A stretch of DNA of 64,000 bases from an uncultured Holophagaceae bacterium (GCA_903913215.1 CAIWKE010000013.1:1-64000), one strand, 5' to 3'. Shown: positions 1-64,000, counted from the stretch's first letter. Numbers and translations are program-made. The notes: generated by a model from the sequence alone, not told the origin.

Positions 1-138
1 ACCAAACAACAGGGCATGAATTGCTCGTGAGGCAGTCGAACTGCGGTCGGGCTACGCCCTCCCTGCGTCCGACTGCCTCAAATCTGGGGGGTCAGGAGTT
101 TTGTCGCGAAGAGGGGTCAATAGTTTTGTCGGTTGACA
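1..138. mobile_element. Possible terminal remnant of an IS21-like insertion sequence
   Basis: Two 19-bp near-identical direct repeats, GGGGTCAGGAGTTTTGTCG at 87-105 and GGGGTCAATAGTTTTGTCG at 113-131, lie 26 bp apart. The second runs into GTTGACA, ending at 138. Read on the other strand, the end is TGTCAACCGACAAAA, which starts with TGT and is followed by a second internal copy. Multiple terminal repeats of this kind are typical of IS21-family ends. Left of them is a 10-bp inverted repeat (29-38 with 70-79) that could be the terminator of a gene lying off the window. No transposase is visible, so the family assignment rests on the terminal architecture only. Confidence 0.4.
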
Positions 139-334
139 GGGCTAAATCCTGGTCCATTCCGGATCACTTAGACTGAGCCCAGAGGCACCACTCAAATCAA
201 CCGTGGTTCTCCTGAATGACTGGGCAATACCAATATAAATAACCTCACACCAAGGCCCGAGCCCCCGGCAAGTTGCGGCGGATTTCATAATCCGTGATGG
301 GAATGGCTCCTGAGAATTCTGGCCGCCCCTTCAC
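139..334. other. Intergenic, no gene seen
   Basis: No convincing coding frame, RNA or repeat is visible between the IS-like end and the small CoiA-like gene. Confidence 0.5.
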
Positions 335-652
335 TCAAGCTTCCGATAGCCCAGCAGGGAAAGTCTTGAGGCGCATGGCTCCGGCATGACCCTCGAGTTC
401 CAGCCACTTGCTTGAGCGATTGAAGAAGCTTCCACCTTGGACACTCGCATCAGCCGGTGCAGACCGGAGTTCGCAATCGAATCCCTTGGGGTCGTAGGGT
501 GCATGAGCAAAGTGAGGGATGTTTACATTCCCACGCCTAAAGGTAGCCTTGGCCCCACACTCCATACAGAAATAGGTCGTCCAACGCGTCTGCGTGGGAG
601 TGCCTTCCACTCTGACCAAAACGCCTCGAACCAAGTAACATGCGTGCTTCAT
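335..652 (-). CDS. Small CoiA-like zinc-binding N-terminal domain protein
   Basis: A protein of 105 residues. Near the N-terminus it has a CxxC knuckle (FCMECGAKATFRRG) followed by PHFAHAP. This Cys-Cys ... His-Phe-xx-His pattern is the N-terminal zinc-ribbon signature of competence CoiA-like and related nuclease-associated proteins. Those proteins normally continue into a PD-(D/E)XK nuclease, which is absent here, so this is either a stand-alone zinc domain or a truncated remnant. I chose the ATG at 652; a TTG at 673 would add seven residues. Neither has a clear ribosome binding site. It lies in the island cargo next to nuclease-helicase genes. The family resemblance is from motif reading only. 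Confidence 0.45.
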   Translation of the reverse strand: MKHACYLVRGVLVRVEGTPTQTRWTTYFCMECGAKATFRRGNVNIPHFAHAPYDPKGFDCELRSAPADASVQGGSFFNRSSKWLELEGHAGAMRLKTFPAGLSEA

Positions 653-673
653 AGTTCGTAAATTTCTAAACAA

Positions 674-1155
674 ATAGCCAGCCAGTTCTCAAATTTCCTT
701 TCATTCAGTTAAAATCGCATGCTGATTCCTGGATAACTAGAATTCGAGGTATGGGTTAGTCCAACCATTGATTGCTGATTCTCATTGGTCTATTTGAATT
801 TCATAATTGGACGAAATCCGAGCTTCTGGTGCTAAATTTCTTTCTTCTCAAAGCTTTTGAGACCAGTTGCTATTCGCCAGTATTTTTCCATTCTGTCAAG
901 TTGTCTTTCATGAAAAAAATAAGCTTTATTACTAGTGTTTGCTTCAACCAGATGGAGCGATCACCTTCTAAGAACACCCTTTTTTGATGTGTAAGAATAT
1001 TTCAGAGACTAGAGTAACCATGGTTTCTGTATATTCAGTTCCAAGGAAATAGAAAACAATTTGAGACATACATATATGATTCTTGTTTGGATTATAATCC
1101 CAATCTAGTGCACACTTCCTGTAGGCGTCCGTATCATGCATATTAGGATGGCAAC
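674..1155. other. AT-rich intergenic region
   Basis: This stretch is clearly more AT-rich than the rest of the window. Short frames on both strands have low-complexity hydrophobic translations with no recognisable domain. I see no tRNA, repeat array or strong hairpin. The composition fits recently acquired or degraded DNA. Confidence 0.5.
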
Positions 1156-1359
1156 ATGACATCTGAAGGCATTGATCCAACTAGATTCAATCGTACGAAT
1201 GGCTTCGATTCTTCGGACAAATTTGCTGACATTACGAATCCTGAGGAAATTCACCGCCCGCCGGAATTTAGCGCCCCATGCCCATTCGAAGATGAGGAGT
1301 TCCTGCTTTATCTTGAGGATTTAGCTGATGGCATGAGCCTAGCCGACGCTGGCCCATGA
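1156..1359 (+). CDS. Small acidic hypothetical protein
   Basis: A frame of 67 residues starting at an ATG with an AGGATGG stretch seven bases upstream as a possible ribosome binding site. The translation is acidic, with an EDEEF run near residue 50, and ends shortly before the 3' end of the large helicase gene on the opposite strand. I recognise no family. It may be real because of the start context and the amino-acid composition, but a random short frame is not excluded. Confidence 0.3.
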   Translation: MTSEGIDPTRFNRTNGFDSSDKFADITNPEEIHRPPEFSAPCPFEDEEFLLYLEDLADGMSLADAGP

Positions 1360-1408
1360 ACCAATGCTCCGGGGAACCAGTCGCCGGGACGATTCTAGGC
1401 GGTCCGGC

Positions 1409-4400
1409 TTAGATATCAGAACTAATGGCCTCATCAATTCGATTTAATACATCGAAGGGGGTCTCCATCACCTCGCGTCCCCCGAATCTGAGCACCTTGT
1501 AACCCTGTCCCAGTAGGTAGGTATCCCTGGACTTGTCCTGAACCTGCGTATTTTGATGAAATTCTCGCCCATCCACCTCAAGAACGAGGCGCCGCCCCAT
1601 CGCACTCTTCAGGATGAAGTCCACTTCAAGGTCCCCAACTCGGGGATGGACCTGGGGCTCCCATCCCTTCAAAACGAGCCAGCTGAACAACTCCAGCTCT
1701 GCTGGGCTCGTGTCCCTTAAGACTTGGATCTCTTTGCAGTAGACCGCAAGTTTGTGGAGGGTGCCCTTCTGCATCCTGCAATAGTCCAAGTCCGCCACAA
1801 CATAGAGCACCTCTCGCGCCCGTGTTAGCGCAACATTGATGAGATTTGGTGGTGATTCGACCCACCTCGCCGCTGACTCATCTATGCCCCTGGCCACAAC
1901 AGGGCTGAAAATAATTACATCTCTCTCATCGCCCTGGAACCCGTTTGCGGTGTCCACTAAGATTTCGGATGCTTGGCCTATTTTATCGAGTTCCTCCCGC
2001 AACCATTCCTTCTGACCACGGAAGGGGGTCACGATTCCGATTTCAATGGAGCGATCGCCGGAGGCCCTCAGCGTGTTTACTACGCTGAGGACCTCCCTTC
2101 CTTCCTGCTCGTTGAACCAACTTCCGTTTCGGCCCCGCCTTCGCGCACTGCCCGCCACCTGGACCGGGTGGATACCACTTCCCACGGGAAGGCGGTTCTG
2201 CAACTGAGGGTCCTTCTTGAGTTCCAATCGCTGGTTATAGATGTAACGATTGGAGAACCCAATGATCTGCGGATGGCTTCGAAAGTGCTCCTCCAACATG
2301 ATCACATCGGCCCGTCTCCTAGGGAGAGCCTCCGTTGCAGTGTTATAAACATTGTTCTTAGCGTGTCCGATCACGTTTAGGTAAGGCTCCACATCATGCT
2401 TACGGGCCAGTATTAATTCCTCTGCCTCGCGGATCGTGGGGATTGCAGGCAACTGGTTGTCGTCCCCGATGACGGTCAGGCTTCGCCCCCGATACATCAA
2501 GGGCAAGAGGTTAGTGAGCGTGCACTGGGAGGCCTCATCTATAACAACGATGTCGAAGAGCTCCGGCAGCATAGGAATGGCCTGGGCTGCTTGGGCGGTC
2601 GTGATCCAAATCGGTACTAGTCGCAGTGCCCTCCTGAAGAGCCCGTAGTCCGCAGGTGCAACCTCGGGTCTCCGCTGGAGGGATTTCTCCAAGGCGTCCA
2701 CAGCTTGAATTGCCTCGGTATCCACCTTTAGTCGTGAGCGCCACCTCTCCTTTGCCTCATGGAATGAAGTGCGCTCCAGTTCCGCATCGATCTGTTCGAC
2801 CCGCCCCCGGATTCGCTCCGCGCTGAAGACCGTAAAGACATGGTTGAGGTCCTCTGTGGGCCAGTCTTTGTCCGGACTTTCCAAGATTCCCTCTGCCATC
2901 CTGACGGCTTCTGCCTTTCCCTGGGTCTCAGGTAGGAGATCGATGGCGATGTGCAGGTTCTCCGTGGCCCAATTTAGCTCCCGAGTTAGTTCACGCTGTA
3001 GGATGGGTAGATCCACCTCGTGGAAATGGGACCACCGTGAGATCCAATCCAGGACTTGGTCCAGGAAGGTCTGCCCCCCCTCAAGTGACGGCCATCCGCC
3101 GAGCGTCGCAGGGACACGGACCATTGAGTCCTGTGGTTGCAGCGCACGCCACCCTTGTACACGGTCTGCGAGGGTTGGGATTTCCCCCTGCCTGCGGTGG
3201 AGGTCCATCACAGTCAATTGATGGGCCCTGGTCATGCTCCAGGCTTCGAGCAACTCGGTCAGTTCGCCCGAATAGAGATACTTCCTAGCCAAACCCAAGG
3301 TCTCTGATCCTGGAAAATCTGCAAGTTGCTGGAGGGATGTTTCGAAACCCTTGCCACGGCCTTTTCTCCAAGCCTCTCTGATAGGGATGCCGCCGGCAAA
3401 ATGCAGCCACTCCTGAGCAATGCAACTAATCGCCTGCTCCGTGGCCTCCTTCTCACAGCGACGCCGCCAAGCATGAGCGGCCTGCTCGGACACCCTCCAC
3501 TGTCTGCCGAGTTGACTAGCGATGGAGGCCCAGGCCTCCGGCTCAAACCCATGTGGGGCCGGCCCGACCTTCAGCAGGCTACATCGATGGCGTAAATGCC
3601 CAAGTTCATGCTCAAGGTTTTCCCTTAATGGCCGGGCCCCTTCCAATTCTCCGCACAGCCCCCCCCACTCGACTAGGCAGGACAAAATGGGACGCAGGCG
3701 TTGGTGAAGGTCTTGGCTCAGCGGACCCAGGTCCGCGAGCACCTCCAGCGGGAGATGGGGGCGAATTGAGTGGAAGTCGCTGTTGAGGGCCCGACCAAGG
3801 CGCGCCCTGCGTGACCAGGGGAGGAAATCCAATCGACCTTCCTCCAGAGTGAGCCATTCTCCGAAATGACAAGACCAACTAGTTACAGCGTCCATGGGGG
3901 GCTGGACCGATTCCATGAGCCCAAGAGCGAGCAGTTTTTGTTTACATGCCGCATGGGTGGCATCCAATTGATCCAGCTTCTTCGCCTTGGGAAAGGAGTC
4001 TGCCCTCAATCGTTCGATGGCTTCAATAACAGCCCTCGCCTGCTCTCCATATGCAATAGCCGTCTCTTCTGAGCCCCAGTCATCGAAGGCAGCATCCCAA
4101 GTAATGGCCTCCAAGATTGGGTCCAGATTAGATGTGATAAAGGACCGGTAACGTTGTTCCCAGTCCATGCCCTGAGCCGGATTTGGCCCATTCACCAACC
4201 ACAGCCAGTCCCCCGCCTGATCAGGATCCAGTCCCACCTTTCTTGCTTGCAGGTTCCTGCCTTGCTCAGCCTCACCTTGCTTCGACCTCATTTCCGCGCA
4301 GAGACGTGAATCCTCCTCCGCCTGGGCCTTGGCCTTATCGATGGAATCAAGCCATTCCTTGGTCTCATGGAAGCGGTTCCCGAGGGTCGAAGCTGTCAAA

Positions 4401-5761
4401 CCTGGAAACCCGAGCTGTTTCTGCTCCTCAATCAACTGGGCGATCTTCTCGTCCCGCTCCTGGCTTTTACCGTGAAAAGCACTATAGGCGGTCAGGGCCG
4501 CCTTCCGGGCCTCGCCAATTCGCTGGGGGATGTGGCTGTCCAGGTTGACTTGGAGCTTTTGTTTCTCCTCCAGCAGTTTCCCGCGTGCCGTGGATGCGGT
4601 CGTTCCATCTCCCGCTGCATCGGCATCCTTAGCCCCCGCAATGTTCAAGGTCCTGCGGAGAACATCTGCAATGTTTTGCCGGTTTCTTGCACCGGCGCGC
4701 ACAGCAATGGGAAACTGCGATTCAAACTTCTCCACCCGCTCGCGGACCACGTCTACGGCCTTGTTGTTGTTGCTAGCGAACAGGACACTCTTTCCCTGGG
4801 CCCATGCGTTCAGTAGCAGGGACACTACGATCTGGCTCTTTCCTGTTCCGGGAGGGCCGCTGATGACAGTCAGGGGCTGCTGGTCCAGAATCCGCTGGAC
4901 GGCCTCCTTCTGGACCCTGTTCAGGGGGACAAGGGGTAGCAGTTCTGATGACTCAGGAGGATCCCCGGGCTGTGGATCCTCTAGGAGCCTCAGCCCCCCG
5001 AGACCCTCCCGGTCCCTGGCTAGGTTCGCCTCCAGTTGCTCGTAATCCTTTAACAAGTAGCGGGTCAGAGCAGAGAACTGTTGAGTCGGCTTGAACAGCA
5101 TCCATGGTGTGGGAAGGATCTTAAAGATATTTGTGTTGGGGCAGTTCTTACTTAATTCCGCCTCGAGGGCGGGAAACTTTGAGGCCATTACTTCCAGGAT
5201 GGCCTCGTGCATGGCCCGTCCGGTGGAATTGGCGCGACTGGTGGCCGCTTCGATCAATTGAGATGCCAACTCCTCCAACTGACAGTCGGGATCCAACTCA
5301 AATCGGGTGAATTGGCTAAGCACCAATGGGGAAAGATTCCATTTCCCCTGGACTGGCGTCAATTCTAGACCACCACTGACGTTAAGACAGGCCACCTCTC
5401 GATATAGGATGGGGCACCACTGAGGATCCGAGGTGTTGTTCGCGCCCTTTGACCATTTCATGTAGCCGGGCCCCCCAAGGAACAGGCTCTCGGCCTGCCC
5501 CTGCTCTAGGGCAAGACGGAACGGCTTGCTTTGCAGAGCCTCGACGGGAATTACCCAGGGACCCGCCAGCCTACTAGGCGTAAAGGTCTGTAGACTCGAC
5601 CAACGGTCGGATTGATCATCCTTCCCGTTAAGTGCGAAAAATCCCTCCTCGGCCCGAGTGACGATTTCCTTGTGGAACCTAACGATTTGAAGCCAGGGCA
5701 ATTCTCTGCGGCGATGGGTGCCTGGTTGGGGGGATAGGCTTTTCACGGTCATGGGCAGCAT
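1409..5761 (-). CDS. Giant SF1 (Upf1/COG1112-like) helicase with C-terminal Vsr/DUF559-like nuclease
   Basis: A protein of 1450 residues. The first ~280 residues have no motif I recognise. Walker A (SGPPGTGKS) lies near residue 301 and motif Ia (SNNNKAVDVV) near 330. A helical, coiled-coil-rich insertion of about 650 residues follows. The second helicase half has DEASQ near 1073, GDDNQLPA near 1099, a FRSHP motif, GFQGDERDV near 1275 and NVALTRARE near 1310. The last ~100 residues contain DLEVDFIL and LVLEVDGREFH, then a VLRFGG end. This is the D...ExD pattern of Vsr/DUF559 (MTES_1575-like) endonucleases. The family is expected to translocate on nucleic acid and cut it. The architecture resembles the Hhe (DUF4011-helicase-Vsr) defence gene, but I cannot see a DUF4011 N-terminus. 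It is transcribed divergently from a second helicase-nuclease, with 342 bp between them. The ATG at 5761 and a second ATG four codons in are both possible starts. Confidence 0.85.
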   Translation of the reverse strand: MLPMTVKSLSPQPGTHRRRELPWLQIVRFHKEIVTRAEEGFFALNGKDDQSDRWSSLQTFTPSRLAGPWVIPVEALQSKPFRLALEQGQAESLFLGGPGYMKWSKGANNTSDPQWCPILYREVACLNVSGGLELTPVQGKWNLSPLVLSQFTRFELDPDCQLEELASQLIEAATSRANSTGRAMHEAILEVMASKFPALEAELSKNCPNTNIFKILPTPWMLFKPTQQFSALTRYLLKDYEQLEANLARDREGLGGLRLLEDPQPGDPPESSELLPLVPLNRVQKEAVQRILDQQPLTVISGPPGTGKSQIVVSLLLNAWAQGKSVLFASNNNKAVDVVRERVEKFESQFPIAVRAGARNRQNIADVLRRTLNIAGAKDADAAGDGTTASTARGKLLEEKQKLQVNLDSHIPQRIGEARKAALTAYSAFHGKSQERDEKIAQLIEEQKQLGFPGLTASTLGNRFHETKEWLDSIDKAKAQAEEDSRLCAEMRSKQGEAEQGRNLQARKVGLDPDQAGDWLWLVNGPNPAQGMDWEQRYRSFITSNLDPILEAITWDAAFDDWGSEETAIAYGEQARAVIEAIERLRADSFPKAKKLDQLDATHAACKQKLLALGLMESVQPPMDAVTSWSCHFGEWLTLEEGRLDFLPWSRRARLGRALNSDFHSIRPHLPLEVLADLGPLSQDLHQRLRPILSCLVEWGGLCGELEGARPLRENLEHELGHLRHRCSLLKVGPAPHGFEPEAWASIASQLGRQWRVSEQAAHAWRRRCEKEATEQAISCIAQEWLHFAGGIPIREAWRKGRGKGFETSLQQLADFPGSETLGLARKYLYSGELTELLEAWSMTRAHQLTVMDLHRRQGEIPTLADRVQGWRALQPQDSMVRVPATLGGWPSLEGGQTFLDQVLDWISRWSHFHEVDLPILQRELTRELNWATENLHIAIDLLPETQGKAEAVRMAEGILESPDKDWPTEDLNHVFTVFSAERIRGRVEQIDAELERTSFHEAKERWRSRLKVDTEAIQAVDALEKSLQRRPEVAPADYGLFRRALRLVPIWITTAQAAQAIPMLPELFDIVVIDEASQCTLTNLLPLMYRGRSLTVIGDDNQLPAIPTIREAEELILARKHDVEPYLNVIGHAKNNVYNTATEALPRRRADVIMLEEHFRSHPQIIGFSNRYIYNQRLELKKDPQLQNRLPVGSGIHPVQVAGSARRRGRNGSWFNEQEGREVLSVVNTLRASGDRSIEIGIVTPFRGQKEWLREELDKIGQASEILVDTANGFQGDERDVIIFSPVVARGIDESAARWVESPPNLINVALTRAREVLYVVADLDYCRMQKGTLHKLAVYCKEIQVLRDTSPAELELFSWLVLKGWEPQVHPRVGDLEVDFILKSAMGRRLVLEVDGREFHQNTQVQDKSRDTYLLGQGYKVLRFGGREVMETPFDVLNRIDEAISSDI

Positions 5762-6103
5762 CCAGTGAACCCCGAATCGGCATCATGTCCCCGTTGTCAG
5801 ATACTGGTGGGTTCCAACATTCCTACGAGCACCGAACCTGGAGACGTTAAAAGGATAGTGATTACCTACACCATTGCAGCATGCATAAAACGCGGGCAAC
5901 TCAACACCATAATGAGCAGGCTACCGAAAATTTTTGCGACAAAAATCAAATCTACCAAAATCAAGAGACACCAACCAGTGCAAGTCGTAATATTTTTCTG
6001 TTTATGGAATTTTTTCATATGGATATAGTTTACAAAGTCCTTTCGAGATCCAAATGTTTTCCGCAAAACTGGACAGCGCGCTTACCGCGCATCAGGTGAG
6101 TCT
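5762..6103. other. Divergent promoter region between the two helicase-nuclease genes
   Basis: This 342-bp spacer separates two head-to-head genes and contains an AT-rich core at about 5,870-6,060. Both promoters must lie here or be absent. I could not assign specific -35/-10 pairs with confidence. An AGGTGAG ribosome binding site sits just before the rightward gene. Confidence 0.5.
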
Positions 6104-9100
6104 ATGCAACTGAAACTCGAACAAGACTGGAATGAACTGGCTGGGGCCCACTCCAAGGAAAGCCCGGTCAACCTTGTTCCCCGGATGAGGACCCTCCTGG
6201 AAGTGGCGCTAAAGGACCACTACAGGACGAGTGGCGTGGAGTGGCCGCAAGATCTCGCATCCGCCATCTCAAAGTTCATCGAAGGGAATGGCCTGGACCG
6301 AAATCTGAGGTTCTCCCTTCATGAGATCCGGGTGAAAGCGAACCAGGTCCTCCACGAGGGATTCAGGCCTGTGGCAGGGGACGTCAGGAAGGGCCTACAC
6401 ACTCTAAAATCGTTGCTCAGGATTACACACGGCCTCACCCTTGCCATGCCGGTTCCAGCCTCGCCCTCAGCCTCGGCCTCAGAGCATACCGACAACCCGA
6501 CCCCGGCATCGCCCGAAGGCGGAACTCGAACAGAAGATTTCCCAAGGCCTTCTGAAATACTCGAGGCCTCACCTCCTGGAGGAAGGGTTGAAAGGCTCGT
6601 CCGGCTAATGGGCCTCGACCTGCCGGGAGGGGTGCTGGTAGTCCAGGAGATCCAGAAGGATGGGGCGCCCGGTGGGCCCTCAGTCCAGGTGAAGCCGAGC
6701 CCCAGATTCACGGATCTTCTCATCCCAGAGATGATGTACAGGCTTGTCAACTTGATCGACGAGACCATTGATGAGAATGGAATTTCTCATCCCAGGCTGA
6801 TCGTCCTTGAGCCCGACTATCTGGTCAATGTAACCCAGGTGTCGGAATGCCTCCAGAACAGTGGCCCGCAACCGTTTGTGGCCCTACTGGAGGCCTTTGT
6901 GCCACGGGAATCATCTCGAGCCCAGTTCCTAGGCAATATTGTCAACCACCTCTTGGACCGAGAAATTGAGGCTGCAGCCCATAATCTAAATTTTGACTTG
7001 GATGAATTCATCAGAAACGATCTCTTCCAACTCGATCCCCTAATCTGGTCCACCCTCCAAGAATTCCAACAGCCGGATGGCCCTCGTGAGCTAATCGGGG
7101 AGCTCCGGAAGCACCACGCCACCATCCATCACGCGCGAAAACAAGGGTTCATCACCCAGGATCCCAGGTATTCCCAAAGGCCAAGAATTGACCACAGGGC
7201 TGCTTCCCTGGAACCGTCGTTCCTTTCCGCCAGGTACGGGCTGCAGGGACGTCTCGACCTGCTTCACCAGTCTCTTGATGGGTATGATGTCGTCGAATTG
7301 AAAAGCGCCAAGAGTTTCCCGGGCTATTCACGAAAGGTGTGGGGTAACCACGAGGCCCAGGGCCTGCTCTATCGCCTCCTATTAGAAAGGGCGGCCCCCA
7401 CAAAGCAAGCGAGCAGTGGCCAGATCAGCATCCTCTACTCAGCAGCGAAACCCGATGAAGCCCCTCTCAGGCATGTTCTCACGGTGCCCGATACCATTGA
7501 GAAAGTAGTGTCGACCAGGAACAGGATCGTATTAACCGAACTCCTGATTGGGGAGAGTCCAAGCCCCTCCAGGACCCATGCCCTCCTCGAGCCAATCATG
7601 GAAGGGAAGGACAACCTGGGGCTCAAAGGATTCCTTACAAGTCATTCCCAGTGGGTCGCCTCTGCATGGCTTGGTGCTGACCCAGTGGAGTCCGCCTGGG
7701 CCCATGAATACACGCGATTCATAGCCAAGGAGATGAGACTCAGCCTATTGGGTAGGCCGGAAGCGCTAGGCGCACCCGGCAACCAAGCTTCTACATGGCG
7801 AGCACCCGACCGGGCGAAAAAGGTCGCCGGGACTCTTTTGGATGACATGACGGCAGACCCCCGAGATCCAAAAGCCCCATCCAAGTTGAAACTGCGATAC
7901 TCGGCACCCATCGATGGCGTGGAGGATGGCGGAGCCAACTTCCGTGAGGGCGATTCCTTGCTCCTCTACCCTCGTCGGAGGAAAGGGGCAATTGCAACGA
8001 CCAAACTTGGCGCGCTAGAAAGCCAGGTACTCAAAGTGAGCCTGGAATCCTTCCAAGAAGATGGGGTGACCGTCAACTTCATAAACCGGCTGGTCTCTCC
8101 CTCCTTCTTTGAGGACCACGATCTGTGGGCTCTTGAGCCCTCTATCTACGACAACTCCCGCCAGGAATGGGCAGGGCTTTCAGCTATCCTGGCCCTCCCC
8201 GAGGACCAACGGAGGCTCCTTCTGGGCCGGACCCCACCCCTACGTCCCCTGGTGGAGACTCCAAACGACCTAGATCCTGTGGACGCGGCCCTTGCGGCAC
8301 CGAACTATTTCCTTCTATGCGGTCCTCCGGGGACCGGAAAGACGTCAAATGCTCTCAAGCGAATGGTGGAGGAATTGGTCAAGTCTGGAAAGACACTCCT
8401 CCTAGCAGCCTATACGCGTCGGGCTGTGGACGAGATCTGCGCGACTCTGGAGGGCCTGGGTGGGGGTTCACAGTTCGACTACCTGAGACTGACCGCACCG
8501 CTTTACACTGATCCGGCCTACCATGGGCATCTTCTGGACAACCGCCTCGCGGGATGCAAAAGCCGTAAGCAAGTGCGAGACCAGATTCAACAATGCCGTA
8601 TCTTCGTAGGGACTGTTGCCGGTCTGATTCGGAATACAGAACTCTTTCAGTTAAAGGAGTTCGATGTGGCCATAATCGACGAAGCCTCTCAGATCCTGGA
8701 AGTCCCGACCCTCATGCTCGTGAGCAAGGTCAGAAAGTTCATCCTGATCGGCGACCATAAGCAGTTGCCTGCTGTCGTTCAGCAGAACCGGGAGGAAAGC
8801 ACGGTTTCACCCGAGGTAGCCGACCTCATGGGTAGAGAACTTGGTCTGTTTAATTTGCGCAACTCCTACTTCGAGCGGATATATGGCCTCGCACAGGCAA
8901 ACTGGCCGTGGGCTTGCGGCACATTGAAGATTCAGTACCGCATGCACCAGGATATTCTCGAGTTGGTCAACCACCGATACTATGACGGTGTCCTGAGTTG
9001 TGGACAGGACCGGCAACTCCGGGAGGATTTGGGACGCGACCTCTGGCCTGCGTCACGGAGCAAACTAGGTGATTGGATCCGGAAACGGCGAGTGATGTTC

Positions 9101-9613
9101 TTCTCTGCCGAGCGGAGCGGTGAGGATGTCTCATCCAAGGAAAATCATCAGGAAGCGCGTCTTGCGGTCAAGTTCATCATGGAACTCGCCGAGGGATATG
9201 GGTCAACGTTTGATCCGGCGCGCACGGTGGGTGTCATTGCCAGTTACCGGAATCAGGTGGCTCTCATCCGCCGAAATTTGGAGCACTTGGCCGCGGAGCA
9301 TAATATTCCGGGTCTGACCAAGATCACTGTTGACACGGTTGAGAGATTTCAGGGTTCTCAGCGTGATGTGATCATTTACTCCTTTTGCTGCGCCTTTGAT
9401 TGGCAGTTGGAGCAACTGGTGGCCGAATCCGTAGGTTCTGTCGATGGCAAGTCGGTGGACCGGAAACTGAATGTTGCCCTCACCCGTGCCCGGGAGCAGT
9501 TGATCCTGATTGGTGATCCGAAGGTACTAGGAAAGGCCTCTGGATATGCAGGGATCCTAGCTGATATCCGGGCCAAAGGAGGCATGCCGGAGGCAGCGGA
9601 AAACAATTTCTGA
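6104..9613 (+). CDS. HEPN-like/DUF4145 + PD-(D/E)XK nuclease + SF1 helicase fusion (Dna2-like layout)
   Basis: A protein of 1169 residues. Residues ~1-115 resemble DUF4145/HEPN-type helical domains, with a RMRTLLEVALKD helix and IRVKANQVLHEG. A low-complexity Pro/Ser/Ala linker follows. A nuclease region has FLGNIVNHLLDRE near 274, GLQGRLDLL near 378, VVELKSAKS near 395 and an AQGLLY helix near 416. Together these give the H, D, ExK and QxxxY elements of Cas4/RecB/Dna2-type nucleases; I see no iron-sulfur cysteine cluster. The helicase has GPPGTGKT near 741, DEASQ near 859, GDHKQLPA near 882, QYRMH near 943, RFQGSQRDV near 1080 and NVALTRARE near 1122. A nuclease preceding a UvrD/Upf1-class helicase is the order seen in Dna2. 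It starts at an ATG with an AGGTGAG site and shares a divergent promoter region with the other helicase. A role in anti-invader DNA processing is inferred. Confidence 0.85.
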   Translation: MQLKLEQDWNELAGAHSKESPVNLVPRMRTLLEVALKDHYRTSGVEWPQDLASAISKFIEGNGLDRNLRFSLHEIRVKANQVLHEGFRPVAGDVRKGLHTLKSLLRITHGLTLAMPVPASPSASASEHTDNPTPASPEGGTRTEDFPRPSEILEASPPGGRVERLVRLMGLDLPGGVLVVQEIQKDGAPGGPSVQVKPSPRFTDLLIPEMMYRLVNLIDETIDENGISHPRLIVLEPDYLVNVTQVSECLQNSGPQPFVALLEAFVPRESSRAQFLGNIVNHLLDREIEAAAHNLNFDLDEFIRNDLFQLDPLIWSTLQEFQQPDGPRELIGELRKHHATIHHARKQGFITQDPRYSQRPRIDHRAASLEPSFLSARYGLQGRLDLLHQSLDGYDVVELKSAKSFPGYSRKVWGNHEAQGLLYRLLLERAAPTKQASSGQISILYSAAKPDEAPLRHVLTVPDTIEKVVSTRNRIVLTELLIGESPSPSRTHALLEPIMEGKDNLGLKGFLTSHSQWVASAWLGADPVESAWAHEYTRFIAKEMRLSLLGRPEALGAPGNQASTWRAPDRAKKVAGTLLDDMTADPRDPKAPSKLKLRYSAPIDGVEDGGANFREGDSLLLYPRRRKGAIATTKLGALESQVLKVSLESFQEDGVTVNFINRLVSPSFFEDHDLWALEPSIYDNSRQEWAGLSAILALPEDQRRLLLGRTPPLRPLVETPNDLDPVDAALAAPNYFLLCGPPGTGKTSNALKRMVEELVKSGKTLLLAAYTRRAVDEICATLEGLGGGSQFDYLRLTAPLYTDPAYHGHLLDNRLAGCKSRKQVRDQIQQCRIFVGTVAGLIRNTELFQLKEFDVAIIDEASQILEVPTLMLVSKVRKFILIGDHKQLPAVVQQNREESTVSPEVADLMGRELGLFNLRNSYFERIYGLAQANWPWACGTLKIQYRMHQDILELVNHRYYDGVLSCGQDRQLREDLGRDLWPASRSKLGDWIRKRRVMFFSAERSGEDVSSKENHQEARLAVKFIMELAEGYGSTFDPARTVGVIASYRNQVALIRRNLEHLAAEHNIPGLTKITVDTVERFQGSQRDVIIYSFCCAFDWQLEQLVAESVGSVDGKSVDRKLNVALTRAREQLILIGDPKVLGKASGYAGILADIRAKGGMPEAAENNF

Positions 9614-9783
9614 TCGAAGACCTTTCTACCATGGCAGGCCTTAGTTAAGTAGTTCACCAATTAACCAGATTAGATACGAACTACCCACCCTTGGTTCAGT
9701 GCGAGGGGCCTACCGGGGCCCCTCTAAAGGCCGAGACCTTTGCCAAGGCGTTAGGGTTGCACAACCAGATCAAATGGACTCAC
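9614..9783. other. Short intergenic leader of the exonuclease gene
   Basis: 170 bp lie between the helicase stop and the preferred ExoI start. The ExoI frame stays open back to a TTG at 9691, but that extension lacks family similarity and is probably untranslated. No terminator is obvious, so read-through from the helicase gene is possible. Confidence 0.4.
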
Positions 9784-11226
9784 ATGACTCCCACTTTCTA
9801 TTGGCACGACTACGAGACCTTTGGTGTGAATCCCCAGGTCGATCGCCCCGCCCAGTTCGCAGGGTTGCGGACCGACATGGATCTTAATCCGGTTGGGGAA
9901 CCACTTGACCTGTTCTGCAAGATGGCTCCGGATTACCTACCCAACCCTGAGGCCTGCAACATTACAGAAATTTGGCCAACCCAGTTACAAGCTCAAGGGA
10001 TCTGTGAATCAGATTTTATCGGCCGTATCCATGCAGAACTCATTACGCCTGGGACCTGCACGGTGGGATACAACAACTTACGTTTTGACGATGAGCTAAC
10101 ACGCGCGACCCTATTTCGAAACTTGCTCGACCCATACATGCGGGAATACGCCAACGGCAATAGCCGTTGGGATCTCATCGATGTACTCCGACTTGCCCGA
10201 GCCTTCCGTCCAGAGGGATTAGAATGGCCTTTGGATGCGAACGGGCAGGCCACTTTCAAACTTGAATACTTGACCCGAGCCAACGATATCCCACACGCCG
10301 AGGCACATTCGGCCTTGGCAGATGTGAGGGCCACGGTAGCCCTTGCTCGGAAGCTGAAGGATGCCCAGCCCCGCCTTTGGGACTTTGCTCTTAAGACCCG
10401 GAGCAAGCGATGGGTGCTGCAAGAGCTGAACCCAGGCCACCCTCAGCCAATCCTTCATGTGTCCAGCCTGTTCAAAGCCTCCCTCGGATGCTTTTCTCTG
10501 GTGTGGCCTTTGGGTATGCACCCTTCCCGCCAGAACGAAGTTCTTGTCTGGGATTTGAGGCACAGCCCAGCACCATTTATGGACCTCGACCAAGACGAAT
10601 TACGCTGTCGAATTTTCGCAACAGGGGAGGACCTCGAGACTCGCGGCATGATGCGGGTGCCCGTAAAATCTATCCACGCGAATCGGTGTCCGATCGTGAC
10701 GCGGGAATTACGCCTCTTAACGCCGGAGATAGCAGAACGCTATGAAATCGCGGTAGGCGAAGCATTGAGATGGAGCGCCGAGTTGCAACAGAACTCTGCG
10801 TTTCTTGAGCGATTACGTGAGGCATATTTCTCCGAATTCCTACCACGGAGCAATGACCCGGACTTTTCCCTATATGGCGGAGCATTTCTATCGGACCATG
10901 ACCGACAACTGCTCGGGAAGGTCCATCAAACTGGCCAGGCAGAGCTTGGGTCACTGGATCTGCCCTTCCAGGACAGCCGCCTCTCAGAGCTTCTGTTTCG
11001 CTACCGCGCCCGGAACTGGCCTCAGAGTCTCGGTCCAAATGATCGAATTCGATGGGGGGCTCACTGCCGTGAACGATGGGACAATCCACCGCATCCAAAG
11101 CTTCTATCCTTAGCCCAATTCTGGGACCTGCTGGCTCGGTGCAGGACTGAACACCCTGAAAAGGCCGAAGGATGGCGAGATCTTGAGGCCTGGGTCGACA
11201 CCACTCAAGGCTCACACCAGACCTGA
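9784..11226 (+). CDS. sbcB: Exodeoxyribonuclease I (SbcB/ExoI)
   Basis: A 3'-5' single-strand DNA exonuclease of the DEDDh class. The start at 9784 (MTPTFYWHDYETFG) gives 480 residues, matching the usual ~475 and aligning directly with the E. coli N-terminus. Visible catalytic elements are Asp/Glu in HDYETFG, Asp in NNLRFDDE, and His/Asp in AHSALADVRAT. DRPAQFAGLRTD and NSRWDLIDVLRLARAFRPEG are family hallmarks. The C-terminal SH3-like and helical parts appear full length. It is co-directional with the upstream helicase-nuclease. ExoI is best known from Proteobacteria, so its presence inside a tRNA-borne island points to transfer. It may provide end-trimming for the neighbouring helicase-nucleases or be an independent recombination enzyme. 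Confidence 0.92.
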   Translation: MTPTFYWHDYETFGVNPQVDRPAQFAGLRTDMDLNPVGEPLDLFCKMAPDYLPNPEACNITEIWPTQLQAQGICESDFIGRIHAELITPGTCTVGYNNLRFDDELTRATLFRNLLDPYMREYANGNSRWDLIDVLRLARAFRPEGLEWPLDANGQATFKLEYLTRANDIPHAEAHSALADVRATVALARKLKDAQPRLWDFALKTRSKRWVLQELNPGHPQPILHVSSLFKASLGCFSLVWPLGMHPSRQNEVLVWDLRHSPAPFMDLDQDELRCRIFATGEDLETRGMMRVPVKSIHANRCPIVTRELRLLTPEIAERYEIAVGEALRWSAELQQNSAFLERLREAYFSEFLPRSNDPDFSLYGGAFLSDHDRQLLGKVHQTGQAELGSLDLPFQDSRLSELLFRYRARNWPQSLGPNDRIRWGAHCRERWDNPPHPKLLSLAQFWDLLARCRTEHPEKAEGWRDLEAWVDTTQGSHQT

Positions 11227-11939
11227 TCTCCGAGATCGCCTGCTAGATTTGGAGAGATGGCGCCCAATATGGCTCCTTGAAATTCCGTCCTATTAGGTTT
11301 GATTTTCAAGGTAGGAAAGCACCAGTGCGTTGAAACCTTGGCAGTTACAACTGAGCCCCCGGCAACTCCCTACCCGGCCCTTACTGCGATTGTTAGATAG
11401 CTGCCGCCGACAAGGATTTGCCTCTTAGGCTGCCCCTGATCCCAGTCAACTTGGCAATCGGGGTCAGGTCAATTCATTTGGCAGAGGTTTCCCTGACGTC
11501 CTCATCACACCTAAACCCAAGGATGGTAAGAGTTTTGGGTCTATTCTCTTAGCTTTCAGGGCTTCCTGACGGACCCATAGAAGGTAGTCACGAAGGCCAC
11601 ACCGAACCTCGGAGCACCGGTCTGGGGTAGACCCCGCCTGCGAGGGACCTTCTGAAGAGCCTGGTGAGGCAATTCGCTGATCCCTGATCAGGCTAAATGT
11701 CATTGACAGACTGTCACCCTGAGCCGAGGCTGACGTTCCCCCATGATTAGCCTGGTCTTTCGGTGGAATCAGGGATAAGGGTCATCCAGTAGAAATGGCA
11801 TTGCCCCATGCATCGAAGGATTCATTCATCATCGAGCCAGCCATTGCCGCCGCCCCTCCAGACCCTGCATCTTAGGTGGCCTCTGATTTGACCCGCCTTG
11901 GCAATTGGTGTCAGGGCCCCTGACCCGTTGGGTTCGACC
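11227..11939. other. Intergenic region with paired repeats and palindromes
   Basis: No convincing long gene lies here. Two 18-bp direct repeats, TTGGCAATCGGGGTCAGG (11451-11468) and TTGGCAATTGGTGTCAGG (11898-11915), match at 16 positions and bracket about 430 bp. The second runs into the palindrome GTCAGGGCCCCTGAC (about 11910-11924), which could end transcription of the leftward VIT-vWA gene, although no T-run follows. A perfect TGACAG-A-CTGTCA palindrome lies at 11704-11716. Confidence 0.5.
11464..11703 (-). CDS. Doubtful small hypothetical frame
   Basis: A frame of 79 residues with a basic, helix-like C-terminal half (LRDYLLWVRQEALKAKRIDP). No ribosome binding site precedes the ATG; instead the palindrome TGACAGACTGTCA directly abuts the start codon. 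It could be a leaderless small gene under an operator, a gene remnant, or chance. Confidence 0.2.
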   Translation of the reverse strand: MTFSLIRDQRIASPGSSEGPSQAGSTPDRCSEVRCGLRDYLLWVRQEALKAKRIDPKLLPSLGLGVMRTSGKPLPNELT

Positions 11940-14501
11940 TCATGGGGCTTCCCAGAAACGCCTTCCGGCCCCCACTGGCGCTTCGGACCTGGGAGCTTCC
12001 AGGAGCCACTGGTGGAGGTCTGCACACACGCTCGCCGCCTCCTCAGCCAACTCCAGCCAGGGATCTGGGGTGACCAACCGGTTCGGCTTCATCCGGTCCA
12101 TGCGCCGACTCAGGTCCAGGAAGGCGTCGAGGGCCGGACTGCCGCTCGAGCGGTTTTTCAGAAGCCATCTGAACAGGCCGCCCATGTGCCTCCTCAGGTC
12201 CAGGAATGCCTGAGAACTGGGACGCTCCTTGCAGCGTTCCGCCAGGTTCACGAGCGCCAATAGGTGAGCTAAAACCTGGCCAAGGGATGCGCCATTGAAG
12301 TTGTCCAGTAGATCCCCGGCGACCTGCAGAGCCTCCGTGTTCCGAGTCACAGCAGGCGATGGCATGGCTGGACTGGGAGAAGGAGCCTCCGACTCCGCCA
12401 GGCCCTCGTTTTCCAAGCAACCCAGATCGAATTCCACGCCAAGATCTTCTTCAACACTGTCATCGAGTCCAGGGTCAGCAGAACTCAGGCCACCGCGGAT
12501 CGAATAGCAGACATTCAAGGAGTCTTCCTCGAATGTCCCGCCCAGAGGCTTAGAACATCGCATAACCGATGGCAAGCAAAGATTCGATACACCACGACTC
12601 ATGGCGCTCACATCCGGCCCGTCCTCCTCATCCTCCACCGGTTGTATCAGCGGAACCGGCCGCCCCCCCAGGTTGACGGGACCGCGTTCATCCACGGCCA
12701 GGAAGGCTGTATTCCTGCAGAGCACGCCGTGGGCCAGGCTCACCCCGATGATGTCGCTCGCATTCTTCTGGGCGTCCTCCATATCCCGCATTTTCCATCG
12801 GGCCCATACCCGCCGGACACCGGTGCTGTCAGCGCTGTGGGTGGCTAGGCGGACCTGGAAGGGGGCCCGGCCCTCCCCCTCTCCTTCCCCTTCAAGGCTC
12901 ACCGTGGCCAGGGCTCTGGAGGACCAGGATCTGCCCAGCAGGATCAACGGCGTACCCGCATAGAGATCCATGCTTCCACTCGAGACGATGTGCTGGGGGA
13001 AGAGGCCTGGGGCCTTGAGCTGAAGTCCGGTCACCAGGGGCCGTCCAAAGGCCCGGGCCGCTTCAACCAGCATGCCATCCAGGACCCGGTCCGATTCCGC
13101 CGCCATGAACCACCCCTTGGAGACCGTGGCCATCCTCTGAAGCAGGCTGTCGTTTGCGCTGTCCCCGATACCAATAATCTGGAACCGGCATCCGACATGC
13201 TGTTTCTGGGCCTCCTGAACCATCCGTCCCTCGTTCCCGACCTGCCCATCGGTCACCAGGAAGAGGATCTTTTCCCGCTGATCCGCCCCCCCCGCGAGAG
13301 CCTTCAGGGCCATCTTGATGGGGGATAGCATCTGGGTGCCGCCATCGGCTTCAACCTTGGCCAGAAATTCGGCGGCCTTGAAGCGGTTCGGGTCCGTCGC
13401 GGCCACCAGACCCCTGGCCCACAGGCCCATGGTCTCGATGCCCGTGTCAAAGGCAATGATGCCAAAGCGGTCCTCGGGTCCGAGTGTATCTACCATGCGG
13501 GCCATGGCCCGGCGGGCCGCCGTGATCTTCCAACCAGCCATGCTGCCGGAGCGGTCCAGCACGAAGACCACATCCTTGGCGGTCTGCCGACTCCGGTCGG
13601 GCTGGGGGGGAAGCAATGTCACCATCAGGGTGGCATCGCCCACCTCCCGCTCAGGCACGGGGTTCTCGGTATCGGGGATGAGCACTGCCGAGCACTGCAG
13701 TGCACCCCCAGGAAGTCGGAAGCGCAGCACGAAGTCCAGGTTGAGCCGCTCCTCGTAGGCTAGGCGGATGCGCCGCAGGGGACTTCCCTCTTCCCGCTCG
13801 ATGTCCACGGCATGGAGGGTCGAACAAAGGTCCGTAAATCCGAGCCCGCAGGGGTCCAGTTCCACCTCGATGCCCAGGTGCACGGGATTCGGGAAGCCCT
13901 TCAGCAGGACCGGTGGGTTGAGGCGGGAGGCGTCCGGCACCTCATCCGTGTCCAGATCCACGCCAAGTCCTGCAGCTTCGACCTCCAGCGGCGTTCCCGG
14001 GATGTAGCGGGGAGCCACAACCAGGGGGAAGCGCCACTCAGCCTGATCGCCATTGAGGGTCAGGATCCCGTTGAGGCGGAAGGAGACCTCCGCACAGTCG
14101 CCGGGCATGAGGTTCCCCACGGAGAGGGTGAATACGTTGGGACGGTCCTCCTCAGCCAGAGAGGCTCGCTTACCCGCTGCCAGGGCCTGTTGGTAGCCCC
14201 GGCGGGCTGCCCCGCGCTCCTTCAGTTCCCCAATCACGAGGTGGTTCCCAACCTTCATGGAGAACCCACTCACGGCCGCTCGCGGGGGCAGCGGGAAGAT
14301 GTAGACCGCCTCGATAGGTTCAGCGTGGGTGTTCACGAAGGTTTGCACCACATCCAGGTCATAGAGCAGCCCCGTGATCCGTGCCTTCACGTCCATGGCC
14401 TTCAGGGGTAAGGGGCCCTTCATGGTCTCCAGGGCGCCAAATCCCGCCTCGATCTCGGGGGACCAGTTCGAATCATCAATGCGGGGGAGAACGCCTGTCA
14501 T
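11940..14501 (-). CDS. VIT and von Willebrand factor A domain protein
   Basis: A protein of 853 residues. An N-terminal VIT (vault/inter-alpha-trypsin) domain covers about residues 15-170, with AVYIFPLPPRAAVSGF and ARRGYQQALAAGKRASL as recognisable stretches. A vWA domain with a complete metal-ion-dependent adhesion site (DRSGSM, a GGT loop, TDGQVGNEG) covers about 300-480. The C-terminal third is variable and acidic, then helical. No signal peptide is visible, so it is probably cytoplasmic and protein-binding. I chose the ATG at 14501 because AAGGAG lies upstream and VIT homology begins right after it; the frame stays open upstream but overlaps the MerR gene. It follows the MerR gene by 19 bp and is surely co-transcribed. 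The function is unknown. Confidence 0.85.
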   Translation of the reverse strand: MTGVLPRIDDSNWSPEIEAGFGALETMKGPLPLKAMDVKARITGLLYDLDVVQTFVNTHAEPIEAVYIFPLPPRAAVSGFSMKVGNHLVIGELKERGAARRGYQQALAAGKRASLAEEDRPNVFTLSVGNLMPGDCAEVSFRLNGILTLNGDQAEWRFPLVVAPRYIPGTPLEVEAAGLGVDLDTDEVPDASRLNPPVLLKGFPNPVHLGIEVELDPCGLGFTDLCSTLHAVDIEREEGSPLRRIRLAYEERLNLDFVLRFRLPGGALQCSAVLIPDTENPVPEREVGDATLMVTLLPPQPDRSRQTAKDVVFVLDRSGSMAGWKITAARRAMARMVDTLGPEDRFGIIAFDTGIETMGLWARGLVAATDPNRFKAAEFLAKVEADGGTQMLSPIKMALKALAGGADQREKILFLVTDGQVGNEGRMVQEAQKQHVGCRFQIIGIGDSANDSLLQRMATVSKGWFMAAESDRVLDGMLVEAARAFGRPLVTGLQLKAPGLFPQHIVSSGSMDLYAGTPLILLGRSWSSRALATVSLEGEGEGEGRAPFQVRLATHSADSTGVRRVWARWKMRDMEDAQKNASDIIGVSLAHGVLCRNTAFLAVDERGPVNLGGRPVPLIQPVEDEEDGPDVSAMSRGVSNLCLPSVMRCSKPLGGTFEEDSLNVCYSIRGGLSSADPGLDDSVEEDLGVEFDLGCLENEGLAESEAPSPSPAMPSPAVTRNTEALQVAGDLLDNFNGASLGQVLAHLLALVNLAERCKERPSSQAFLDLRRHMGGLFRWLLKNRSSGSPALDAFLDLSRRMDRMKPNRLVTPDPWLELAEEAASVCADLHQWLLEAPRSEAPVGAGRRFWEAP

Positions 14502-14520
14502 TGCCTGCTCCTTGGCTGCT

Positions 14521-15138
14521 TCATTCTTTCGGGTCGATGAGCCCCTGCCGCCGCAGTTCGGCCAGCAGGGGAGAGGAGGCTTGTAGGACATCCAGTAGAC
14601 CTTCGGCACTTCCGCCAAGGGGCACTGGGAGCATCAGAACCACACCGGAGCCCAGGTTGATCCAGGAACCTGTGGACGCCGATCCCTCTCTGCGGGCAGG
14701 GGTCCGGGGAAGTGATCTGGCCTCCAAGCGGGTGGGGCGTTCCTGGTGGAGGGTTTCCACCGTGCGCGCCAGAACGGACAACTCGGGCAGTTCTACCGGC
14801 AACTGGGCCAGCCGCTCCAACTCGGCTGGCGTCAAGCCGGCCAGTTGGACCTGGACCTCCGACAAAGGGAGCCCTCCGGCCTGAAGCCGCTTGATGGCCA
14901 CGATCTGGGCCAGGTGGTGGCGTTGGTAGAGCGCCGTCCGTCCCCGGAAGGCCGCGGGTCGGGAGAGCAGGCCCAGGGTCGTGTAGTAGCGCAGGGTCCT
15001 CTCGTCGGGAGTAGAGCGGATGCGGCCGCTTTCAGAGGTGACCCCGGCCATTTCCAGGACCCGCTCGGCCATGGAGCACAGTTGCTCAAGCGTCCATTGG
15101 GGCGACTTGGGACTGGGAGTGCGGACGGGGGGGGGCAT
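14521..15138 (-). CDS. MerR-family transcriptional regulator
   Basis: A protein of 205 residues. A MerR-type winged helix occupies about residues 15-90: helix WTLEQLCSMAERVL, then TLRYYTTLGLLSRP with the family's RYY and G-L-L turn, then ALYQRHHLAQIVAIKRLQAGG. The C-terminal half lacks the cysteine cluster of metal-sensing MerR proteins and ends in a short domain of unknown ligand. It is the first gene of a two-gene operon with the VIT-vWA protein. Its promoter carries two near-identical palindromes between -35 and -10 with a short spacer, so autoregulation is likely, and the transcript may be leaderless. Confidence 0.85.
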   Translation of the reverse strand: MPPPVRTPSPKSPQWTLEQLCSMAERVLEMAGVTSESGRIRSTPDERTLRYYTTLGLLSRPAAFRGRTALYQRHHLAQIVAIKRLQAGGLPLSEVQVQLAGLTPAELERLAQLPVELPELSVLARTVETLHQERPTRLEARSLPRTPARREGSASTGSWINLGSGVVLMLPVPLGGSAEGLLDVLQASSPLLAELRRQGLIDPKE

Positions 15139-15172
15139 GGCTTAATCTTACAGTGTAATATGACAGTGTCAA
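15139..15172 (-). promoter_or_regulatory. MerR operon promoter, possibly leaderless
   Basis: On the minus strand, TTGACA (15172-15167) and TAAGAT (15150-15145) form a -35/-10 pair with a 16-bp spacer. Only six bases separate the -10 from the ATG at 15138, so the expected transcription start coincides with the start codon. No ribosome binding site fits in between. Confidence 0.6.
15148..15171. promoter_or_regulatory. Tandem operator palindromes in the MerR promoter
   Basis: TTACAGTGTAA (15148-15158) and TGACAGTGTCA (15161-15171) are odd palindromes with the same centre, spaced 13 bp centre to centre. They fill the interval between the -35 and -10. A third, degraded copy of the CAGTGT core (15204-15209) lies nearer the divergent exonuclease gene, so the same regulator could act on both directions. 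Confidence 0.55.
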
Positions 15173-15236
15173 GTCCCGTTCAAGCGACCCAGGGTTCGTC
15201 AGGCAGTGTCCAAACGAAGTTCCCAAGGTTGAGGAC

Positions 15237-16157
15237 ATGACCCACCCGACCCCGCCTCCTCCTCGCTTCTTCATGGATTTCGAAACCACTGGCCTGAGTC
15301 CTGTCACGGCCTGCGTCATCGAGGTGGCCCTGCGGGGTTCGGCCCGGCTCGACCGCCTAGTCTCGGATGCCCCGCCCTCCTCTCCGGAAGCCCTTCGGGT
15401 GCATGGCCTTGCGCCATGGCTCTGCCAGCGGGACGGGCGGCCCTCTCGTGAAGTCCTAGCGGAATTAATCGCTGCGCTGGGCCCAGACCCAGTGGAGATC
15501 GTCGCCCACAACGCCACCTTCGAGCGGGGCTTCCTGGAGGCCTGGGCCTGGGGGGAGGGTCTGGTCCTGCCTGAGATCCTCTGGACCTGCACCCTGGATA
15601 ATTCGCGAAGCCTCATGCTTCGGGCTCCCATCAACCACCAACTCGGCTCCCTGGCCACCTCCCTGGGCTGGGACACGGCGGGTCTGCATCGAGCCGCCGC
15701 CGATACGGAACTGACCCTGCGCCTCGCGGAGGCCCAGGAGGCCTGGCGGGCCATTCAGGAGGCCCTTGGGTCCGTCCCCGGGGTGGTGTACCTGGCCGGC
15801 CCGCTGCGGGGCGACGGGTCCCCGGCAGCCATCGCGCACAACCGGGCCGCCATGGCCCGCCTCGCGGCGTGGGCCCAGGCTGTCCTACCGGCAGCCACCT
15901 TGGTGGTACCGCATCTGAACTTCGGGTTCCTGGATGAAAGCGGGGAGCGGGGCCTAATCCTTCGTGAACAGATCCTTGTCGCCTGCGAAAGCCTTTTGGC
16001 CCGTTGCGATGCGCTCATCCTCTGTGGCAACCCCACGGAAGGGATGCGACGGGAGCGGGAGTTGGCCGACACCCTGTGGATGCCCACCTTTTCGGTACCT
16101 GGCTGGGACGTTCCGACTGAGGAAGTTGCGCCCATGGCTGCGGCGCGGGCCGTCTAG
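15237..16157 (+). CDS. DnaQ-like DEDDh exonuclease fused to a nucleoside deoxyribosyltransferase-like domain
   Basis: A protein of 306 residues. Residues ~10-170 form a DEDDh exonuclease: MDFETTGLSP (motif I), HNATFERGFL (motif II) and HRAAADTELTLRL (motif III with His and Asp). Motif II has Glu where most relatives have Asp. From about residue 180, VVYLAGPLRGD, VVPHLNFGFLD and CGNPTEGMRRE match the DUF4406/DUF7768 branch of nucleoside 2-deoxyribosyltransferase-like folds, whose catalytic Glu follows a G-M-xx-E motif. A fusion of a nucleic-acid exonuclease with a nucleotide-hydrolase-like domain suggests trimming of DNA or RNA ends coupled to nucleotide processing; this is inference. It starts at an ATG after AAGGTTGAGG and is divergent from the MerR operon. 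Confidence 0.75.
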   Translation: MTHPTPPPPRFFMDFETTGLSPVTACVIEVALRGSARLDRLVSDAPPSSPEALRVHGLAPWLCQRDGRPSREVLAELIAALGPDPVEIVAHNATFERGFLEAWAWGEGLVLPEILWTCTLDNSRSLMLRAPINHQLGSLATSLGWDTAGLHRAAADTELTLRLAEAQEAWRAIQEALGSVPGVVYLAGPLRGDGSPAAIAHNRAAMARLAAWAQAVLPAATLVVPHLNFGFLDESGERGLILREQILVACESLLARCDALILCGNPTEGMRRERELADTLWMPTFSVPGWDVPTEEVAPMAAARAV

Positions 16158-16711
16158 CCGCTTTAGATCAGGGCAAACTTCAGATTCCCAAAATTGGCCA
16201 TCCTCTCTCCACCGCGACGAGCCATGTTGAGCCCGAGCAGGGGCCCTCACATTTGGGCCATCTCGTCGATCACCCTCGCCCAACCAGAAGCCTTCATTTA
16301 CGGCTATGGCCTGGCGCCAAAACGCGATGTAGTGGAGGACTGAACGTTCCAAATTTATTTCAGCTGGGGCCTACACGGCTTTGATCTTCCGCCGAAGAAG
16401 TGCCGGACGTCTTCTCCCTCTAAATTCGCGCAGGATTCCATTCCCATCCCGGGCTCGAGTTGATGAGCACTTGGAACCAGGAGAACCCATGCGGCCGCGC
16501 CTACCTCGGCATCAAGGAGGCCCCGTCATGAGCCATGACTTTGACGTGGAGTAGGGAGCCCCCTGTAGGAACTATGCTCCAGGCCAGGAGACTCCCCACC
16601 ACCGACGCGATGGACCATCCAATGCGCCCCTTCCAAAGTCTGAATTTGCCCCATGGATTCTAATACCTGGTCAGCTTCCGTGCTGAAGGGCTTGCGCCCT
16701 CTCGGCGCGAC
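16158..16711. other. Intergenic junction between cargo and mobility module
   Basis: There is no convincing gene. A good ribosome binding site (AAGGAGG) at about 16,516 is followed by an ATG and only nine codons before a stop, which looks like a truncated gene start. This stretch separates the cargo from the integration and transfer genes and could be an old recombination junction. Confidence 0.4.
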
Positions 16712-16957
16712 TCACTTAAGGGGTTTGGGTCGAGGTTTCCGGACAACATACCTGGGCAATTCTTCTCGCCAACGTTCAGCTTCCGGCTTCGAGATGAAAG
16801 TACGCCGCCCAACCTTGTAAGGGAGGAGGCGGTCAGCCCCGAATTCCACATAGACCTGAGAACGAGAAATCCCGCTCCAGATGACAAAACCTGCAATCGA
16901 GAATGCTCCAACTTCCGGGTTTCCCCCCGCAACTGAGACATCGTGCTTGATGACCAT
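16712..16957 (-). CDS. AlpA/excisionase-like small DNA-binding protein
   Basis: A basic protein of 81 residues. The segment SRSQVYVEFGADRLLPYKVGRR followed by TFISKPEAERWREELPR is the winged helix-turn-helix of AlpA/Xis-type proteins: a turn at the putative recognition helix, a PYKVGRRTFI wing and the Ser-x-x-E-x-x-R-W end. An AGGAGC ribosome binding site lies six bases before the ATG. Such proteins direct excision by, or regulate expression of, a tyrosine integrase; here the integrase is about 4 kb to the right in the same element. A plain regulatory role is the alternative. Confidence 0.7.
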   Translation of the reverse strand: MVIKHDVSVAGGNPEVGAFSIAGFVIWSGISRSQVYVEFGADRLLPYKVGRRTFISKPEAERWREELPRYVVRKPRPKPLK

Positions 16958-17208
16958 GAATCGCTCCTGTTTTTCCGCTTCTGCGGATGATTTTGTGGGT
17001 TTGATGGCTGGCGTATTTCGTGGACTGCTTGAGCCTCGCCATTCGAATTGATGCGATCAGGCAATCGGTATCGATATGGGCTGAAGCTGAACTGCTCCCG
17101 GGATACTTCATGCTATCCGCCGGGAAACACCCCCCTGCTCAAAGTCAGGGACTGATGACCTCCGACGGGCCACTAAAGCTAAGAGTTGTCTTTATTGGTT
17201 GATAGCTT
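16958..17208. other. Upstream region of the AlpA-like gene
   Basis: Probable promoter region for the leftward AlpA-like gene, preceding the repeat array. I see nothing else specific. Confidence 0.35.
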
Positions 17209-17838
17209 TTTGCGCGACGCAGGATATTGCGCGGGACATGCTCGGCGGGCCGTTGGCCTACCGGCCTGCCGGACAACCGGTAGGCCAAGGGCCTGCCGAG
17301 CATGTCCGTGGCGATTTCGGGAGCAAAACCGGGCCCCTGTGGTTGTATCAAGGCGCACAGAGACACGCCTGGACGCCCATGGAATCTCGACTAGAATCGC
17401 GATCGCGGGCAACTGCGGCCCGTTTGCGGGACGGATCGTGCCAGGCAGTCTATTGCGAGAATTGCTTGGCAGGCCGTTGGCCTGCCGGCCAGCCGGTTGG
17501 AAACCATCCTGGCGATCCAATCCTGGCGATACCGGGAGCAAAACCGATCTCCTGTGGTTGTATCTAGGCGCACAGCGACACGTCTGGACGCCCATGGAAT
17601 CTCAACTAGAGTCGCGATCGCGTGGGGACTACTGCGGCCCGTTTGCGCGACGGATCGTGCCGGGCAGCCTATTGCGCGACCTGCTTGGCAGACCGTTGGC
17701 CTGCCGGCCAGATAGTTGGACACCATCCTGGCGATCTAATCGTGGCGATATCGGGAGCAAAACCGATCTCCTGCGGTTGTATCTAGGCGCACAGCGACAC
17801 GTCTGGACGCCCATGGAATCTCGACTAGAGTCGCGATG
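17209..17838. repeat. Tandem array of three ~214-219-bp non-coding repeats
   Basis: Three copies begin with TTTGCGCGAC or a variant at 17209, 17423 and 17642. They share the blocks GGTTGTATC...GGCGCACAG and CCCATGGAATCT, and copies 1 and 3 share CGACTAGA near the unit end. Copies 2 and 3 are very similar; copy 1 diverges in its first third. Each unit contains inverted repeats such as GGCAGGCC/GGCCTGCC in copy 2. Both strands are open in several frames, but the spacing changes from 214-215 to 219 bp. A shared block therefore falls in a different reading frame in copy 1 than in copies 2 and 3, which argues against protein coding. An origin, a protein-binding array or a structured RNA are possibilities. 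Confidence 0.75.
17234..17307. repeat. Near-perfect 31-bp inverted repeat within repeat copy 1
   Basis: The arms 17234-17264 and 17277-17307 pair at 29 of 31 positions around a 12-base loop (GGACATGCTCGGC ... GCCGAGCATGTCC). This replaces the shorter hairpin found at the same place in copies 2 and 3. Confidence 0.8.
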
Positions 17839-18093
17839 AAGTGAGGGTTCCTGCCAACCGATTGCGCAGCCACCCTCAGTTCCAGTGACTCACTCCGCCG
17901 ACCTCATACTCGGCTGCATGTGCGATTCAAATATCACCATCCAATCACCGAGAAGTTCGGCGGGAACAAGGGGGACCATAGGGCCTCCGCAAGTTCCTGC
18001 CCGCACGCACTGCTTCATGTCCCAGCTCACGGGCAATAGGTCCCGTGAGCGTAGGGTGCTTATTTCCTTTTCCAGAGCTACTCAGGAGGGCTG
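17839..18093. other. Leader region of the relaxase operon
   Basis: A 255-bp non-coding stretch between the repeat array and the first gene of the mobilisation operon. It holds the candidate oriT hairpin and a GGAGG site before the 18094 start. Confidence 0.45.
18025..18066. other. Candidate origin of transfer (oriT) hairpin
   Basis: A perfect 9-bp inverted repeat, GCTCACGGG (18025-18033) and CCCGTGAGC (18042-18050), has an 8-base loop and is followed by GTAGGGTGCTTATTT. MobF relaxases usually nick a few bases 3' of such a hairpin, and a MobF-like relaxase gene starts about 300 bp downstream. It could instead be an attenuator of the operon. Confidence 0.4.
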
Positions 18094-18354
18094 ATGCCTC
18101 GATCTGACCGCAAGAAACGACCCACGGCTGCCATGCGCGCAGTGGTGAAAGCCATCATTGCCATGAAGGGTCGCGCCTCCAGATCCGTCAAGATTGCAGC
18201 CGACATGACCGGTCCGGCTGCAGACACCTGGCGGCGCCTCTATCAGGCCTCGAAGGGCCTGAATTTCGATGACTCCAGGTTGATAGCACTACTCATGATC
18301 TGTGGTGCCATCGCCGCCGAGAAGGCCCTCCTGGACATGCCCCGGGAGGGTTGA
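18094..18354 (+). CDS. Small basic protein, possible mobilisation accessory
   Basis: A protein of 86 residues with a basic N-terminus (MPRSDRKKRPTAAMRAVVKA) and a hydrophobic helix near the C-terminus (LIALLMICGAIAAEKALL). The ATG is preceded by AGGAGG. The stop codon lies one base before the relaxase start, so the two genes are almost certainly translationally coupled. I recognise no family; DNA binding at oriT, as done by relaxosome accessory proteins, is a guess from position and charge. Confidence 0.55.
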   Translation: MPRSDRKKRPTAAMRAVVKAIIAMKGRASRSVKIAADMTGPAADTWRRLYQASKGLNFDDSRLIALLMICGAIAAEKALLDMPREG

Positions 18355-18355
18355 G

Positions 18356-20266
18356 ATGGACATCATGATGCGGTATCACGACGGCGAAGGGCCGGCCTCA
18401 GTTGAGGGGGTCGTGAACTATGTCGGGACCCACCTACAGCACTCTCAAGAAGCCGGATCATTGCGTTCGCTGCCAGGCTACCTGACCAAGAATGGCAGGG
18501 TCGAACCATTGTTGTATTCCGACATCTGGAAGCTGGTCGGATGGAGCGGCGAGGGCCTACCTCCTGAGTTGCTCATCAAGAACCTTTGCGAGGGAAAGGA
18601 CCTCAGCGGGAAACGCCTCACCAGGGGCAAGAGCATCTTCCGCGCACCCAAGGAACTGGTGGTTTCCTTACCATGCGAGCTGTCTGAGGCCGTGAAGAAC
18701 GACCCCGAGGCGGGCTATGAGATCTTGGTCGAAGTGATCAGGGAAACGATGGCGTCAATCGAGGAAGTAGCAGTCCGCAAGCGCTACGGAATGGGTCGCA
18801 AGGCCAAGCAAAAACCAGCCTCTGGAAGGCCTCTGGCGCTGGGCTACCCCCACGGAGAAAATCGGGCTGGCGAGCCGGACCTCCACGGCCATATCTACGT
18901 CTTTCCTCCCGCCATCGACAGCGAGGGAGCGTGGATGACCTACGACAATACCGAGCACGTGGCCAGGCTTTCAAAGCCGGGTGGAGCCCGAGAGAGAGCT
19001 ACCGATGCTCTCATCGCCATAGCTGCCAGGTATGGCTACATCGTCGAGCTGATACGGGGTAAGGCCGAAGGTTCCGGGCCCCAAGGGGCCAGGGTGACCT
19101 GCCCGGATGGGAGGGTCATAGAGCGGGGGTCGGTCAAGCGAAGCCGAAGGTTGGAGGTTCTCGCGGCCCAGGAGATGGCCCGAGAGTGCGGCGCCGCTCC
19201 CCTCACACGCAGGGAGATCGAGAAGGTCCGCAAGATGACCGGCAGGTTCCCTGCCAAACTGAAGGGTATCAAGCGATCCGACAAGCTTCGCAATAAGCTC
19301 ACAGCCCTGGGCTTCCTGGACCCTGAGGGCCGCATCCATCCCCCCGTTGGCTTCACAGCCGCCTGCCAGACCATGGAGGAAAACATGGCGATCGCCCAGG
19401 TGACCCTGAGCGACCTTCCCTTGCTCCCTGGTGCCTCGACGGCTGCTGAGGGAATCAAGGAAAAGCGGAAGGCCCTAAGGGCCCAGGTGCCTGGCGTGGA
19501 ACCGAACACGAACCAGGCCCGTATCCGCTGGACGTCCACCTACGATCGGGTCCTTGAACTGGTGGCCTCCTACCCCGAGGGCCTGACCACCGATGACCTT
19601 GACCAACCCACCCGGGACAATCTGTCAAAGCTGAAACGGGCTGGCATCCTGCGGGGTGTCAAGACCCATGGCCGCATGCACTACACGCTGGGTCCTGAGG
19701 GCGAAGAGCGACTCGCCCGAGGTCGCCAGGAGCAGGCCGAGGTCGAGACCCTAGTGGCTAGGATCGCCCATCAGGCCATGGTAGGTTCGGGCTCTCCGGG
19801 GCAGGTCCGAGGCCGCCTTGAGATGCTCGGTATCCAGACGAACCCCCCGCTCGGGCGATTCGAAATCGGGGCGGTGGGTCGGGTGGTTGAGGACCCGGAA
19901 CTGGTTGCGAGCACCGGTATCCAGGCCACCACAGATACCCTTCCCGACCACCCCTGGTGGGAGAGGTGGTGGATGAGATTCCATAAGCTTCCGGAGGTAC
20001 TCAAACGGGCCATCATGCAGCCCCTGGAGGTCATGGAGCGCTGGTCCCAGGAGGTAGGCCGTATGGCCGCCGAGACCGTCGATGCGGAGTCCAAGTCACG
20101 GGCAGTGGCTAAAGCGAAGGCTGGGAAAATGACAGCAGCTCCTGACAGGTCCGGGAAGGATCAAGCGCAACACAAGGTGTCCGAGCCTCAAACGAAACCA
20201 TTACGCCGGGCACAGCCCCCGGCATCACCAGATGGAGGTGTGGGAAATGGTCGACAGATCAAATGA
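18356..20266 (+). CDS. MobF/TrwC-like HUH relaxase lacking the helicase domain
   Basis: A protein of 636 residues. The N-terminal ~230 residues match the TrwC layout: an early Tyr in PGYLTKNG (candidate nucleophile), a FRAPKELVVSL block equivalent to FSAPKSVSL, and HGENRAGEPDLHGHIYVF equivalent to the three-His metal site (H-x-x-S-R-x-x-D-P-x-L-H-T-H). TrwC and TraI continue into an SF1 helicase with Walker motifs, which is absent here. Instead a winged-helix-like segment follows (TYDRVLELVASYPEGLTTDD ... GILRGVKTHGRMHYTLGPEG, about residues 395-455), then a basic tail. The start at 18356 has GGGAGGG upstream; the frame extends to 18302 but overlaps the previous gene. It probably nicks and carries the element's DNA, or starts its replication. 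Confidence 0.7.
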   Translation: MDIMMRYHDGEGPASVEGVVNYVGTHLQHSQEAGSLRSLPGYLTKNGRVEPLLYSDIWKLVGWSGEGLPPELLIKNLCEGKDLSGKRLTRGKSIFRAPKELVVSLPCELSEAVKNDPEAGYEILVEVIRETMASIEEVAVRKRYGMGRKAKQKPASGRPLALGYPHGENRAGEPDLHGHIYVFPPAIDSEGAWMTYDNTEHVARLSKPGGARERATDALIAIAARYGYIVELIRGKAEGSGPQGARVTCPDGRVIERGSVKRSRRLEVLAAQEMARECGAAPLTRREIEKVRKMTGRFPAKLKGIKRSDKLRNKLTALGFLDPEGRIHPPVGFTAACQTMEENMAIAQVTLSDLPLLPGASTAAEGIKEKRKALRAQVPGVEPNTNQARIRWTSTYDRVLELVASYPEGLTTDDLDQPTRDNLSKLKRAGILRGVKTHGRMHYTLGPEGEERLARGRQEQAEVETLVARIAHQAMVGSGSPGQVRGRLEMLGIQTNPPLGRFEIGAVGRVVEDPELVASTGIQATTDTLPDHPWWERWWMRFHKLPEVLKRAIMQPLEVMERWSQEVGRMAAETVDAESKSRAVAKAKAGKMTAAPDRSGKDQAQHKVSEPQTKPLRRAQPPASPDGGVGNGRQIK

Positions 20267-21011
20267 GGGTCCGTGTTGGGCGGAGAGCAGCATAAGAACC
20301 GCCCCGAATGATTGGGCCTTTCAACTTATTGGAGAACGCCTACCAAGCTGGATGGAGGGCAGCCAAGGGAAATGGAGCGATATGCGGCGAGCTTTAATCC
20401 CACGGTTCAACCGGTGGGTCAGGGCAGATCACCTCTCAGAACGGGAGAACATCAAATCAGAAATTCCAAGTCTGGAACAAGCGCTTCGTGGCCGTGCTCG
20501 GAACCATCCCATGGGATTCAACTGGGTTGGTACCCAGGAGGAGCTGGAGGCGGTCTACCCCCTACCCCAACCAAGGGAAAACTACCGCTTCATCCTGAAG
20601 GCGGGTATCGAAGCGGCGGACAGGAAGGACCGAGCATGCCTCATATCAACCACAGGATGCGCCACATTGATCATCGAGCAATTCAATGGTGGGGGCCGAG
20701 GTGAAGCCCCGCCCGCTCCGGTTTGCCCGGACCTGACCTACTGGGTCGCCAAGGTCCAGTCAGACAAGGGATTCAGCCTCATGGTGCTCACGACCGACAA
20801 GAAAGCCGAAGTGAACCTCGCTCGGCCCGGCCTAGTGACCGTCTGGGCCCACGGCCTGGAGACAACCCTGACCCTGCTGGTGGCGGCCGCGCAGTTGGAT
20901 CCGGGGGACGAACGGTTGGGCCACGTCATCACCTACTGTCAACACCACGGACTCCTCCTCCCTGCTTTCCGTCCGTCCGAATCTCAGAGTGCGAGGACCG
21001 CTCACGACTGA
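20247..21011 (+). CDS. Hypothetical protein of the mobile element
   Basis: A protein of 254 residues of unknown family. The start at 20247 is set by GGAGG eight bases upstream; an ATG at 20232 lies at the edge of that site and is less likely. It overlaps the 3' end of the relaxase gene by 20 bp, so it belongs to the same operon. It is soluble, with a conserved-looking middle (NHPMGFNWVGTQEELEAVYP) and a C-terminal half rich in beta-like segments. No nuclease or ATPase motif is visible. Confidence 0.6.
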   Translation: MVDRSNEGPCWAESSIRTAPNDWAFQLIGERLPSWMEGSQGKWSDMRRALIPRFNRWVRADHLSERENIKSEIPSLEQALRGRARNHPMGFNWVGTQEELEAVYPLPQPRENYRFILKAGIEAADRKDRACLISTTGCATLIIEQFNGGGRGEAPPAPVCPDLTYWVAKVQSDKGFSLMVLTTDKKAEVNLARPGLVTVWAHGLETTLTLLVAAAQLDPGDERLGHVITYCQHHGLLLPAFRPSESQSARTAHD

Positions 21012-21126
21012 CTTTCGGGCCAAAGTGAATGCCTCAACTGGGTGTGTGACAAACCTCAGCATTTGCCCTGCAACCTAAGGGGCTGAACCTTCGGGGGCCC
21101 TGAGTCCTGGTCAGGGGTGCAGGTCC

Positions 21127-22464
21127 CTACCTCTTCTTGGTTACCAAGGAGGCGATGTTTTCGTCCTGGTGGATCCCCAGCTTGGGCGCCAGCGCCCGAA
21201 TCGAGTCAGCCATGGCCGAAGGCGCGAGATGCCCGTAGTGTTTCTCCACCATACGGGTGTCGGTATGCCCCAGCTGCGCCGCTACGAACGCAAGAGGCAC
21301 CCCGTTGTTGATCAACCCCGATGCGTGGGTGTGCCGCAGCTCGTGGAAGCAGAGCGGCTCAAGTTTCGCAGCCTCACAGGCCAGGTTCATCTCCCGCGCC
21401 TGCTCCGACTTGCGCCAGGCGCGCTTCAGCTTTGGGCTCTTGGCGTTCCGGGTCTCGTTTGAGGTCCGCAGGAACAGGGGCTCATCGCTGATCCGCCCAA
21501 CCGTGATTGACTGGAAGAACCCCTGCCCCTCATCGGTGAGCACAGCGTAGCGGGCCTTCTTGCTCATCTTTGAGGGCCCGATGCGGACCTTGCCGAGGGC
21601 CGCATCGAAGTCGGAGACCACGAGTCCGGCCAGCTCCCCAAAGCGGGCTCCGGTGAAGAGCGCTCCCTGGACCAGGAGCCGGAAATCCGGCGAGCAGACG
21701 TTCACCAACCGCTGAGCCTCCTCAGGAGTCAGGAAGCGCAACCTTGTGCTCTCAACCTCCTCAAATGCCTGGGCCTCGCGCCAGGCCTCGGCACTCACGC
21801 GAGTAAGGCCCTTGTGCTTTGCGAAGTTCAGAAGGGCCTTCAGGACCGTGAGCACCCGATTTGAGGAAGAGCGCCGCGCCAACTTCTCCTCAGGGGTAGT
21901 AGGTGCCTCCCGGTAAGCGACCTCCGCCCCCTTCTTGGCACGCACGCGAGCGGGCTTCTTGGAAAGCTCTGAGTGCCACTTCTCGATCATGCCTTGGGTG
22001 AGATCGACCACTTCCATCGCACCGAAGGTTGGAAGGATGTGGGCCTCGGCTGTGATGCGGGTGGATCCGAGACCCTTCATGCCCCGGCGCTCCGCATCCA
22101 CCGCGTAGGCCTCCCAGGCCTGCTTCACCGTCAGTGGACCCACCCGGCGGACCTCACCCCGAGCGCTGGAGCGCATCTCCTCGAACCAGATGCGCGCCTT
22201 GGCCTGGGCTTGGGCGTAGGTGAGTACATCCCGGTCATCGGCTTCGGAATAGTCATCGGCCGTGCCGAGGGTGGTCTGGAACTTCTTCTTCGCCCGAGAG
22301 TCGTAGAACCGTGCGCACCAGTTACCCGAGCCACCGAGTTTGGCTGGGTAGTAACCCAGCGCCTCACCTTTGGCGAGCGTCGTCCAATACGGTTCCTTCC
22401 GGCCGGGAAGTTTCAGCCTGGAGGTCCGGGAGTCGAGTTTCCCGCTGGGCTTGTTCCTGACCAC
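21127..22464 (-). CDS. Tyrosine recombinase (phage-type integrase)
   Basis: A protein of 445 residues that integrates and excises the element by strand exchange through a covalent phosphotyrosine. Visible catalytic residues are Arg in GALFTGARFGELAGL (about 275), HELRHTHAS (His-x-x-Arg, about 383) and LGHTDTRMVEKHYGH (His and the nucleophilic Tyr, about 416). The N-terminal part has an SAM-like core-binding region and a long arm-binding segment. The start is GTG at 22464 with GGAGGAGGG six bases upstream. It lies just inside the tRNA-Glu attachment site, the usual position for tRNA-targeting integrases. Confidence 0.95.
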   Translation of the reverse strand: MVRNKPSGKLDSRTSRLKLPGRKEPYWTTLAKGEALGYYPAKLGGSGNWCARFYDSRAKKKFQTTLGTADDYSEADDRDVLTYAQAQAKARIWFEEMRSSARGEVRRVGPLTVKQAWEAYAVDAERRGMKGLGSTRITAEAHILPTFGAMEVVDLTQGMIEKWHSELSKKPARVRAKKGAEVAYREAPTTPEEKLARRSSSNRVLTVLKALLNFAKHKGLTRVSAEAWREAQAFEEVESTRLRFLTPEEAQRLVNVCSPDFRLLVQGALFTGARFGELAGLVVSDFDAALGKVRIGPSKMSKKARYAVLTDEGQGFFQSITVGRISDEPLFLRTSNETRNAKSPKLKRAWRKSEQAREMNLACEAAKLEPLCFHELRHTHASGLINNGVPLAFVAAQLGHTDTRMVEKHYGHLAPSAMADSIRALAPKLGIHQDENIASLVTKKR

Positions 22465-22484
22465 GGTGTCCCTCCTCCAAAATC

Positions 22485-22517
22485 ATCCGGAAATTATCCG
22501 GAAATTATCCGGAAAAG
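22485..22517. repeat. Three tandem 11-bp direct repeats upstream of int
   Basis: ATCCGGAAATT at 22485-22495 and 22496-22506 is followed by ATCCGGAAAAG at 22507-22517, each containing TCCGGA. They lie 20-53 bp before the integrase start, so they may be integrase or excisionase arm sites, or an operator. Confidence 0.75.
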
Positions 22518-22621
22518 CCGTCGGCAGACGTCTATGGACATCAGTAAACCAAAATCAGCTAAATAAAGCAATTATTTGATGTTGTTTTTTCAAGAAACGG
22601 CCATTTGAGCGTTTATTATCT

Positions 22622-22667
22622 CCCTTTCACGGCGGTAACACGGGTTCAAATCCCGTTAGCCCTACCA
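22622..22667 (+). other. attR: tRNA-Glu(TTC) 3' half, right border of the island
   Basis: The sequence starts inside an anticodon loop (CTTTCAC, anticodon TTC) and continues with the GGCGG anticodon stem strand, a TAACA variable loop, a T-arm (ACGGG TTCAAAT CCCGT), an acceptor strand and CCA. Upstream, the D-arm and 5' acceptor strand are missing. The intact gene should lie at the left end of the element, outside the window. A strong terminator follows directly, showing that this is the original chromosomal 3' end. Confidence 0.85.
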
Positions 22668-22668
22668 G

Positions 22669-22702
22669 AAAACCCACTGAGAAATCAGTGGGTTTTGTTT
22701 TT
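22669..22702 (+). terminator. Rho-independent terminator of the tRNA-Glu gene
   Basis: A perfect 12-bp stem (AAAACCCACTGA / TCAGTGGGTTTT) with a GAAA loop is followed by GTTTTT. Confidence 0.9.
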
Positions 22703-22751
22703 CAGAGACTGACGTTCTCCCCATAAATGAGTCCATTCATCATGGGGAGCC

Positions 22752-24755
22752 CTACTCCTCCGAGCTCACAGGAATCTCGTCCTTCAGCTCCTCCTCGGGT
22801 GTGACTCGTTTGGTGACCTGGCTCGGGTTGAACCGAAGCGTCTCCGCCTCTGCCGCGTGGAACCCTTCGTCGTCGAGCACGCCGGTGGTGTGGAGCTTTT
22901 CGAGCAGGTCCTGCACCCGAGCTTCCCAGGCGGGGGTGAGGGCGCCGCGCCTCAGGTACATTTCGTAGCGCACCGGGTTCGGGATCACGGTGGCGAGCAT
23001 GACCGCCTCCTTGGGGCTCAGGGCGCGGGCATCCTTGCCGAACCAGTGCTGGGCGGCCTCGCCGATCCCATTCACGCCGTCCCCCCACTCGGCTAGGTTG
23101 AGGTAGATCTCAAGGATCCGGCGCTTGCCCACGGCCGCCTCCAGCGCGAGGGTCGCCAGTGCCTCCTTGGCCTTGCGCGAGAGGGTTCGGTCGCGGGACA
23201 GGAAAAGATTCTTGGCGAGCTGCTGGGTGAGGGTGGAGGCTCCGCGCAGTCGGCCCCCATTGGACAGGGCTTCTTGGACTTCGAACAGGTCGAACCCCTT
23301 GTGCCCGTAGAAGCCGCCATCCTCGCTTTCGAGCACCGCGCGCACCAAGTGGCTCGGAAGCTCGCCCAGCGGCACAAAGGCAGGGTTCTCCGGGCCGATG
23401 GTCACTCGCCGCGTGCCGCCCCGCAGAAGGGGCGCCTCGTAGACGAAGGGGCGCGCCAGATCGGATTCGCCGGGGGCCGGTGCAGGCACCAGGTGGCTCG
23501 GGTCAATCTCTCCATCGAGCTGCCATTCGGTTGATTGGTGAAGGGGGCCGGCGATGGTGAGTGTGCCTGCGAGGAAGCCCCTGAGCCCCGGAGCAGCGCG
23601 CGGAGGCGCGAGCGTCGGGGGGAGCACCGCGCCGAGCGCCACCCAGTCCACCGCGTTCGCCCGGAACGCGAGCTTGAAGTGGGGATCCCGCAGCCCCGTG
23701 ACCAGGAGTGCGACCTTCAGGGCGACCCGACCCGCATCATCCAGGGCCACCGTCGCATCGGCCAGTTCCACCGTGTGCGAGGCGGCATCCCAGTGCACGC
23801 GACCCGCGGCGTGGAGCGAGAGCGGGCCCACTGGCTCGGGCGCGAGCCGCGCCGCGAAAAGCGCAATATTGTGCGTGGCAAGGGAGAGCCGACCCTCGCC
23901 CTGGGAGAAGGTCTCAAGGTTCGGTGCCTCGAAAGTGAGATCGACCGCGCCGGCTCGAATCTCGAAGGGGAGGCCTCTACGCAGGCTTGCCGGGAGCGCC
24001 TCGGCGCCCAGCCCGTGGAGCCTGGCCTGAAGTGAGCCAGGCCCGCCACCCCAGGTGGCCTCGAGCGCGCCCCTCGCAGGCCCTGGACCTTCGGTCGAGA
24101 CCGAGACGTGGGTGCGCTCCCCCTGACGGTCGAGCTGAATGCGTCCGGCCAAGGGCCCCCACACCATGGGCGGCCGCCCCGACGGCGCGCGATCGAGGCT
24201 CACCTCCAACCCGGAAAAGGCCACCACCGGCGGCGCGGTGGCGTGGCGACCCGCCGCCGAGCTGGGGGTCTGCAGCGAGTTTGGGCGGAGGGCTCGCGCG
24301 AGGTCAGCAAACCGCGCCCCCTGCCGATCCACCTGGACGTGCACGCCCGTGAGGGTGACGACCCCAGGCTCCAGGTGACCCCCGAGGAGGCGCCACAGAC
24401 GGGGTCGAACGCTGACCCGATCGACCACCAGCAATGGCGTGCTGTCCTCGGGAGGATCGATGCGGATCGGTCCCAGCACCAGCCGGAACGCCGCATCGAT
24501 GCCGACAGGGCCCTCCAGGCGGGCGGCTGGCAGCCGGGTTGCGAGCTCGGCGACGGCACGTTCGTGGAGCGCGCGCCGGACGGGGGCAGAGCGGAGCAGC
24601 AGCTGGGCGCCAAGGTAGAGGATGGCTCCCTGGAGCAGCACCGCGCCGACCGCGACCCACCGCCACTGGGCGCGAGCCAGGTGCCCCGCCTGTTGCAGCG
24701 GGCCCGGGCCTTCAAGCTGAAGGTGAGGTGATTGAAGAGAAGGGGTATGGGGCAC
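22752..24755 (-). CDS. Membrane-anchored GT51 peptidoglycan glycosyltransferase with AsmA-like N-terminal region
   Basis: A protein of 667 residues. A transmembrane segment at about 30-55 (WVAVGAVLLQGAILYLGAQL) is followed by a ~400-residue beta-rich region with AsmA-like features (an LRL...GP-RID pattern, VDRVSVRPRLWRLLGG). A GT51 glycosyltransferase domain starts near 440. It has ESEDGGFYGHKGFD with the catalytic Glu, the second motif RGASTLTQQLAKNLFL, and KRRILEIYLNLAEWG. There is no transpeptidase domain, so it is a monofunctional MtgA-type polymerase of lipid II glycan chains, about 400 residues longer than MtgA. It is divergent from a class A PBP gene. The start is GTG with no clear ribosome binding site. 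Confidence 0.88.
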   Translation of the reverse strand: MPHTPSLQSPHLQLEGPGPLQQAGHLARAQWRWVAVGAVLLQGAILYLGAQLLLRSAPVRRALHERAVAELATRLPAARLEGPVGIDAAFRLVLGPIRIDPPEDSTPLLVVDRVSVRPRLWRLLGGHLEPGVVTLTGVHVQVDRQGARFADLARALRPNSLQTPSSAAGRHATAPPVVAFSGLEVSLDRAPSGRPPMVWGPLAGRIQLDRQGERTHVSVSTEGPGPARGALEATWGGGPGSLQARLHGLGAEALPASLRRGLPFEIRAGAVDLTFEAPNLETFSQGEGRLSLATHNIALFAARLAPEPVGPLSLHAAGRVHWDAASHTVELADATVALDDAGRVALKVALLVTGLRDPHFKLAFRANAVDWVALGAVLPPTLAPPRAAPGLRGFLAGTLTIAGPLHQSTEWQLDGEIDPSHLVPAPAPGESDLARPFVYEAPLLRGGTRRVTIGPENPAFVPLGELPSHLVRAVLESEDGGFYGHKGFDLFEVQEALSNGGRLRGASTLTQQLAKNLFLSRDRTLSRKAKEALATLALEAAVGKRRILEIYLNLAEWGDGVNGIGEAAQHWFGKDARALSPKEAVMLATVIPNPVRYEMYLRRGALTPAWEARVQDLLEKLHTTGVLDDEGFHAAEAETLRFNPSQVTKRVTPEEELKDEIPVSSEE

Positions 24756-24904
24756 GAGATTCTACTAGTGAGGGAGCAGAGAAACGACAGACCAAGGGGC
24801 GGAAGGGTCTCAGTCCATGCTGAGGCCGAAGGTGGGGCGACGCTGGCCATCCGACTTTCCAGCGAAGCTATCCGCCAGCTGCAAGCAGGGTTCAGAATAC
24901 CAAC

Positions 24905-26890
24905 ATGGGACTTGCTCCGACCGATCCTGAACCCCCACGCCCCGGCTGCAAGAGCTGGCAACGCCCGGCCCTCCTGGTGCTGGGCCTGCTCCAGGGGCTG
25001 GCGGCCTGGGGTCAGGCGTCGAGCAGCTTCGCCACCTATCCCACCTTGCCGACCGGGGTCAGCTCAGTCACGGTGCTGGACAGTCAGGGCCGGTACGTGG
25101 GGCGCATTCCGCCGCAGAACCGCTACTGGATCCCCATCAACCGGATTCCCGGCTTCCTCCAGCAGGCGCTCCTGGCGGTGGAGGATTCCCGTTTCTATGA
25201 GCACAGCGGCCTCGACTACCGCAGCATCGCCCGCGCTGCGGTCAAGGATGTGCTCAAGGGGCGCATGGCCGAGGGCGGCTCGACCATCACCCAGCAGCTG
25301 ATCAAGAACAAGTACCTGAGTTCGGCCCGGACCCTGGATCGCAAGATCGAGGAGGCCCAGCTGGCCCTGGACTTCGAGAAGCGCTACACCAAACCCCAGA
25401 TCCTCGAGATGTACTTCAACGAGATCTACTACGGGAATGGCGCCCAGGGCCTCGTCCAGGCCGCCCGCCTCTACTTCGACAAGAGCCCCGAGGACCTGAC
25501 CGAGGGTGAATGCATCCTCCTGGCGGGCGTGCCCAAGAATCCCAGCCGCTACAATCCCTTTGGCAAACCCGTCGATGTGGCGGGGCGACGGGACATCGTC
25601 CTCAAGCGCATGGAGGATCTCCACCTCATCACGCCCCAGAAGAAACTGGACCTCCAGGCCCACGGCGCTGCCACGCGTCCCCTGGGCCAGGCCCCGCAGT
25701 ACCTGGCCCAGATCCGGGCGCAGCTCGTCTCGCGCCTGGGAACCGAAGCCGTGGAGCAGGGGGGCATGGAAGTCATCGCCGCCCTGGACCTGGATCTGCA
25801 GCATCAGGCGGAACGGACCCTGCGGGAGGGCGTGAAGCGCCTCGCCCCGGGGCTGCAGGGCGCCCTGGTTTGTGTGGATCCCAGCACCGGCGACGTGCTC
25901 GCCGCAGTCGGGGATATGGAGGGCGTCCCGAATGCCCTCAACCGGGCCTTCATCTCAAAGCGTCAGCCCGGCTCGGCCATCAAGCCCCTCATCTTTGCCG
26001 CGGCCCTGGAGAAGGGCCTCAGCGCCGCCAGCCTCTGGAGCGATGACGCCGTGGCCTACGATGCGGGAAAGGGCCAGACGTGGACCCCGCAGAACTACGG
26101 CCGGGAACAGTTCGGCGAACTCTCCCTCCGGCAGGCCCTGGCCCACTCCGCCAACATCATTACGGTCAAGGTACTGGAGGCCGTCGGGGTGCCGGACTTC
26201 GTGGACCTCGCCGGACGGGCGGGCCTGACGCTGCACGTCCAGAACGGCCTCTCGCTGGCTCTGGGCACGGACGAGGTCACCCTGAAGGATCTCGTGCAGG
26301 CCTACACCCCACTGGCCACGGGCGGCACCAAGGCCGAGGCCCGGACCATCCTTCGCATCTACGACCGCAAGCGCCAGGTCTGGATCGACAACCCGCCGAT
26401 CCTGTCCCCGGTGCTGACCCCGGCCGCCGCCTACATCACCACCCAAATGCTGAAGGATGTCCTGACCTATGGCACCGCCAAGTCCCTGCGCGGCTTCAGC
26501 CAGACCCACCCTTCTGCCGGGAAGACCGGCACCACGGACAACTATGTGGACGCCTGGTTCGTGGGCTATACCCCGAACCTGATTACGGGCCTCTGGATCG
26601 GCTACGACCAGCCCAAGTCCGGCGGTAGGGGCTTCACGGGCGGGGCCGTCGCCGCGCCCATCTGGGAACGCTTCATGACCAAGGCCCTGGCCTCGCGCCC
26701 CAACCTGGACTTCCCCATGCCTGAGAGCGTGTCGAAACTAAGCATCGACCCCACGACCGGCTTCCTGGCCCGGGAGTCCTGCCCCCAGAAGCTGGACGAG
26801 TTCTTCATCGCGGGCCACGAGCCCACGGAACCCTGCCCCCAGCATGGCGTCGTCCCGGAGGTGCCCCCGGAGCCGCCCACACCGCAGTGA
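24905..26890 (+). CDS. Class A penicillin-binding protein (PBP1A type)
   Basis: A bifunctional peptidoglycan synthase of 661 residues. An N-terminal hydrophobic segment (LLVLGLLQGLAAWGQ) serves as anchor or signal. The GT51 domain has VEDSRFYEHSGLDYRS (catalytic Glu near residue 92) and EGGSTITQQLIKNKYLS. The transpeptidase domain has the SxxK motif in QPGSAIKPLIF (Ser near 356), SAN near 415 and KTGTT near 540. A short Pro-rich tail ends the protein. It polymerises and cross-links peptidoglycan at the outer face of the inner membrane. A second GT51 gene is divergent at 24755. Confidence 0.93.
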   Translation: MGLAPTDPEPPRPGCKSWQRPALLVLGLLQGLAAWGQASSSFATYPTLPTGVSSVTVLDSQGRYVGRIPPQNRYWIPINRIPGFLQQALLAVEDSRFYEHSGLDYRSIARAAVKDVLKGRMAEGGSTITQQLIKNKYLSSARTLDRKIEEAQLALDFEKRYTKPQILEMYFNEIYYGNGAQGLVQAARLYFDKSPEDLTEGECILLAGVPKNPSRYNPFGKPVDVAGRRDIVLKRMEDLHLITPQKKLDLQAHGAATRPLGQAPQYLAQIRAQLVSRLGTEAVEQGGMEVIAALDLDLQHQAERTLREGVKRLAPGLQGALVCVDPSTGDVLAAVGDMEGVPNALNRAFISKRQPGSAIKPLIFAAALEKGLSAASLWSDDAVAYDAGKGQTWTPQNYGREQFGELSLRQALAHSANIITVKVLEAVGVPDFVDLAGRAGLTLHVQNGLSLALGTDEVTLKDLVQAYTPLATGGTKAEARTILRIYDRKRQVWIDNPPILSPVLTPAAAYITTQMLKDVLTYGTAKSLRGFSQTHPSAGKTGTTDNYVDAWFVGYTPNLITGLWIGYDQPKSGGRGFTGGAVAAPIWERFMTKALASRPNLDFPMPESVSKLSIDPTTGFLARESCPQKLDEFFIAGHEPTEPCPQHGVVPEVPPEPPTPQ

Positions 26891-26974
26891 GTGGGCAGGC
26901 CCGAGTCGTCCTTGAGCCCACCCCATTGATTCCTTTCAAAGCACCAATTCGTCCCTCCTGGTACCCTGGGTTCC

Positions 26975-28816
26975 ATGCAACTCGAACTCCTCGCCCCCGC
27001 CAAGAACGCCGAACAGGGCATCCTCGCGCTCCGCTGCGGGGCGGATGCCCTCTACATGGGCGGCGCCCAGTTCGGGGCGCGGCAGGGGGCAGGCAACGAA
27101 CTGGGGGACTTCGAGCAGGTCACCCGGGAGGCCCGACTCTGGGGCGCCAAGGTCTTCGCCACCCTCAACACCATTCTGTTCGACCACGAGCTGAAGGCGG
27201 CGCGCAAGCAGGCCTGGGACCTCTACGAAGCCGGGGTGGACGCCCTGATCATCCAGGACATGGCCTTCCTGGAGATGGACCTGCCCCCCCTGCCCATCCA
27301 CGCCAGCACCCAGGCCGTCTGCGACAGCCCCGCGAAGGTGGCCTTCCTGGCCAGTGCGGGCTTCACCCGGGCCATCCTCGCCCGGGAGCTGAGCCTGGAT
27401 GACATTCGCGCCATCCGCAGCGCCGCCGACATCGAGCTGGAGGCCTTCGTCTACGGGGCCCTCTGCGTGGCCGACAGCGGCCAGTGCTACCTGAGCGGGG
27501 CTATCTGCGACCGCAGCGGCAACCGGGGGGAGTGCGCCCAGCCCTGCCGGGCCCCCTGGAACCTGGTGGACCAGCACGACCAGGTGCTGGTGCGGGAACA
27601 GCACCTCCTGAACATTAAGGACCTGGACCTCTCGGGCCACCTGGAGGCCCTGGCCAATGCGGGCGTCAGCAGCTTCAAGATCGAGGGGCGCCTCAAGGAC
27701 GCGGACTACGTGAAGAACGTGGTGAGCCAGCTGCGCCGCCGTCTGGACAACCTGCTGGAGCGGCGGCCGGAGCTGGGCCGGGCCTCCCTGGGCACCGTGA
27801 ACGCCGCCTTCACCCCGGATCCCACCAAGACCTTCCAGCGGGGCCACTCCACCTACCGCATCGACGGTGAGCGCCAGTCCATGGGCAATCTGGAATCGGG
27901 CAAGCACCTGGGCGAGTTCATCGGCGAGGTGCGCTCGATCCAGGGCGACCGCCTGGTGCTGGACGCCACCACGGACCTGCACCCCGGCGACGGCCTGGCC
28001 TTCATGGACGGTGTCGAAGTGACGGGCACGGTGATCAACGCCGTGGAGCCCCGCCAGCTCTTCGTGCAGGAGCCTTCCCGCATCCGCCCCGGCACCCGGC
28101 TGCACCGCAACCTGGACCTCCACTGGCTGCGGGCCCTGCGCAGCGCCAAGGTGGACCGCCGCATCCCCGTGCGGGCAAACCTCGACTTCCCGGAGGGCGC
28201 CGTGCGCCTGCGCCTGGAGGATCCCACGGGCTTTGTTGCCGAGGCCCAGGCCCAGGGGGACTTCGCCCCGCCCCGGGACGAAGCTGCTTCGGCGAAGGCC
28301 ATCCACGAGGCCCTGGGCCGCCTGGGGAACACCCCCTTCGAGTTGGAGGGCCTGCACACGGCGGAGACTCGCTTCGTGCCTGTCAGCATCCTGAATGGCC
28401 TCCGCCGCGATACTGCCGCCGCCCTCGAAGCCCTGCGCCGCGCGCCGCGTGAGCGGGAGGGCCGCCGCGTCGTGGGCGCCCTGGGCCCCCTGCCCACCAC
28501 GAAACTCGACCTCACCTGGAACGTCTCCAACCAGGCCGCCCGCGCCTTCTACGAGCGGGCTGGCGCAACCCTGCTGGAACCCGCCGCCGAGTTGCAGACC
28601 AACCTCGATGGCCGCGTGATGATGACCACCCGCCACTGTTTGAAGTTCGAGATGGGCTGGTGCAACGTGCACAAGAATCCCACGCCCTGGATCCAGATGC
28701 CGGAACCCGCAGGGCCGCTCTTCATCGAGAACGGCCCCACCCGCCTGGAGTGCCGCTTTGACTGTGCCAACTGCCGCATGGAGCTGCTGCTCTGCGGGCC
28801 GAAGGAATCGCATTGA
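26975..28816 (+). CDS. rlhA: Peptidase U32-family protein, RlhA type (23S rRNA C2501 hydroxylation)
   Basis: A protein of 613 residues. The N-terminal TIM-barrel-like domain has LLAPAKNAEQGILALRCGAD and VYGALCVADSGQCYLSG, with Cys residues continuing in GECAQPCRAPW. This pattern is typical of U32 proteins that ligate an iron-sulfur cluster. A DUF3656-like middle and a C-terminal Cys-containing end (CLKFEMGWCN, CRFDCANCRMELL) match the long RlhA/YdcP class rather than UbiU/TrhP. RlhA makes 5-hydroxycytidine in 23S rRNA. The start is an ATG directly followed by the conserved LELLAPA strand. The flavoprotein gene follows 13 bp later. Confidence 0.85.
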   Translation: MQLELLAPAKNAEQGILALRCGADALYMGGAQFGARQGAGNELGDFEQVTREARLWGAKVFATLNTILFDHELKAARKQAWDLYEAGVDALIIQDMAFLEMDLPPLPIHASTQAVCDSPAKVAFLASAGFTRAILARELSLDDIRAIRSAADIELEAFVYGALCVADSGQCYLSGAICDRSGNRGECAQPCRAPWNLVDQHDQVLVREQHLLNIKDLDLSGHLEALANAGVSSFKIEGRLKDADYVKNVVSQLRRRLDNLLERRPELGRASLGTVNAAFTPDPTKTFQRGHSTYRIDGERQSMGNLESGKHLGEFIGEVRSIQGDRLVLDATTDLHPGDGLAFMDGVEVTGTVINAVEPRQLFVQEPSRIRPGTRLHRNLDLHWLRALRSAKVDRRIPVRANLDFPEGAVRLRLEDPTGFVAEAQAQGDFAPPRDEAASAKAIHEALGRLGNTPFELEGLHTAETRFVPVSILNGLRRDTAAALEALRRAPREREGRRVVGALGPLPTTKLDLTWNVSNQAARAFYERAGATLLEPAAELQTNLDGRVMMTTRHCLKFEMGWCNVHKNPTPWIQMPEPAGPLFIENGPTRLECRFDCANCRMELLLCGPKESH

Positions 28817-28829
28817 AACGGGAGCAGGG

Positions 28830-30128
28830 TTGAACCCTCAAGCTCGTTTCTGCGAGGTGGTGGTGATCGGCGGGGGACCGGCGGGCCTGCTGGCAGCGGG
28901 CAGGGCGGCGGCCCTGGGGGCCCAGGTGCTGCTCCTCGAGAAGATGGAAAAGCCCGCCCGCAAGCTGCGCATCACCGGGAAGGGCCGGGCCAACGTCACC
29001 AACATGAAGGCCCTGGAGGCGCACCTCCAGGAGATCCACCCGGAGCCGCGCTTCCTGCGCCAGGCCTTCCAGGCCTTCTTCAACCAGGACATCATCGCGC
29101 TGCTGGAGGCCCAGGGCGTCCACACCAAGGTGGAGCGCGGCGACCGCGTCTTCCCGGTCAGCAACCAGGCCTGGGACGTGGCGGATGCCCTGGTGGCCTG
29201 GGCCCAGGCCCAGGGCGTCGAGATCCTGCACCGCGCCCGGGTCGATGAGCTGCTGCTCGAAGACGGCATCCTGGCGGGCCTGGTCTATACGCACACACCC
29301 TCGGGTACGAAGCATCGCATCGCCGCCCGCTGTGCCGTCCTCGCCACTGGGGGCCAGTCCTACCCCGGCACCGGCTCCACCGGGGACGGCTTCCGCTTCG
29401 CTGAAGCCACGGGGCACCGCATCACGGCGCTGCGCCCCTCCCTGGTGCGCCTGGAGACCCGGCCCACCTTCGAAGGCGCCGTGGGCCTCACCCTCAAGAA
29501 CGTGCAGCTGACCCTCTGGCTGGATGGCCGGAAGCAGGGCAGGGAGTTCGGCGAGGCGGAGTTCACGGCCAAGGGCCTGGGCGGAGCTGCCGTGCTGCGC
29601 CTCAGCCGGGCCATCGTGGAAGCCAAGGCTGCTGGCCGCAAGGTGGAGCTGAGCCTCGACTTGAAGCCCGCCCTGGATCCCGCAAAGCTGGAGGCCCGCC
29701 TGCTCCGGGACCTGGAGGCTCACGGCGCCGAACCCTGCCGCAACCTCCTGCGCCTGCTCCTGCCCGCCCCCTTGGTGCCCGTGTTCTGCGCCAACCTGGG
29801 CCTGGATCCGGCCGCGCCCGCGACGCAACTCAAGGGCCCCAAACGCAAAGCCCTCCTGGGTCTGCTCAAGGAGCTGCGCGTCGAAGTCACGGGCCACGGC
29901 GGCTGGGAAGAGGCCATCGTCACCGCCGGGGGCATCGCCCTCAAGGACATCGACCCGCGAACCCTGGCCTCCCGCAAGGTCGCAGGCCTCTACTTCGCCG
30001 GCGAACTGCTGGACCTGGACGCGAACACCGGCGGCTACAACCTGCAGATCGCCTTCTCCACCGGCTGGCTCGCCGGCGAAGCCGCCGCGGGTAAGGCTAT
30101 TCAGGATCGGGGCGAAAAAGAGAACTGA
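28830..30128 (+). CDS. NAD(P)/FAD-dependent oxidoreductase, HI0933/BaiN family
   Basis: A protein of 432 residues. A Rossmann dinucleotide fold at the start (VVVIGGGPAGLLAAGRAA), the family signature KLRITGKGRANVTN, a GGQSYPGTGSTGDG block and a C-terminal FAD-contacting GELLDLDANTGGYNLQIAFSTG define the HI0933-like flavoproteins of uncertain substrate. The frame extends back into rlhA; I prefer TTG at 28830 because GGAG lies six bases upstream and homology begins within ten residues. It is the second gene of a pair with rlhA. Confidence 0.85.
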   Translation: MNPQARFCEVVVIGGGPAGLLAAGRAAALGAQVLLLEKMEKPARKLRITGKGRANVTNMKALEAHLQEIHPEPRFLRQAFQAFFNQDIIALLEAQGVHTKVERGDRVFPVSNQAWDVADALVAWAQAQGVEILHRARVDELLLEDGILAGLVYTHTPSGTKHRIAARCAVLATGGQSYPGTGSTGDGFRFAEATGHRITALRPSLVRLETRPTFEGAVGLTLKNVQLTLWLDGRKQGREFGEAEFTAKGLGGAAVLRLSRAIVEAKAAGRKVELSLDLKPALDPAKLEARLLRDLEAHGAEPCRNLLRLLLPAPLVPVFCANLGLDPAAPATQLKGPKRKALLGLLKELRVEVTGHGGWEEAIVTAGGIALKDIDPRTLASRKVAGLYFAGELLDLDANTGGYNLQIAFSTGWLAGEAAAGKAIQDRGEKEN

Positions 30129-30236
30129 TCACCACCAAGGCTCGAAGGCACCAAGAGCTGAAGAAGGGCAGGCCTGTCTTTCTTGGTGTCCTGCTTTTCT
30201 TGGTGCCTTGGTGTCTTGGTGTCTTGGTGGTGAGTT
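30129..30236. repeat. CACCAAG palindromic repeat, convergent terminator
   Basis: TCACCACCAAG (30129-30139) pairs perfectly with CTTGGTGGTGA (30223-30233). The arms contain further CACCAAG and CTTGGTG copies, and a T-rich tract follows. It lies exactly between two convergent genes. The same arms recur at 55,383-55,459. Confidence 0.75.
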
Positions 30237-30249
30237 TTGTTGTTTTCAC

Positions 30250-31383
30250 CTAGCCCTGGATGCTCTTCCGCACCAGTTTCCGTCCGGCCTTTTTTTCGAT
30301 GACGGCCAGGTGCGCCTCCTCGTCGGGGCCCACGAGGCTGATGGCGATGCCGCTGAGGCCGGCGCGGCCGGTGCGACCCACGCGGTGGATGTAGTCCTTG
30401 GGGGAGCGGGGCAGGTCGTAGTTCACCACGCAGGCGAGGCCGCTGATATCGATACCCCGGGCGATGAGGTCCGTGGCCACAAGGATGCGCAGGCGGCCAT
30501 TGCGGAACTGGTCCAGGGCATCCACACGGGCGCTCATGCTCTTGTCGCCGTGCAGCGACAGGGCCCGCAGGCCGTTGTTCCCCAGCTTACGCACCACGTT
30601 ATCCGCCCGCCGCCCCGAGGCCACGAACACGAGCACCTGGGGCCAGGGCTCCCGGACCAGCAGCTCGCGCAGGAAGGGGCCCTTGTGCTCATGACTCAGG
30701 AGGTAGGCAGTCTCCTGAATGTCCAGTGCCAGGCTGGGCCCGGCCTCCACCTGAATGGTGGTCGGCACCTTGAGGAAGAGGTTGATGACCTCCTGGACGG
30801 CGGCGTTCATGGTCGCCGAGAACATGAGGGTCTGGCGCCGGTCCGGCAGCAGGCTCAGTACTTCGCGCATCTCCTCGCTGAAGCCCAGCTCCATGAGCTT
30901 GTCCGCCTCGTCAATGACCAGGCACTGGAGGCCGGAGAGGCTCAGGGCCCGCTTGCCCACCAGGTCCAGCAGGCGGCCGGGGGTGGCGATGACCAGATCC
31001 GCGCCGCCCCGCAGGGCCAGCATCTGAGGATTCACGGAGACCCCGCCATAGAGCGTGCGGATCCTCAGGTGCAGGGGCAGGTGCTGCGCCAGCTCCGTAG
31101 CCCGGTCCCGCACCTGCATGGCCAGCTCGCGGGTAGGCACCAGCACGAGCACCCGGGGCGGCTTGCCTGGAACAGTTGATGCACCGGCCTTCCCCAGCCG
31201 ATGCAGCAGGGGCGCCAGGAAGGCCAGGGTCTTGCCCGAGCCCGTCTGGGCCTGCACCACCAGGTCCTGCCCCTTGAGGATCAGGGGGATGGCCTGCGCC
31301 TGCACCGGGAAGGGCTGAGCGAAGCCCAGGGCCTTGAAAGCACGGTCCAGGCCGGGGTCCTGCAGAAGGTGGGTGAAGGGCAT
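30250..31383 (-). CDS. DEAD-box ATP-dependent RNA helicase (RhlE-like core)
   Basis: A protein of 377 residues. The motifs in order are the Q motif (ALGFAQPFPVQAQAI), AQTGSGKT near residue 45, PTRELA, TPGR, DEAD near 156, SAT near 187, and HRVGRTGRAG near 337. It ends soon after the helicase core, so it is a minimal DEAD-box protein without the long basic tail of many RhlE or CsdA proteins. It unwinds short RNA duplexes in ribosome assembly or mRNA decay. GGAG lies eight bases before the ATG. Confidence 0.92.
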   Translation of the reverse strand: MPFTHLLQDPGLDRAFKALGFAQPFPVQAQAIPLILKGQDLVVQAQTGSGKTLAFLAPLLHRLGKAGASTVPGKPPRVLVLVPTRELAMQVRDRATELAQHLPLHLRIRTLYGGVSVNPQMLALRGGADLVIATPGRLLDLVGKRALSLSGLQCLVIDEADKLMELGFSEEMREVLSLLPDRRQTLMFSATMNAAVQEVINLFLKVPTTIQVEAGPSLALDIQETAYLLSHEHKGPFLRELLVREPWPQVLVFVASGRRADNVVRKLGNNGLRALSLHGDKSMSARVDALDQFRNGRLRILVATDLIARGIDISGLACVVNYDLPRSPKDYIHRVGRTGRAGLSGIAISLVGPDEEAHLAVIEKKAGRKLVRKSIQG

Positions 31384-31437
31384 CGATGGGCTCCAGCTGG
31401 GGATGGCGGGGGATCGGGCTTGGGGATCCCGCCGTCC

Positions 31438-33186
31438 TCAGTATCGCCAACTCTTGAGGTCCGCCCCCACCGGGGCCGTCTTTTCCATCCGCTTCAGCAT
31501 CTTGTCCAGGTAGAGGGTGCTGTAGTGCAGGCGGGAGATGTGGTTGGGGTGCTCGGGGTCGCCGTTCCAGCAGTGCTCGGCGCGGTCCCCGTACTTCACC
31601 TCACCCTCGTAGGGGGGCTGGGTGGTCTGCTTCAGGAAGTCCTCCAGCAGGTACACGGCGTCATTGAGGAAGAAGGTGTCGGCGCTGCCACAGTAGACGT
31701 GCAGCTTGCCGCGCAGCTTCGGACCCAGGACCGGCCAGTTCTTTTCCAGGATGGCCCGCAGGTCGTAGTGTTCCTGCCAGTAGGCGGCCACCTTGGGGTC
31801 GATGAGGCCAGTGCGCTTGTCGAAGATGGGCTTGGGATAGCCGTCCGCACCCTGGGGTGAGAAGACCGCCTGCCAGATGTCGAACTGCTCGCCGGAGCGC
31901 CCGTGGCTGCCCAGGGCCAGCTCGTAGGCATTGAACTCCTCCAGGGTCTGGAACGTGTGCCCCAGGTAGTCCCGGGCCGCGGGCTGGGCCACGCGCTTGT
32001 GGGCCCCCTCCAGGTAGAAGGCGTTCTTGTCTTTGTAGAGGTCGATGACCGTGTAGGCGTGGAAGTCCACGGGATCCGGGCAGGAGCCGAAGGCGCCGTT
32101 GTAGTGGTCCGGGTAGAAGATTTGTGCCGCCAGGGACTCCCAGCCCCCGGTGGAGCCACCGCAGAGGAAGCGGGCCCAGGTGGGCAGGACCCGGAAGGCT
32201 TTTTCGATGGCGGGCATCAGCTCCGTTTCGATGGCGTCGCCGTAGGGGCCCAGGTTGGCGGAGTTCACGGCGTAGGAGTCGTCGTAGTAGGGGTTCGCGT
32301 GCTGCAGCTTCACGAAGAGGTAGCGGGGGAAGTCCGGCGCGGTCCACTGCTGGAAGTTCCGATAGGCCTCTTCCTGCTGGATGCGGTTGTAGCCCGAGAT
32401 GCGGAAGCGCTCGCTGTAGTCGGGCTTCAGGTTCGGATCCGGCGGCACCGTGCGGAAGGAATCCTCGAAGTCCCGCACGAAGTGATCGTGCATGAGCAGC
32501 ATGGGAAAGCGGGCCTCCGGGTGCGCATCAAAGCCCTCGGGCACGAGCACCAGGGCCGACAGGAACATGGGCCGCCCCCAGAACTTGGTGAGGAGCTGGC
32601 TCTGGATGCGCAGGTGGCGGACGTATTTGGAATCGGGGATGTCGGGCAGGGGCGGGATCACCTGGTCCAGGAGAACCTGGATGGGCGCCTGGCCCGGGCC
32701 CACGTGCACCTTCCGGGGCCGGCTGTAGAGGTTCCCTGGCGCGAGGTTCCAGTGCTGGCCCTCGCCCCGGTCCATGGGCAGCTTCAGCGTGTGCCCGTCC
32801 GCCCGGTGGAAGGTCTCGTAGCGGTGCAGCAGGGCCTGTACGGTGTACTCGCCCGGTGGTAGATCCTTCAGCGAGCGGATGGGGTAGCCTTCCGCCCGGG
32901 CGTCCACCAGGGCCCGCTGACCGGGCGGAAGGCCTTCCACGTCCGTGCCGAAGATGAGCTGCGAATCCGGGGACTCCCCGATCTGCATGCGGGGCTCGGC
33001 GTTGGGATCCGTGGAGAGCAGCAGGAAGAGCCGCCCGTCCAGAGGCTGCGCGCTCAGGCTCGGCGCGAAGCGCACGGCGAAGCGCGCCGGGGCCGTGGGG
33101 CTGGACTTGGGCGGGGCGGCCGCCAGGCCCGGCAGCGCCAGGGCCAGTGAGAAGCAAAGACGGAGGAGGTTTGAAATTTTGGGCAT
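31438..33186 (-). CDS. Secreted esterase-like alpha/beta hydrolase
   Basis: A protein of 582 residues with a signal peptide (LLRLCFSLALALPGLAAA). A beta-rich N-terminal half (FAVRFAPSLSAQPLDGRLFL) precedes an esterase-type alpha/beta fold. The nucleophile elbow is FLCGGSTGGWESLAA, with Ser in GGSTGG, near residue 345; a likely acid lies in CGSADTFF and a His in RAEHCW. The layout resembles the putative esterase (Esterase D-like) family. The substrate is unknown. The stop is 54 bp from the start of the helicase gene downstream. It shares an upstream ACTTTAAGGCA motif with the tricorn-like gene next door. Confidence 0.75.
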   Translation of the reverse strand: MPKISNLLRLCFSLALALPGLAAAPPKSSPTAPARFAVRFAPSLSAQPLDGRLFLLLSTDPNAEPRMQIGESPDSQLIFGTDVEGLPPGQRALVDARAEGYPIRSLKDLPPGEYTVQALLHRYETFHRADGHTLKLPMDRGEGQHWNLAPGNLYSRPRKVHVGPGQAPIQVLLDQVIPPLPDIPDSKYVRHLRIQSQLLTKFWGRPMFLSALVLVPEGFDAHPEARFPMLLMHDHFVRDFEDSFRTVPPDPNLKPDYSERFRISGYNRIQQEEAYRNFQQWTAPDFPRYLFVKLQHANPYYDDSYAVNSANLGPYGDAIETELMPAIEKAFRVLPTWARFLCGGSTGGWESLAAQIFYPDHYNGAFGSCPDPVDFHAYTVIDLYKDKNAFYLEGAHKRVAQPAARDYLGHTFQTLEEFNAYELALGSHGRSGEQFDIWQAVFSPQGADGYPKPIFDKRTGLIDPKVAAYWQEHYDLRAILEKNWPVLGPKLRGKLHVYCGSADTFFLNDAVYLLEDFLKQTTQPPYEGEVKYGDRAEHCWNGDPEHPNHISRLHYSTLYLDKMLKRMEKTAPVGADLKSWRY

Positions 33187-33191
33187 GGGCT

Positions 33192-33202
33192 ACTTTAAGG
33201 CA
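33192..33202. promoter_or_regulatory. Shared upstream motif, copy 1
   Basis: ACTTTAAGGCA on the + strand (TGCCTTAAAGT towards the gene) lies five bases before the esterase start. The same 11-mer lies 25 bp before the tricorn-like gene. Confidence 0.35.
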
Positions 33203-33258
33203 TTTGTCACGATTTGAGATTCTTTGGGTGGAACCATGCAGCCCATCGGTGTCTTGAT

Positions 33259-36200
33259 TTACTTCGGTTTCAGCTCACTGAGCAGGGCCTTGACGGCGGC
33301 TTGCAGCTGCTCGTCGGTGCCAGCGGCCAGGGCAGCGGGGTTGTTGGCCACGCGGAGGTCCGGCTCCAGCTGGTTGTTCTCGCAGAACTTCCCGTCCGGG
33401 GTGCGCCAGCCGCCTTCGGGGATGCCGAAGACGAGGCTGTGGTCGATCTGGGCCTCCCACCACACAAAGGTGCCGGTGCCGGGGACGGGCATGCCCACGG
33501 TGCGGCCCAGGCCCTTGAGCTTGTAGGCCACGGGGAAGAGGTGGGCGTCGGAATAGTTGCCCTCGCCCATGACCACGATGGAGGGCTTGATCCACTTCAG
33601 CTGGGGCTCGTAGCCCCAGGCCTGGCCGTGGGGGATGATGTCAAAGTACTTCTTGCCGCTCAGGAAATCCGAAAGCACCTCGTGGAGACTGCCACCGCCG
33701 TTGAAGCGGGTGTCCACCACCAGGGCTTCCTTGTCCGGGAAGCGACCCAGAACCTCGTCGACCACGGTGCGCATGCTGGGGTCATTCATGCCACGGACGT
33801 GCACGTAGCCCAGGCGCCCGCCGGAGGCCTTCTCCACCAGGGCCCGGCTGCGGTCCACCCAGCGCTGGTAGAGCAACTGGGCCTCCTGTTGGGGGCTGAT
33901 GGCCTTGACCGGCACCTCCCAGGTGTCGCCGGACTTGGGGTCCTGGAGCTTGACCAGGACGAAATGCCCGGCCTTCCGGTTCAGCAGGGGGGTGTAGTCT
34001 TCGTCCGCACGGAGCTCCTGGCCGTCGATGGCCAGCAGCAACTGCCCAGGCTTGGCCTTGGCAGCGCCCAGAGTCAGGGGGCCGCTGGCCAGGACCTCGG
34101 CGATGCGCAGGCCCTTGGCTGCGGGCTTGGGATCGAAGAAGAGGCCCAGGGAGGCGGTCTGGTCGGTGTTCTCCTGGGGAGGGGCGTAGCGGCAGCCCGT
34201 GTGGGAGCCGTTCAGTTCACCCAGCATCTCCCCCAGCATCTCGGCGAAGTCATAGTTGTTCCGGATATGGGGCAGGAAGCGGGCATAGGCATCGTGGTAG
34301 CCCTTCCAGTCCACGCCATGGAGGTCCGCCACATAGAACTTCTTCTCCACCTGGCGCCAGGCGTGCTCGAAGATGTAGGCCCGCTCTTCGCGGGGCCGCA
34401 GCACCATCTCGCCATTCACCGCAATGGGATCCCGCTTGCCGGATTCCGCATCCACCTTGGAGAGGCGGCCATCCGCTAGCACGAAGAGGGCCTTGCCGTC
34501 CTCGGCCCGGGCGGCGGTGGCCTCCTTGGCGTCGAGCTTGGCCAGTACCTTGGTCTCCTTGGTGCGAAGGTCCGTGACCCAGAGGTCAAAGCCCTTCTCG
34601 AACTTCGCCAGGTAGTAAAGCTTCTCGCCCTTGGGATCCACCAGGGCCTCACCCAGATCCGCTGTGTGGATTGTGAGGCGCGCCTTGCGCTGCTCCAGGC
34701 CCTCCCAGTCGATGACCAGGGGCGGCACAGGCTTCTTCTCGTCCTTGTCGGAGGTCTTGGCATCCTTCTTGGCCTCCTTGGCTTCCTTCTCCTCCCGCTC
34801 CTTCACCAGGGCGAATTCCTCCTTGGTGAGCTGGTAGCGCTCCCAGGCCTTCTGGGTGAGGAAGATTCCGAAGATATCGCTGGTGGCCCCTTCCTGGTCC
34901 AGCTTGCGGTTGCCCTCACGCTCCGTCGTCCAGTAGGCCAGGGCCCCATCGGCAGAGATCCGCGGGCGGCTGTCCGAGAAGCCGCTGCGGCTGAGGTTCA
35001 CCAGCTTGCCGCTGCCATCCGCAGCCAGCAGGCCCACGTCCTGGATGCCGCCCAGGGGCTGCACATCGAAGGCGAAGAAGAGCCACTTGCCATCCGGAGT
35101 CCAGCGAAATTCCTGGTCCCCGTCCGAGTAGGAGTAGTTGCGGGCGGCCGGGTAGAGGGTGCGGACCTTCCCGCTCTCGAGGTTGAGTACGTTGATGCCG
35201 GTGCGCTCATGGAGGTAGGCCACCTCCTTCCCATCTGGGGAGAATTGCGGCTGGAACTCGTCGGCAGGGGTGGCGAGGATGGCCTTCTCCTCCAGCTGGG
35301 TGGAGGCGTAGAAGACGGTCTCGTCCTTGCGGACCAGCGAGCAGGTGTAGAGGTCCCAGCTGCCACCCCGCTCAGAGGCGTAGAGCAGCGTCCGTCCATC
35401 AGGGCTGAAGCTGACGGAGCGCTCTTGGGCGGCGGTGTTGGTGATGCGCTTGGTGAGGCCGCCGTCCACACTACTGACGAAGACCTCGCCCCGAGCCACG
35501 TAGGCCACTTCCTTGCCACTGGGCGAGACAGCCATTTCCGTGATACCCGCAGTGATGGGCAGGATCCGGTCGGCAGCCCCGCGACCATCCGTGACGAGCT
35601 GGACCGCCACCTTCCGGGGCGCGGCGCCCTCCTTCAGGGTGTGGAGTTCGCCGTTCCAGGCGAAGCAGAGGGTGCGGTCCTGGGCCACACTAAGGAAGCG
35701 CACCGGGTGCTTCTGGAAGCTGGTGAGGGCCTGGGGCGCGGGCTTCTCCAGGGCGCTGCGGTAGATGTTGAGGGTGCCATCCTGCTCGCTAAGGTAGAAG
35801 AAGGACTGGCCATCCGGGGCGAACACGGGATTCCGGTCTTCGCCATGGAAGGTGGTGAGGGTGCGGAAGCTGCCTGCGGCCCGGTCGAAGAGCACGATAT
35901 CCCGGGTCACGGCGGAGGTGTGGTGCTTCCGCCAGGGATCCTCATAGCCCTTCACGTCCTGGTAGATGATTCGGGAGCCCGTAGCGTCGAAGACACCCAG
36001 CTCCATGGGCACCGTGGAGACCAGCCGCGCCTGGCCGCCGCTCACGGGCACCGTGTAGGTCTGGGGGAAGCCCCGGTATGGGAACTGGGCGTTCTCGGCG
36101 GTGCCAGTGCGGCTCGAGGTGAAGAGGATCTCCTTATCATCGGGCGTGAAAGCCGAGGGGAACTCATTCGACGAGTGGAAGGTGAGGCGCTTGGCCTCGC

Positions 36201-36501
36201 CCCCAGCGGCAGGCATCACGAACACGTCGAAGTTGCCGAAGCGGTCGGATGCAAACGCGATGCTGCGCCCGTCGTGGGACCAGACCGGCATCTGGTGGTG
36301 CCCCTCGCCCCGGGTGAGGGGAATGGCCTCGCCCCCGGCGGCGGGCACGCGGAACAGATCCCCTTGGTAGCCGAAGACGATGGTGCGGCCGTCCGGCGAA
36401 ATGGCGGGATAGCGCAGCCAGAGCGGAACCTCCGCCCAGGCAGCGACAGCCTGGCAGAGAACAAAGAGGATTCCGAGCAGCGTGCGCCAGTGATTCAACA
36501 T
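33259..36501 (-). CDS. Tricorn-like S41 peptidase 1
   Basis: A secreted protein of 1080 residues with an N-terminal signal (LLGILFVLCQAVAAWA). Repeated TolB/WD40-like blades (WLRYPAISPDGRTIVF, VFAPDGQSFFYLSE, QFSPDGKEVAYL) form beta-propellers up to about residue 680. A Lys/Glu-rich linker, a PDZ-like segment (SGPLTLGAAKAKPGQLLLAIDG) and a C-terminal S41 core follow. The catalytic candidates are His in LNGSHTG (about 766) and Ser in GNYSDAHLFP (about 983), matching the tricorn H746/S965 arrangement. It probably degrades peptides in the periplasm. GGGAG lies five bases before the ATG. A paralogue lies at 57,160. Confidence 0.88.
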   Translation of the reverse strand: MLNHWRTLLGILFVLCQAVAAWAEVPLWLRYPAISPDGRTIVFGYQGDLFRVPAAGGEAIPLTRGEGHHQMPVWSHDGRSIAFASDRFGNFDVFVMPAAGGEAKRLTFHSSNEFPSAFTPDDKEILFTSSRTGTAENAQFPYRGFPQTYTVPVSGGQARLVSTVPMELGVFDATGSRIIYQDVKGYEDPWRKHHTSAVTRDIVLFDRAAGSFRTLTTFHGEDRNPVFAPDGQSFFYLSEQDGTLNIYRSALEKPAPQALTSFQKHPVRFLSVAQDRTLCFAWNGELHTLKEGAAPRKVAVQLVTDGRGAADRILPITAGITEMAVSPSGKEVAYVARGEVFVSSVDGGLTKRITNTAAQERSVSFSPDGRTLLYASERGGSWDLYTCSLVRKDETVFYASTQLEEKAILATPADEFQPQFSPDGKEVAYLHERTGINVLNLESGKVRTLYPAARNYSYSDGDQEFRWTPDGKWLFFAFDVQPLGGIQDVGLLAADGSGKLVNLSRSGFSDSRPRISADGALAYWTTEREGNRKLDQEGATSDIFGIFLTQKAWERYQLTKEEFALVKEREEKEAKEAKKDAKTSDKDEKKPVPPLVIDWEGLEQRKARLTIHTADLGEALVDPKGEKLYYLAKFEKGFDLWVTDLRTKETKVLAKLDAKEATAARAEDGKALFVLADGRLSKVDAESGKRDPIAVNGEMVLRPREERAYIFEHAWRQVEKKFYVADLHGVDWKGYHDAYARFLPHIRNNYDFAEMLGEMLGELNGSHTGCRYAPPQENTDQTASLGLFFDPKPAAKGLRIAEVLASGPLTLGAAKAKPGQLLLAIDGQELRADEDYTPLLNRKAGHFVLVKLQDPKSGDTWEVPVKAISPQQEAQLLYQRWVDRSRALVEKASGGRLGYVHVRGMNDPSMRTVVDEVLGRFPDKEALVVDTRFNGGGSLHEVLSDFLSGKKYFDIIPHGQAWGYEPQLKWIKPSIVVMGEGNYSDAHLFPVAYKLKGLGRTVGMPVPGTGTFVWWEAQIDHSLVFGIPEGGWRTPDGKFCENNQLEPDLRVANNPAALAAGTDEQLQAAVKALLSELKPK

Positions 36502-36525
36502 AGGTCTCCCGGGGTTGGCCTATCC

Positions 36526-36536
36526 ACTTTAAGGCA
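36526..36536. promoter_or_regulatory. Shared upstream motif, copy 2
   Basis: The same ACTTTAAGGCA 11-mer as at 33,192-33,202, in the same orientation, 25 bp upstream of the tricorn-like gene. Confidence 0.35.
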
Positions 36537-36667
36537 AGCCCGGGCCAGTGGGTGGAGTCGGCAAGGGTCGCCCAGCTGGACCGGAGTTCGCGGAGGTCCG
36601 AGGGGCACCCCGATTGGACAGCCCATGTCCAACCCCAGGCCCGAAGCTTTAGGTTCTGGAGGTGTTC

Positions 36668-36952
36668 ATGAGCCCATTCAACGCCCTGCCCCTCACGCAC
36701 CACGCCCGCGCCCGCATGGACGGCCGCCGCATCCCCGCAGAGGCGGTGGAGATGGTGCTCCAGTTCGGCCGCCTGGTCTGGGCCCGGGGTGCCCAGATCC
36801 ACGCCCTGGGCCGCAAGGAGGTCCAGCAGGCTTCCCATTGGGGGCTGGACCTGCGCCCCTACGCGGGCCTGCAGGTGGTCTGCGCCCCCAGCGGCGACAT
36901 CCTCACGGTCTACCGGAACCACGACTTCAAGCGCCTGCGCCGGGCGGCTTGA
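36668..36952 (+). CDS. DUF4258-domain small protein
   Basis: A protein of 94 residues. HHARARMDGRRIPAEAVEMVLQ near the start and a C-terminal VYRNHDFKRLRR with a central IHALGRKEV strand match DUF4258, small proteins related to toxin/RelE-like folds or stand-alone domains. A GGAGGTG site lies just upstream, fixing the ATG at 36668. No antitoxin-like partner is adjacent: the next gene on the right is an unrelated unknown protein. Confidence 0.7.
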   Translation: MSPFNALPLTHHARARMDGRRIPAEAVEMVLQFGRLVWARGAQIHALGRKEVQQASHWGLDLRPYAGLQVVCAPSGDILTVYRNHDFKRLRRAA

Positions 36953-36984
36953 TAACGAAGACGGGTAAACCACGAAGAGGCTTT

Positions 36985-37341
36985 ATGAAAGGACAGCCCA
37001 TGCATTCCGACAACCTATTCCCGGAACCCCTCAGCGGCACCTGGCGGGGCTGGTGGCGTCAGGGCCTGCGCGAGGGCCACGAGGCCCTGCGCCTCACGGT
37101 GACGGGCCGCCGCATCCAAGGTTCCGGCCAGGACCAGGACGGCGCCTTCGCCCTGGAGGGGGTGTTGCAGCCGGATGGCAGCGCTGTCCTCACCAAGCGC
37201 TACACCCTGCCCGCCCTGCAGACCATCGAGCGCCGCGCCTGCCTGGGCCAGTGGAACGGCCGCGTGCTGCGCGGCACCTGGGCCGATGAGCGTGCTCCGC
37301 AGAGCCTCGGGCCCTTTTTGATGTGGCCGAGTCAGGAGTAA
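36985..37341 (+). CDS. Small hypothetical beta-rich protein
   Basis: A protein of 118 residues from ATG 36985, or 113 from ATG 37000, which has AAAGGA before it. The body alternates Trp/Gly turns and strands (LSGTWRGWWRQG, LRLTVTGRRIQGSGQD, WNGRVLRGTWADE), reminiscent of a lipocalin- or avidin-like barrel, but I cannot assign a family. It lies 32 bp after the DUF4258 gene in the same direction. Confidence 0.55.
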   Translation: MKGQPMHSDNLFPEPLSGTWRGWWRQGLREGHEALRLTVTGRRIQGSGQDQDGAFALEGVLQPDGSAVLTKRYTLPALQTIERRACLGQWNGRVLRGTWADERAPQSLGPFLMWPSQE

Positions 37342-37359
37342 GGGCGCTGCTTTCGCGGC

Positions 37360-39243
37360 TCAGACGTCCTTGGCCAGTAGCCCATTGATGCGCCGGATGA
37401 GGTCGCTGGGGTCGGCCAGGCGGGAGCCTTCGGCCAGGACGGCCTCGGCGTGGAGGAGGCGCAGGTGGTTCTCCAGGCGGGGATCCGCGGGGTCCGCGGC
37501 GTGGATGGCCTTCAGGGCCTGGACGGCGGGGTGCTCGGGGTTCAGCTCCAGGATGCGGGGGCTGGGGCCCTCGTCGGACTTTCGCAGTTTGGCCAGGATG
37601 CGCTCCGTGTGGGCGTCCAGGCCATCATCGGCGGCCACCAGGCAGGCGGCGCTGTCCGTGAGGCGCTTGGAGAGGCGCACTTCCCGCAGCTCCGGCAGCT
37701 TTTCGCTGAGCAGGGTCAGCAGGGGCTGGAAGGCCGCGGCGGCCTCCTCGCCCTTCTTCTGGTCTTCGGCCGGCAGCTCCGGGGCGTGGCGGTCCGCGGG
37801 CTTGAGGGCCTTGCCCTGGAACTCCATGAGCATGGGGAACACGAAGGGATCGATGGGATCCGTGAGCAGCAGCACGTCCCAGCCCTTCTTGCGGAAGGCC
37901 TCCAGGGCCGGGGCGTGCTCCAGGGCGGGGCGGTCCTCGCCGATCATGAAGTAGATGTCCGTCTGGCCTTCGGGCATGGCCTCGAGATACTGGGCCAGGG
38001 TCGTGAACTTCCCCTTCTCGGTCTGGAGGCTTTCAAAGAGCAGCAGCTTGGCGATGGCTTCCTTGTTGGCCCAGTCGCGGCCCAGGCCCTCCTTGAGGAT
38101 GGGGCCCAGCTCACCGAACAGCGTGACGTAGGCATCGTAGTCGGAGGTCTTGAGGTCCTCCAGGGCCTGGAACACATTCTTCACAAGGCTCTTCTGGATC
38201 TTCTCCAGCAGGGGGTTGTGCTGCAGCAGCTCCCGGGACACGTTCAGGGGCAGGTCTGGGCAGTCCACCACGCCCTTCACGAAGCGGAGGTAGGGGGGCA
38301 GCAGCTGCTCGCAGTGGTCCATGATCTGCACGCGGTTGATGTAGAGCCGGGGGCCCACCTTGGCCTCGCCGAACTGCATCTCGTAGCTCTTCTGCTTGGG
38401 GATGTAGAGCAGGGCCTTGAACTCCAGGGCGCCCTCGGCGGCGTAGTGGATCACCTTGGCCGGGGCCTCGAAGTCCCCGGAGATCTGCTGGTAGAAGGCC
38501 CGGTGCTCCTCGGGCGTGACGTCCGCCTTGCTGCGCAGCCAGAGGGCCTTGCGGGAGTTGAGCGTCTCCTCCTCAGTGGTCTTCGTCTCGCCCTCGCCCT
38601 TCTCCACGTCCATGACGATGGGGTGCTCGATGAAGTCCGAGAACTGCTTCACCACGGCCCGCAGCCGCCAGGACTGGAGGAACTCCGCCTCCTCGGCCTT
38701 GAGGTGCAGGATGACGTCCGTGCCGCGCCCGGCCCGCTCTGCGGGTTCCACGGTGAACTCGCCCAGACCGTCCGAGGTCCAGCGCACAGCCGCCGTTTCG
38801 CCCACGCCCCGGGACACCACGCTGACCTTATCAGCCACCATGAAGGCCGAGTAGAAGCCCACGCCGAACTGGCCGATGAGCTCGGGCCGCTTGGGGGCGT
38901 CGGTCTTGCCCAGGCTTTCCAGGAACTCCCGGGTGCCCGAGCGGGCGATGGTGCCCAGGTGCTCGATGATGGCCTCCCGGTCCATGCCCACGCCGTTGTC
39001 CGAGACCGTCAGCGTGGCCGCCGCCTCGTCCACGGCGAGCTTGATCTTCCAGTCCCGATCTCCACCCAGCAGCCCCTCGTTCTCCAGGGAGTTGAAGCGG
39101 ATCTTGTCGATGGCGTCGCTGGCGTTGCTGAGCAGCTCCCGGAGGAAGATCTCTTTATGGGAGTAAAGCGAGTGGGTGATGATGCTGAGGATCTGCTTCA
39201 GCTCGCTCTTGAACTCGCGCTTTTCGACGGTGGAATCGGACAT
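37360..39243 (-). CDS. htpG: Molecular chaperone HtpG (Hsp90)
   Basis: A protein of 627 residues, the normal HtpG length. The GHKL ATPase domain has FLRELLSNASDAIDKIR, DNGVGMDREA, IGQFGVGFYSAF and a GTDVILHLK end. The middle domain carries LYINRVQIMDHCEQLLPPYL, then NVSRELLQHN. The C-terminal dimerisation domain is complete. It is an ATP-driven protein-folding chaperone in the cytoplasm. GGAGG lies four bases before the ATG. Confidence 0.97.
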   Translation of the reverse strand: MSDSTVEKREFKSELKQILSIITHSLYSHKEIFLRELLSNASDAIDKIRFNSLENEGLLGGDRDWKIKLAVDEAAATLTVSDNGVGMDREAIIEHLGTIARSGTREFLESLGKTDAPKRPELIGQFGVGFYSAFMVADKVSVVSRGVGETAAVRWTSDGLGEFTVEPAERAGRGTDVILHLKAEEAEFLQSWRLRAVVKQFSDFIEHPIVMDVEKGEGETKTTEEETLNSRKALWLRSKADVTPEEHRAFYQQISGDFEAPAKVIHYAAEGALEFKALLYIPKQKSYEMQFGEAKVGPRLYINRVQIMDHCEQLLPPYLRFVKGVVDCPDLPLNVSRELLQHNPLLEKIQKSLVKNVFQALEDLKTSDYDAYVTLFGELGPILKEGLGRDWANKEAIAKLLLFESLQTEKGKFTTLAQYLEAMPEGQTDIYFMIGEDRPALEHAPALEAFRKKGWDVLLLTDPIDPFVFPMLMEFQGKALKPADRHAPELPAEDQKKGEEAAAAFQPLLTLLSEKLPELREVRLSKRLTDSAACLVAADDGLDAHTERILAKLRKSDEGPSPRILELNPEHPAVQALKAIHAADPADPRLENHLRLLHAEAVLAEGSRLADPSDLIRRINGLLAKDV

Positions 39244-39279
39244 GGTGCCTCCAAAGTGCTGAACCCTTTTTATAGCGCA

Positions 39280-39312
39280 AAAAAAGAAGGGGCCAACCGG
39301 CCCCTTCTTTTT
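39280..39312 (-). terminator. Rho-independent terminator of the HU gene
   Basis: AAGAAGGGGCC-AACC-GGCCCCTTCTT is a perfect stem flanked by A and T runs, so it can work in both directions. It lies just past the HU stop and before htpG. Confidence 0.9.
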
Positions 39313-39325
39313 CGATCAAACCCTA

Positions 39326-39646
39326 CTACTTCTTCTTGGCAGCAGCCTTCTTGGGGGCAGCCTTGGCCTTGGCGGCCTTCGCAGCCTTGGAGGCCTTGAA
39401 GCTCATGGACTTGCTGGCGGCGATCTTGATGGGGGCGCCAGTCTGGGGGTTGCGGCCGGTGCGGGCCTTGCGGGTCTTCTGGCTGAAGGTGCCGAAGCCG
39501 ACGAGGGTGACCTTGCCGCCCTTGCCAACGTGGCCGGCGATGGAGTCGAGCAGGCAGCCGATGGCGGCAGCAGCAGCGACCTTGGTGATGTCGGCAGTCT
39601 TGGCGACGGCTTCGACCAGTTCAGCCTTGGTGAGGTTCTCGGCCAT
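39326..39646 (-). CDS. hup: HU-family DNA-binding protein with Lys/Ala-rich tail
   Basis: A nucleoid protein of 106 residues. The body has MAENLTKAELVEAVAKTADI, then GKVTLVGFGTF and RTGRNPQTGAPIKIAA, which forms the DNA-clamping arm. A C-terminal extension of about 16 residues rich in Lys and Ala (KAAKAKAAPKKAAAKKK) goes beyond the usual ~90-residue HU and recalls histone-H1-like tails seen in several phyla. AGGAGG lies nine bases before the ATG, and a strong terminator follows the gene. Confidence 0.95.
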   Translation of the reverse strand: MAENLTKAELVEAVAKTADITKVAAAAAIGCLLDSIAGHVGKGGKVTLVGFGTFSQKTRKARTGRNPQTGAPIKIAASKSMSFKASKAAKAAKAKAAPKKAAAKKK

Positions 39647-39741
39647 GGTGGTGGCCTCCTGTATGAAAGCGCCAACGGGCGCGGAGTTATGTGCCGTCTG
39701 GATCTTGCCTCAATTCCTCCAAAGTTCAAGCAATGTTTTTT

Positions 39742-40230
39742 TCACTTTTTTTCAAGAGGGACCCCTCGTAGCCCCAGGATTTGCGCGGCCTGGGGGGCAT
39801 CCACCCCCAGGGCGGCCCCCGCCTGGGCCAGGGTCCAGCCCCCCTCCAGAGCCCCGGAGATGAAGGCCAGGCGTGCATCTGCGAGCATCCGAGGGGTATG
39901 GCCGTCCCCCTGTCCATCCTCCGCCAGGAGGGCCCGGAAGAGCAGGCGCTCCAGGCCCGGACCCAGCTGGGGCTCAGGATTCCTGGCCTTCCGCACCGAC
40001 CCCAGGGACCTTACAATGCCCCCCTCCTGGACGATCCGCCCCCGCTTCTGGAGCCCCAGGAGTCGCCCGTAGAGGCGCCGCGCCAGGCGCCCCTTGGCCC
40101 CCCGACTTGATCGCGAGGACACCAACAGCACCGCAAAATGATCCAGCAGCGTCCGCCGCAGCACCCCCTCCGGGTACTGCTCCGTGAGCACCTGGTAGAT
40201 CCAGGCCCCGCTGAGACGGGCTACAGCCAT
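39742..40230 (-). CDS. Hypothetical protein with C-terminal helix-turn-helix-like segment
   Basis: A basic protein of 162 residues in the last position of the sigma/anti-sigma operon. The C-terminal GWTLAQAGAALGVDAPQAAQILGL looks like a helix-turn-helix. The frame is open much further upstream, but that part lies antisense-free inside the preceding gene's sequence in a shifted frame; the ATG at 40230 lies 28 bp after that gene's stop. No family is recognised. Confidence 0.5.
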   Translation of the reverse strand: MAVARLSGAWIYQVLTEQYPEGVLRRTLLDHFAVLLVSSRSSRGAKGRLARRLYGRLLGLQKRGRIVQEGGIVRSLGSVRKARNPEPQLGPGLERLLFRALLAEDGQGDGHTPRMLADARLAFISGALEGGWTLAQAGAALGVDAPQAAQILGLRGVPLEKK

Positions 40231-40258
40231 GGGGAGGTTTCTGAAACCTTGAGACGCA

Positions 40259-41650
40259 TCATTCTCCCCGCTCCCACATCCAATCCCCCTGTTTGAGGTT
40301 GTGGCGCGGCGGCTTCTGCGTGTCCAGGGCCACTTGGCCCCTTTGGTCGAGGCCGTCCCAGCCGAGGGCGTAGAGACGGTAGCCCAGAACGCCCTTGCGG
40401 TATTGAAGGGGTTGGCCGTGGTTGCTGAGGTCGCCGGGCAGCTGGGCGGTGAAGGCGGGCAACAGGTCCTGGAGGCGCTCGGGGTAGGCGTGGCGGGCCA
40501 GGTGGTGGCGCTCCAGGGCGCAGGCCACGCGGGCCTGGTCCAGGCTGGACTGGGTGTGGGCCACGCGGGAGTTCCAGTCGGCGTCGTCGGTGATGATGAG
40601 CCGCGCCAGGAAGTTATAGGGCCGGCGCGGGGCCTGGGTCCACTGGGCGGTGGCCCGCTCGCTGGCACGCGCGTCCAGGGTGTGCTGGACGGGGTCGATG
40701 ATGTCGATCCACTGGGCCCGCCGCTGCTGCTCTGCGCGGATCTGATTCTGCTGGATCCAGCCCCTGGGCACGAAAAAGGGGAACAGGTAGTCGGCCAGGC
40801 GCCCGCTCTTGGGATCTCCAAAATAGTGGGGCCGGGGCCAGAGGGGGGCTGCGGCCATCTTCTGCATGTTCCCCCGGATATAGACGGATTCGGCGGTCCA
40901 GGAGCGTTGCCAATTCGTCAGGAGATCCACGCCGCTCAGGCCGGCCTGGAGGCTTGCCAACTGGGCCTCGTTCCAACGCTGCTCATGCAGGCCCTCCCAG
41001 ATGGGCTGCAGGGCGATCCGCACGTAGCCGATGCGCAGGAGCTGGCTGATGAGCTGGGGCTCCCGCTCCAGGTGGTGCACCACACGGAGGAGGGTCAGCA
41101 CATCGTCGAGAGCCGCCTGGGACTTCCCGGCGCGCAGGGCGATGAGGGCACGCAGGGAGAGGACCCTGGCCCGCTGGCGCAGGCCCAGAAGCGCCGGAAT
41201 CTCGTCGTTGTAGACGCGCATGATGCGGCTGTGGGGACGTAGCGAGGCCTCTTCCAGGCCCCGGAGCTGCTCCGCGAAAGGCTCCAGCAGGCTGCCCAGG
41301 TCCGCCACCTTCAACTGGGCCTTGAGAGCCTCCTGGTCCACGACCCGGCCCTGCTCCCAGGCCCGAAACAGCTCCCCATCGGAAAGCGCCGCAGGTAGGA
41401 CTGGCCCTTCAGGCTGAGGCCGGCCCGCGATGGCGTCCGCCACGCCCGGGTGCTGGGCGAAGTTCTCCGCATCGGGGATGAGCGGGGGGGCCAGTTCTTC
41501 CAGGCTCAGGGGCTGGCCCAGGGCCTTCGAGGTCACCTCCCAACGGGCCAGGGCCCGAGCACCGCGCCAGTTCTCGATGCCGTGGAAAATCAGGAGGAGG
41601 CCCGCCAGGACGAGCAGGATGCCGGAGAGGCGCTTGAGGAAGGTCTTCAT
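40259..41650 (-). CDS. Membrane-anchored hypothetical protein
   Basis: A protein of 463 residues with one N-terminal transmembrane helix (ILLVLAGLLLIFHGIENW) and a long extracytoplasmic helical region. The C-terminus has ALERHHLARHAYPERLQDL and LPGDLSNHGQPLQY followed by YRLYALGWDGLDQRG. That end pattern occurs in many large-genome Bacteria proteins of unknown role and resembles the tail of pseudopilin-like proteins. It follows the anti-sigma gene by 57 bp, so it is a likely target or co-regulated partner of the ECF sigma factor. Confidence 0.6.
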   Translation of the reverse strand: MKTFLKRLSGILLVLAGLLLIFHGIENWRGARALARWEVTSKALGQPLSLEELAPPLIPDAENFAQHPGVADAIAGRPQPEGPVLPAALSDGELFRAWEQGRVVDQEALKAQLKVADLGSLLEPFAEQLRGLEEASLRPHSRIMRVYNDEIPALLGLRQRARVLSLRALIALRAGKSQAALDDVLTLLRVVHHLEREPQLISQLLRIGYVRIALQPIWEGLHEQRWNEAQLASLQAGLSGVDLLTNWQRSWTAESVYIRGNMQKMAAAPLWPRPHYFGDPKSGRLADYLFPFFVPRGWIQQNQIRAEQQRRAQWIDIIDPVQHTLDARASERATAQWTQAPRRPYNFLARLIITDDADWNSRVAHTQSSLDQARVACALERHHLARHAYPERLQDLLPAFTAQLPGDLSNHGQPLQYRKGVLGYRLYALGWDGLDQRGQVALDTQKPPRHNLKQGDWMWERGE

Positions 41651-41707
41651 GATGAGTTCCTTGTGGGATGCTGCGTCTGGAAGGACTACCGTCCCGCGCC
41701 CATCCGG

Positions 41708-42403
41708 TTACAGGTTCAGCTGGCCCAGGCGCTGCTCGGCACGGTGACGGACTGCGGGACTGAGCCGCTCCTCGCGCACCAGGCGGCGGAGGGCCTCGGT
41801 GGCGCGCTGCTGCCGCAGGGCCGACAGCAGGTCGATGAGGGCCAGCTGTACCTCGGGCCGCTCCTGGCCGGGCAGGAGGGCCTCCACCCGGCGGCTGAGC
41901 TCGGGCTCCGCGCCGAAGAGGTAGAGGGCCTCCACGGCGGAGAGGCGCACCTGGATCTCGGGATCCCGCTGGACCCGGTCCAGGAGGGCCGAAAGAATGT
42001 CGCCCTGTCCCACGCTGCGGGTACTCACCTGGGCGATGGCCTCCAGGCGCTCCCCGGTGCTGCCGCGCTGGAGGCGGGCCTGGGCGGGATCCAGGTGCGC
42101 GTCATTGCCCCGCAGCAGGTAGCCCAGGCCCACGCCCAGGGAGAGCAGGAGCAGGGCCGCCGTGCCCAGGGGCAGCCACCAGCCGCCGCGGGCGGGCTGC
42201 GGAGACCGGGCCAGTTCGGTGGCCAGACGCTGGTGGAAGCGCCGCGTGAACTGCGCGGAAGGCTCCGGCTGGGGCAGCTCCCGCAGGGACTCCCAGAGCC
42301 GCTGGACCTCCTGGCAGTGGGGGCACTGGGCTCCGTGGAGGGCCAAGTCCCCTGGCAGGGGTTCACCGGACAGCAGGTGTTCCTGGAAGGCCTGGCAGCT
42401 CAT
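41708..42403 (-). CDS. Anti-sigma factor with zinc finger, transmembrane helix and HEAT-like repeats
   Basis: A protein of 231 residues. The N-terminal FQEHLLSGE...HGAQCPHC resembles the His-x3-Cys-x2-Cys zinc finger of anti-sigma factors. A transmembrane helix (LGTAALLLLSLGVGLGYLL) spans about residues 78-97. The C-terminal half has HEAT-like helices (QVRLSAVEALYLFG, EVQLALIDLLSAL). It overlaps the sigma gene by four bases (ATGA), so the pair is translationally coupled. It should hold the sigma factor inactive at the membrane until a signal is sensed by the outer repeats. Confidence 0.8.
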   Translation of the reverse strand: MSCQAFQEHLLSGEPLPGDLALHGAQCPHCQEVQRLWESLRELPQPEPSAQFTRRFHQRLATELARSPQPARGGWWLPLGTAALLLLSLGVGLGYLLRGNDAHLDPAQARLQRGSTGERLEAIAQVSTRSVGQGDILSALLDRVQRDPEIQVRLSAVEALYLFGAEPELSRRVEALLPGQERPEVQLALIDLLSALRQQRATEALRRLVREERLSPAVRHRAEQRLGQLNL

Positions 42404-42951
42404 GGCATGACCTCCTGGTGGGCGAAAAAGTGGGTGCGCAGGTCATTCAGGGCTCGGTGCACCCGGACCTTGAGGGCGCCGGGTGTGCAGCCGTAGAGCC
42501 CCGCCAGCTCCTGGGTGCTGAATTCCGGATCCCGGGAGAGCAGCAGCAGCTCCCGCTTGTCCAGGGGCAGGCGGGCCAGGGCCTCGCCCAGTCGCGCCGC
42601 ATCGGCCTGGGCGATGGCCAGGGCCTGGGCCCCAGGATGGGGGTCCGCCAGCTGGTCCGCCGCCTCCAGGGGGGCCTGGGGCCGCAGCCGCTGCCGGTGA
42701 TCCGCCAGGACGTTCCGGGCGATCTGGTAGAGCCAGGGACGAAAGGCCGAGCCGACACGGAAGGAAGGTGCGTAGCGCAGCACCCGAAGGAAGACCTCCT
42801 GGCAGAGATCCTCCGCGAGGGGCCCGTTGCGAGTGAGGTTCACGAAGAAGCCATAGAGGGGCCTGTGGTGGCGGTCGAAGAGCAGGCCCACCAGGTCCCC
42901 GCGACCGGCGCGGACCTGGTTCATCACCATGCTGTCGTCGACTGTCTCCAA
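42400..42951 (-). CDS. ECF RNA polymerase sigma factor
   Basis: A protein of 183 residues. Region 2 covers LFDRHHRPLYGFFVNL, then DLCQEVFLRVLRYAPSF and FRPWLYQIARNVLADHRQR. Region 4 (LDKRELLLLSRDPEFSTQEL, GCTPGALKVRVHRALNDLR) carries the DNA-recognition helix. The start is TTG at 42951 with GAGGG upstream; the ATGs seven and nine codons later are less well placed. It heads an operon with a zinc-finger anti-sigma factor, a membrane protein and a small DNA-binding-like protein. Confidence 0.9.
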   Translation of the reverse strand: METVDDSMVMNQVRAGRGDLVGLLFDRHHRPLYGFFVNLTRNGPLAEDLCQEVFLRVLRYAPSFRVGSAFRPWLYQIARNVLADHRQRLRPQAPLEAADQLADPHPGAQALAIAQADAARLGEALARLPLDKRELLLLSRDPEFSTQELAGLYGCTPGALKVRVHRALNDLRTHFFAHQEVMP

Positions 42952-43062
42952 AGCAGAACCCTCAGGGATGAATACCGGAGATCTCCCGAGACGTTACCCG
43001 ATTTTTCTAGACGGCCCGGTCAAAGCCCCTGGTCGCATCGCCGCAGGTGGCACAATCCCCCC

Positions 43063-43977
43063 ATGAGCACACCAGCCCCCGCGCCCTTCGCCCACCTGCC
43101 CTCCACCCTGAAGGTGGGAGATCGGGAGGTCCGCCGCCTGGGCTTCGGCGCCATGCGCCTGCCGGGCAAGGATGTGTGGGGCCTACCCGACAACATTAGG
43201 AACGCCATGGCCGTGGTCCGTCGCGCCGTGGAACTGGGCGTGCAGTTCATCGACACGTCCTGGTACTACGGGCCCCACGTGTCCAACCCCATCATCGCCG
43301 AGGCCATCCATCCTTATGCCGCAGACCTGCTCATCGCCACCAAGCTGGGGGGCAAGCGCACCGTGGACAAGGGCTGGGCGCCCTTCAATCGGCCCGAGGA
43401 GCTGCGCCTGGGCCATGAGCACGACCTGCGGGAGCTGCGCTTGGACTGCATCGACCTAGTGCACCTGCGCTTCATCCCCAATCAGGTGCCTTTCCTGGAG
43501 AGCCTGGACACGTTGATCCAGCTGCGCGCCGAGGGCAAGCTGCGCCACATCGGCCTCAGCAACGTGAACGTGGCCCAAGTGCAGGCCGCCCTGGAGCGCA
43601 CGCCGGTGGTGACTGTGCAGAACCTCTTCAATGTCTCGGGTGGCGAAGGCTTCCTGGCCAAGGCTACGCACGCCGTGGTGGAAGCCCCCGAGGCGGTGCT
43701 GGACTTCTGCACGGCCCAGGGCATCGCCTACCTGCCCTTCTTCCCCCTGGCCGTGGGCGCCTACGCCAAGGCCCACGGTGCCCTGGACGCTGTGGCTGCC
43801 AAGCACGGCGCCACCCCAGCCCAGGTAGCCCTGGCCTGGCTCCTAGCCCGCTCCCCCCTGATGCTGCCCATCCCCGGCACCTCGTCGCTGGCTCACCTGG
43901 AAGAGAACTGCGCCGCCAGCGCCCTGCAACTGAGCGCCGAAGAGGTCGTTGCCATTGCCGAGGGGGCGCGAAAGTAG
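43063..43977 (+). CDS. Aldo/keto reductase
   Basis: A protein of 304 residues. The family motifs are RRLGFGAMRLPG at the start, FIDTSWYYGP (catalytic Asp/Tyr region), LLIATKLGG with the Lys, IDLVHLRF with the His, GLSNVNVAQVQ and a C-terminal NADPH-site segment LPIPGTSSLAHLEEN. It reduces aldehydes or ketones with NADPH. AGGTGG lies ten bases before the ATG; the frame extends well upstream but that part lacks homology. Confidence 0.9.
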   Translation: MSTPAPAPFAHLPSTLKVGDREVRRLGFGAMRLPGKDVWGLPDNIRNAMAVVRRAVELGVQFIDTSWYYGPHVSNPIIAEAIHPYAADLLIATKLGGKRTVDKGWAPFNRPEELRLGHEHDLRELRLDCIDLVHLRFIPNQVPFLESLDTLIQLRAEGKLRHIGLSNVNVAQVQAALERTPVVTVQNLFNVSGGEGFLAKATHAVVEAPEAVLDFCTAQGIAYLPFFPLAVGAYAKAHGALDAVAAKHGATPAQVALAWLLARSPLMLPIPGTSSLAHLEENCAASALQLSAEEVVAIAEGARK

Positions 43978-44007
43978 CCACTCCCACCCTTCTTGGCTTT
44001 TCACCCC

Positions 44008-44036
44008 TGCGAATTTCGTGCTTTTCGAAATTCGCA
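44008..44036. terminator. Bidirectional terminator between convergent genes
   Basis: TGCGAATTTCG and CGAAATTCGCA form a perfect 11-bp stem around a 7-base loop, followed by another CGCGAATCACGAA half-palindrome. It lies between the AKR stop and the DUF885 stop. Confidence 0.75.
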
Positions 44037-44067
44037 GTTCGCGAATCACGAATAGTGAAACGACGCC

Positions 44068-45300
44068 CTAAAGCCCCAGCGCCTTCGGCAACCTCGGACT
44101 GGAGATCAGATCCACGAACACGGACCAGCGGAGCTCGGGATTGGAGACGCTGCCGCCCTGGCGCTCGACCCACTCGCGGACCAGCTGCTCGCCCAGGTTG
44201 TAGTTGATGACGTAGCTGCGGTAGGTGTCGATGAAGCGGAGGCGCTGGGCGGCCTGGGCCTCGGTGCGCAGGGAATACCGCACCAGGAAGGCCTCGGCAG
44301 CGGCGCGGTCCAGGCTGCCATCCAGGTAGGCGCGGGCGGCCTCGTTGTCGGCAAAGGCCAGCACTTTCATTTCCGCCTGCACCAGGGCCCAGCGCTCAGC
44401 GTCCGCCGGGTCCAGGCCCGCCAGGGGGAAGAGCACATCCCGCTCGAAGGCCAGGCGCTCGACACCGGGGAAGGCCACCTCGATGCCGAAGTTGGCAGTG
44501 CCCTCGGCAATGAGCGACTGTGGAGAGAACAACGGATAGATGGTGAACTCCACCCAGTCGCGCCCCTCGGGCTGGGGCCGCGCAAAGCGCTGCTCCAGGA
44601 GGGCGTTGTAGACATGGTGGCCCGGGTAGCCTTCGTGGGCAGCCAAGTCCAAGGCCCGGTCGATGGCGATGGGCAGGTCCAAGTTCACCTGGATCAGCGA
44701 GGTGCCGCCGCCCTGGTACCAGTTGTAGGCGGACCAGGCCTTGCCAGTGACGTACTCCACGCTGAAATGATCCGAGGTCGGCAGGCTCGCGTGCTTCCGG
44801 GTGCGCTCCCGGGCCTCGAGGATGGCCGCCTGGAAGACCGCGTCCACGCGCTCCGTGGGGATGATGATCCGGGCCCGGGCCGCCTGGTAGCGCTCCTGCA
44901 CAGAGCCCGTGCCGCCCAACACCTGGCTCAGGCGGCCCAGGGCCGCCTCCAGGGTGGCCACGGACAGATGCGGGGGCCGCACCTGATAGAGCGCCTCGGC
45001 CTCCTCATCGAAGCTGAAGCGGTGGCCCTGCAGCCGCCGCAGGTGGGCTTCCACGGCGCCCAGCTGCCCCAGCAGATAGTCGCGCCGAACGTCCTCGCCG
45101 GGCAGCGCCTCAGCAGCCGCCACACCCGCCTGGATCCTTTGGGCCTCCACCTGCAGGGCCGGCAGGGGCCGGGGTTCGCCCGCCTCGGCCACGGTCTTCC
45201 AGGCTGCGGGACCGTAGTAGGCATCCACGAAGTCCCCGTCATGCCGGCCCACGGCCAGCACCAGGTTCACGTAGTCAGAGGCCCAGTCGGACAGTGCCAT
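44068..45300 (-). CDS. DUF885-family metallopeptidase-like protein
   Basis: A protein of 410 residues. The hallmark AAHEGYPGHHVYN (about residue 215-227) is the HExxxGHH zinc motif of DUF885. A downstream LIAEGTANFGIE supplies the Glu typical of such metalloproteases. It is shorter than the usual 550-600 residues, with no signal peptide, so it is probably cytoplasmic. GGAG precedes the ATG. The start overlaps by two bases the 5'-most possible start of the divergent HDOD gene. Confidence 0.75.
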   Translation of the reverse strand: MALSDWASDYVNLVLAVGRHDGDFVDAYYGPAAWKTVAEAGEPRPLPALQVEAQRIQAGVAAAEALPGEDVRRDYLLGQLGAVEAHLRRLQGHRFSFDEEAEALYQVRPPHLSVATLEAALGRLSQVLGGTGSVQERYQAARARIIIPTERVDAVFQAAILEARERTRKHASLPTSDHFSVEYVTGKAWSAYNWYQGGGTSLIQVNLDLPIAIDRALDLAAHEGYPGHHVYNALLEQRFARPQPEGRDWVEFTIYPLFSPQSLIAEGTANFGIEVAFPGVERLAFERDVLFPLAGLDPADAERWALVQAEMKVLAFADNEAARAYLDGSLDRAAAEAFLVRYSLRTEAQAAQRLRFIDTYRSYVINYNLGEQLVREWVERQGGSVSNPELRWSVFVDLISSPRLPKALGL

Positions 45301-45427
45301 GGTTCACGCTCCGCCCTGGAATGTACCCGCATTTCGCGTCCGCCTGGATGGGGCCTGGCGCCCCGGCCCCCAGGAATCAGGAAACACCGTCATCCTGACG
45401 ATGCGATCCCCAACGACTGGTGTGCCC

Positions 45428-46276
45428 ATGGCCTTGACCCCGCAGGAAGTGATCCAGAACCTCGGCGACCTGCCGCCCCTGCCCCGTATCGCCGCCCAAG
45501 TCATCCGCATCTCGGCAGATTCGGACACCTCCACAAAGCAGCTCCAGAACCTGGTGCGCCTGGATCAGGCCCTGTCCGCCCAGCTGCTGCGCGTGGCCAA
45601 CTCCGCCATTTTCGGCATGGTGAGGGAGGTGACGACCCTCACCCAGGCGGTAATGACCCTGGGCTTTTCCACGGCCCGCAGTGTGGTCTTGGCAGCCAGC
45701 GTGAAGAACCTCTTCTCCCGGGGCCCCGTGGGCCCGAAAGAGCACCTGCTGTGGGAGCACGCCCTGGTGACGGCCATCACCGGCAGCGCCTACAGCCGGG
45801 CTATGCGGATCCCCGAGGCCGAGGAGGCCTTCCTGGCGGGGCTCATGCATGACATCGGGAAGAGCGTTCTCACGATGAAATTTCCCGAACGCTATGGCGC
45901 GGTGCTCCTGGGCCTCCCGGATGAAAGCAGCGACGGAATCACCCGTGAGCTGGACGCCTTCGGCTTCGACCACACCATGGTGGGAGAGGCCCTGCTCCAC
46001 GCCTGGAACATCTCCGAGAACATCACCGCCGCCGTGCGCTGGCACCACGATCCCATACAGGCGCCCCTGGAGCACCGCCGCCTGGCAGCCCTGGTGGCTC
46101 TGGGCAACCAGCTGGCCCTGGACCTGGCCTTCGGCCTGGAGCAGCCCGAGGTGTTGGCGGGCGCCACCTGGGAGGCTCTGGATGTCCTCCACCTCCAGGA
46201 CGCCAGCTACCAGACCTACCGGACCCAGGCTCTGGCGGCCTTCGAGGCGGACCGGGCCCTGCTTACGGATTTTTGA
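45428..46276 (+). CDS. HDOD-domain signalling protein
   Basis: A protein of 282 residues. LGDLPPLPRIAAQVIRISAD at the start, LRVANSAIFGM, then FLAGLMHDIGKSVL and AVRWHHDP are the HDOD signature, a degenerate HD fold used as a signal adaptor. HDIGK retains the metal-type residues. The frame stays open upstream; I prefer ATG 45428 since homology starts there. An alternative ATG lies at 45401. The 3' end overlaps the convergent small membrane protein gene by 14 bp. Confidence 0.85.
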   Translation: MALTPQEVIQNLGDLPPLPRIAAQVIRISADSDTSTKQLQNLVRLDQALSAQLLRVANSAIFGMVREVTTLTQAVMTLGFSTARSVVLAASVKNLFSRGPVGPKEHLLWEHALVTAITGSAYSRAMRIPEAEEAFLAGLMHDIGKSVLTMKFPERYGAVLLGLPDESSDGITRELDAFGFDHTMVGEALLHAWNISENITAAVRWHHDPIQAPLEHRRLAALVALGNQLALDLAFGLEQPEVLAGATWEALDVLHLQDASYQTYRTQALAAFEADRALLTDF

Positions 46277-46490
46277 AGAGCCTGGACCACCGGCGCTGGA
46301 GGGCCCAGAGGGCCGAACCGAACCAGCCGCGCCCCCGGCGTTCCTGGAGCTTCCGCCGCTCGACCCCGCCAGGCGGAGGCAGATCCACCTTGCGCCGCTC
46401 CAGGTGCCGCTGCTCCTCCTGCCGAAGGGACCAGAGCAGCAGTCCGAAAAAGATCACCACAATCACGAGGCAGTAGTCGGCGGTCCCCAT
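46263..46490 (-). CDS. Small single-pass membrane protein
   Basis: A protein of 75 residues with an N-terminal transmembrane helix (YCLVIVVIFFGLLLW) and a highly basic cytoplasmic tail (HLERRKVDLPP, RRKLQERRGRG). GGAG lies nine bases before the ATG. No family is recognised. It is convergent with, and slightly overlaps, the HDOD gene. Confidence 0.55.
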   Translation of the reverse strand: MGTADYCLVIVVIFFGLLLWSLRQEEQRHLERRKVDLPPPGGVERRKLQERRGRGWFGSALWALQRRWSRLFKNP

Positions 46491-46641
46491 CAGGCATCTC
46501 TCCGGTCATGGCTTCCAGGTGGGGATTCGAGGCGGGCATGGAGGCGCGCCCTGGACCCTCCATCGGAATATAGGCCGATTCGGTTAGCTCTGGCGGCAGA
46601 TGCGGGGTGAAAGACCCGAAAAGGATGAGAGCCTAGGAACC

Positions 46642-47856
46642 ATGGAATCCGAAGCCCAGGCCACGCCCCTCCCGGTGTTGCCCCCAACACCGCCCCCTGC
46701 AGCGGAGCCTCTGTCCCGTCCCCTGGTGCTCATCATGGCCGTGGCCACGGGGCTCGCGGTGGCTTGCAACTACTACGCCCAGCCCCTGCTGCCCACCCTG
46801 GCCAAGGACCTGGGCCTCTCCACCACCAAGGCCGGCATCATCGTCACCACGGCCCAGCTGGGCTACGCCGCGGGGCTGCTCTTCATCGTCCCCCTGGGCG
46901 ACCTCTTCGAGCGGCGCCGACTCATCGTTTCCATGACCCTCCTGGCCGCCGCTGGCCTCCTGGTGACGGCCCTGGCCCCGGCCATCCCCATGGTGCTGGT
47001 GGGCACGGCCCTCACGGGCCTCTTTTCCGTGGTGGCCCAGCTTCTGGTCCCCTTTGCCGCCACCCTGGCCTCGCCGGAAAAGCGGGGCAAGGTGGTGGGC
47101 ATCGTCATGAGCGGGCTGCTGCTCGGCATCCTCCTGGCCCGCACCGTGGCGGGCATCCTCACCAGCCTGGGCGGCTGGCGCACCGTGTACTGGGCGGGCT
47201 CCGGGGCCATGATCCTCGTGGCCATCGTGCTCCAACGCGCCCTGCCCCGCTACCACCAGCCCCTGGGCCTCACCTACGCCCGCCTCATGGGTTCCATCCT
47301 GACCCTCTACCGGGAGGAGCCCGTGCTGCGCACCAGGGCCCTGCTGGGCGCGGCCATCTTCGGGGCCTTCAGTGTGCTCTGGACCACCATGGCCTTCCTG
47401 CTGGCGGGGCCACCCCACCACCTGCCCCCGGCCACCATCGGTCTCTTCGGGCTGGCGGGCGCCGCGGGGGCCCTGGCGGCCACGGCGGCGGGGCGCCTGG
47501 CGGACCGGGGCCTGGGCCGCTGGGCCACGGGGGGCGGCCTCGCCATCCTCTGCCTCTCCTGGCTGCCCCTGGCCTACGGGGCCCGCTCCCTGGGAACCTT
47601 CCTGCTGGGCGTCCTGCTGCTGGACCTGGCCATCCAGAGCGTCCACATCAGCAACCAGACGGCCCTTTACCGGATCCGGCCCGAAGCCCGGAACCGCCTC
47701 ACGGCGGCCTACATGACCAGCTACTTCCTGGGTGGGGCCCTGGGCTCCGTGTCTGCCGCCTGGGCCTTCAGCCACCACGGCTGGCCCGGCGCCGTGGCCG
47801 TGGGCACGGCCTTCAGCGTCTGTGGTGGGCTGGTGTGGGTGCTCGGGGAGCGCTGA
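46642..47856 (+). CDS. MFS transporter
   Basis: A protein of 404 residues with about 12 hydrophobic helices. The first loop has the MFS signature GDLFERRRLI after helix 2, and a Pro-rich cytoplasmic N-terminus precedes helix 1 (LVLIMAVATGLAVACNYY). The NYYAQPLLPTLAKDLG opening is typical of the DHA1-like YnfM/YdhP-type efflux branch. The substrate is not predictable. AGGAA lies just before the ATG. Confidence 0.85.
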   Translation: MESEAQATPLPVLPPTPPPAAEPLSRPLVLIMAVATGLAVACNYYAQPLLPTLAKDLGLSTTKAGIIVTTAQLGYAAGLLFIVPLGDLFERRRLIVSMTLLAAAGLLVTALAPAIPMVLVGTALTGLFSVVAQLLVPFAATLASPEKRGKVVGIVMSGLLLGILLARTVAGILTSLGGWRTVYWAGSGAMILVAIVLQRALPRYHQPLGLTYARLMGSILTLYREEPVLRTRALLGAAIFGAFSVLWTTMAFLLAGPPHHLPPATIGLFGLAGAAGALAATAAGRLADRGLGRWATGGGLAILCLSWLPLAYGARSLGTFLLGVLLLDLAIQSVHISNQTALYRIRPEARNRLTAAYMTSYFLGGALGSVSAAWAFSHHGWPGAVAVGTAFSVCGGLVWVLGER

Positions 47857-47860
47857 GGGC

Positions 47861-48400
47861 TCAGCCCGCTCGGCTCAACCGCAGCACCGCCCAAGCGATG
47901 CCCGCAGCCAGCAGCAGCCAGCCCACCGGGGACCGCGCGGCAATCCGCAGGTCAGGCCCCGATGGCAGGGCGCCGAAGATCAGGTTCGCCAACAGGAAGG
48001 CCATGAGCGCCTCCGGCCAGCCCAGGACCGGGTGGGCGGCCAGGCGCCACCAGAACAGGCCGTAGGCCAGGGGCAGAAGCAGGAGGGGCGCCATGCCGAT
48101 GAAGAAGGCGTTGTACCAGCGGAGGTTCGTGAAGGCCACAGCCCCCAGGATGTAACTGCGGCCCTCCCGCCGGGGCCAGAGCGTGAAGCGCACCGGCCGC
48201 CCCAGCAGCAGCTTGCCCAGCAGCCAGTGACAGAGCTCGTGGGCGAAGGTGCCCGGCAGGGCCAGGATGAACACCAGCCAGAAGGAGCGCCGGGACTGGC
48301 GCAGCACCCAGAGCCCCGCGGCCACCGCCGCCGCATAGACCAGTACGAGCCCCTGGGGTCCCAGGCGCTCTGCCGACCAGGTTCCAGCAGGTCCTATCAA
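47861..48400 (-). CDS. Multi-pass membrane protein with M50-like HExxH motif
   Basis: A protein of 179 residues with about four transmembrane helices. HELCHWLLG (about residue 55) within the second helix is the zinc-binding pattern of membrane-embedded metalloproteases (M50-like), but no second-motif Asp is clear, so activity is uncertain. The frame extends upstream into a palindromic repeat; I prefer TTG at 48400 because GGAGG lies eight bases before it. Confidence 0.65.
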   Translation of the reverse strand: MIGPAGTWSAERLGPQGLVLVYAAAVAAGLWVLRQSRRSFWLVFILALPGTFAHELCHWLLGKLLLGRPVRFTLWPRREGRSYILGAVAFTNLRWYNAFFIGMAPLLLLPLAYGLFWWRLAAHPVLGWPEALMAFLLANLIFGALPSGPDLRIAARSPVGWLLLAAGIAWAVLRLSRAG

Positions 48401-48435
48401 CCGAGATGCCTCCACAGAAAATGAAAATGAATGAT

Positions 48436-48495
48436 CCACAGATTCACACACATTCAGGAAGGACGAGGCCTTGTCGTTCTCTGTGCAATCTGTGG
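48436..48495. repeat. CCACAGATT palindromic repeat
   Basis: CCACAGATTCACACA (48436-48450) pairs imperfectly with TGTGCAATCTGTGG (48482-48495). It lies between two leftward genes and may end transcription of the upstream methyltransferase gene. Confidence 0.6.
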
Positions 48496-48501
48496 GAAAA
48501 G

Positions 48502-49269
48502 TCAGTTCCGACGGGCCACCACCACCAGATCGGAGGAGGTCGGCGACCAGGGCTCCCCGGTCATGGTGCCCAGGGTCTCGCGGAGCTCGAAGCTGGCTTC
48601 GCGCAGGAGGGGCTCCACCTCCGAGCGGCGCCAACCGCGCAGGGAGACATCCTGGGCGGCGACCAGGCTCAAGGGCGTGTCGGTGCCAGGGCAGTAGCGG
48701 AGGCTCGCGGGCGTGAAGGTGAGGCGGCCACCCCCGTGGTGGGTCATGAGGCGCAGGAAGACCGTCTCGCCCTCGCCTTCACCGGGGCGCAGAACCACCG
48801 GGAAGGTGCGCTCGCCGCGATCGAGGATGCGGTCGTAGTTCAGCAGTTGCAGGAGGAAGGGAGAGCCGGGCTCCAGGCAGGCCGCCAGGCCTCCGAAAAA
48901 GGCCCGCAGCTGCGCCTCCTCGACAAGGTGCGGCAGGGTGTTGCCCACGCAGAGGGCGGCTCCGTGCAGGGGCAGCGCAGCCGCAGCCAGATCCGTGAGG
49001 CTGGCTTGGAGGTAGCGTCCTTCAGGATCCTCGGCGCGGGCGGCCTCCAGCTGGGAGGGGGAGGCGTCTAGGCCCGTCGTCTCGAAGCCCAGGGACTGGA
49101 GGAAGCGGCTGTGCTCGCCACTGCCACAGCCCAGGTCCAGCACCCGGGGCGAGGGCCCTGCTTCCAGGACTCGGCGCAGCAGGGGCGCCTCCCGCCGGAG
49201 CCGTTCGGGCCAGGCGATGAGGCCCCGGTAGTCGAGGCGGCCGTAGGCATCGGGCGGCGGTTTGTCCAT
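48502..49269 (-). CDS. Class I SAM-dependent methyltransferase
   Basis: A protein of 255 residues. The SAM-binding motif I is VLDLGCGSGEHSRFL, followed by GLDASPSQLEAAR and CVGNTLPHLV. The C-terminal half is beta-rich (GGGRLTFTPASLRY). The family methylates small molecules or proteins; the substrate is unknown. GGATGG lies close to the ATG. Confidence 0.8.
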   Translation of the reverse strand: MDKPPPDAYGRLDYRGLIAWPERLRREAPLLRRVLEAGPSPRVLDLGCGSGEHSRFLQSLGFETTGLDASPSQLEAARAEDPEGRYLQASLTDLAAAALPLHGAALCVGNTLPHLVEEAQLRAFFGGLAACLEPGSPFLLQLLNYDRILDRGERTFPVVLRPGEGEGETVFLRLMTHHGGGRLTFTPASLRYCPGTDTPLSLVAAQDVSLRGWRRSEVEPLLREASFELRETLGTMTGEPWSPTSSDLVVVARRN

Positions 49270-49393
49270 CCAGGGAGTCTAGCCCTCGAGCGGCTTGGCC
49301 GCGAGAGGGCGCGGGGGCCCGGGGGTATGCGCAAAGCGTGGAACCCCCGGACAGAAATTAGCCCACACTGCACTGGACCATGTCGGGGGCCCC

Positions 49394-50209
49394 TTGCGCC
49401 ATCTCCTCCTCCTGCTGTTCGGCTCGGCTCTGGCCCTCCTGGCCCAAACGCCGGTTCCCACCGCGCCCCGCTCCATCCAGCGAGAGCTGCTGCGGGTGCC
49501 CACCCGGCCCGGCGTGGTGCAGCCCTGTTTGGTGCTCACCGAATCGGCCGCCCCGCGGGCCGTGGCGCTGCTCTACATGGGGGGCCTGGGTGCGGTGCAC
49601 CTGGAGCGCCGCAGTGTGGCGGAGGTGCTGGGCCCCAAGGGCAACTTTCTGCTTCGCAGCGCCGAGCAGATCCTCAGCCCTGAGCTGGCCGTGGCCATCG
49701 TGGACGCACCTTCGGACCAGGCCTCGGGCATGGAGGACACCTTCCGCATGAGCGACGCGCACGCCACGGACCAGCGGCTGCTGGTGGCCGCCCTGCGCCA
49801 GCGCCTGCCGGGGGCCAAGGTCTTCCTGGTGGGCACCAGCCGGGGCACCATCTCCGCCGCCTACCTGGCCCAGGCCCTGGGCCCGGCCATCGATGGCGTG
49901 GCGCTCACCTCCACGGTGTTCCGGGCCTCCAAGCGGGGCCTGGGCCTGAGCCTCTTCCACTTCGAAGTCCTCAAGGTGCCGCTGCTTCTGGTGCATCACG
50001 CCGAGGATGGCTGCCCTGTCTGCCCCTTCAAGGAGGCGCAGGACCTGAAGGCTCTCGGCCCACTCATCACGGTGCGGGGCAGCATCGAGCCCGAGTCCGG
50101 GCCCTGCGATCCCCTCTCCAACCACGGCTACTTCGGCCGCGAGGCCGCTGTGGCTCAGGCGCTCCGGCACTGGATCCTCGGCGAGCCCTTCCCGCGCGAG
50201 ATCCCGTGA
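49394..50209 (+). CDS. Secreted alpha/beta hydrolase
   Basis: A protein of 271 residues from TTG 49394, which places a signal peptide (LRHLLLLLFGSALALLAQ) at the N-terminus. The nucleophile elbow is VGTSRGTIS; a likely Asp lies in HHAEDGCP and the His in SNHGYF. An open frame continues upstream but overlaps non-coding sequence. The substrate is unknown. Confidence 0.7.
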   Translation: MRHLLLLLFGSALALLAQTPVPTAPRSIQRELLRVPTRPGVVQPCLVLTESAAPRAVALLYMGGLGAVHLERRSVAEVLGPKGNFLLRSAEQILSPELAVAIVDAPSDQASGMEDTFRMSDAHATDQRLLVAALRQRLPGAKVFLVGTSRGTISAAYLAQALGPAIDGVALTSTVFRASKRGLGLSLFHFEVLKVPLLLVHHAEDGCPVCPFKEAQDLKALGPLITVRGSIEPESGPCDPLSNHGYFGREAAVAQALRHWILGEPFPREIP

Positions 50210-50210
50210 A

Positions 50211-50780
50211 CTAGGCGTGGGGCCAGAGCCAGCCGAAGACGCCACCGCTGAGCAGACCATAGAGGAGGGAGTCCGCCAGGTCCTTGGCCACGGTGCTCCA
50301 GGGCTTGCCCATCCAGATGGCGTTGGGGATGCCGCCGAAGCCGTAGGCCAGGAAGGAGACCACGCTCACCAGGCGGAAGACCTGCAGGTAGTGGGTGCCC
50401 GGCACCAAGCTGCGGCTGGCGATGTAGGCGGCCATGAAGGCCACCAGCAGGGCAAAGAGGAACCACTTGGCCAGGGCCGAACCCATGGCGGGAAGGCCGT
50501 TGGGGCTCACCATGAGCATGGCCACAGGGCCGTCCACAAACTTCTGTTGCACCTCGGGCTTGGCCAACTCCTTCATGTCCCCACAGTGGGGCAGCACATA
50601 CTGGCCGGGGGCTGGGCTGCCCTTGCGGATGGCGGCGCGGACCTCCTCCTCGTTGGGGAGGGGCTGGTAGTCCGAGGCATGCCACTTCACCACCATGTGG
50701 ATGAAGCTGCTGGCCGCGAACACACACGCGGCCGAGAGCAGGATGGGGAGCCAGAGCGAGGGGAGGGCGATCGGCAGCAT
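50211..50780 (-). CDS. Hypothetical inner membrane protein
   Basis: A protein of 189 residues with an N-terminal transmembrane helix (LWLPILLSAACVFAASS), a periplasmic or cytoplasmic loop with HCGDMKEL, and two or three more helices (WFLFALLVAFMAAYIAS). AAGGAG lies six bases before the ATG at 50780. No family is recognised. Confidence 0.6.
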   Translation of the reverse strand: MLPIALPSLWLPILLSAACVFAASSFIHMVVKWHASDYQPLPNEEEVRAAIRKGSPAPGQYVLPHCGDMKELAKPEVQQKFVDGPVAMLMVSPNGLPAMGSALAKWFLFALLVAFMAAYIASRSLVPGTHYLQVFRLVSVVSFLAYGFGGIPNAIWMGKPWSTVAKDLADSLLYGLLSGGVFGWLWPHA

Positions 50781-50851
50781 GGAATCTCCTTGCGGTTGAG
50801 ACTGCAAATCATTAATGGCTGACCGAAGGATGGTTCACTGCCCCCCGCCGG

Positions 50852-51385
50852 TCAAGGGCCCACGGGCCGGCGTGGCTTCCGGGGCCCCGGCGCCGAGTGG
50901 GCGCCTGTGGCGGCGTCCACCTGATCGATCCAGCCGGCCCGGGCCTCCGGGAAGGCATCCGCGTAGGGCACATAGGGCTTCAGGTCCAGGACCGGCGTCC
51001 CATCGAGCAGGTCCACGCCCCGCAGGCGCAGGGTACGGCCCTCCACGGCCACCAGTTCCACGCAGGAGAGGCCGATGGCGTTCGGGCGGTGGGGCGAGCG
51101 CGTGGCCAGGACGCCCCGCTTGCCCCGGGGCCCGCGGGGAGGCTGCACCAGGGGGGCCCAGCCCTGGCTCTCGTGAAAGACGAAAATGAGCCAGATCCGC
51201 TCGAAGCCTGCCAGATCGCGGAGGAGGGTCTCGGGCAGGGAGGCATCCAGTTCCAGGGTGGCCTCGGCGGGCGCCCCAGTCTCCGTGCCTGCCACCACCG
51301 TGGGCTGATGGGGAGCATCGATGCGCCGGGCGTAGGGGGTTCGGACGATGCCGATGGGCTGGAAGGTGAAGGCGGGAGCATCCAT
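50852..51385 (-). CDS. trmO: tRNA (N6-threonylcarbamoyl-A37) methyltransferase TrmO
   Basis: A protein of 177 residues. FTFQPIGIVRTPY at the start, FERIWLIFVFHES, and the family signature ATRSPHRPNAIGLS, then GVDLLDGTPVLDLKPYVPY identify the TsaA/TrmO fold. It methylates t6A37 of tRNA using SAM and helps decoding. The ATG at 51385 opens directly before homology; the longer frame has no support. Confidence 0.92.
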   Translation of the reverse strand: MDAPAFTFQPIGIVRTPYARRIDAPHQPTVVAGTETGAPAEATLELDASLPETLLRDLAGFERIWLIFVFHESQGWAPLVQPPRGPRGKRGVLATRSPHRPNAIGLSCVELVAVEGRTLRLRGVDLLDGTPVLDLKPYVPYADAFPEARAGWIDQVDAATGAHSAPGPRKPRRPVGP

Positions 51386-51523
51386 GAAGCAAGGGTAGCT
51401 TCCGGCCGAGGCGTTGTCCCCGCATGAAACCCACTGGTCCTTTTCCGGCAAAATCGATTGCGTATCTGGTGGGCTTTCCCGTGCTCCCGCGCCTATCATG
51501 GAAACAACCTACCGGAGTGCCGA

Positions 51524-52981
51524 TTGGCAAACCCGTTGCCCGGACAACCTGACCTGAAGCGATTCATGCGCGAGATTGAGCGCGTGGACCTGGGTCTTCG
51601 GTTGAAGAAGGCCGAGGCCCACATCCAGGATCTGGAGCACCGCATCGCCGGGCTGGCCCACCTGGACTCCAACACCGGACTGCCCAACCAGGCCCGCTTT
51701 CTGGACCGCCTGGACCAGGCCATTCTCCAATCCACGCGCCAGGCTCAGAAGGTGGCCGTCATCGTGCTGGACCTGGACCGCTTCAAGCGGGTCAACGACC
51801 TGCTGGGGCATCCCGGCGGCGATGACATCCTGCGCCAGGTGGCCCGGCGCTTGGAGGGCTCCCTGCGCCTGGGTGACACGCTGGCTGCCATGGGCGGCGA
51901 CCGTTTCATGGTGCTGCTGCCCACGCTGAAGGAGGACCTGGGGGCCATGAAGGTGGGCCTCAAGCTCCTGGAATCCCTGGCCGCGCCCTTCCAGGCCGGC
52001 GGGGAGGAACTCCAGCTCACGGCCAGCATGGGCATCTGCCTCTTCCCCCAGGACGGCATGGAGAGCACCACCCTGCTGTCCCATGCCGAGTCCGCCATGT
52101 ACCGGGCCAAGGAGCGCGGCGGCAATCGCATGGAGTGCTTCACCACCACGCTGAATCTGGTCTCCATGGAGCGCCAGGAGATGGAGCGGTGCCTCAAGGA
52201 GGCCATGCAGAACGGTGAACTGCAGATGTTCTACCAGCCCCAGTTCCACATGGACGGCCGCCTCTCGGGCGCCGAGGCTCTCATCCGGTGGAACCACCCC
52301 TTGCTGGGCTGTGTGCCGCCGACCAAGTTCATCCCCCTGGCCGAGGAGAGCCGCCTCATCCTGCCCATCGGCGAGTGGGCCCTGCGGGAAGCGTGCAAGC
52401 AGATGGCCCGATGGCACACCCTCAGCAGCATCCCCCTCCTCCTGGCCGTGAACGTCTCCGCCATGCAGTTCACCAGTGGAGACTGGGATGCCTGCGTGGT
52501 GCGCGCCCTGCTGGATTCGGGCCTGGACCCGTCCTCCCTGGAACTGGAGCTGACCGAGAGCCTGATCATGCGCCAGGGCCACGAGGATGTCCGCCCGCTC
52601 GTGCGCCTCAGGGAGATCGGCACCCGCATCGCCATCGACGATTTCGGCACCGGCTACAGCTCCCTGGGCTACCTCCAGCGCCTGCCCATCACCACCCTGA
52701 AACTGGACCAGTCCTTCATCGCCGCCCTGCAGGTGGAACCACCTGCGGTCTCCTCCGAGCACATCGTCAAGGCCGTGGTGCAACTGGCCCACAGCCTCAA
52801 CCTTACGGTGATCGCTGAAGGCGTGGAGACTGAGGGCCAGCGCGACATGGTGGAAATGCTGGGCTGTGATGGCCTCCAGGGCTTCCTCCTGGGGCGCCCC
52901 CTGCCCGCCGATGCCTTCGAGGCCATGCTGGAGTCCATGACGCAAATGGCCTTCCTGGAGGGCCGACGCCCGGACTTGTAG
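51524..52981 (+). CDS. Degenerate GGDEF plus EAL c-di-GMP phosphodiesterase
   Basis: A protein of 485 residues. An N-terminal coiled coil (LRLKKAEAHIQDLEHRIAG) precedes a GGDEF domain with DSNTGLPNQARFLDRL and VLDLDRFKRVND. Its signature loop is GGDRF (about residue 125), so the catalytic Glu of GGDEF is replaced by Arg and cyclase activity is unlikely. The EAL domain is complete: EALIRWNHP, NVSAMQF, ELTES, DDFGTGYSSL, KLDQSFI, EGVET and QGFLLGRPLP. It should degrade c-di-GMP, with GGDRF as a possible allosteric site. The start is TTG at 51524 with GGAG upstream. No sensor domain is visible. Confidence 0.88.
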   Translation: MANPLPGQPDLKRFMREIERVDLGLRLKKAEAHIQDLEHRIAGLAHLDSNTGLPNQARFLDRLDQAILQSTRQAQKVAVIVLDLDRFKRVNDLLGHPGGDDILRQVARRLEGSLRLGDTLAAMGGDRFMVLLPTLKEDLGAMKVGLKLLESLAAPFQAGGEELQLTASMGICLFPQDGMESTTLLSHAESAMYRAKERGGNRMECFTTTLNLVSMERQEMERCLKEAMQNGELQMFYQPQFHMDGRLSGAEALIRWNHPLLGCVPPTKFIPLAEESRLILPIGEWALREACKQMARWHTLSSIPLLLAVNVSAMQFTSGDWDACVVRALLDSGLDPSSLELELTESLIMRQGHEDVRPLVRLREIGTRIAIDDFGTGYSSLGYLQRLPITTLKLDQSFIAALQVEPPAVSSEHIVKAVVQLAHSLNLTVIAEGVETEGQRDMVEMLGCDGLQGFLLGRPLPADAFEAMLESMTQMAFLEGRRPDL

Positions 52982-53022
52982 GAGGCACCCGCCCAGCGTC
53001 TACTTGGTCTGGAGCCCTTCGC

Positions 53023-54078
53023 ATGAATCAGGACGATCCCCCCCGCCAGCGCCGCGTGCGCTACCAGGGCACCCATCCCCGTCGCTTCGCCGAGAAGTAC
53101 AAAGAGCTGGCGCCGGAAACTCATGCCGAGGAGCTGGAAAAGGTGCGGGCCCGGGGCCACACGCCCGCCGGCACCCACCGCTCCATCTGCGTGACGGAGA
53201 TCCTGGAGGTGCTGGCACCGAAGCCCGGTGAACAGGCCCTGGACGCCACCCTGGGCTACGGCGGCCACACGCAGGAGCTGCTGCCCCTGCTGCGACCCGG
53301 CGGGCGCCTGGTGGGCCTGGACGTGGATCCCCTGGAGCTGCCGCGCACCGAAGCCCGGCTGCGGGCCCTCGGCTTCAGCGACGACGAGCTGGTTCTGCGC
53401 CGCATGAACTTCGCGGGGCTGCCCAAGGTGCGCGGCGAGTTCGGCGGCTTCGACCTGGTGCTGGCGGACCTGGGCGTCTCCTCCATGCAGATCGACAACC
53501 CGGCCCGGGGCTTCACCTGGAAGGCCGAGGGGCCCCTGGACCTGCGCCTCAATCCCCAACGGGGCCGCTCCGCGGCGGAGCTGCTGGCCAACCTGGACGA
53601 GACGGCCCTGGCCGAGCTGCTGGTGGAGAACGCCGACGAGCCTCACGCCCTGGCCATTGCAAGGGCCGTGCACGGGCAGCCCGTCCGCAGCACCCGCGAC
53701 CTGGCGAACCTGGTGCGCGCGGCGGTGGCCGGGGAAGTGCACGTCACCGAGTTCGAGGAGGCCGCCAAGCGCTCCCTCCAGCGCAGCTTCCAGGCCCTGC
53801 GCATCGCCGTGAACGACGAGTTCCGCGTGCTGGACCAGTTCCTGGCCCTGCTGCCTGCGGCCCTGAATCCCGGCGGCCGGGTGGCCATCCTCACCTTCCA
53901 CTCCGGCGAGGACCGCCGCGTGAAGAAGGCCTTCCAGGCGGGCCTGCGCGAGGGGCTCTACGCCGCCGTGGCGCCAGAACCTCTGCGGGCCTCCCCCGAA
54001 GAGCGCCGTGCCAACCCCCGCTCCACCAGCGCGAAGCTGCGCTGGGCCGTGGCACCCCCTCCTCCCGGAGCCCCTTGA
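53023..54078 (+). CDS. rsmH: RsmH-type 16S rRNA (C1402-N4) methyltransferase, divergent
   Basis: A protein of 351 residues. GYGGHTQELL is the RsmH SAM motif; LADLGVSSMQID, GRSAAELLANLDE, then RSFQALRIAVNDE and ILTFHSGEDRRVKKAF are further family hallmarks. The typical opening (H-x-P-V-L-L) is replaced by THRSICVTEIL after a ~45-residue basic extension, and the usual MDMRMD strand is LDLRLN. It may be the cell's RsmH outside a division cluster, or a paralogue. GGAG precedes the ATG. The stop overlaps the next start (TGATG). Confidence 0.82.
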   Translation: MNQDDPPRQRRVRYQGTHPRRFAEKYKELAPETHAEELEKVRARGHTPAGTHRSICVTEILEVLAPKPGEQALDATLGYGGHTQELLPLLRPGGRLVGLDVDPLELPRTEARLRALGFSDDELVLRRMNFAGLPKVRGEFGGFDLVLADLGVSSMQIDNPARGFTWKAEGPLDLRLNPQRGRSAAELLANLDETALAELLVENADEPHALAIARAVHGQPVRSTRDLANLVRAAVAGEVHVTEFEEAAKRSLQRSFQALRIAVNDEFRVLDQFLALLPAALNPGGRVAILTFHSGEDRRVKKAFQAGLREGLYAAVAPEPLRASPEERRANPRSTSAKLRWAVAPPPPGAP

Positions 54079-54407
54079 TGAATCCTCTCCTCCTGGGCCG
54101 CCTGGACAAGCGGGACCTTCTGGTCCTGGTGCTTATGGCGCTGGTCTTCCTGACCCTGAAGTCCAGCGCCTTCGGCCCCGTCACCACCTGGGTGCTGCTG
54201 GGCGCAGGCCTGCTCCTGGGCCCCGCGGGTTTTTTCGGCTGGCGCTGGCTGCACGCCCGCAAGGCACGGGCACAAGCGCAGCAGGACGCCCTCTTCCTGC
54301 ACCCGACCTTCCTGGGCCAGATCGCCAGCCTGCCCAAGGCCGACCAGGAGAAGCTCCTGCGGAACCTCGCCCAAGGCGAATCGCGGCAGTCGACGTTAAA
54401 GCTGTAG
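54078..54407 (+). CDS. Small membrane protein coupled to rsmH
   Basis: A protein of 109 residues with two hydrophobic helices (LLVLVLMALVFLTLK and VLLGAGLLLGPAGFFGW) and a basic C-terminal tail (HARKARAQAQQD). The ATG overlaps the rsmH stop as TGATG, so it is translated by coupling. The function is unknown. Confidence 0.6.
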   Translation: MNPLLLGRLDKRDLLVLVLMALVFLTLKSSAFGPVTTWVLLGAGLLLGPAGFFGWRWLHARKARAQAQQDALFLHPTFLGQIASLPKADQEKLLRNLAQGESRQSTLKL

Positions 54408-54486
54408 CGGGTCTGCGCTTCCTCTGGCCGTACCCAGGAAAGACGGCCATTCCCGGGACGTCAATCACAGGATAAACTGGTCGAAT

Positions 54487-55371
54487 ATGATCGCTTCGGC
54501 CCCCATCTCCCGTACCCGCTCAGTCCTGCTCTGGCTGCTCGCCCTCGCGCTGATGGCCAGCGCCGTGGTTTACCAGCGCCGCACAGGCCCCACTCACCCT
54601 CTGCAGGGCAAGGTGGCCGTGGGGACAAAGACCGTGGCTTACAAGCTCATCCGAAGCGAGGAGACCCTGCGCGATGCGCGGGTGGCCCTGCCGGACCCTG
54701 GCGTCGCGGGCACCCTGGTGTGGCGCCGCTTCCCAACCACGGAAGCCTGGACGCCCCAGGCCATGATCTTGGAAACCGTGAAGGGCAAGGCAGAGTTGGC
54801 GGGCTACCTGCCCCGTCAGGCCGCCGCGGGCAAGGTGGAGTACCGGGTGGAGCTGGCGGCTCCCAGTGGCCTCATTACCATCCCCGCCAAGGAGCACATC
54901 GTCCTGCGCTACAAGGGCCACGTGCCCCTGACCCTGCTCATCTCCCACATCAGCATGATGTTCATCTCGGTGCTGCTGGGCCTGCGCGTGGGCCTGGGCA
55001 CCGTGCTCGGCCCCCTCACGCCCCGCAAGCACCTCTGGGTGGCCCTAGGCTGCATGACCCTGGGCGGCCTCATCCTCGGCCCCTTCGTCCAGAAATACGC
55101 CTTCGGCCACTTCTGGACCGGCTTCCCCTGGGGCTTCGACCTGACGGACAACAAGACCCTGATCATGTGGCTGGCCTGGGCCTTCGCCTGCGGCGTGGCG
55201 GGCTTCAAGGTCAGCACTCGCGAACTGCTGGTCCGCATCACGGTGCTGGCTGCCACCGTGGCCATGATCGTGGTCTACCTCATCCCGCACAGCATGCGCG
55301 GCAGCCAGCTCGACTACAGCAAGCTGCAAGCCGGCGCCGACGCCAAGGCCGCCGTGGGGACTGGACGATAA
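54487..55371 (+). CDS. Multi-pass membrane protein of unknown function
   Basis: A protein of 294 residues. An N-terminal helix (VLLWLLALALMASAVVY) is followed by a beta-rich outer domain (about 30-150), then four helices (VPLTLLISHISMMFISVLLG, LWVALGCMTLGGLILG, LIMWLAWAFACGVAG and ITVLAATVAMIVVYL). Conserved-looking SHISMMF and GFDLTDNK sit near the membrane. I know no function; a thin signalling or electron-transfer role would be a guess. Confidence 0.6.
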   Translation: MIASAPISRTRSVLLWLLALALMASAVVYQRRTGPTHPLQGKVAVGTKTVAYKLIRSEETLRDARVALPDPGVAGTLVWRRFPTTEAWTPQAMILETVKGKAELAGYLPRQAAAGKVEYRVELAAPSGLITIPAKEHIVLRYKGHVPLTLLISHISMMFISVLLGLRVGLGTVLGPLTPRKHLWVALGCMTLGGLILGPFVQKYAFGHFWTGFPWGFDLTDNKTLIMWLAWAFACGVAGFKVSTRELLVRITVLAATVAMIVVYLIPHSMRGSQLDYSKLQAGADAKAAVGTGR

Positions 55372-55382
55372 AGCAGAAAAGA

Positions 55383-55459
55383 TCACCACCAAGGCACCAA
55401 GACGCCAAGACGCCAAGAACCGAAAATTTATTCTTGGTGTCTTGCTGTCTTGGTAGTGA
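55383..55459. repeat. CACCAAG palindromic repeat, second copy
   Basis: TCACCACCAAG (55383-55393) pairs with CTTGGTAGTGA (55449-55459), with one mismatch, around nested CACCAAG and CTTGGTG units. It lies between convergent genes, as does the copy at 30,129-30,236. Confidence 0.75.
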
Positions 55460-55465
55460 ATGTCT

Positions 55466-57046
55466 TTAAGGCGTGGACCGCAGTGAGGGTCCAGTCCCCG
55501 CGAGTCTTCCCAGCTCCAGCGCGAAGCGCACTTGCTGCATGAGGCCTTCGAGGTTCCAGGTGGGGTCGTAGCGGTCCGTGGGGCGGTGGTAGCGCTCCAG
55601 GAACGAAGCGGCCTGGGCTTGGGCGGCGGCTTTGTCGCCGAGGTAGTCGAAGCCTCCGTCCAGGGAGAAGCCCGGCGACAGGGCGGGCACGCCCGCCTGC
55701 ATGAAGGGGAAGTGGTCCGAGCGGAAGCAGAGGCCCGTGGGATCTGCCTTGGCGGGCATGAGGACCAGGCCCGTGGACGCGGCCGCCTGTTCGCACAGGG
55801 CCCGCAGCTTTGGCGCGGTGGAACCCAGCAGGCCGATGTCGCGGGTGGGGCCCACCACGTTGAGGCTCTCCAGGTTGATGTCCAGCACCGTGGGGGCCAG
55901 GGGCCAGAGGGGCGCCGCCACGTAGGCCGACGAGCCTAGCAGCCCCTGCTCCTCCCCGCAGGGAAAGAAGAACAGCACGCTGCGCGGCAGGGGCCGATGA
56001 ACCAGAGCCCCGGCCAGGGCAAGCACGGCAGCGCAGCCGGTGCCGTTGTCCACGGCGCCTGAGTAGATGGCGCCATCGGCGCCCTTGCCGAAGTGGTCCC
56101 AGTGGGCGGAGTAGATCACCAGCTCCTGCTTGAGGGCCGGGTCCGTGCCCGGCAGCAGGCCCGCCACATTCCACTGGTCCAAAGTGCGCACCGTGGAGCG
56201 GATCTGGCCCTTGGCCCGCAGGTCCAGGGGCGTGGGCTTGAAGCTGAGGGCATCGGCGCCCCCAGCGAGCGCCTTGAAATCCTGGCCCGCCAGGGCGAAG
56301 AGGCGCTGGGCCGTGGCCTCCGTCAGCCAACCCTGCACGGCGCCGGCCTGACCCGCGCCCTCCCGCTGGAAGCGCTCCTGGGTCCAGCTGTTGCGAACCA
56401 CGGCCCAGCCATAGCCCGCGGAGCGGTCCGTGTGGACCAGCAGCACGCCCGCGGCGCCGTGTCGCTTGGCCTCCTCGAACTTGTAGGTCCAGCGACCGTA
56501 GAGGTTCTCTGGCTCGCAGCAGAGAGGAGCCGGAGGTCCACCGGGACGATCACCCACCAGCATGACGAGGATGCGGCCTCGCACATCCAGCCCCTTGTAG
56601 TCGTCCCGGCTGCCATCGGGGGCAGCGATGCCGTGCCCCACGAAGACCAGGGGCGCGTCCACGGAAACTTGGGCCTCCGGTGCGGCGGCGCCCAGGGCCA
56701 GCTCGCTGCCCAGGACCGGAGTCAGGCTGCCCTTCGGCCCGGTGAAGCTGAGCCCGCTGGCGGCCGCATCCAGGCGGAGGCCCGCCAGGCGCACCTTCTG
56801 GCGGTAACTGGTGCCGTTGACGGGCTGCATGCCCAGCACTTGCAACTGGGTCTCCAGGTAGCGCACGGCCAAGTCCCCGCCCCGCTGCCCCGTGCCCCGG
56901 CCTTCCAACACATCGTCCGCCAGAAAGGCCAAGTGGGCCCGCAGGGCGGCTTCGTCGGGGCCGGGCCGCGACGAAGCCCTCAAATCATTGGCCCCCTGGC
57001 CAAACAAGGACAGACCGGCGAAGAGGGCAACAAGGATTCGGCGCAA
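55466..57046 (-). CDS. Secreted M28-family zinc peptidase with PA domain
   Basis: A protein of 526 residues with a signal peptide (RRILVALFAGLSLFG). A PA-type insertion (PLVFVGHGIAAPDGSRDDYK) precedes the peptidase. The co-catalytic zinc ligands are His in YSAHWDHFG, Asp in GAVDNGTGCA and Glu in FPCGEEQGLLGS; RSDHFPFMQAGVP supplies the last His. It cleaves amino acids or peptides outside the cytoplasm. The start is TTG at 57046, with GGAGG six bases upstream. It is divergent from the second tricorn-like gene. Confidence 0.88.
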   Translation of the reverse strand: MRRILVALFAGLSLFGQGANDLRASSRPGPDEAALRAHLAFLADDVLEGRGTGQRGGDLAVRYLETQLQVLGMQPVNGTSYRQKVRLAGLRLDAAASGLSFTGPKGSLTPVLGSELALGAAAPEAQVSVDAPLVFVGHGIAAPDGSRDDYKGLDVRGRILVMLVGDRPGGPPAPLCCEPENLYGRWTYKFEEAKRHGAAGVLLVHTDRSAGYGWAVVRNSWTQERFQREGAGQAGAVQGWLTEATAQRLFALAGQDFKALAGGADALSFKPTPLDLRAKGQIRSTVRTLDQWNVAGLLPGTDPALKQELVIYSAHWDHFGKGADGAIYSGAVDNGTGCAAVLALAGALVHRPLPRSVLFFFPCGEEQGLLGSSAYVAAPLWPLAPTVLDINLESLNVVGPTRDIGLLGSTAPKLRALCEQAAASTGLVLMPAKADPTGLCFRSDHFPFMQAGVPALSPGFSLDGGFDYLGDKAAAQAQAASFLERYHRPTDRYDPTWNLEGLMQQVRFALELGRLAGTGPSLRSTP

Positions 57047-57159
57047 GGGGACCTCCCGCCCTACCTTAGCCGGTCGGCGGCTCGTGGGGTTCGGACTCAA
57101 CCGCCCCGTGTCACCTCGCGTATGCTTCCCTGGACCCCAACCCGAGCCCGGAGCTTTGC

Positions 57160-60100
57160 ATGCGCCTACTGCCTTTCTTCACCACCGCAGCCATCGTGGC
57201 CGTCTCGGTCAGTGCCACGGCCCAGGTCGATGCCAGGCTCATGCGCTACCCCGATGTCTCGGCCACACAGATTGCCTTCAGCTATGCCAATGACATCTGG
57301 GTGGTGGCCAAGACCGGCGGGCTGGCCCAGCGCCTCTCCACCCCCAAGGGTGAGGAGTCCTTCCCCCGCTTCTCCCCAGACGGCAAGGAGCTGGCCTTCA
57401 GCGCCAACTACGATGGCAACCAGGATGTCTATGTGCTACCCGTGGGCGGCGGCATTCCCACGCGGGTCACCCACCACCCCGGCAATGACCGCCTGGTGGA
57501 CTGGACGCCGGATGGCAAGTCGCTGCTCTTCGCCTCGGGCATGGAGTCCGGCAAGGACCGCTTCAGCAAGCTCTTCCTCGCCCCCAAGGGCGGCGGCCTG
57601 CCCACGGCCCTGCCCCTGCCCTACGCCGAGTTCGGCGCCCTCTCCCCGGACGGCAAGGTGCTGGCCTACATGCCCATCAGCACGGACTTCCGCACCTGGA
57701 AGCGCTATCGCGGCGGCATGGCATCGGAAATCTGGTTCTACGACCTGGAGAAGAAGACCGCCCTCCGCCTGCCCAACTCTGAGGGCTCCAACGATTCCCA
57801 GCCCATGTGGTACGGCGGCAAGCTCTACTTCCTGTCGGATCGCGATGGCGTGAGGCGCAACAACCTCTGGTCCTATGACCTGGCCACCAGGGCCTTCCAG
57901 CAGGTGACCTTCTTCAAGGAATACGACGCCCACTTCCCCGCCATCGGACCCAGCGACATCGTGCTGGAGGCCGGGGGCCGCCTCTACCGCCTGGAATTGC
58001 CCACCGAGAAGTTGGTCGAAGTGAAGGTGGAGGTCATCACGGACCGCGCCGCCCTCAAGCCCCGGGAAGAGAACGCCAGCCGCCTCATCAAGAACCCCAG
58101 CCTCTCCGCCCAGGCTAAGCGCGCGGTCTTCGAGGCCCGGGGCGACCTCTTTTCCGTGCCCGCAGACAAGGGCTACGTGCTGAACCTCACCCAGACGCCC
58201 GGCGTGGCAGAGCGCTTCCCGGCCCTCTCCCCGGATGGCCAGCAGGTGGCCTACTTCAGCGACCGCAGCGGCGAGTATGAGCTCTGCGTGCGGCCCGCGG
58301 ACGGCAGCGGCGCAGAGCGCCAGATCACCCACCTGGGCCCTGGCTTCCGCTACCAGATCGCCTGGTCACCCGATGCCAAGCGCGTGGTCTTCGCGGACCA
58401 GACCATGCGCATCAACCTCTGCGACCTGGACACCGGCAAGGTGCAGGTGGTGGACAAAGGGCACTTCATGTTCGAGGGCAACCTAGAGGGCTTCCACGCC
58501 AACTGGTCCGCGGACAGCCGCTGGTTCACCTACGCCATCGATACCCCCAACCAGAACAGCGTGGTGGTGCTCTTCGACACGAAGACCGGCCAGCGCCGGG
58601 CCGTGACTTCGCCCTTCTTCAACGCCAACGATCCGGTCTTCGACCCCGAGGGCAAATACCTCTTTCTCACCACAGGGCAGCAGTTCACGCCCACCTACAG
58701 CGACCTGGACAACACCTGGGTCTACGCCGCCACCACCCGCCTCGCCGCCCTGCCCCTGCGTTCGGACGTGGCCTCGCCCACGGCGCCCCGCAACGATGCC
58801 GATGCGGCGAAGGAGGACAAGGCCAAGGACAAGGACGACAAGAAGGACGACAAACAGGCAAAGGCCGAGATCAAGCCCGTGGACATCGACCTGGAGGGCC
58901 TGGAGGCCCGCATGGTGCTGCTGCCCCCAGTGGCTGGCTACTACCTGGACCTGGCCGCAACCAAGGGCAAGCTGGCCTATCGCCGAGCCGCCCAACAGAG
59001 CCAGGACGGTCCCACCAAGGGCACCCTCTATGTTTATGACCTGGAGGAGCGCGAAGAGAAGGCCGTGCTGGCGGACCTGGACGGCATGGTCCTCAGCGGG
59101 GACGGCGCCAAGGTGCTGGTGAACCGCAAGCAGGACTACGCCCTGGTGGAGCTGAAGCCCGATCAGAAATTCGAGAAGAAGCTGCCCACGGCCGAGCTGA
59201 TGATGACCGTGGATCCCCGCGCCGAGTGGCGGCAGATCTTCAACGATACCTGGCGCCTGCAGCGGGACATGTTCTATGACCCGGCCATGCACGGGGTGGA
59301 CTGGAAGGGCATGCGTGTCCGCTACGGCAAGCTCCTGGAGGACTGTGCCACCCGCGAGGACGTGAACTTCGTCCTGGGCGAACTCATCGCTGAGCTGAAC
59401 GCCTCCCACACCTATCGGGGCGGCGGCAGCGACCTGGAGCAGCCCGCCCGTCTGGGCACAGGCCTCCTGGGCGCGGACTTCAGCCTGGAGAACGGCGCTT
59501 TCCGGATCAAGTCCATCCTCCGCGGCGCCGCCTGGGATGCCCAGGTGCGCGGGCCCCTGGCCCAGCCGGGTCTCAAGGTGAAGGAGGGCGACTACCTCCT
59601 GGCCGTGAACCGCATCCCCCTCGACATCCACCAGGACCCCTGGGCCGCCTTCGAGGGCCTGGCGGGCAAGACCGTGCTGCTCACTGTGAACGACAAGCCC
59701 AGCATGGACGGCGCCCACGACATCCTTGTGGACACCCTGGCCAACGACTACCAGCTCCGCTACTGGAGCTGGATCGAGGCCAAGCGGAAGTATGTGGAGC
59801 AGGCCAGCCACGGCCGTCTGGGTTACATCTATGTGCCCGACACGGGCATCAATGGTCAGAACGACCTGGTGAAGCAGTTCCGCGCCCAGTGGGACAAGCA
59901 GGGCCTCGTCATCGATGAGCGCTTCAACAGCGGCGGCCAGATCCCAGATCGCTTCGTCGAGATGCTGGGTCGCAAGACCCTCAATTACTACGGCGTGCGC
60001 GACGGGCAGGACTGGCAGTGGCCCGCCGTGGCCCACAACGGCCCCATGGCCATGCTCATCAACGGCTGGAGCGGCTCCGGCGGTGACTGCTTCCCCTTCC

Positions 60101-60420
60101 TCTTCAAGCAGGCGGGACTCGGCCCCCTCATCGGCCGCCGCACCTGGGGTGGTCTCATCGGCATCAGCGGTGCCCCGGCTCTGGTGGATGGCGGCAACAT
60201 CACCGTGCCCACCTTCGGGATCTTCTCGAAGGAAGGCAAGTGGATCGTGGAGAGCTACGGCGTGGACCCCGACATCGAAGTGATCGACGATCCCGCCCTG
60301 CTGGCCCAGGGCAAGGATCCCCAGTTGGATCGGGCCATCCAGGAAGTGGAAGCCGCCATCAAGGCGCACCCGCCCCTGGCCACGCCCAAGCCCACCTACC
60401 CCAACCGCTCGGGCTTCTGA
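57160..60420 (+). CDS. Tricorn-like S41 peptidase 2
   Basis: A secreted protein of 1086 residues with a signal peptide (LLPFFTTAAIVAVSVSATAQ). Blade repeats (FPRFSPDGKELAFSANYDGN, RFPALSPDGQQVAYFSDRSG) form propellers up to about 650. A Lys/Asp-rich linker, a PDZ-like segment (VRGPLAQPGLKVKEGDYLLA) and the S41 core follow. The catalytic candidates are His in NASHTYRGG (about 750) and Ser in GWSGSGGDCFP (about 973). GGAG lies before the ATG. It lies one base upstream of a MetX-like hydrolase gene, so the two are co-transcribed, and it is divergent from an M28 peptidase, together forming a peptide-degradation cluster. Confidence 0.9.
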   Translation: MRLLPFFTTAAIVAVSVSATAQVDARLMRYPDVSATQIAFSYANDIWVVAKTGGLAQRLSTPKGEESFPRFSPDGKELAFSANYDGNQDVYVLPVGGGIPTRVTHHPGNDRLVDWTPDGKSLLFASGMESGKDRFSKLFLAPKGGGLPTALPLPYAEFGALSPDGKVLAYMPISTDFRTWKRYRGGMASEIWFYDLEKKTALRLPNSEGSNDSQPMWYGGKLYFLSDRDGVRRNNLWSYDLATRAFQQVTFFKEYDAHFPAIGPSDIVLEAGGRLYRLELPTEKLVEVKVEVITDRAALKPREENASRLIKNPSLSAQAKRAVFEARGDLFSVPADKGYVLNLTQTPGVAERFPALSPDGQQVAYFSDRSGEYELCVRPADGSGAERQITHLGPGFRYQIAWSPDAKRVVFADQTMRINLCDLDTGKVQVVDKGHFMFEGNLEGFHANWSADSRWFTYAIDTPNQNSVVVLFDTKTGQRRAVTSPFFNANDPVFDPEGKYLFLTTGQQFTPTYSDLDNTWVYAATTRLAALPLRSDVASPTAPRNDADAAKEDKAKDKDDKKDDKQAKAEIKPVDIDLEGLEARMVLLPPVAGYYLDLAATKGKLAYRRAAQQSQDGPTKGTLYVYDLEEREEKAVLADLDGMVLSGDGAKVLVNRKQDYALVELKPDQKFEKKLPTAELMMTVDPRAEWRQIFNDTWRLQRDMFYDPAMHGVDWKGMRVRYGKLLEDCATREDVNFVLGELIAELNASHTYRGGGSDLEQPARLGTGLLGADFSLENGAFRIKSILRGAAWDAQVRGPLAQPGLKVKEGDYLLAVNRIPLDIHQDPWAAFEGLAGKTVLLTVNDKPSMDGAHDILVDTLANDYQLRYWSWIEAKRKYVEQASHGRLGYIYVPDTGINGQNDLVKQFRAQWDKQGLVIDERFNSGGQIPDRFVEMLGRKTLNYYGVRDGQDWQWPAVAHNGPMAMLINGWSGSGGDCFPFLFKQAGLGPLIGRRTWGGLIGISGAPALVDGGNITVPTFGIFSKEGKWIVESYGVDPDIEVIDDPALLAQGKDPQLDRAIQEVEAAIKAHPPLATPKPTYPNRSGF

Positions 60421-60421
60421 C

Positions 60422-61486
60422 ATGCGCTTCCTCAGGCCCCTGTTTGCGGCTGCGGCCATCTGCTGCAGCCTCCTGCCCGCCCAGACGCCCACCGAAGGGG
60501 AGGTCCAGCTCCGGGATTTCCGCTTCCAGTCCGGCGAGGTCCTGAAGGAACTGCGCGTCCACTACCGCACCTACGGCAGCCCCCGGCGCGATGCGTCGGG
60601 GGTGGTCCGCAACGCGGTGCTCATCCTCCACGGCACCACTGGCAGCGGCGCGCAGTTCGTGGGGCCTGGCTATGCGGGCAGACTCTTCGGCCCCGGTCAG
60701 CCCCTGGACGCGGCCCGGTATTTCATCGTGCTGCCGGACGGCATCGGCCATGGCCAGTCCGCCAAGCCCAGCGACGGTCTCCACGCCCGCTTCCCCCGCT
60801 ACGGCTACCTCGACATGGTGGAGGCGCAGCGGCGCCTGCTGGCTGAGGCCTTCGGAGTGAACCACCTGCGTCTGGTCATGGGCACCTCCATGGGCGGCAT
60901 GCACACCTGGCTCTGGGGCCAGCTGTACCCGGACATGATGGACGCCCTCTGTCCCCTGGCCAGCCTGCCCACCCAGATCGCGGGCCGCAATCGCGTCTGG
61001 CGGCGCGCCGTCATCGACACCTTCCGGCAGGATCCCCTGTGGCAGGGCGGCGACTACAAGACCCAGCCCCCTTCCCTGCGCACCGCGGCGGAGCTGCTCT
61101 ACTTCATGAGCAGCAATCCCGTGCTGCGCCAGGCAGAGACGCCCACCTTGGCCCGAACCGATGCCGCCCTGGACGCCTTCGTGGACCGCTACGTGAAGAG
61201 CGCCGATGCCAATGACGTGCTCTACGCCCTGGAGGCCTCCAAAGACTATGATCCTGGTCCCGGGCTCGAGCGCATCCAGGCGCCCCTGCTGGCCATCAAC
61301 ACTGCCGACGACCTCATCAACCCGCCGGAATTGGGCATCCTCGAGCGCGAGATCAAGCGGGTGCGCAGGGGCCGCATGCTGCTGCTGCCCCTGAGTCCCG
61401 AGACCCGGGGCCACGGCAGCCACACCGTGCCGACGCTGTGGTCCAAGCCGCTGCTGGACTTGCTGAAGGAAACCGAGAAGCCCTAG
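60422..61486 (+). CDS. Secreted MetX-like alpha/beta hydrolase
   Basis: A protein of 354 residues with a signal peptide (FLRPLFAAAAICCSLLPAQ). The fold matches homoserine O-acetyltransferase (MetX): VLILHGTTGSGAQF, then GHGQSAKPSDGLHARFPRYG and the nucleophile elbow VMGTSMGGMHTW (Ser about 156). The acid is in TADDLINPPE and the His in GHGSHT. The secretion signal argues against methionine synthesis; a hydrolase role is more likely. It follows the tricorn-like gene by one base. Confidence 0.85.
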   Translation: MRFLRPLFAAAAICCSLLPAQTPTEGEVQLRDFRFQSGEVLKELRVHYRTYGSPRRDASGVVRNAVLILHGTTGSGAQFVGPGYAGRLFGPGQPLDAARYFIVLPDGIGHGQSAKPSDGLHARFPRYGYLDMVEAQRRLLAEAFGVNHLRLVMGTSMGGMHTWLWGQLYPDMMDALCPLASLPTQIAGRNRVWRRAVIDTFRQDPLWQGGDYKTQPPSLRTAAELLYFMSSNPVLRQAETPTLARTDAALDAFVDRYVKSADANDVLYALEASKDYDPGPGLERIQAPLLAINTADDLINPPELGILEREIKRVRRGRMLLLPLSPETRGHGSHTVPTLWSKPLLDLLKETEKP

Positions 61487-62241
61487 AGGACTTCCTTGAA
61501 GAAACCCTTCATGTGCTGCCAGCTGCGCCGGTGGGCGGCCTCGTTGTAGGCGGCACCCTTCGAGTTGTCGTTCCCCGCCTCCTTCTGGGTGAAGGCGTGG
61601 ACGGCCCCTGCGTAGGCCACGAACACGTAATCGGCCTTGGCCTTGCGCATCTCGTCCTGGAAGGCCGTCACATCCTTGGCGGGCACGAAGGGATCATCGG
61701 CCCCGTGGCAGACCAGCACCTTGGCGCCGATGGGGCCCGGGGTGTAGTCCGCCGGCACATCCAGGCCGCCATGGAAGGAGACCACGCCCTTCACGGGCAG
61801 ACCGCCGCGAGCGGCCTCCAGGGCCCCGGTGCCGCCGAAGCAGAAGCCGATGACTGCCAGGCGGCTGCCGTCCACGCCCTTCTGTGCCTTCAGCGCCTCG
61901 ATGGCCGCGGTGATGCGGCGGCGGTAGAGCGCGCGGTCGCCCTTGTAAGTGCCAGCCAGCTTGCCCGCCTCACCGGGGTTGGCAGGGTGCACGCCCTCGC
62001 CGTAGATGTCTGCGGCCAGGGCCACATAGCCCAGCTTGGCCAGGTTATCCGAGACATTGCGCTCGTGATCCGTGAGGCCCATCCACTGGTGGATCACCAC
62101 CACGCCGGGCAGCTTGCCCTTGGCCGCGGTGGGACGGGCCACATAGCCCGCCAGCTTCGTGGCCCCATCCGCGTAGGAAAGCGGCTGACCCGCCAGCAGG
62201 GGCAGAGCGGCGATCGAAAGGGCAAGGGCGACACGGTTCAT
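61483..62241 (-). CDS. Secreted dienelactone hydrolase-family protein
   Basis: A protein of 252 residues with a signal peptide (VALALSIAALPLLAGQ). The Cys nucleophile sits in IGFCFGGTGALEAA (about 133), the Asp in CHGADDPFVPA and the His in AGAVHAFTQKE. The family hydrolyses lactones or small esters. AGGAGG lies five bases before the ATG. It is convergent with, and overlaps by four bases, the MetX-like gene. Confidence 0.88.
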   Translation of the reverse strand: MNRVALALSIAALPLLAGQPLSYADGATKLAGYVARPTAAKGKLPGVVVIHQWMGLTDHERNVSDNLAKLGYVALAADIYGEGVHPANPGEAGKLAGTYKGDRALYRRRITAAIEALKAQKGVDGSRLAVIGFCFGGTGALEAARGGLPVKGVVSFHGGLDVPADYTPGPIGAKVLVCHGADDPFVPAKDVTAFQDEMRKAKADYVFVAYAGAVHAFTQKEAGNDNSKGAAYNEAAHRRSWQHMKGFFKEVL

Positions 62242-62334
62242 GGGGGCCTCCTGGATGGGAATCCGATCGTATAGCTGTTTGAACTTGAATTCCAGAGAAC
62301 TGTTCCTAGCGCCCTCAGCGAATGCTTTTCATCT

Positions 62335-62790
62335 TTAGCGCCCGGTGCTGCCGTAGCCTCCGCCGCCGCGCCCGGTGTCACCCAGGGCCTCGACGCTGGG
62401 AGCCGACTCCCAGGTCCAGCTCGCCACGGGAGCCACCAGGAGCTGGGCGATGCGCTCGCCCCGCCGCAGCTCGAAGGGGGCCTCGCCGTGGTTCACCAGC
62501 AGCACCTGCACCTCACCCCTGTAGTCGGCATCGATGGTGCCCGGCGCGTTCAGCACCGTGAGGCCATGCTTGAGGGCCAGGCCTGAGCGGGGTCGCACCT
62601 GCCCCTCGAAACCCGGTGGAATGGCCATCACCAGCCCGGTGGGCACCAGGCGCCGCTGGCCTGGGGCCAGGAACCAGGTCTCGTCTTCAGGCAGGGCTGC
62701 CCGCAGGTCCATGCCTGCCGCATGGGCCGTGGCCGCTGCCGGGAGGTCGAGGCCGAGGCCGTGGGGGAGCTGGTGGACGGGAATGAGCAT
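62335..62790 (-). CDS. dut: dUTP diphosphatase (dUTPase)
   Basis: A protein of 151 residues. All five trimeric dUTPase motifs are visible: [42 protein letters not shown] and the C-terminal [14 protein letters not shown] lid. It converts dUTP to dUMP and keeps uracil out of DNA. It follows chrA by 43 bp in the same direction. Confidence 0.96.
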
Positions 62791-62833
62791 TCAGAAAGCT
62801 TCCGTGGAATTGGGGAGGGGGGCAAAGGAAAAC

Positions 62834-63985
62834 TCAGAAGCGGCCCAGCCCCCGAACCATCAGCCCCACCACTCCGCCGCCCAGCACCAGCCAGGTGGGA
62901 TTGAGCTTCGTGCGCAGGAGCAGGACGACGCTTAGCAGGCCCAACAACAGGCTGCCGGAGTCCACCAGGGCCGCGCGGGCCAGGCCGGCGGTGACGGTGA
63001 CCATGAGGGCCAGGGCCCCCACATTGATGCCATCCAGGAAGGCGCGACTTTGGGGGGTCCGCTTGAGGCGCGCCTGCAGGCTCCCCAGGCCGCCCACCAT
63101 GAGGAACGAGGGCAGGAAGATGCCCAGGGTAGCTACCAGGGCGCCGGACCAGCCGTGCAGCAAGTAGCCGATGAAGGTGGCTGTGGTGAAGACGGGGCCC
63201 GGCGTCACCTGCCCTGCGGCCACGGCGTCCAGCAGCTGGGCCTGGGTCAGCCAGTGCCAGCGGTCCACCAGGTCCGCTTTGAGGAAGGCCAGCAGCACGT
63301 AGCCGCTGCCGAAGACCACCACACCGAACTTCAGGAAGGCCAGAAAGAGACCCAGCAGGCCTACGGAGGGCAGCCCCGCTACACCTAGACCCAGCGGCGA
63401 CAAGGCACCCAGGGCGGTCTTTTCCGTAGGTGGCGCTTGCAGACGTGCCCACCAGGCCGAGGCCAGACCGCCGCCCAGCAGCACCACCACAGGATGGACT
63501 CCGAGCGCACTGAGGCCCAGGGCCAGGGTGCCCAGCTGCCAGAGGACCCGCGACTTGAAGGCTGTGCGGCCCAAGTTCCAAAGAGCCTGGAACACGATGG
63601 CCAGCACCACGGGCTTGATGCCATAGAGGAGGCCCTGGGCCTGGGGCAGGCGACCGAAGCGCACGTAGGCCCAGGCCAGGGCCAGGGTAAGCAGGGCCGC
63701 GGGCAGGATGAAGCAGAGGCCGCCCAGCAGGAGGCCCAGCCACCCGGCCCGTTGGTAACCGATGCCCATGGCCATCTGCGTCGAGCCCGGTCCGGGGATG
63801 AGGTTCGTGAGGCCCAGCAGGTCCAGGAAGGCCTCGTGGCTCAGCCAGCCCCGGCGCTGCACGGCCTCCTGCTCCATGAGGGCCACATGGGCCGCGGGAC
63901 CGCCGAAGGCCGTGAGGCCCAGGCGCAGGAAGAAGGCAGCCAGCTCCCGCAAAGGCCCCCCAGGACCAGAATCCGTGCCCCTCAA
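62834..63985 (-). CDS. chrA: Chromate transporter ChrA
   Basis: A membrane protein of 383 residues with two homologous CHR halves. The first has LGLTAFGGPAAHVALMEQE and LLGLTNLIPGPGSTQMAMGIGY, the second FLKFGVVVFGSGYVLLAFLK and AAGQVTPGPVFTTATFIGYL. It is a full-length two-domain (long-chain) CHR protein, expected to export chromate. The start is TTG at 63985 with GGAAAGG upstream, 15 bases from the window edge; a longer start outside the window is possible. Confidence 0.9.
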   Translation of the reverse strand: MRGTDSGPGGPLRELAAFFLRLGLTAFGGPAAHVALMEQEAVQRRGWLSHEAFLDLLGLTNLIPGPGSTQMAMGIGYQRAGWLGLLLGGLCFILPAALLTLALAWAYVRFGRLPQAQGLLYGIKPVVLAIVFQALWNLGRTAFKSRVLWQLGTLALGLSALGVHPVVVLLGGGLASAWWARLQAPPTEKTALGALSPLGLGVAGLPSVGLLGLFLAFLKFGVVVFGSGYVLLAFLKADLVDRWHWLTQAQLLDAVAAGQVTPGPVFTTATFIGYLLHGWSGALVATLGIFLPSFLMVGGLGSLQARLKRTPQSRAFLDGINVGALALMVTVTAGLARAALVDSGSLLLGLLSVVLLLRTKLNPTWLVLGGGVVGLMVRGLGRF

Positions 63986-64000
63986 GGCGCTGGCCTTTCC

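Follow-up and report, generated by a model that had tools for sequence, protein, structure and literature searches.

Candidate defence and DNA-repair genes carried together on a tRNA-Glu integrative element of a Holophagaceae bacterium

Two large helicase-nuclease genes and a gene for exonuclease I lie together in a stretch of DNA from an uncultured Holophagaceae bacterium (64,000 nucleotides, hereafter the window). Do these three genes constitute one undescribed defence system, as a preliminary description of the locus had proposed, or were they brought together as cargo of a mobile element? We refer to them as gene A (1409-5761, minus strand; 1450 aa), gene B (6104-9613, plus strand; 1169 aa) and gene C (9784-11226, plus strand; 480 aa from the ATG at 9784), the stop codon being included in the ends given for A and B. 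The reading frames of A and B are intact, and the domains named in the preliminary description were all recovered: a helicase and a DUF559 nuclease in A, a DUF4145/HEPN match, a nuclease and a helicase in B, and exonuclease I in C.

Gene A encodes a UPF1-like SF1 helicase core, whose AAA_11/AAA_12 halves (Pfam) are split by an insertion of ~700 aa. Its helicase motifs comprise a Walker A sequence, GPPGTGKS, at residue 302 and DEAS at residue 1075, together with GDDNQLP and LTRAR. The C-terminus (aa 1358-1446) is formed by a DUF559/Vsr-type PD-(D/E)XK nuclease (DUF559/MTES_1575 in Pfam) with an EVDF/EVDG motif. The helicase halves are similar to those of Hhe and ProA in the NCBIfam and PADLOC models, and Hhe likewise carries a Vsr-type nuclease at its C-terminus. 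The models, however, exceed the length of A by several hundred residues, and we assigned it to neither Hhe nor ProA: the model for Hhe (DUF4011-helicase-Vsr; NF042953) gave 81.5 bits against a cut-off of 2000, with no DUF4011 match in Pfam, and the NCBIfam model for ProA (NF058533) gave 115.9 bits against a cut-off of 1500. Mokosh systems combine a helicase with a serine/threonine kinase (type I) or a PLD domain (type II). Their UPF1-like helicases were the best PADLOC matches of both large proteins (A to MkoC, E = 8e-57; B to MkoA, E = 2e-53), but the matches to the Mko models were confined to their helicase portions and no kinase or phospholipase D (PLD) domain was found in Pfam, so that neither A nor B was taken for a Mokosh component. 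The full-length A family is named by none of the curated models used here.

In the type III-B CoCoNuT restriction systems, the helicase CnuH is UPF1-like and carries a directly fused Vsr nuclease (PMC11090510). By domain content, as judged from Pfam only, A has the same layout, with a Vsr-like PD-(D/E)XK nuclease fused directly to the C-terminus of the SF1 helicase. A might hence be the helicase of a CoCoNuT-like (McrBC) system whose McrB and McrC were lost or are encoded to the left, in the unsequenced portion of the element that carries the locus. A Rhizobium plasmid, on which a partial A relative is followed, after two intervening genes, by a gene for DUF2357 (the McrC N-terminal domain), points the same way, although the Rhizobium protein is like A only in its helicase and C-terminal parts. 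The large ORFs inspected in the window included no McrB-like GTPase and no McrC beside A, the left part of the element being outside the contig. None was found either among the examined neighbours of a full-length A relative in the genome G450; this relative lies in an operon resembling type III restriction-modification (RM) systems. We regard a CoCoNuT-like system of this kind, with McrB and McrC lost or unseen, as very improbable.

Full-length relatives of A were found in the genomes G393 (41% identity) and G450 (39%), and they align with A over all of its 1450 aa, the large insertion included; protein searches in 41 related genomes returned only partial helicase matches to A. The contig of the G393 relative stops ~300 bp past the gene. 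In the one genome G450, a UvrD-PDDEXK gene ends 38 bp upstream of the A relative, which in turn overlaps the beginning of a gene for an HTH/N6_N4, type III-like methyltransferase (E = 2e-150 to PADLOC MTase_III); a gene for a ResIII-like protein comes next (operon at L091 9563-19898 and L092 112-3795). The ResIII-like protein also has an S24 peptidase match. Since a relative of A is part of this RM-type operon, A is probably a restriction or antiphage helicase-nuclease, predicted to resemble CnuH of the type III-B CoCoNuTs.

Protein B consists of an N-terminal helical domain (aa 1-112), a RecB/Dna2-type PD-(D/E)XK nuclease (Dna2/PDDEXK_1 in Pfam) and an SF1 helicase (aa ~722-1155). The nuclease residues D385...E398-x-K400 are invariant in the full-length relatives of B, and the Walker A and DEAS motifs of the helicase are present. 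At the N-terminus, a match to DUF4145 fell just below the Pfam cut-off. The first 130 residues, modelled alone from a single sequence, formed a five-helix bundle (pLDDT 72), whose top structural matches were mostly HEPN proteins (best match with Z 12.7, a value near the helical-bundle background, rmsd 2.3 and 111 aligned residues). As helical bundles reach such Z values by chance and the model gave no match with E <0.001 in Foldseek, the HEPN fold is only suggestive. A larger single-sequence model covering 500 residues of B was too poor for use (pLDDT 38.6). The HEPN ribonuclease motif Rx4-6H was not found in B, R76-x7-H84 standing alone in that helix; the residue equivalent to His84 is Asn in two of the three full-length relatives, and the third has no His there. 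Given this lack of conservation, we rejected an active RNase in the HEPN-like domain.

The best solved-structure match of B was Dna2. Like eukaryotic Dna2 and the Bad enzyme of G. stearothermophilus (PMC7430649), B has a RecB-family nuclease followed by an SF1B helicase. In contrast to both, it carries the N-terminal HEPN-like domain and lacks the four iron-staple cysteines, C249 being its sole cysteine before residue 739, and it was thus rejected as a true iron-staple Dna2/Bad enzyme. The match to the NCBIfam PLuB model was far under the cut-off. In Geobacilli, the Bad gene adjoins a type III-like methyltransferase gene, and a restriction role was suggested for the enzyme (PMC7430649).

The full-length relatives of B are three Bacteroidales proteins from a plasmid collection (29-34% identity; annotated as 'AAA domain-containing protein', e.g. 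WP_306561234.1), which have the same nuclease and helicase motifs. Two of them are found in a tatC/murF setting, with murF-alr and GSCFA as common neighbours, and the third is located downstream of nrdA/nrdB-like genes. Unlike B, they are chromosome-like lone genes with neither A nor C nearby; the records are named plasmids and read like chromosome, and the genes look as though they had been kept vertically. The protein searches in the 41 related genomes gave no relative of B comparable to full length, phage records yielded only partial helicase matches to B, and scans of viral contigs gave nothing useful. Single-protein scans of whole-genome contigs with B and C, by a peptide-pattern method that reaches close relatives only, gave no relatives either. 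Within the phylum of the window genome, 940-aa relatives of the helicase part of B were observed in G061, where the gene is directly beside a UvrD-type helicase gene, and, as a similar gene, in G074 (L052 7630-13641; L051 733-3552).

Gene C, judged by its sequence, is a standard SbcB. It matches the NCBIfam exonuclease I model NF008746 with E = 5e-168 (559.5 bits against a cut-off of 260), and both Pfam domains, DEDDh exonuclease and Exonuc_X-T_C, are found, as in solved exonuclease I structures (PDB 4rg8, the closest to C, and 1fxx), together with the DEDDh-type motifs DYET, FDDE and HxALAD. What sets C apart from exonuclease I elsewhere is only its location, on a mobile element of a genus in which no other full gene was found. 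The start previously placed at TTG 9691 is less likely: it would add 31 residues that are missing from the closest relative, which begins at the Met equivalent to ATG 9784, and the latter is most likely the start codon. Among the congeners, a relative was found only in the element of G422, where a 626-bp DNA match was obtained; in this copy, the N-terminal exonuclease part is 72% identical to C and the sequence ends near residue 254. This truncated exonuclease I gene (L069 186-995, minus strand) is near an AddAB-like UvrD/PDDEXK pair. No relative of C comparable to full length was obtained in the protein searches of the 41 related genomes. With the other congeners lacking C, we rejected the possibility that it is a chromosomal housekeeping gene here.

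B and C can be described as acquired end-processing enzymes, which may help to degrade foreign DNA or may serve repair. The Bacteroidales relatives of B beside housekeeping genes fit DNA repair as well as defence, and in this respect they speak against a defence reading. If B and C were DNA-repair or recombination genes serving the element or the host, through end resection and removal of 3' ssDNA, and only A were a defence gene, this would agree with the lone, syntenic and housekeeping-like occurrence of those B relatives, with C being a standard SbcB, and with the presence of AddAB-like pairs as cargo of sibling elements. Such a division of roles nevertheless appears unlikely to us, as both genes are carried by a mobile element together with cargo of the defence type, and exonucleases like SbcB also figure among defence-associated proteins (the PADLOC model RTasSbcB matches C with E = 1e-49, though any SbcB would be expected to match).

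We then considered the three genes as a unit. A and B diverge from a 342-bp intergenic region (5762-6103), from which joint regulation had been proposed. The divergent arrangement and the size of the region are as described, but a consensus scan found no sigma-70-like promoter in it and so lends joint regulation of A and B no support. The gap between B and C is 170 bp. Two small neighbours were observed on the far side of A: a gene for a small protein (338-673, minus strand), which may be a remnant and matches the CoiA N-terminus (E = 2e-8) and, weakly, the first part of DruB (E = 2e-4), and a putative acidic ORF of 67 codons (1156-1359, plus strand), convergent with the end of A.

If the trio were a conserved system, the genes should be found together elsewhere, a test that the preliminary description itself had set. 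No such adjacency was seen in the sampled genomes of the genus, class and phylum or among the plasmid relatives, where A, B and C never occur together; coverage outside the phylum is thin, and a rare adjacency may exist there. Full-length A is present in G393 and G450, where searches for B found nothing beyond the helicase of the A relative itself; B occurs in Bacteroidales with neither A nor C, and the truncated C of G422 with neither A nor B. These separate occurrences, the divergence of B from A and the 170 bp between B and C argue against a single undescribed system in which paired divergent helicase-nucleases open and cut invading DNA while exonuclease I clears the 3' strands. We consider such a system improbable, even though the genes are tightly clustered, all intact and similarly low in GC3, their activities would be complementary, and the combination of A with another helicase-nuclease occurs twice, the G450 relative of A being paired with a UvrD-type helicase-PDDEXK nuclease. 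We give a similarly low probability to a looser version, in which A is an uncharacterised restriction-type effector partnered by another helicase-PD-(D/E)XK nuclease that can be exchanged (UvrD-type in G450, HEPN-Dna2-type here). Two motors would then destroy DNA together, a methyltransferase being present or not and exonuclease I serving as an accessory. Taken together, the trio looks like mixed defence and DNA-repair cargo assembled from known parts, and not like a proven three-part system.

The context of the trio is that of a mobile element. Downstream of C, a VIT-VWA protein gene (11940-14618, minus strand; GC3 0.75) separates the trio from the relaxase and backbone genes within the element, and it is followed by genes for a MerR-family regulator (14521-15138, minus strand), an RNase_T-type exonuclease/DUF7768 protein (15237-16157, plus strand; 69% identical to a relative in the G003 element), a TrwC-type relaxase (18302-20266, plus strand; relatives in the G003 and G422 elements, 67% and 53%) and a tyrosine integrase (21127-22464, minus strand; 85% identical in G003 and 61-67% in the G422, G022 and G017 elements). 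Next comes a 44-bp segment (22624-22667, plus strand) that duplicates the 3' end of tRNA-Glu(TTC) and is presumed to be the att site; the intact tRNA-Glu of the same genome is on contig C29 (2562-2636, minus strand). The integrase, the relaxase and this second copy of a tRNA 3' end together identify an integrative mobilizable element; we infer that the first 22.6 kb of the window form its right part, the left junction being on another contig. The island described earlier is thus real, but the integrase said to adjoin it is not an immediate neighbour of the trio: it is ~10 kb from C, with the VIT-VWA, MerR, RNase_T and relaxase genes intervening. The window begins at base 1 of contig C13, within a repeat (1-139) where the contig breaks. 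As this repeat, probably the end of an insertion sequence, is also present at two other contig ends of the genome, the linkage of C13 to other contigs is ambiguous. No methyltransferase or self-protection gene was found in the visible part of the element; with C13 ending at base 1, such a gene could lie unseen.

A, B and C were horizontally acquired. Their GC3 values (0.65, 0.64 and 0.59) are below those of the other genes of the element (0.72-0.80) and of a core gene (0.82). In the congeners and the class as sampled, protein searches found nothing comparable to A or B, while C is represented by a fragment in one congener, and the genes are without a housekeeping distribution in this lineage. 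A DNA search of positions 1-11230 of the window against 47 congeners returned, besides the end repeat, only the 626-bp match to C in G422.

The same tRNA-Glu copy is occupied in congeners G003, G422, G022 and G017 by elements with the same integrase type (61-85% identity). Their cargo includes a type I RM system and a PADLOC PDC-S06 ATPase in G017, a NERD-UvrD helicase (PADLOC C3a187) in G003, and UvrD/PDDEXK AddAB-like pairs in G422 and G022, as well as in G021, where a C5 methylase is also carried. Several congeners were thus observed to use this site (L069-L074) for related integrative elements with RM, NERD-UvrD, AddAB-like and methylase cargo. A mobile, horizontally acquired and defence-rich setting, as the preliminary description had it, is borne out by the RM and candidate defence genes of these elements and by the RM-type operon around the A relative.

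We favour, at somewhat better than even odds (roughly 55%), the reading that a tRNA-Glu integrative mobilizable element carries the locus as a segment of foreign cargo, made up of DNA-unwinding and DNA-degrading enzymes from separate sources that probably protect the element or its host against invading DNA, and not as a conserved three-gene system. Under this cargo reading, A would be a restriction-type effector: its SF1B motor, running 5'-3', would engage foreign DNA that contains ssDNA or is unmodified, and the Vsr-like nuclease fused to it would make the cut. B would work in the manner of Dna2 or AddB: it would load at ss-ds junctions, translocate 5'-3' and cleave the 5' strand, so that 3' ssDNA remains for C to digest. 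B and C, or all three proteins if they cooperate, would then degrade linear DNA completely. The polarities and substrates assumed for A and B follow family knowledge and the Bad enzyme (PMC7430649); the antiphage role and any cooperation among the three proteins are likewise inferred.

The elements described here mark tRNA-Glu as a mobile-element hotspot within one bacterial genus, with cargo that repeatedly consists of DNA-processing and restriction machinery. The strongest surprise is the A family, with its occurrence in an RM-type operon and its possible pairing, at two loci, with interchangeable helicase-nucleases. If A needs a second helicase-nuclease as a partner, a two-motor DNA-destroying design would be added to the known helicase-based defences.
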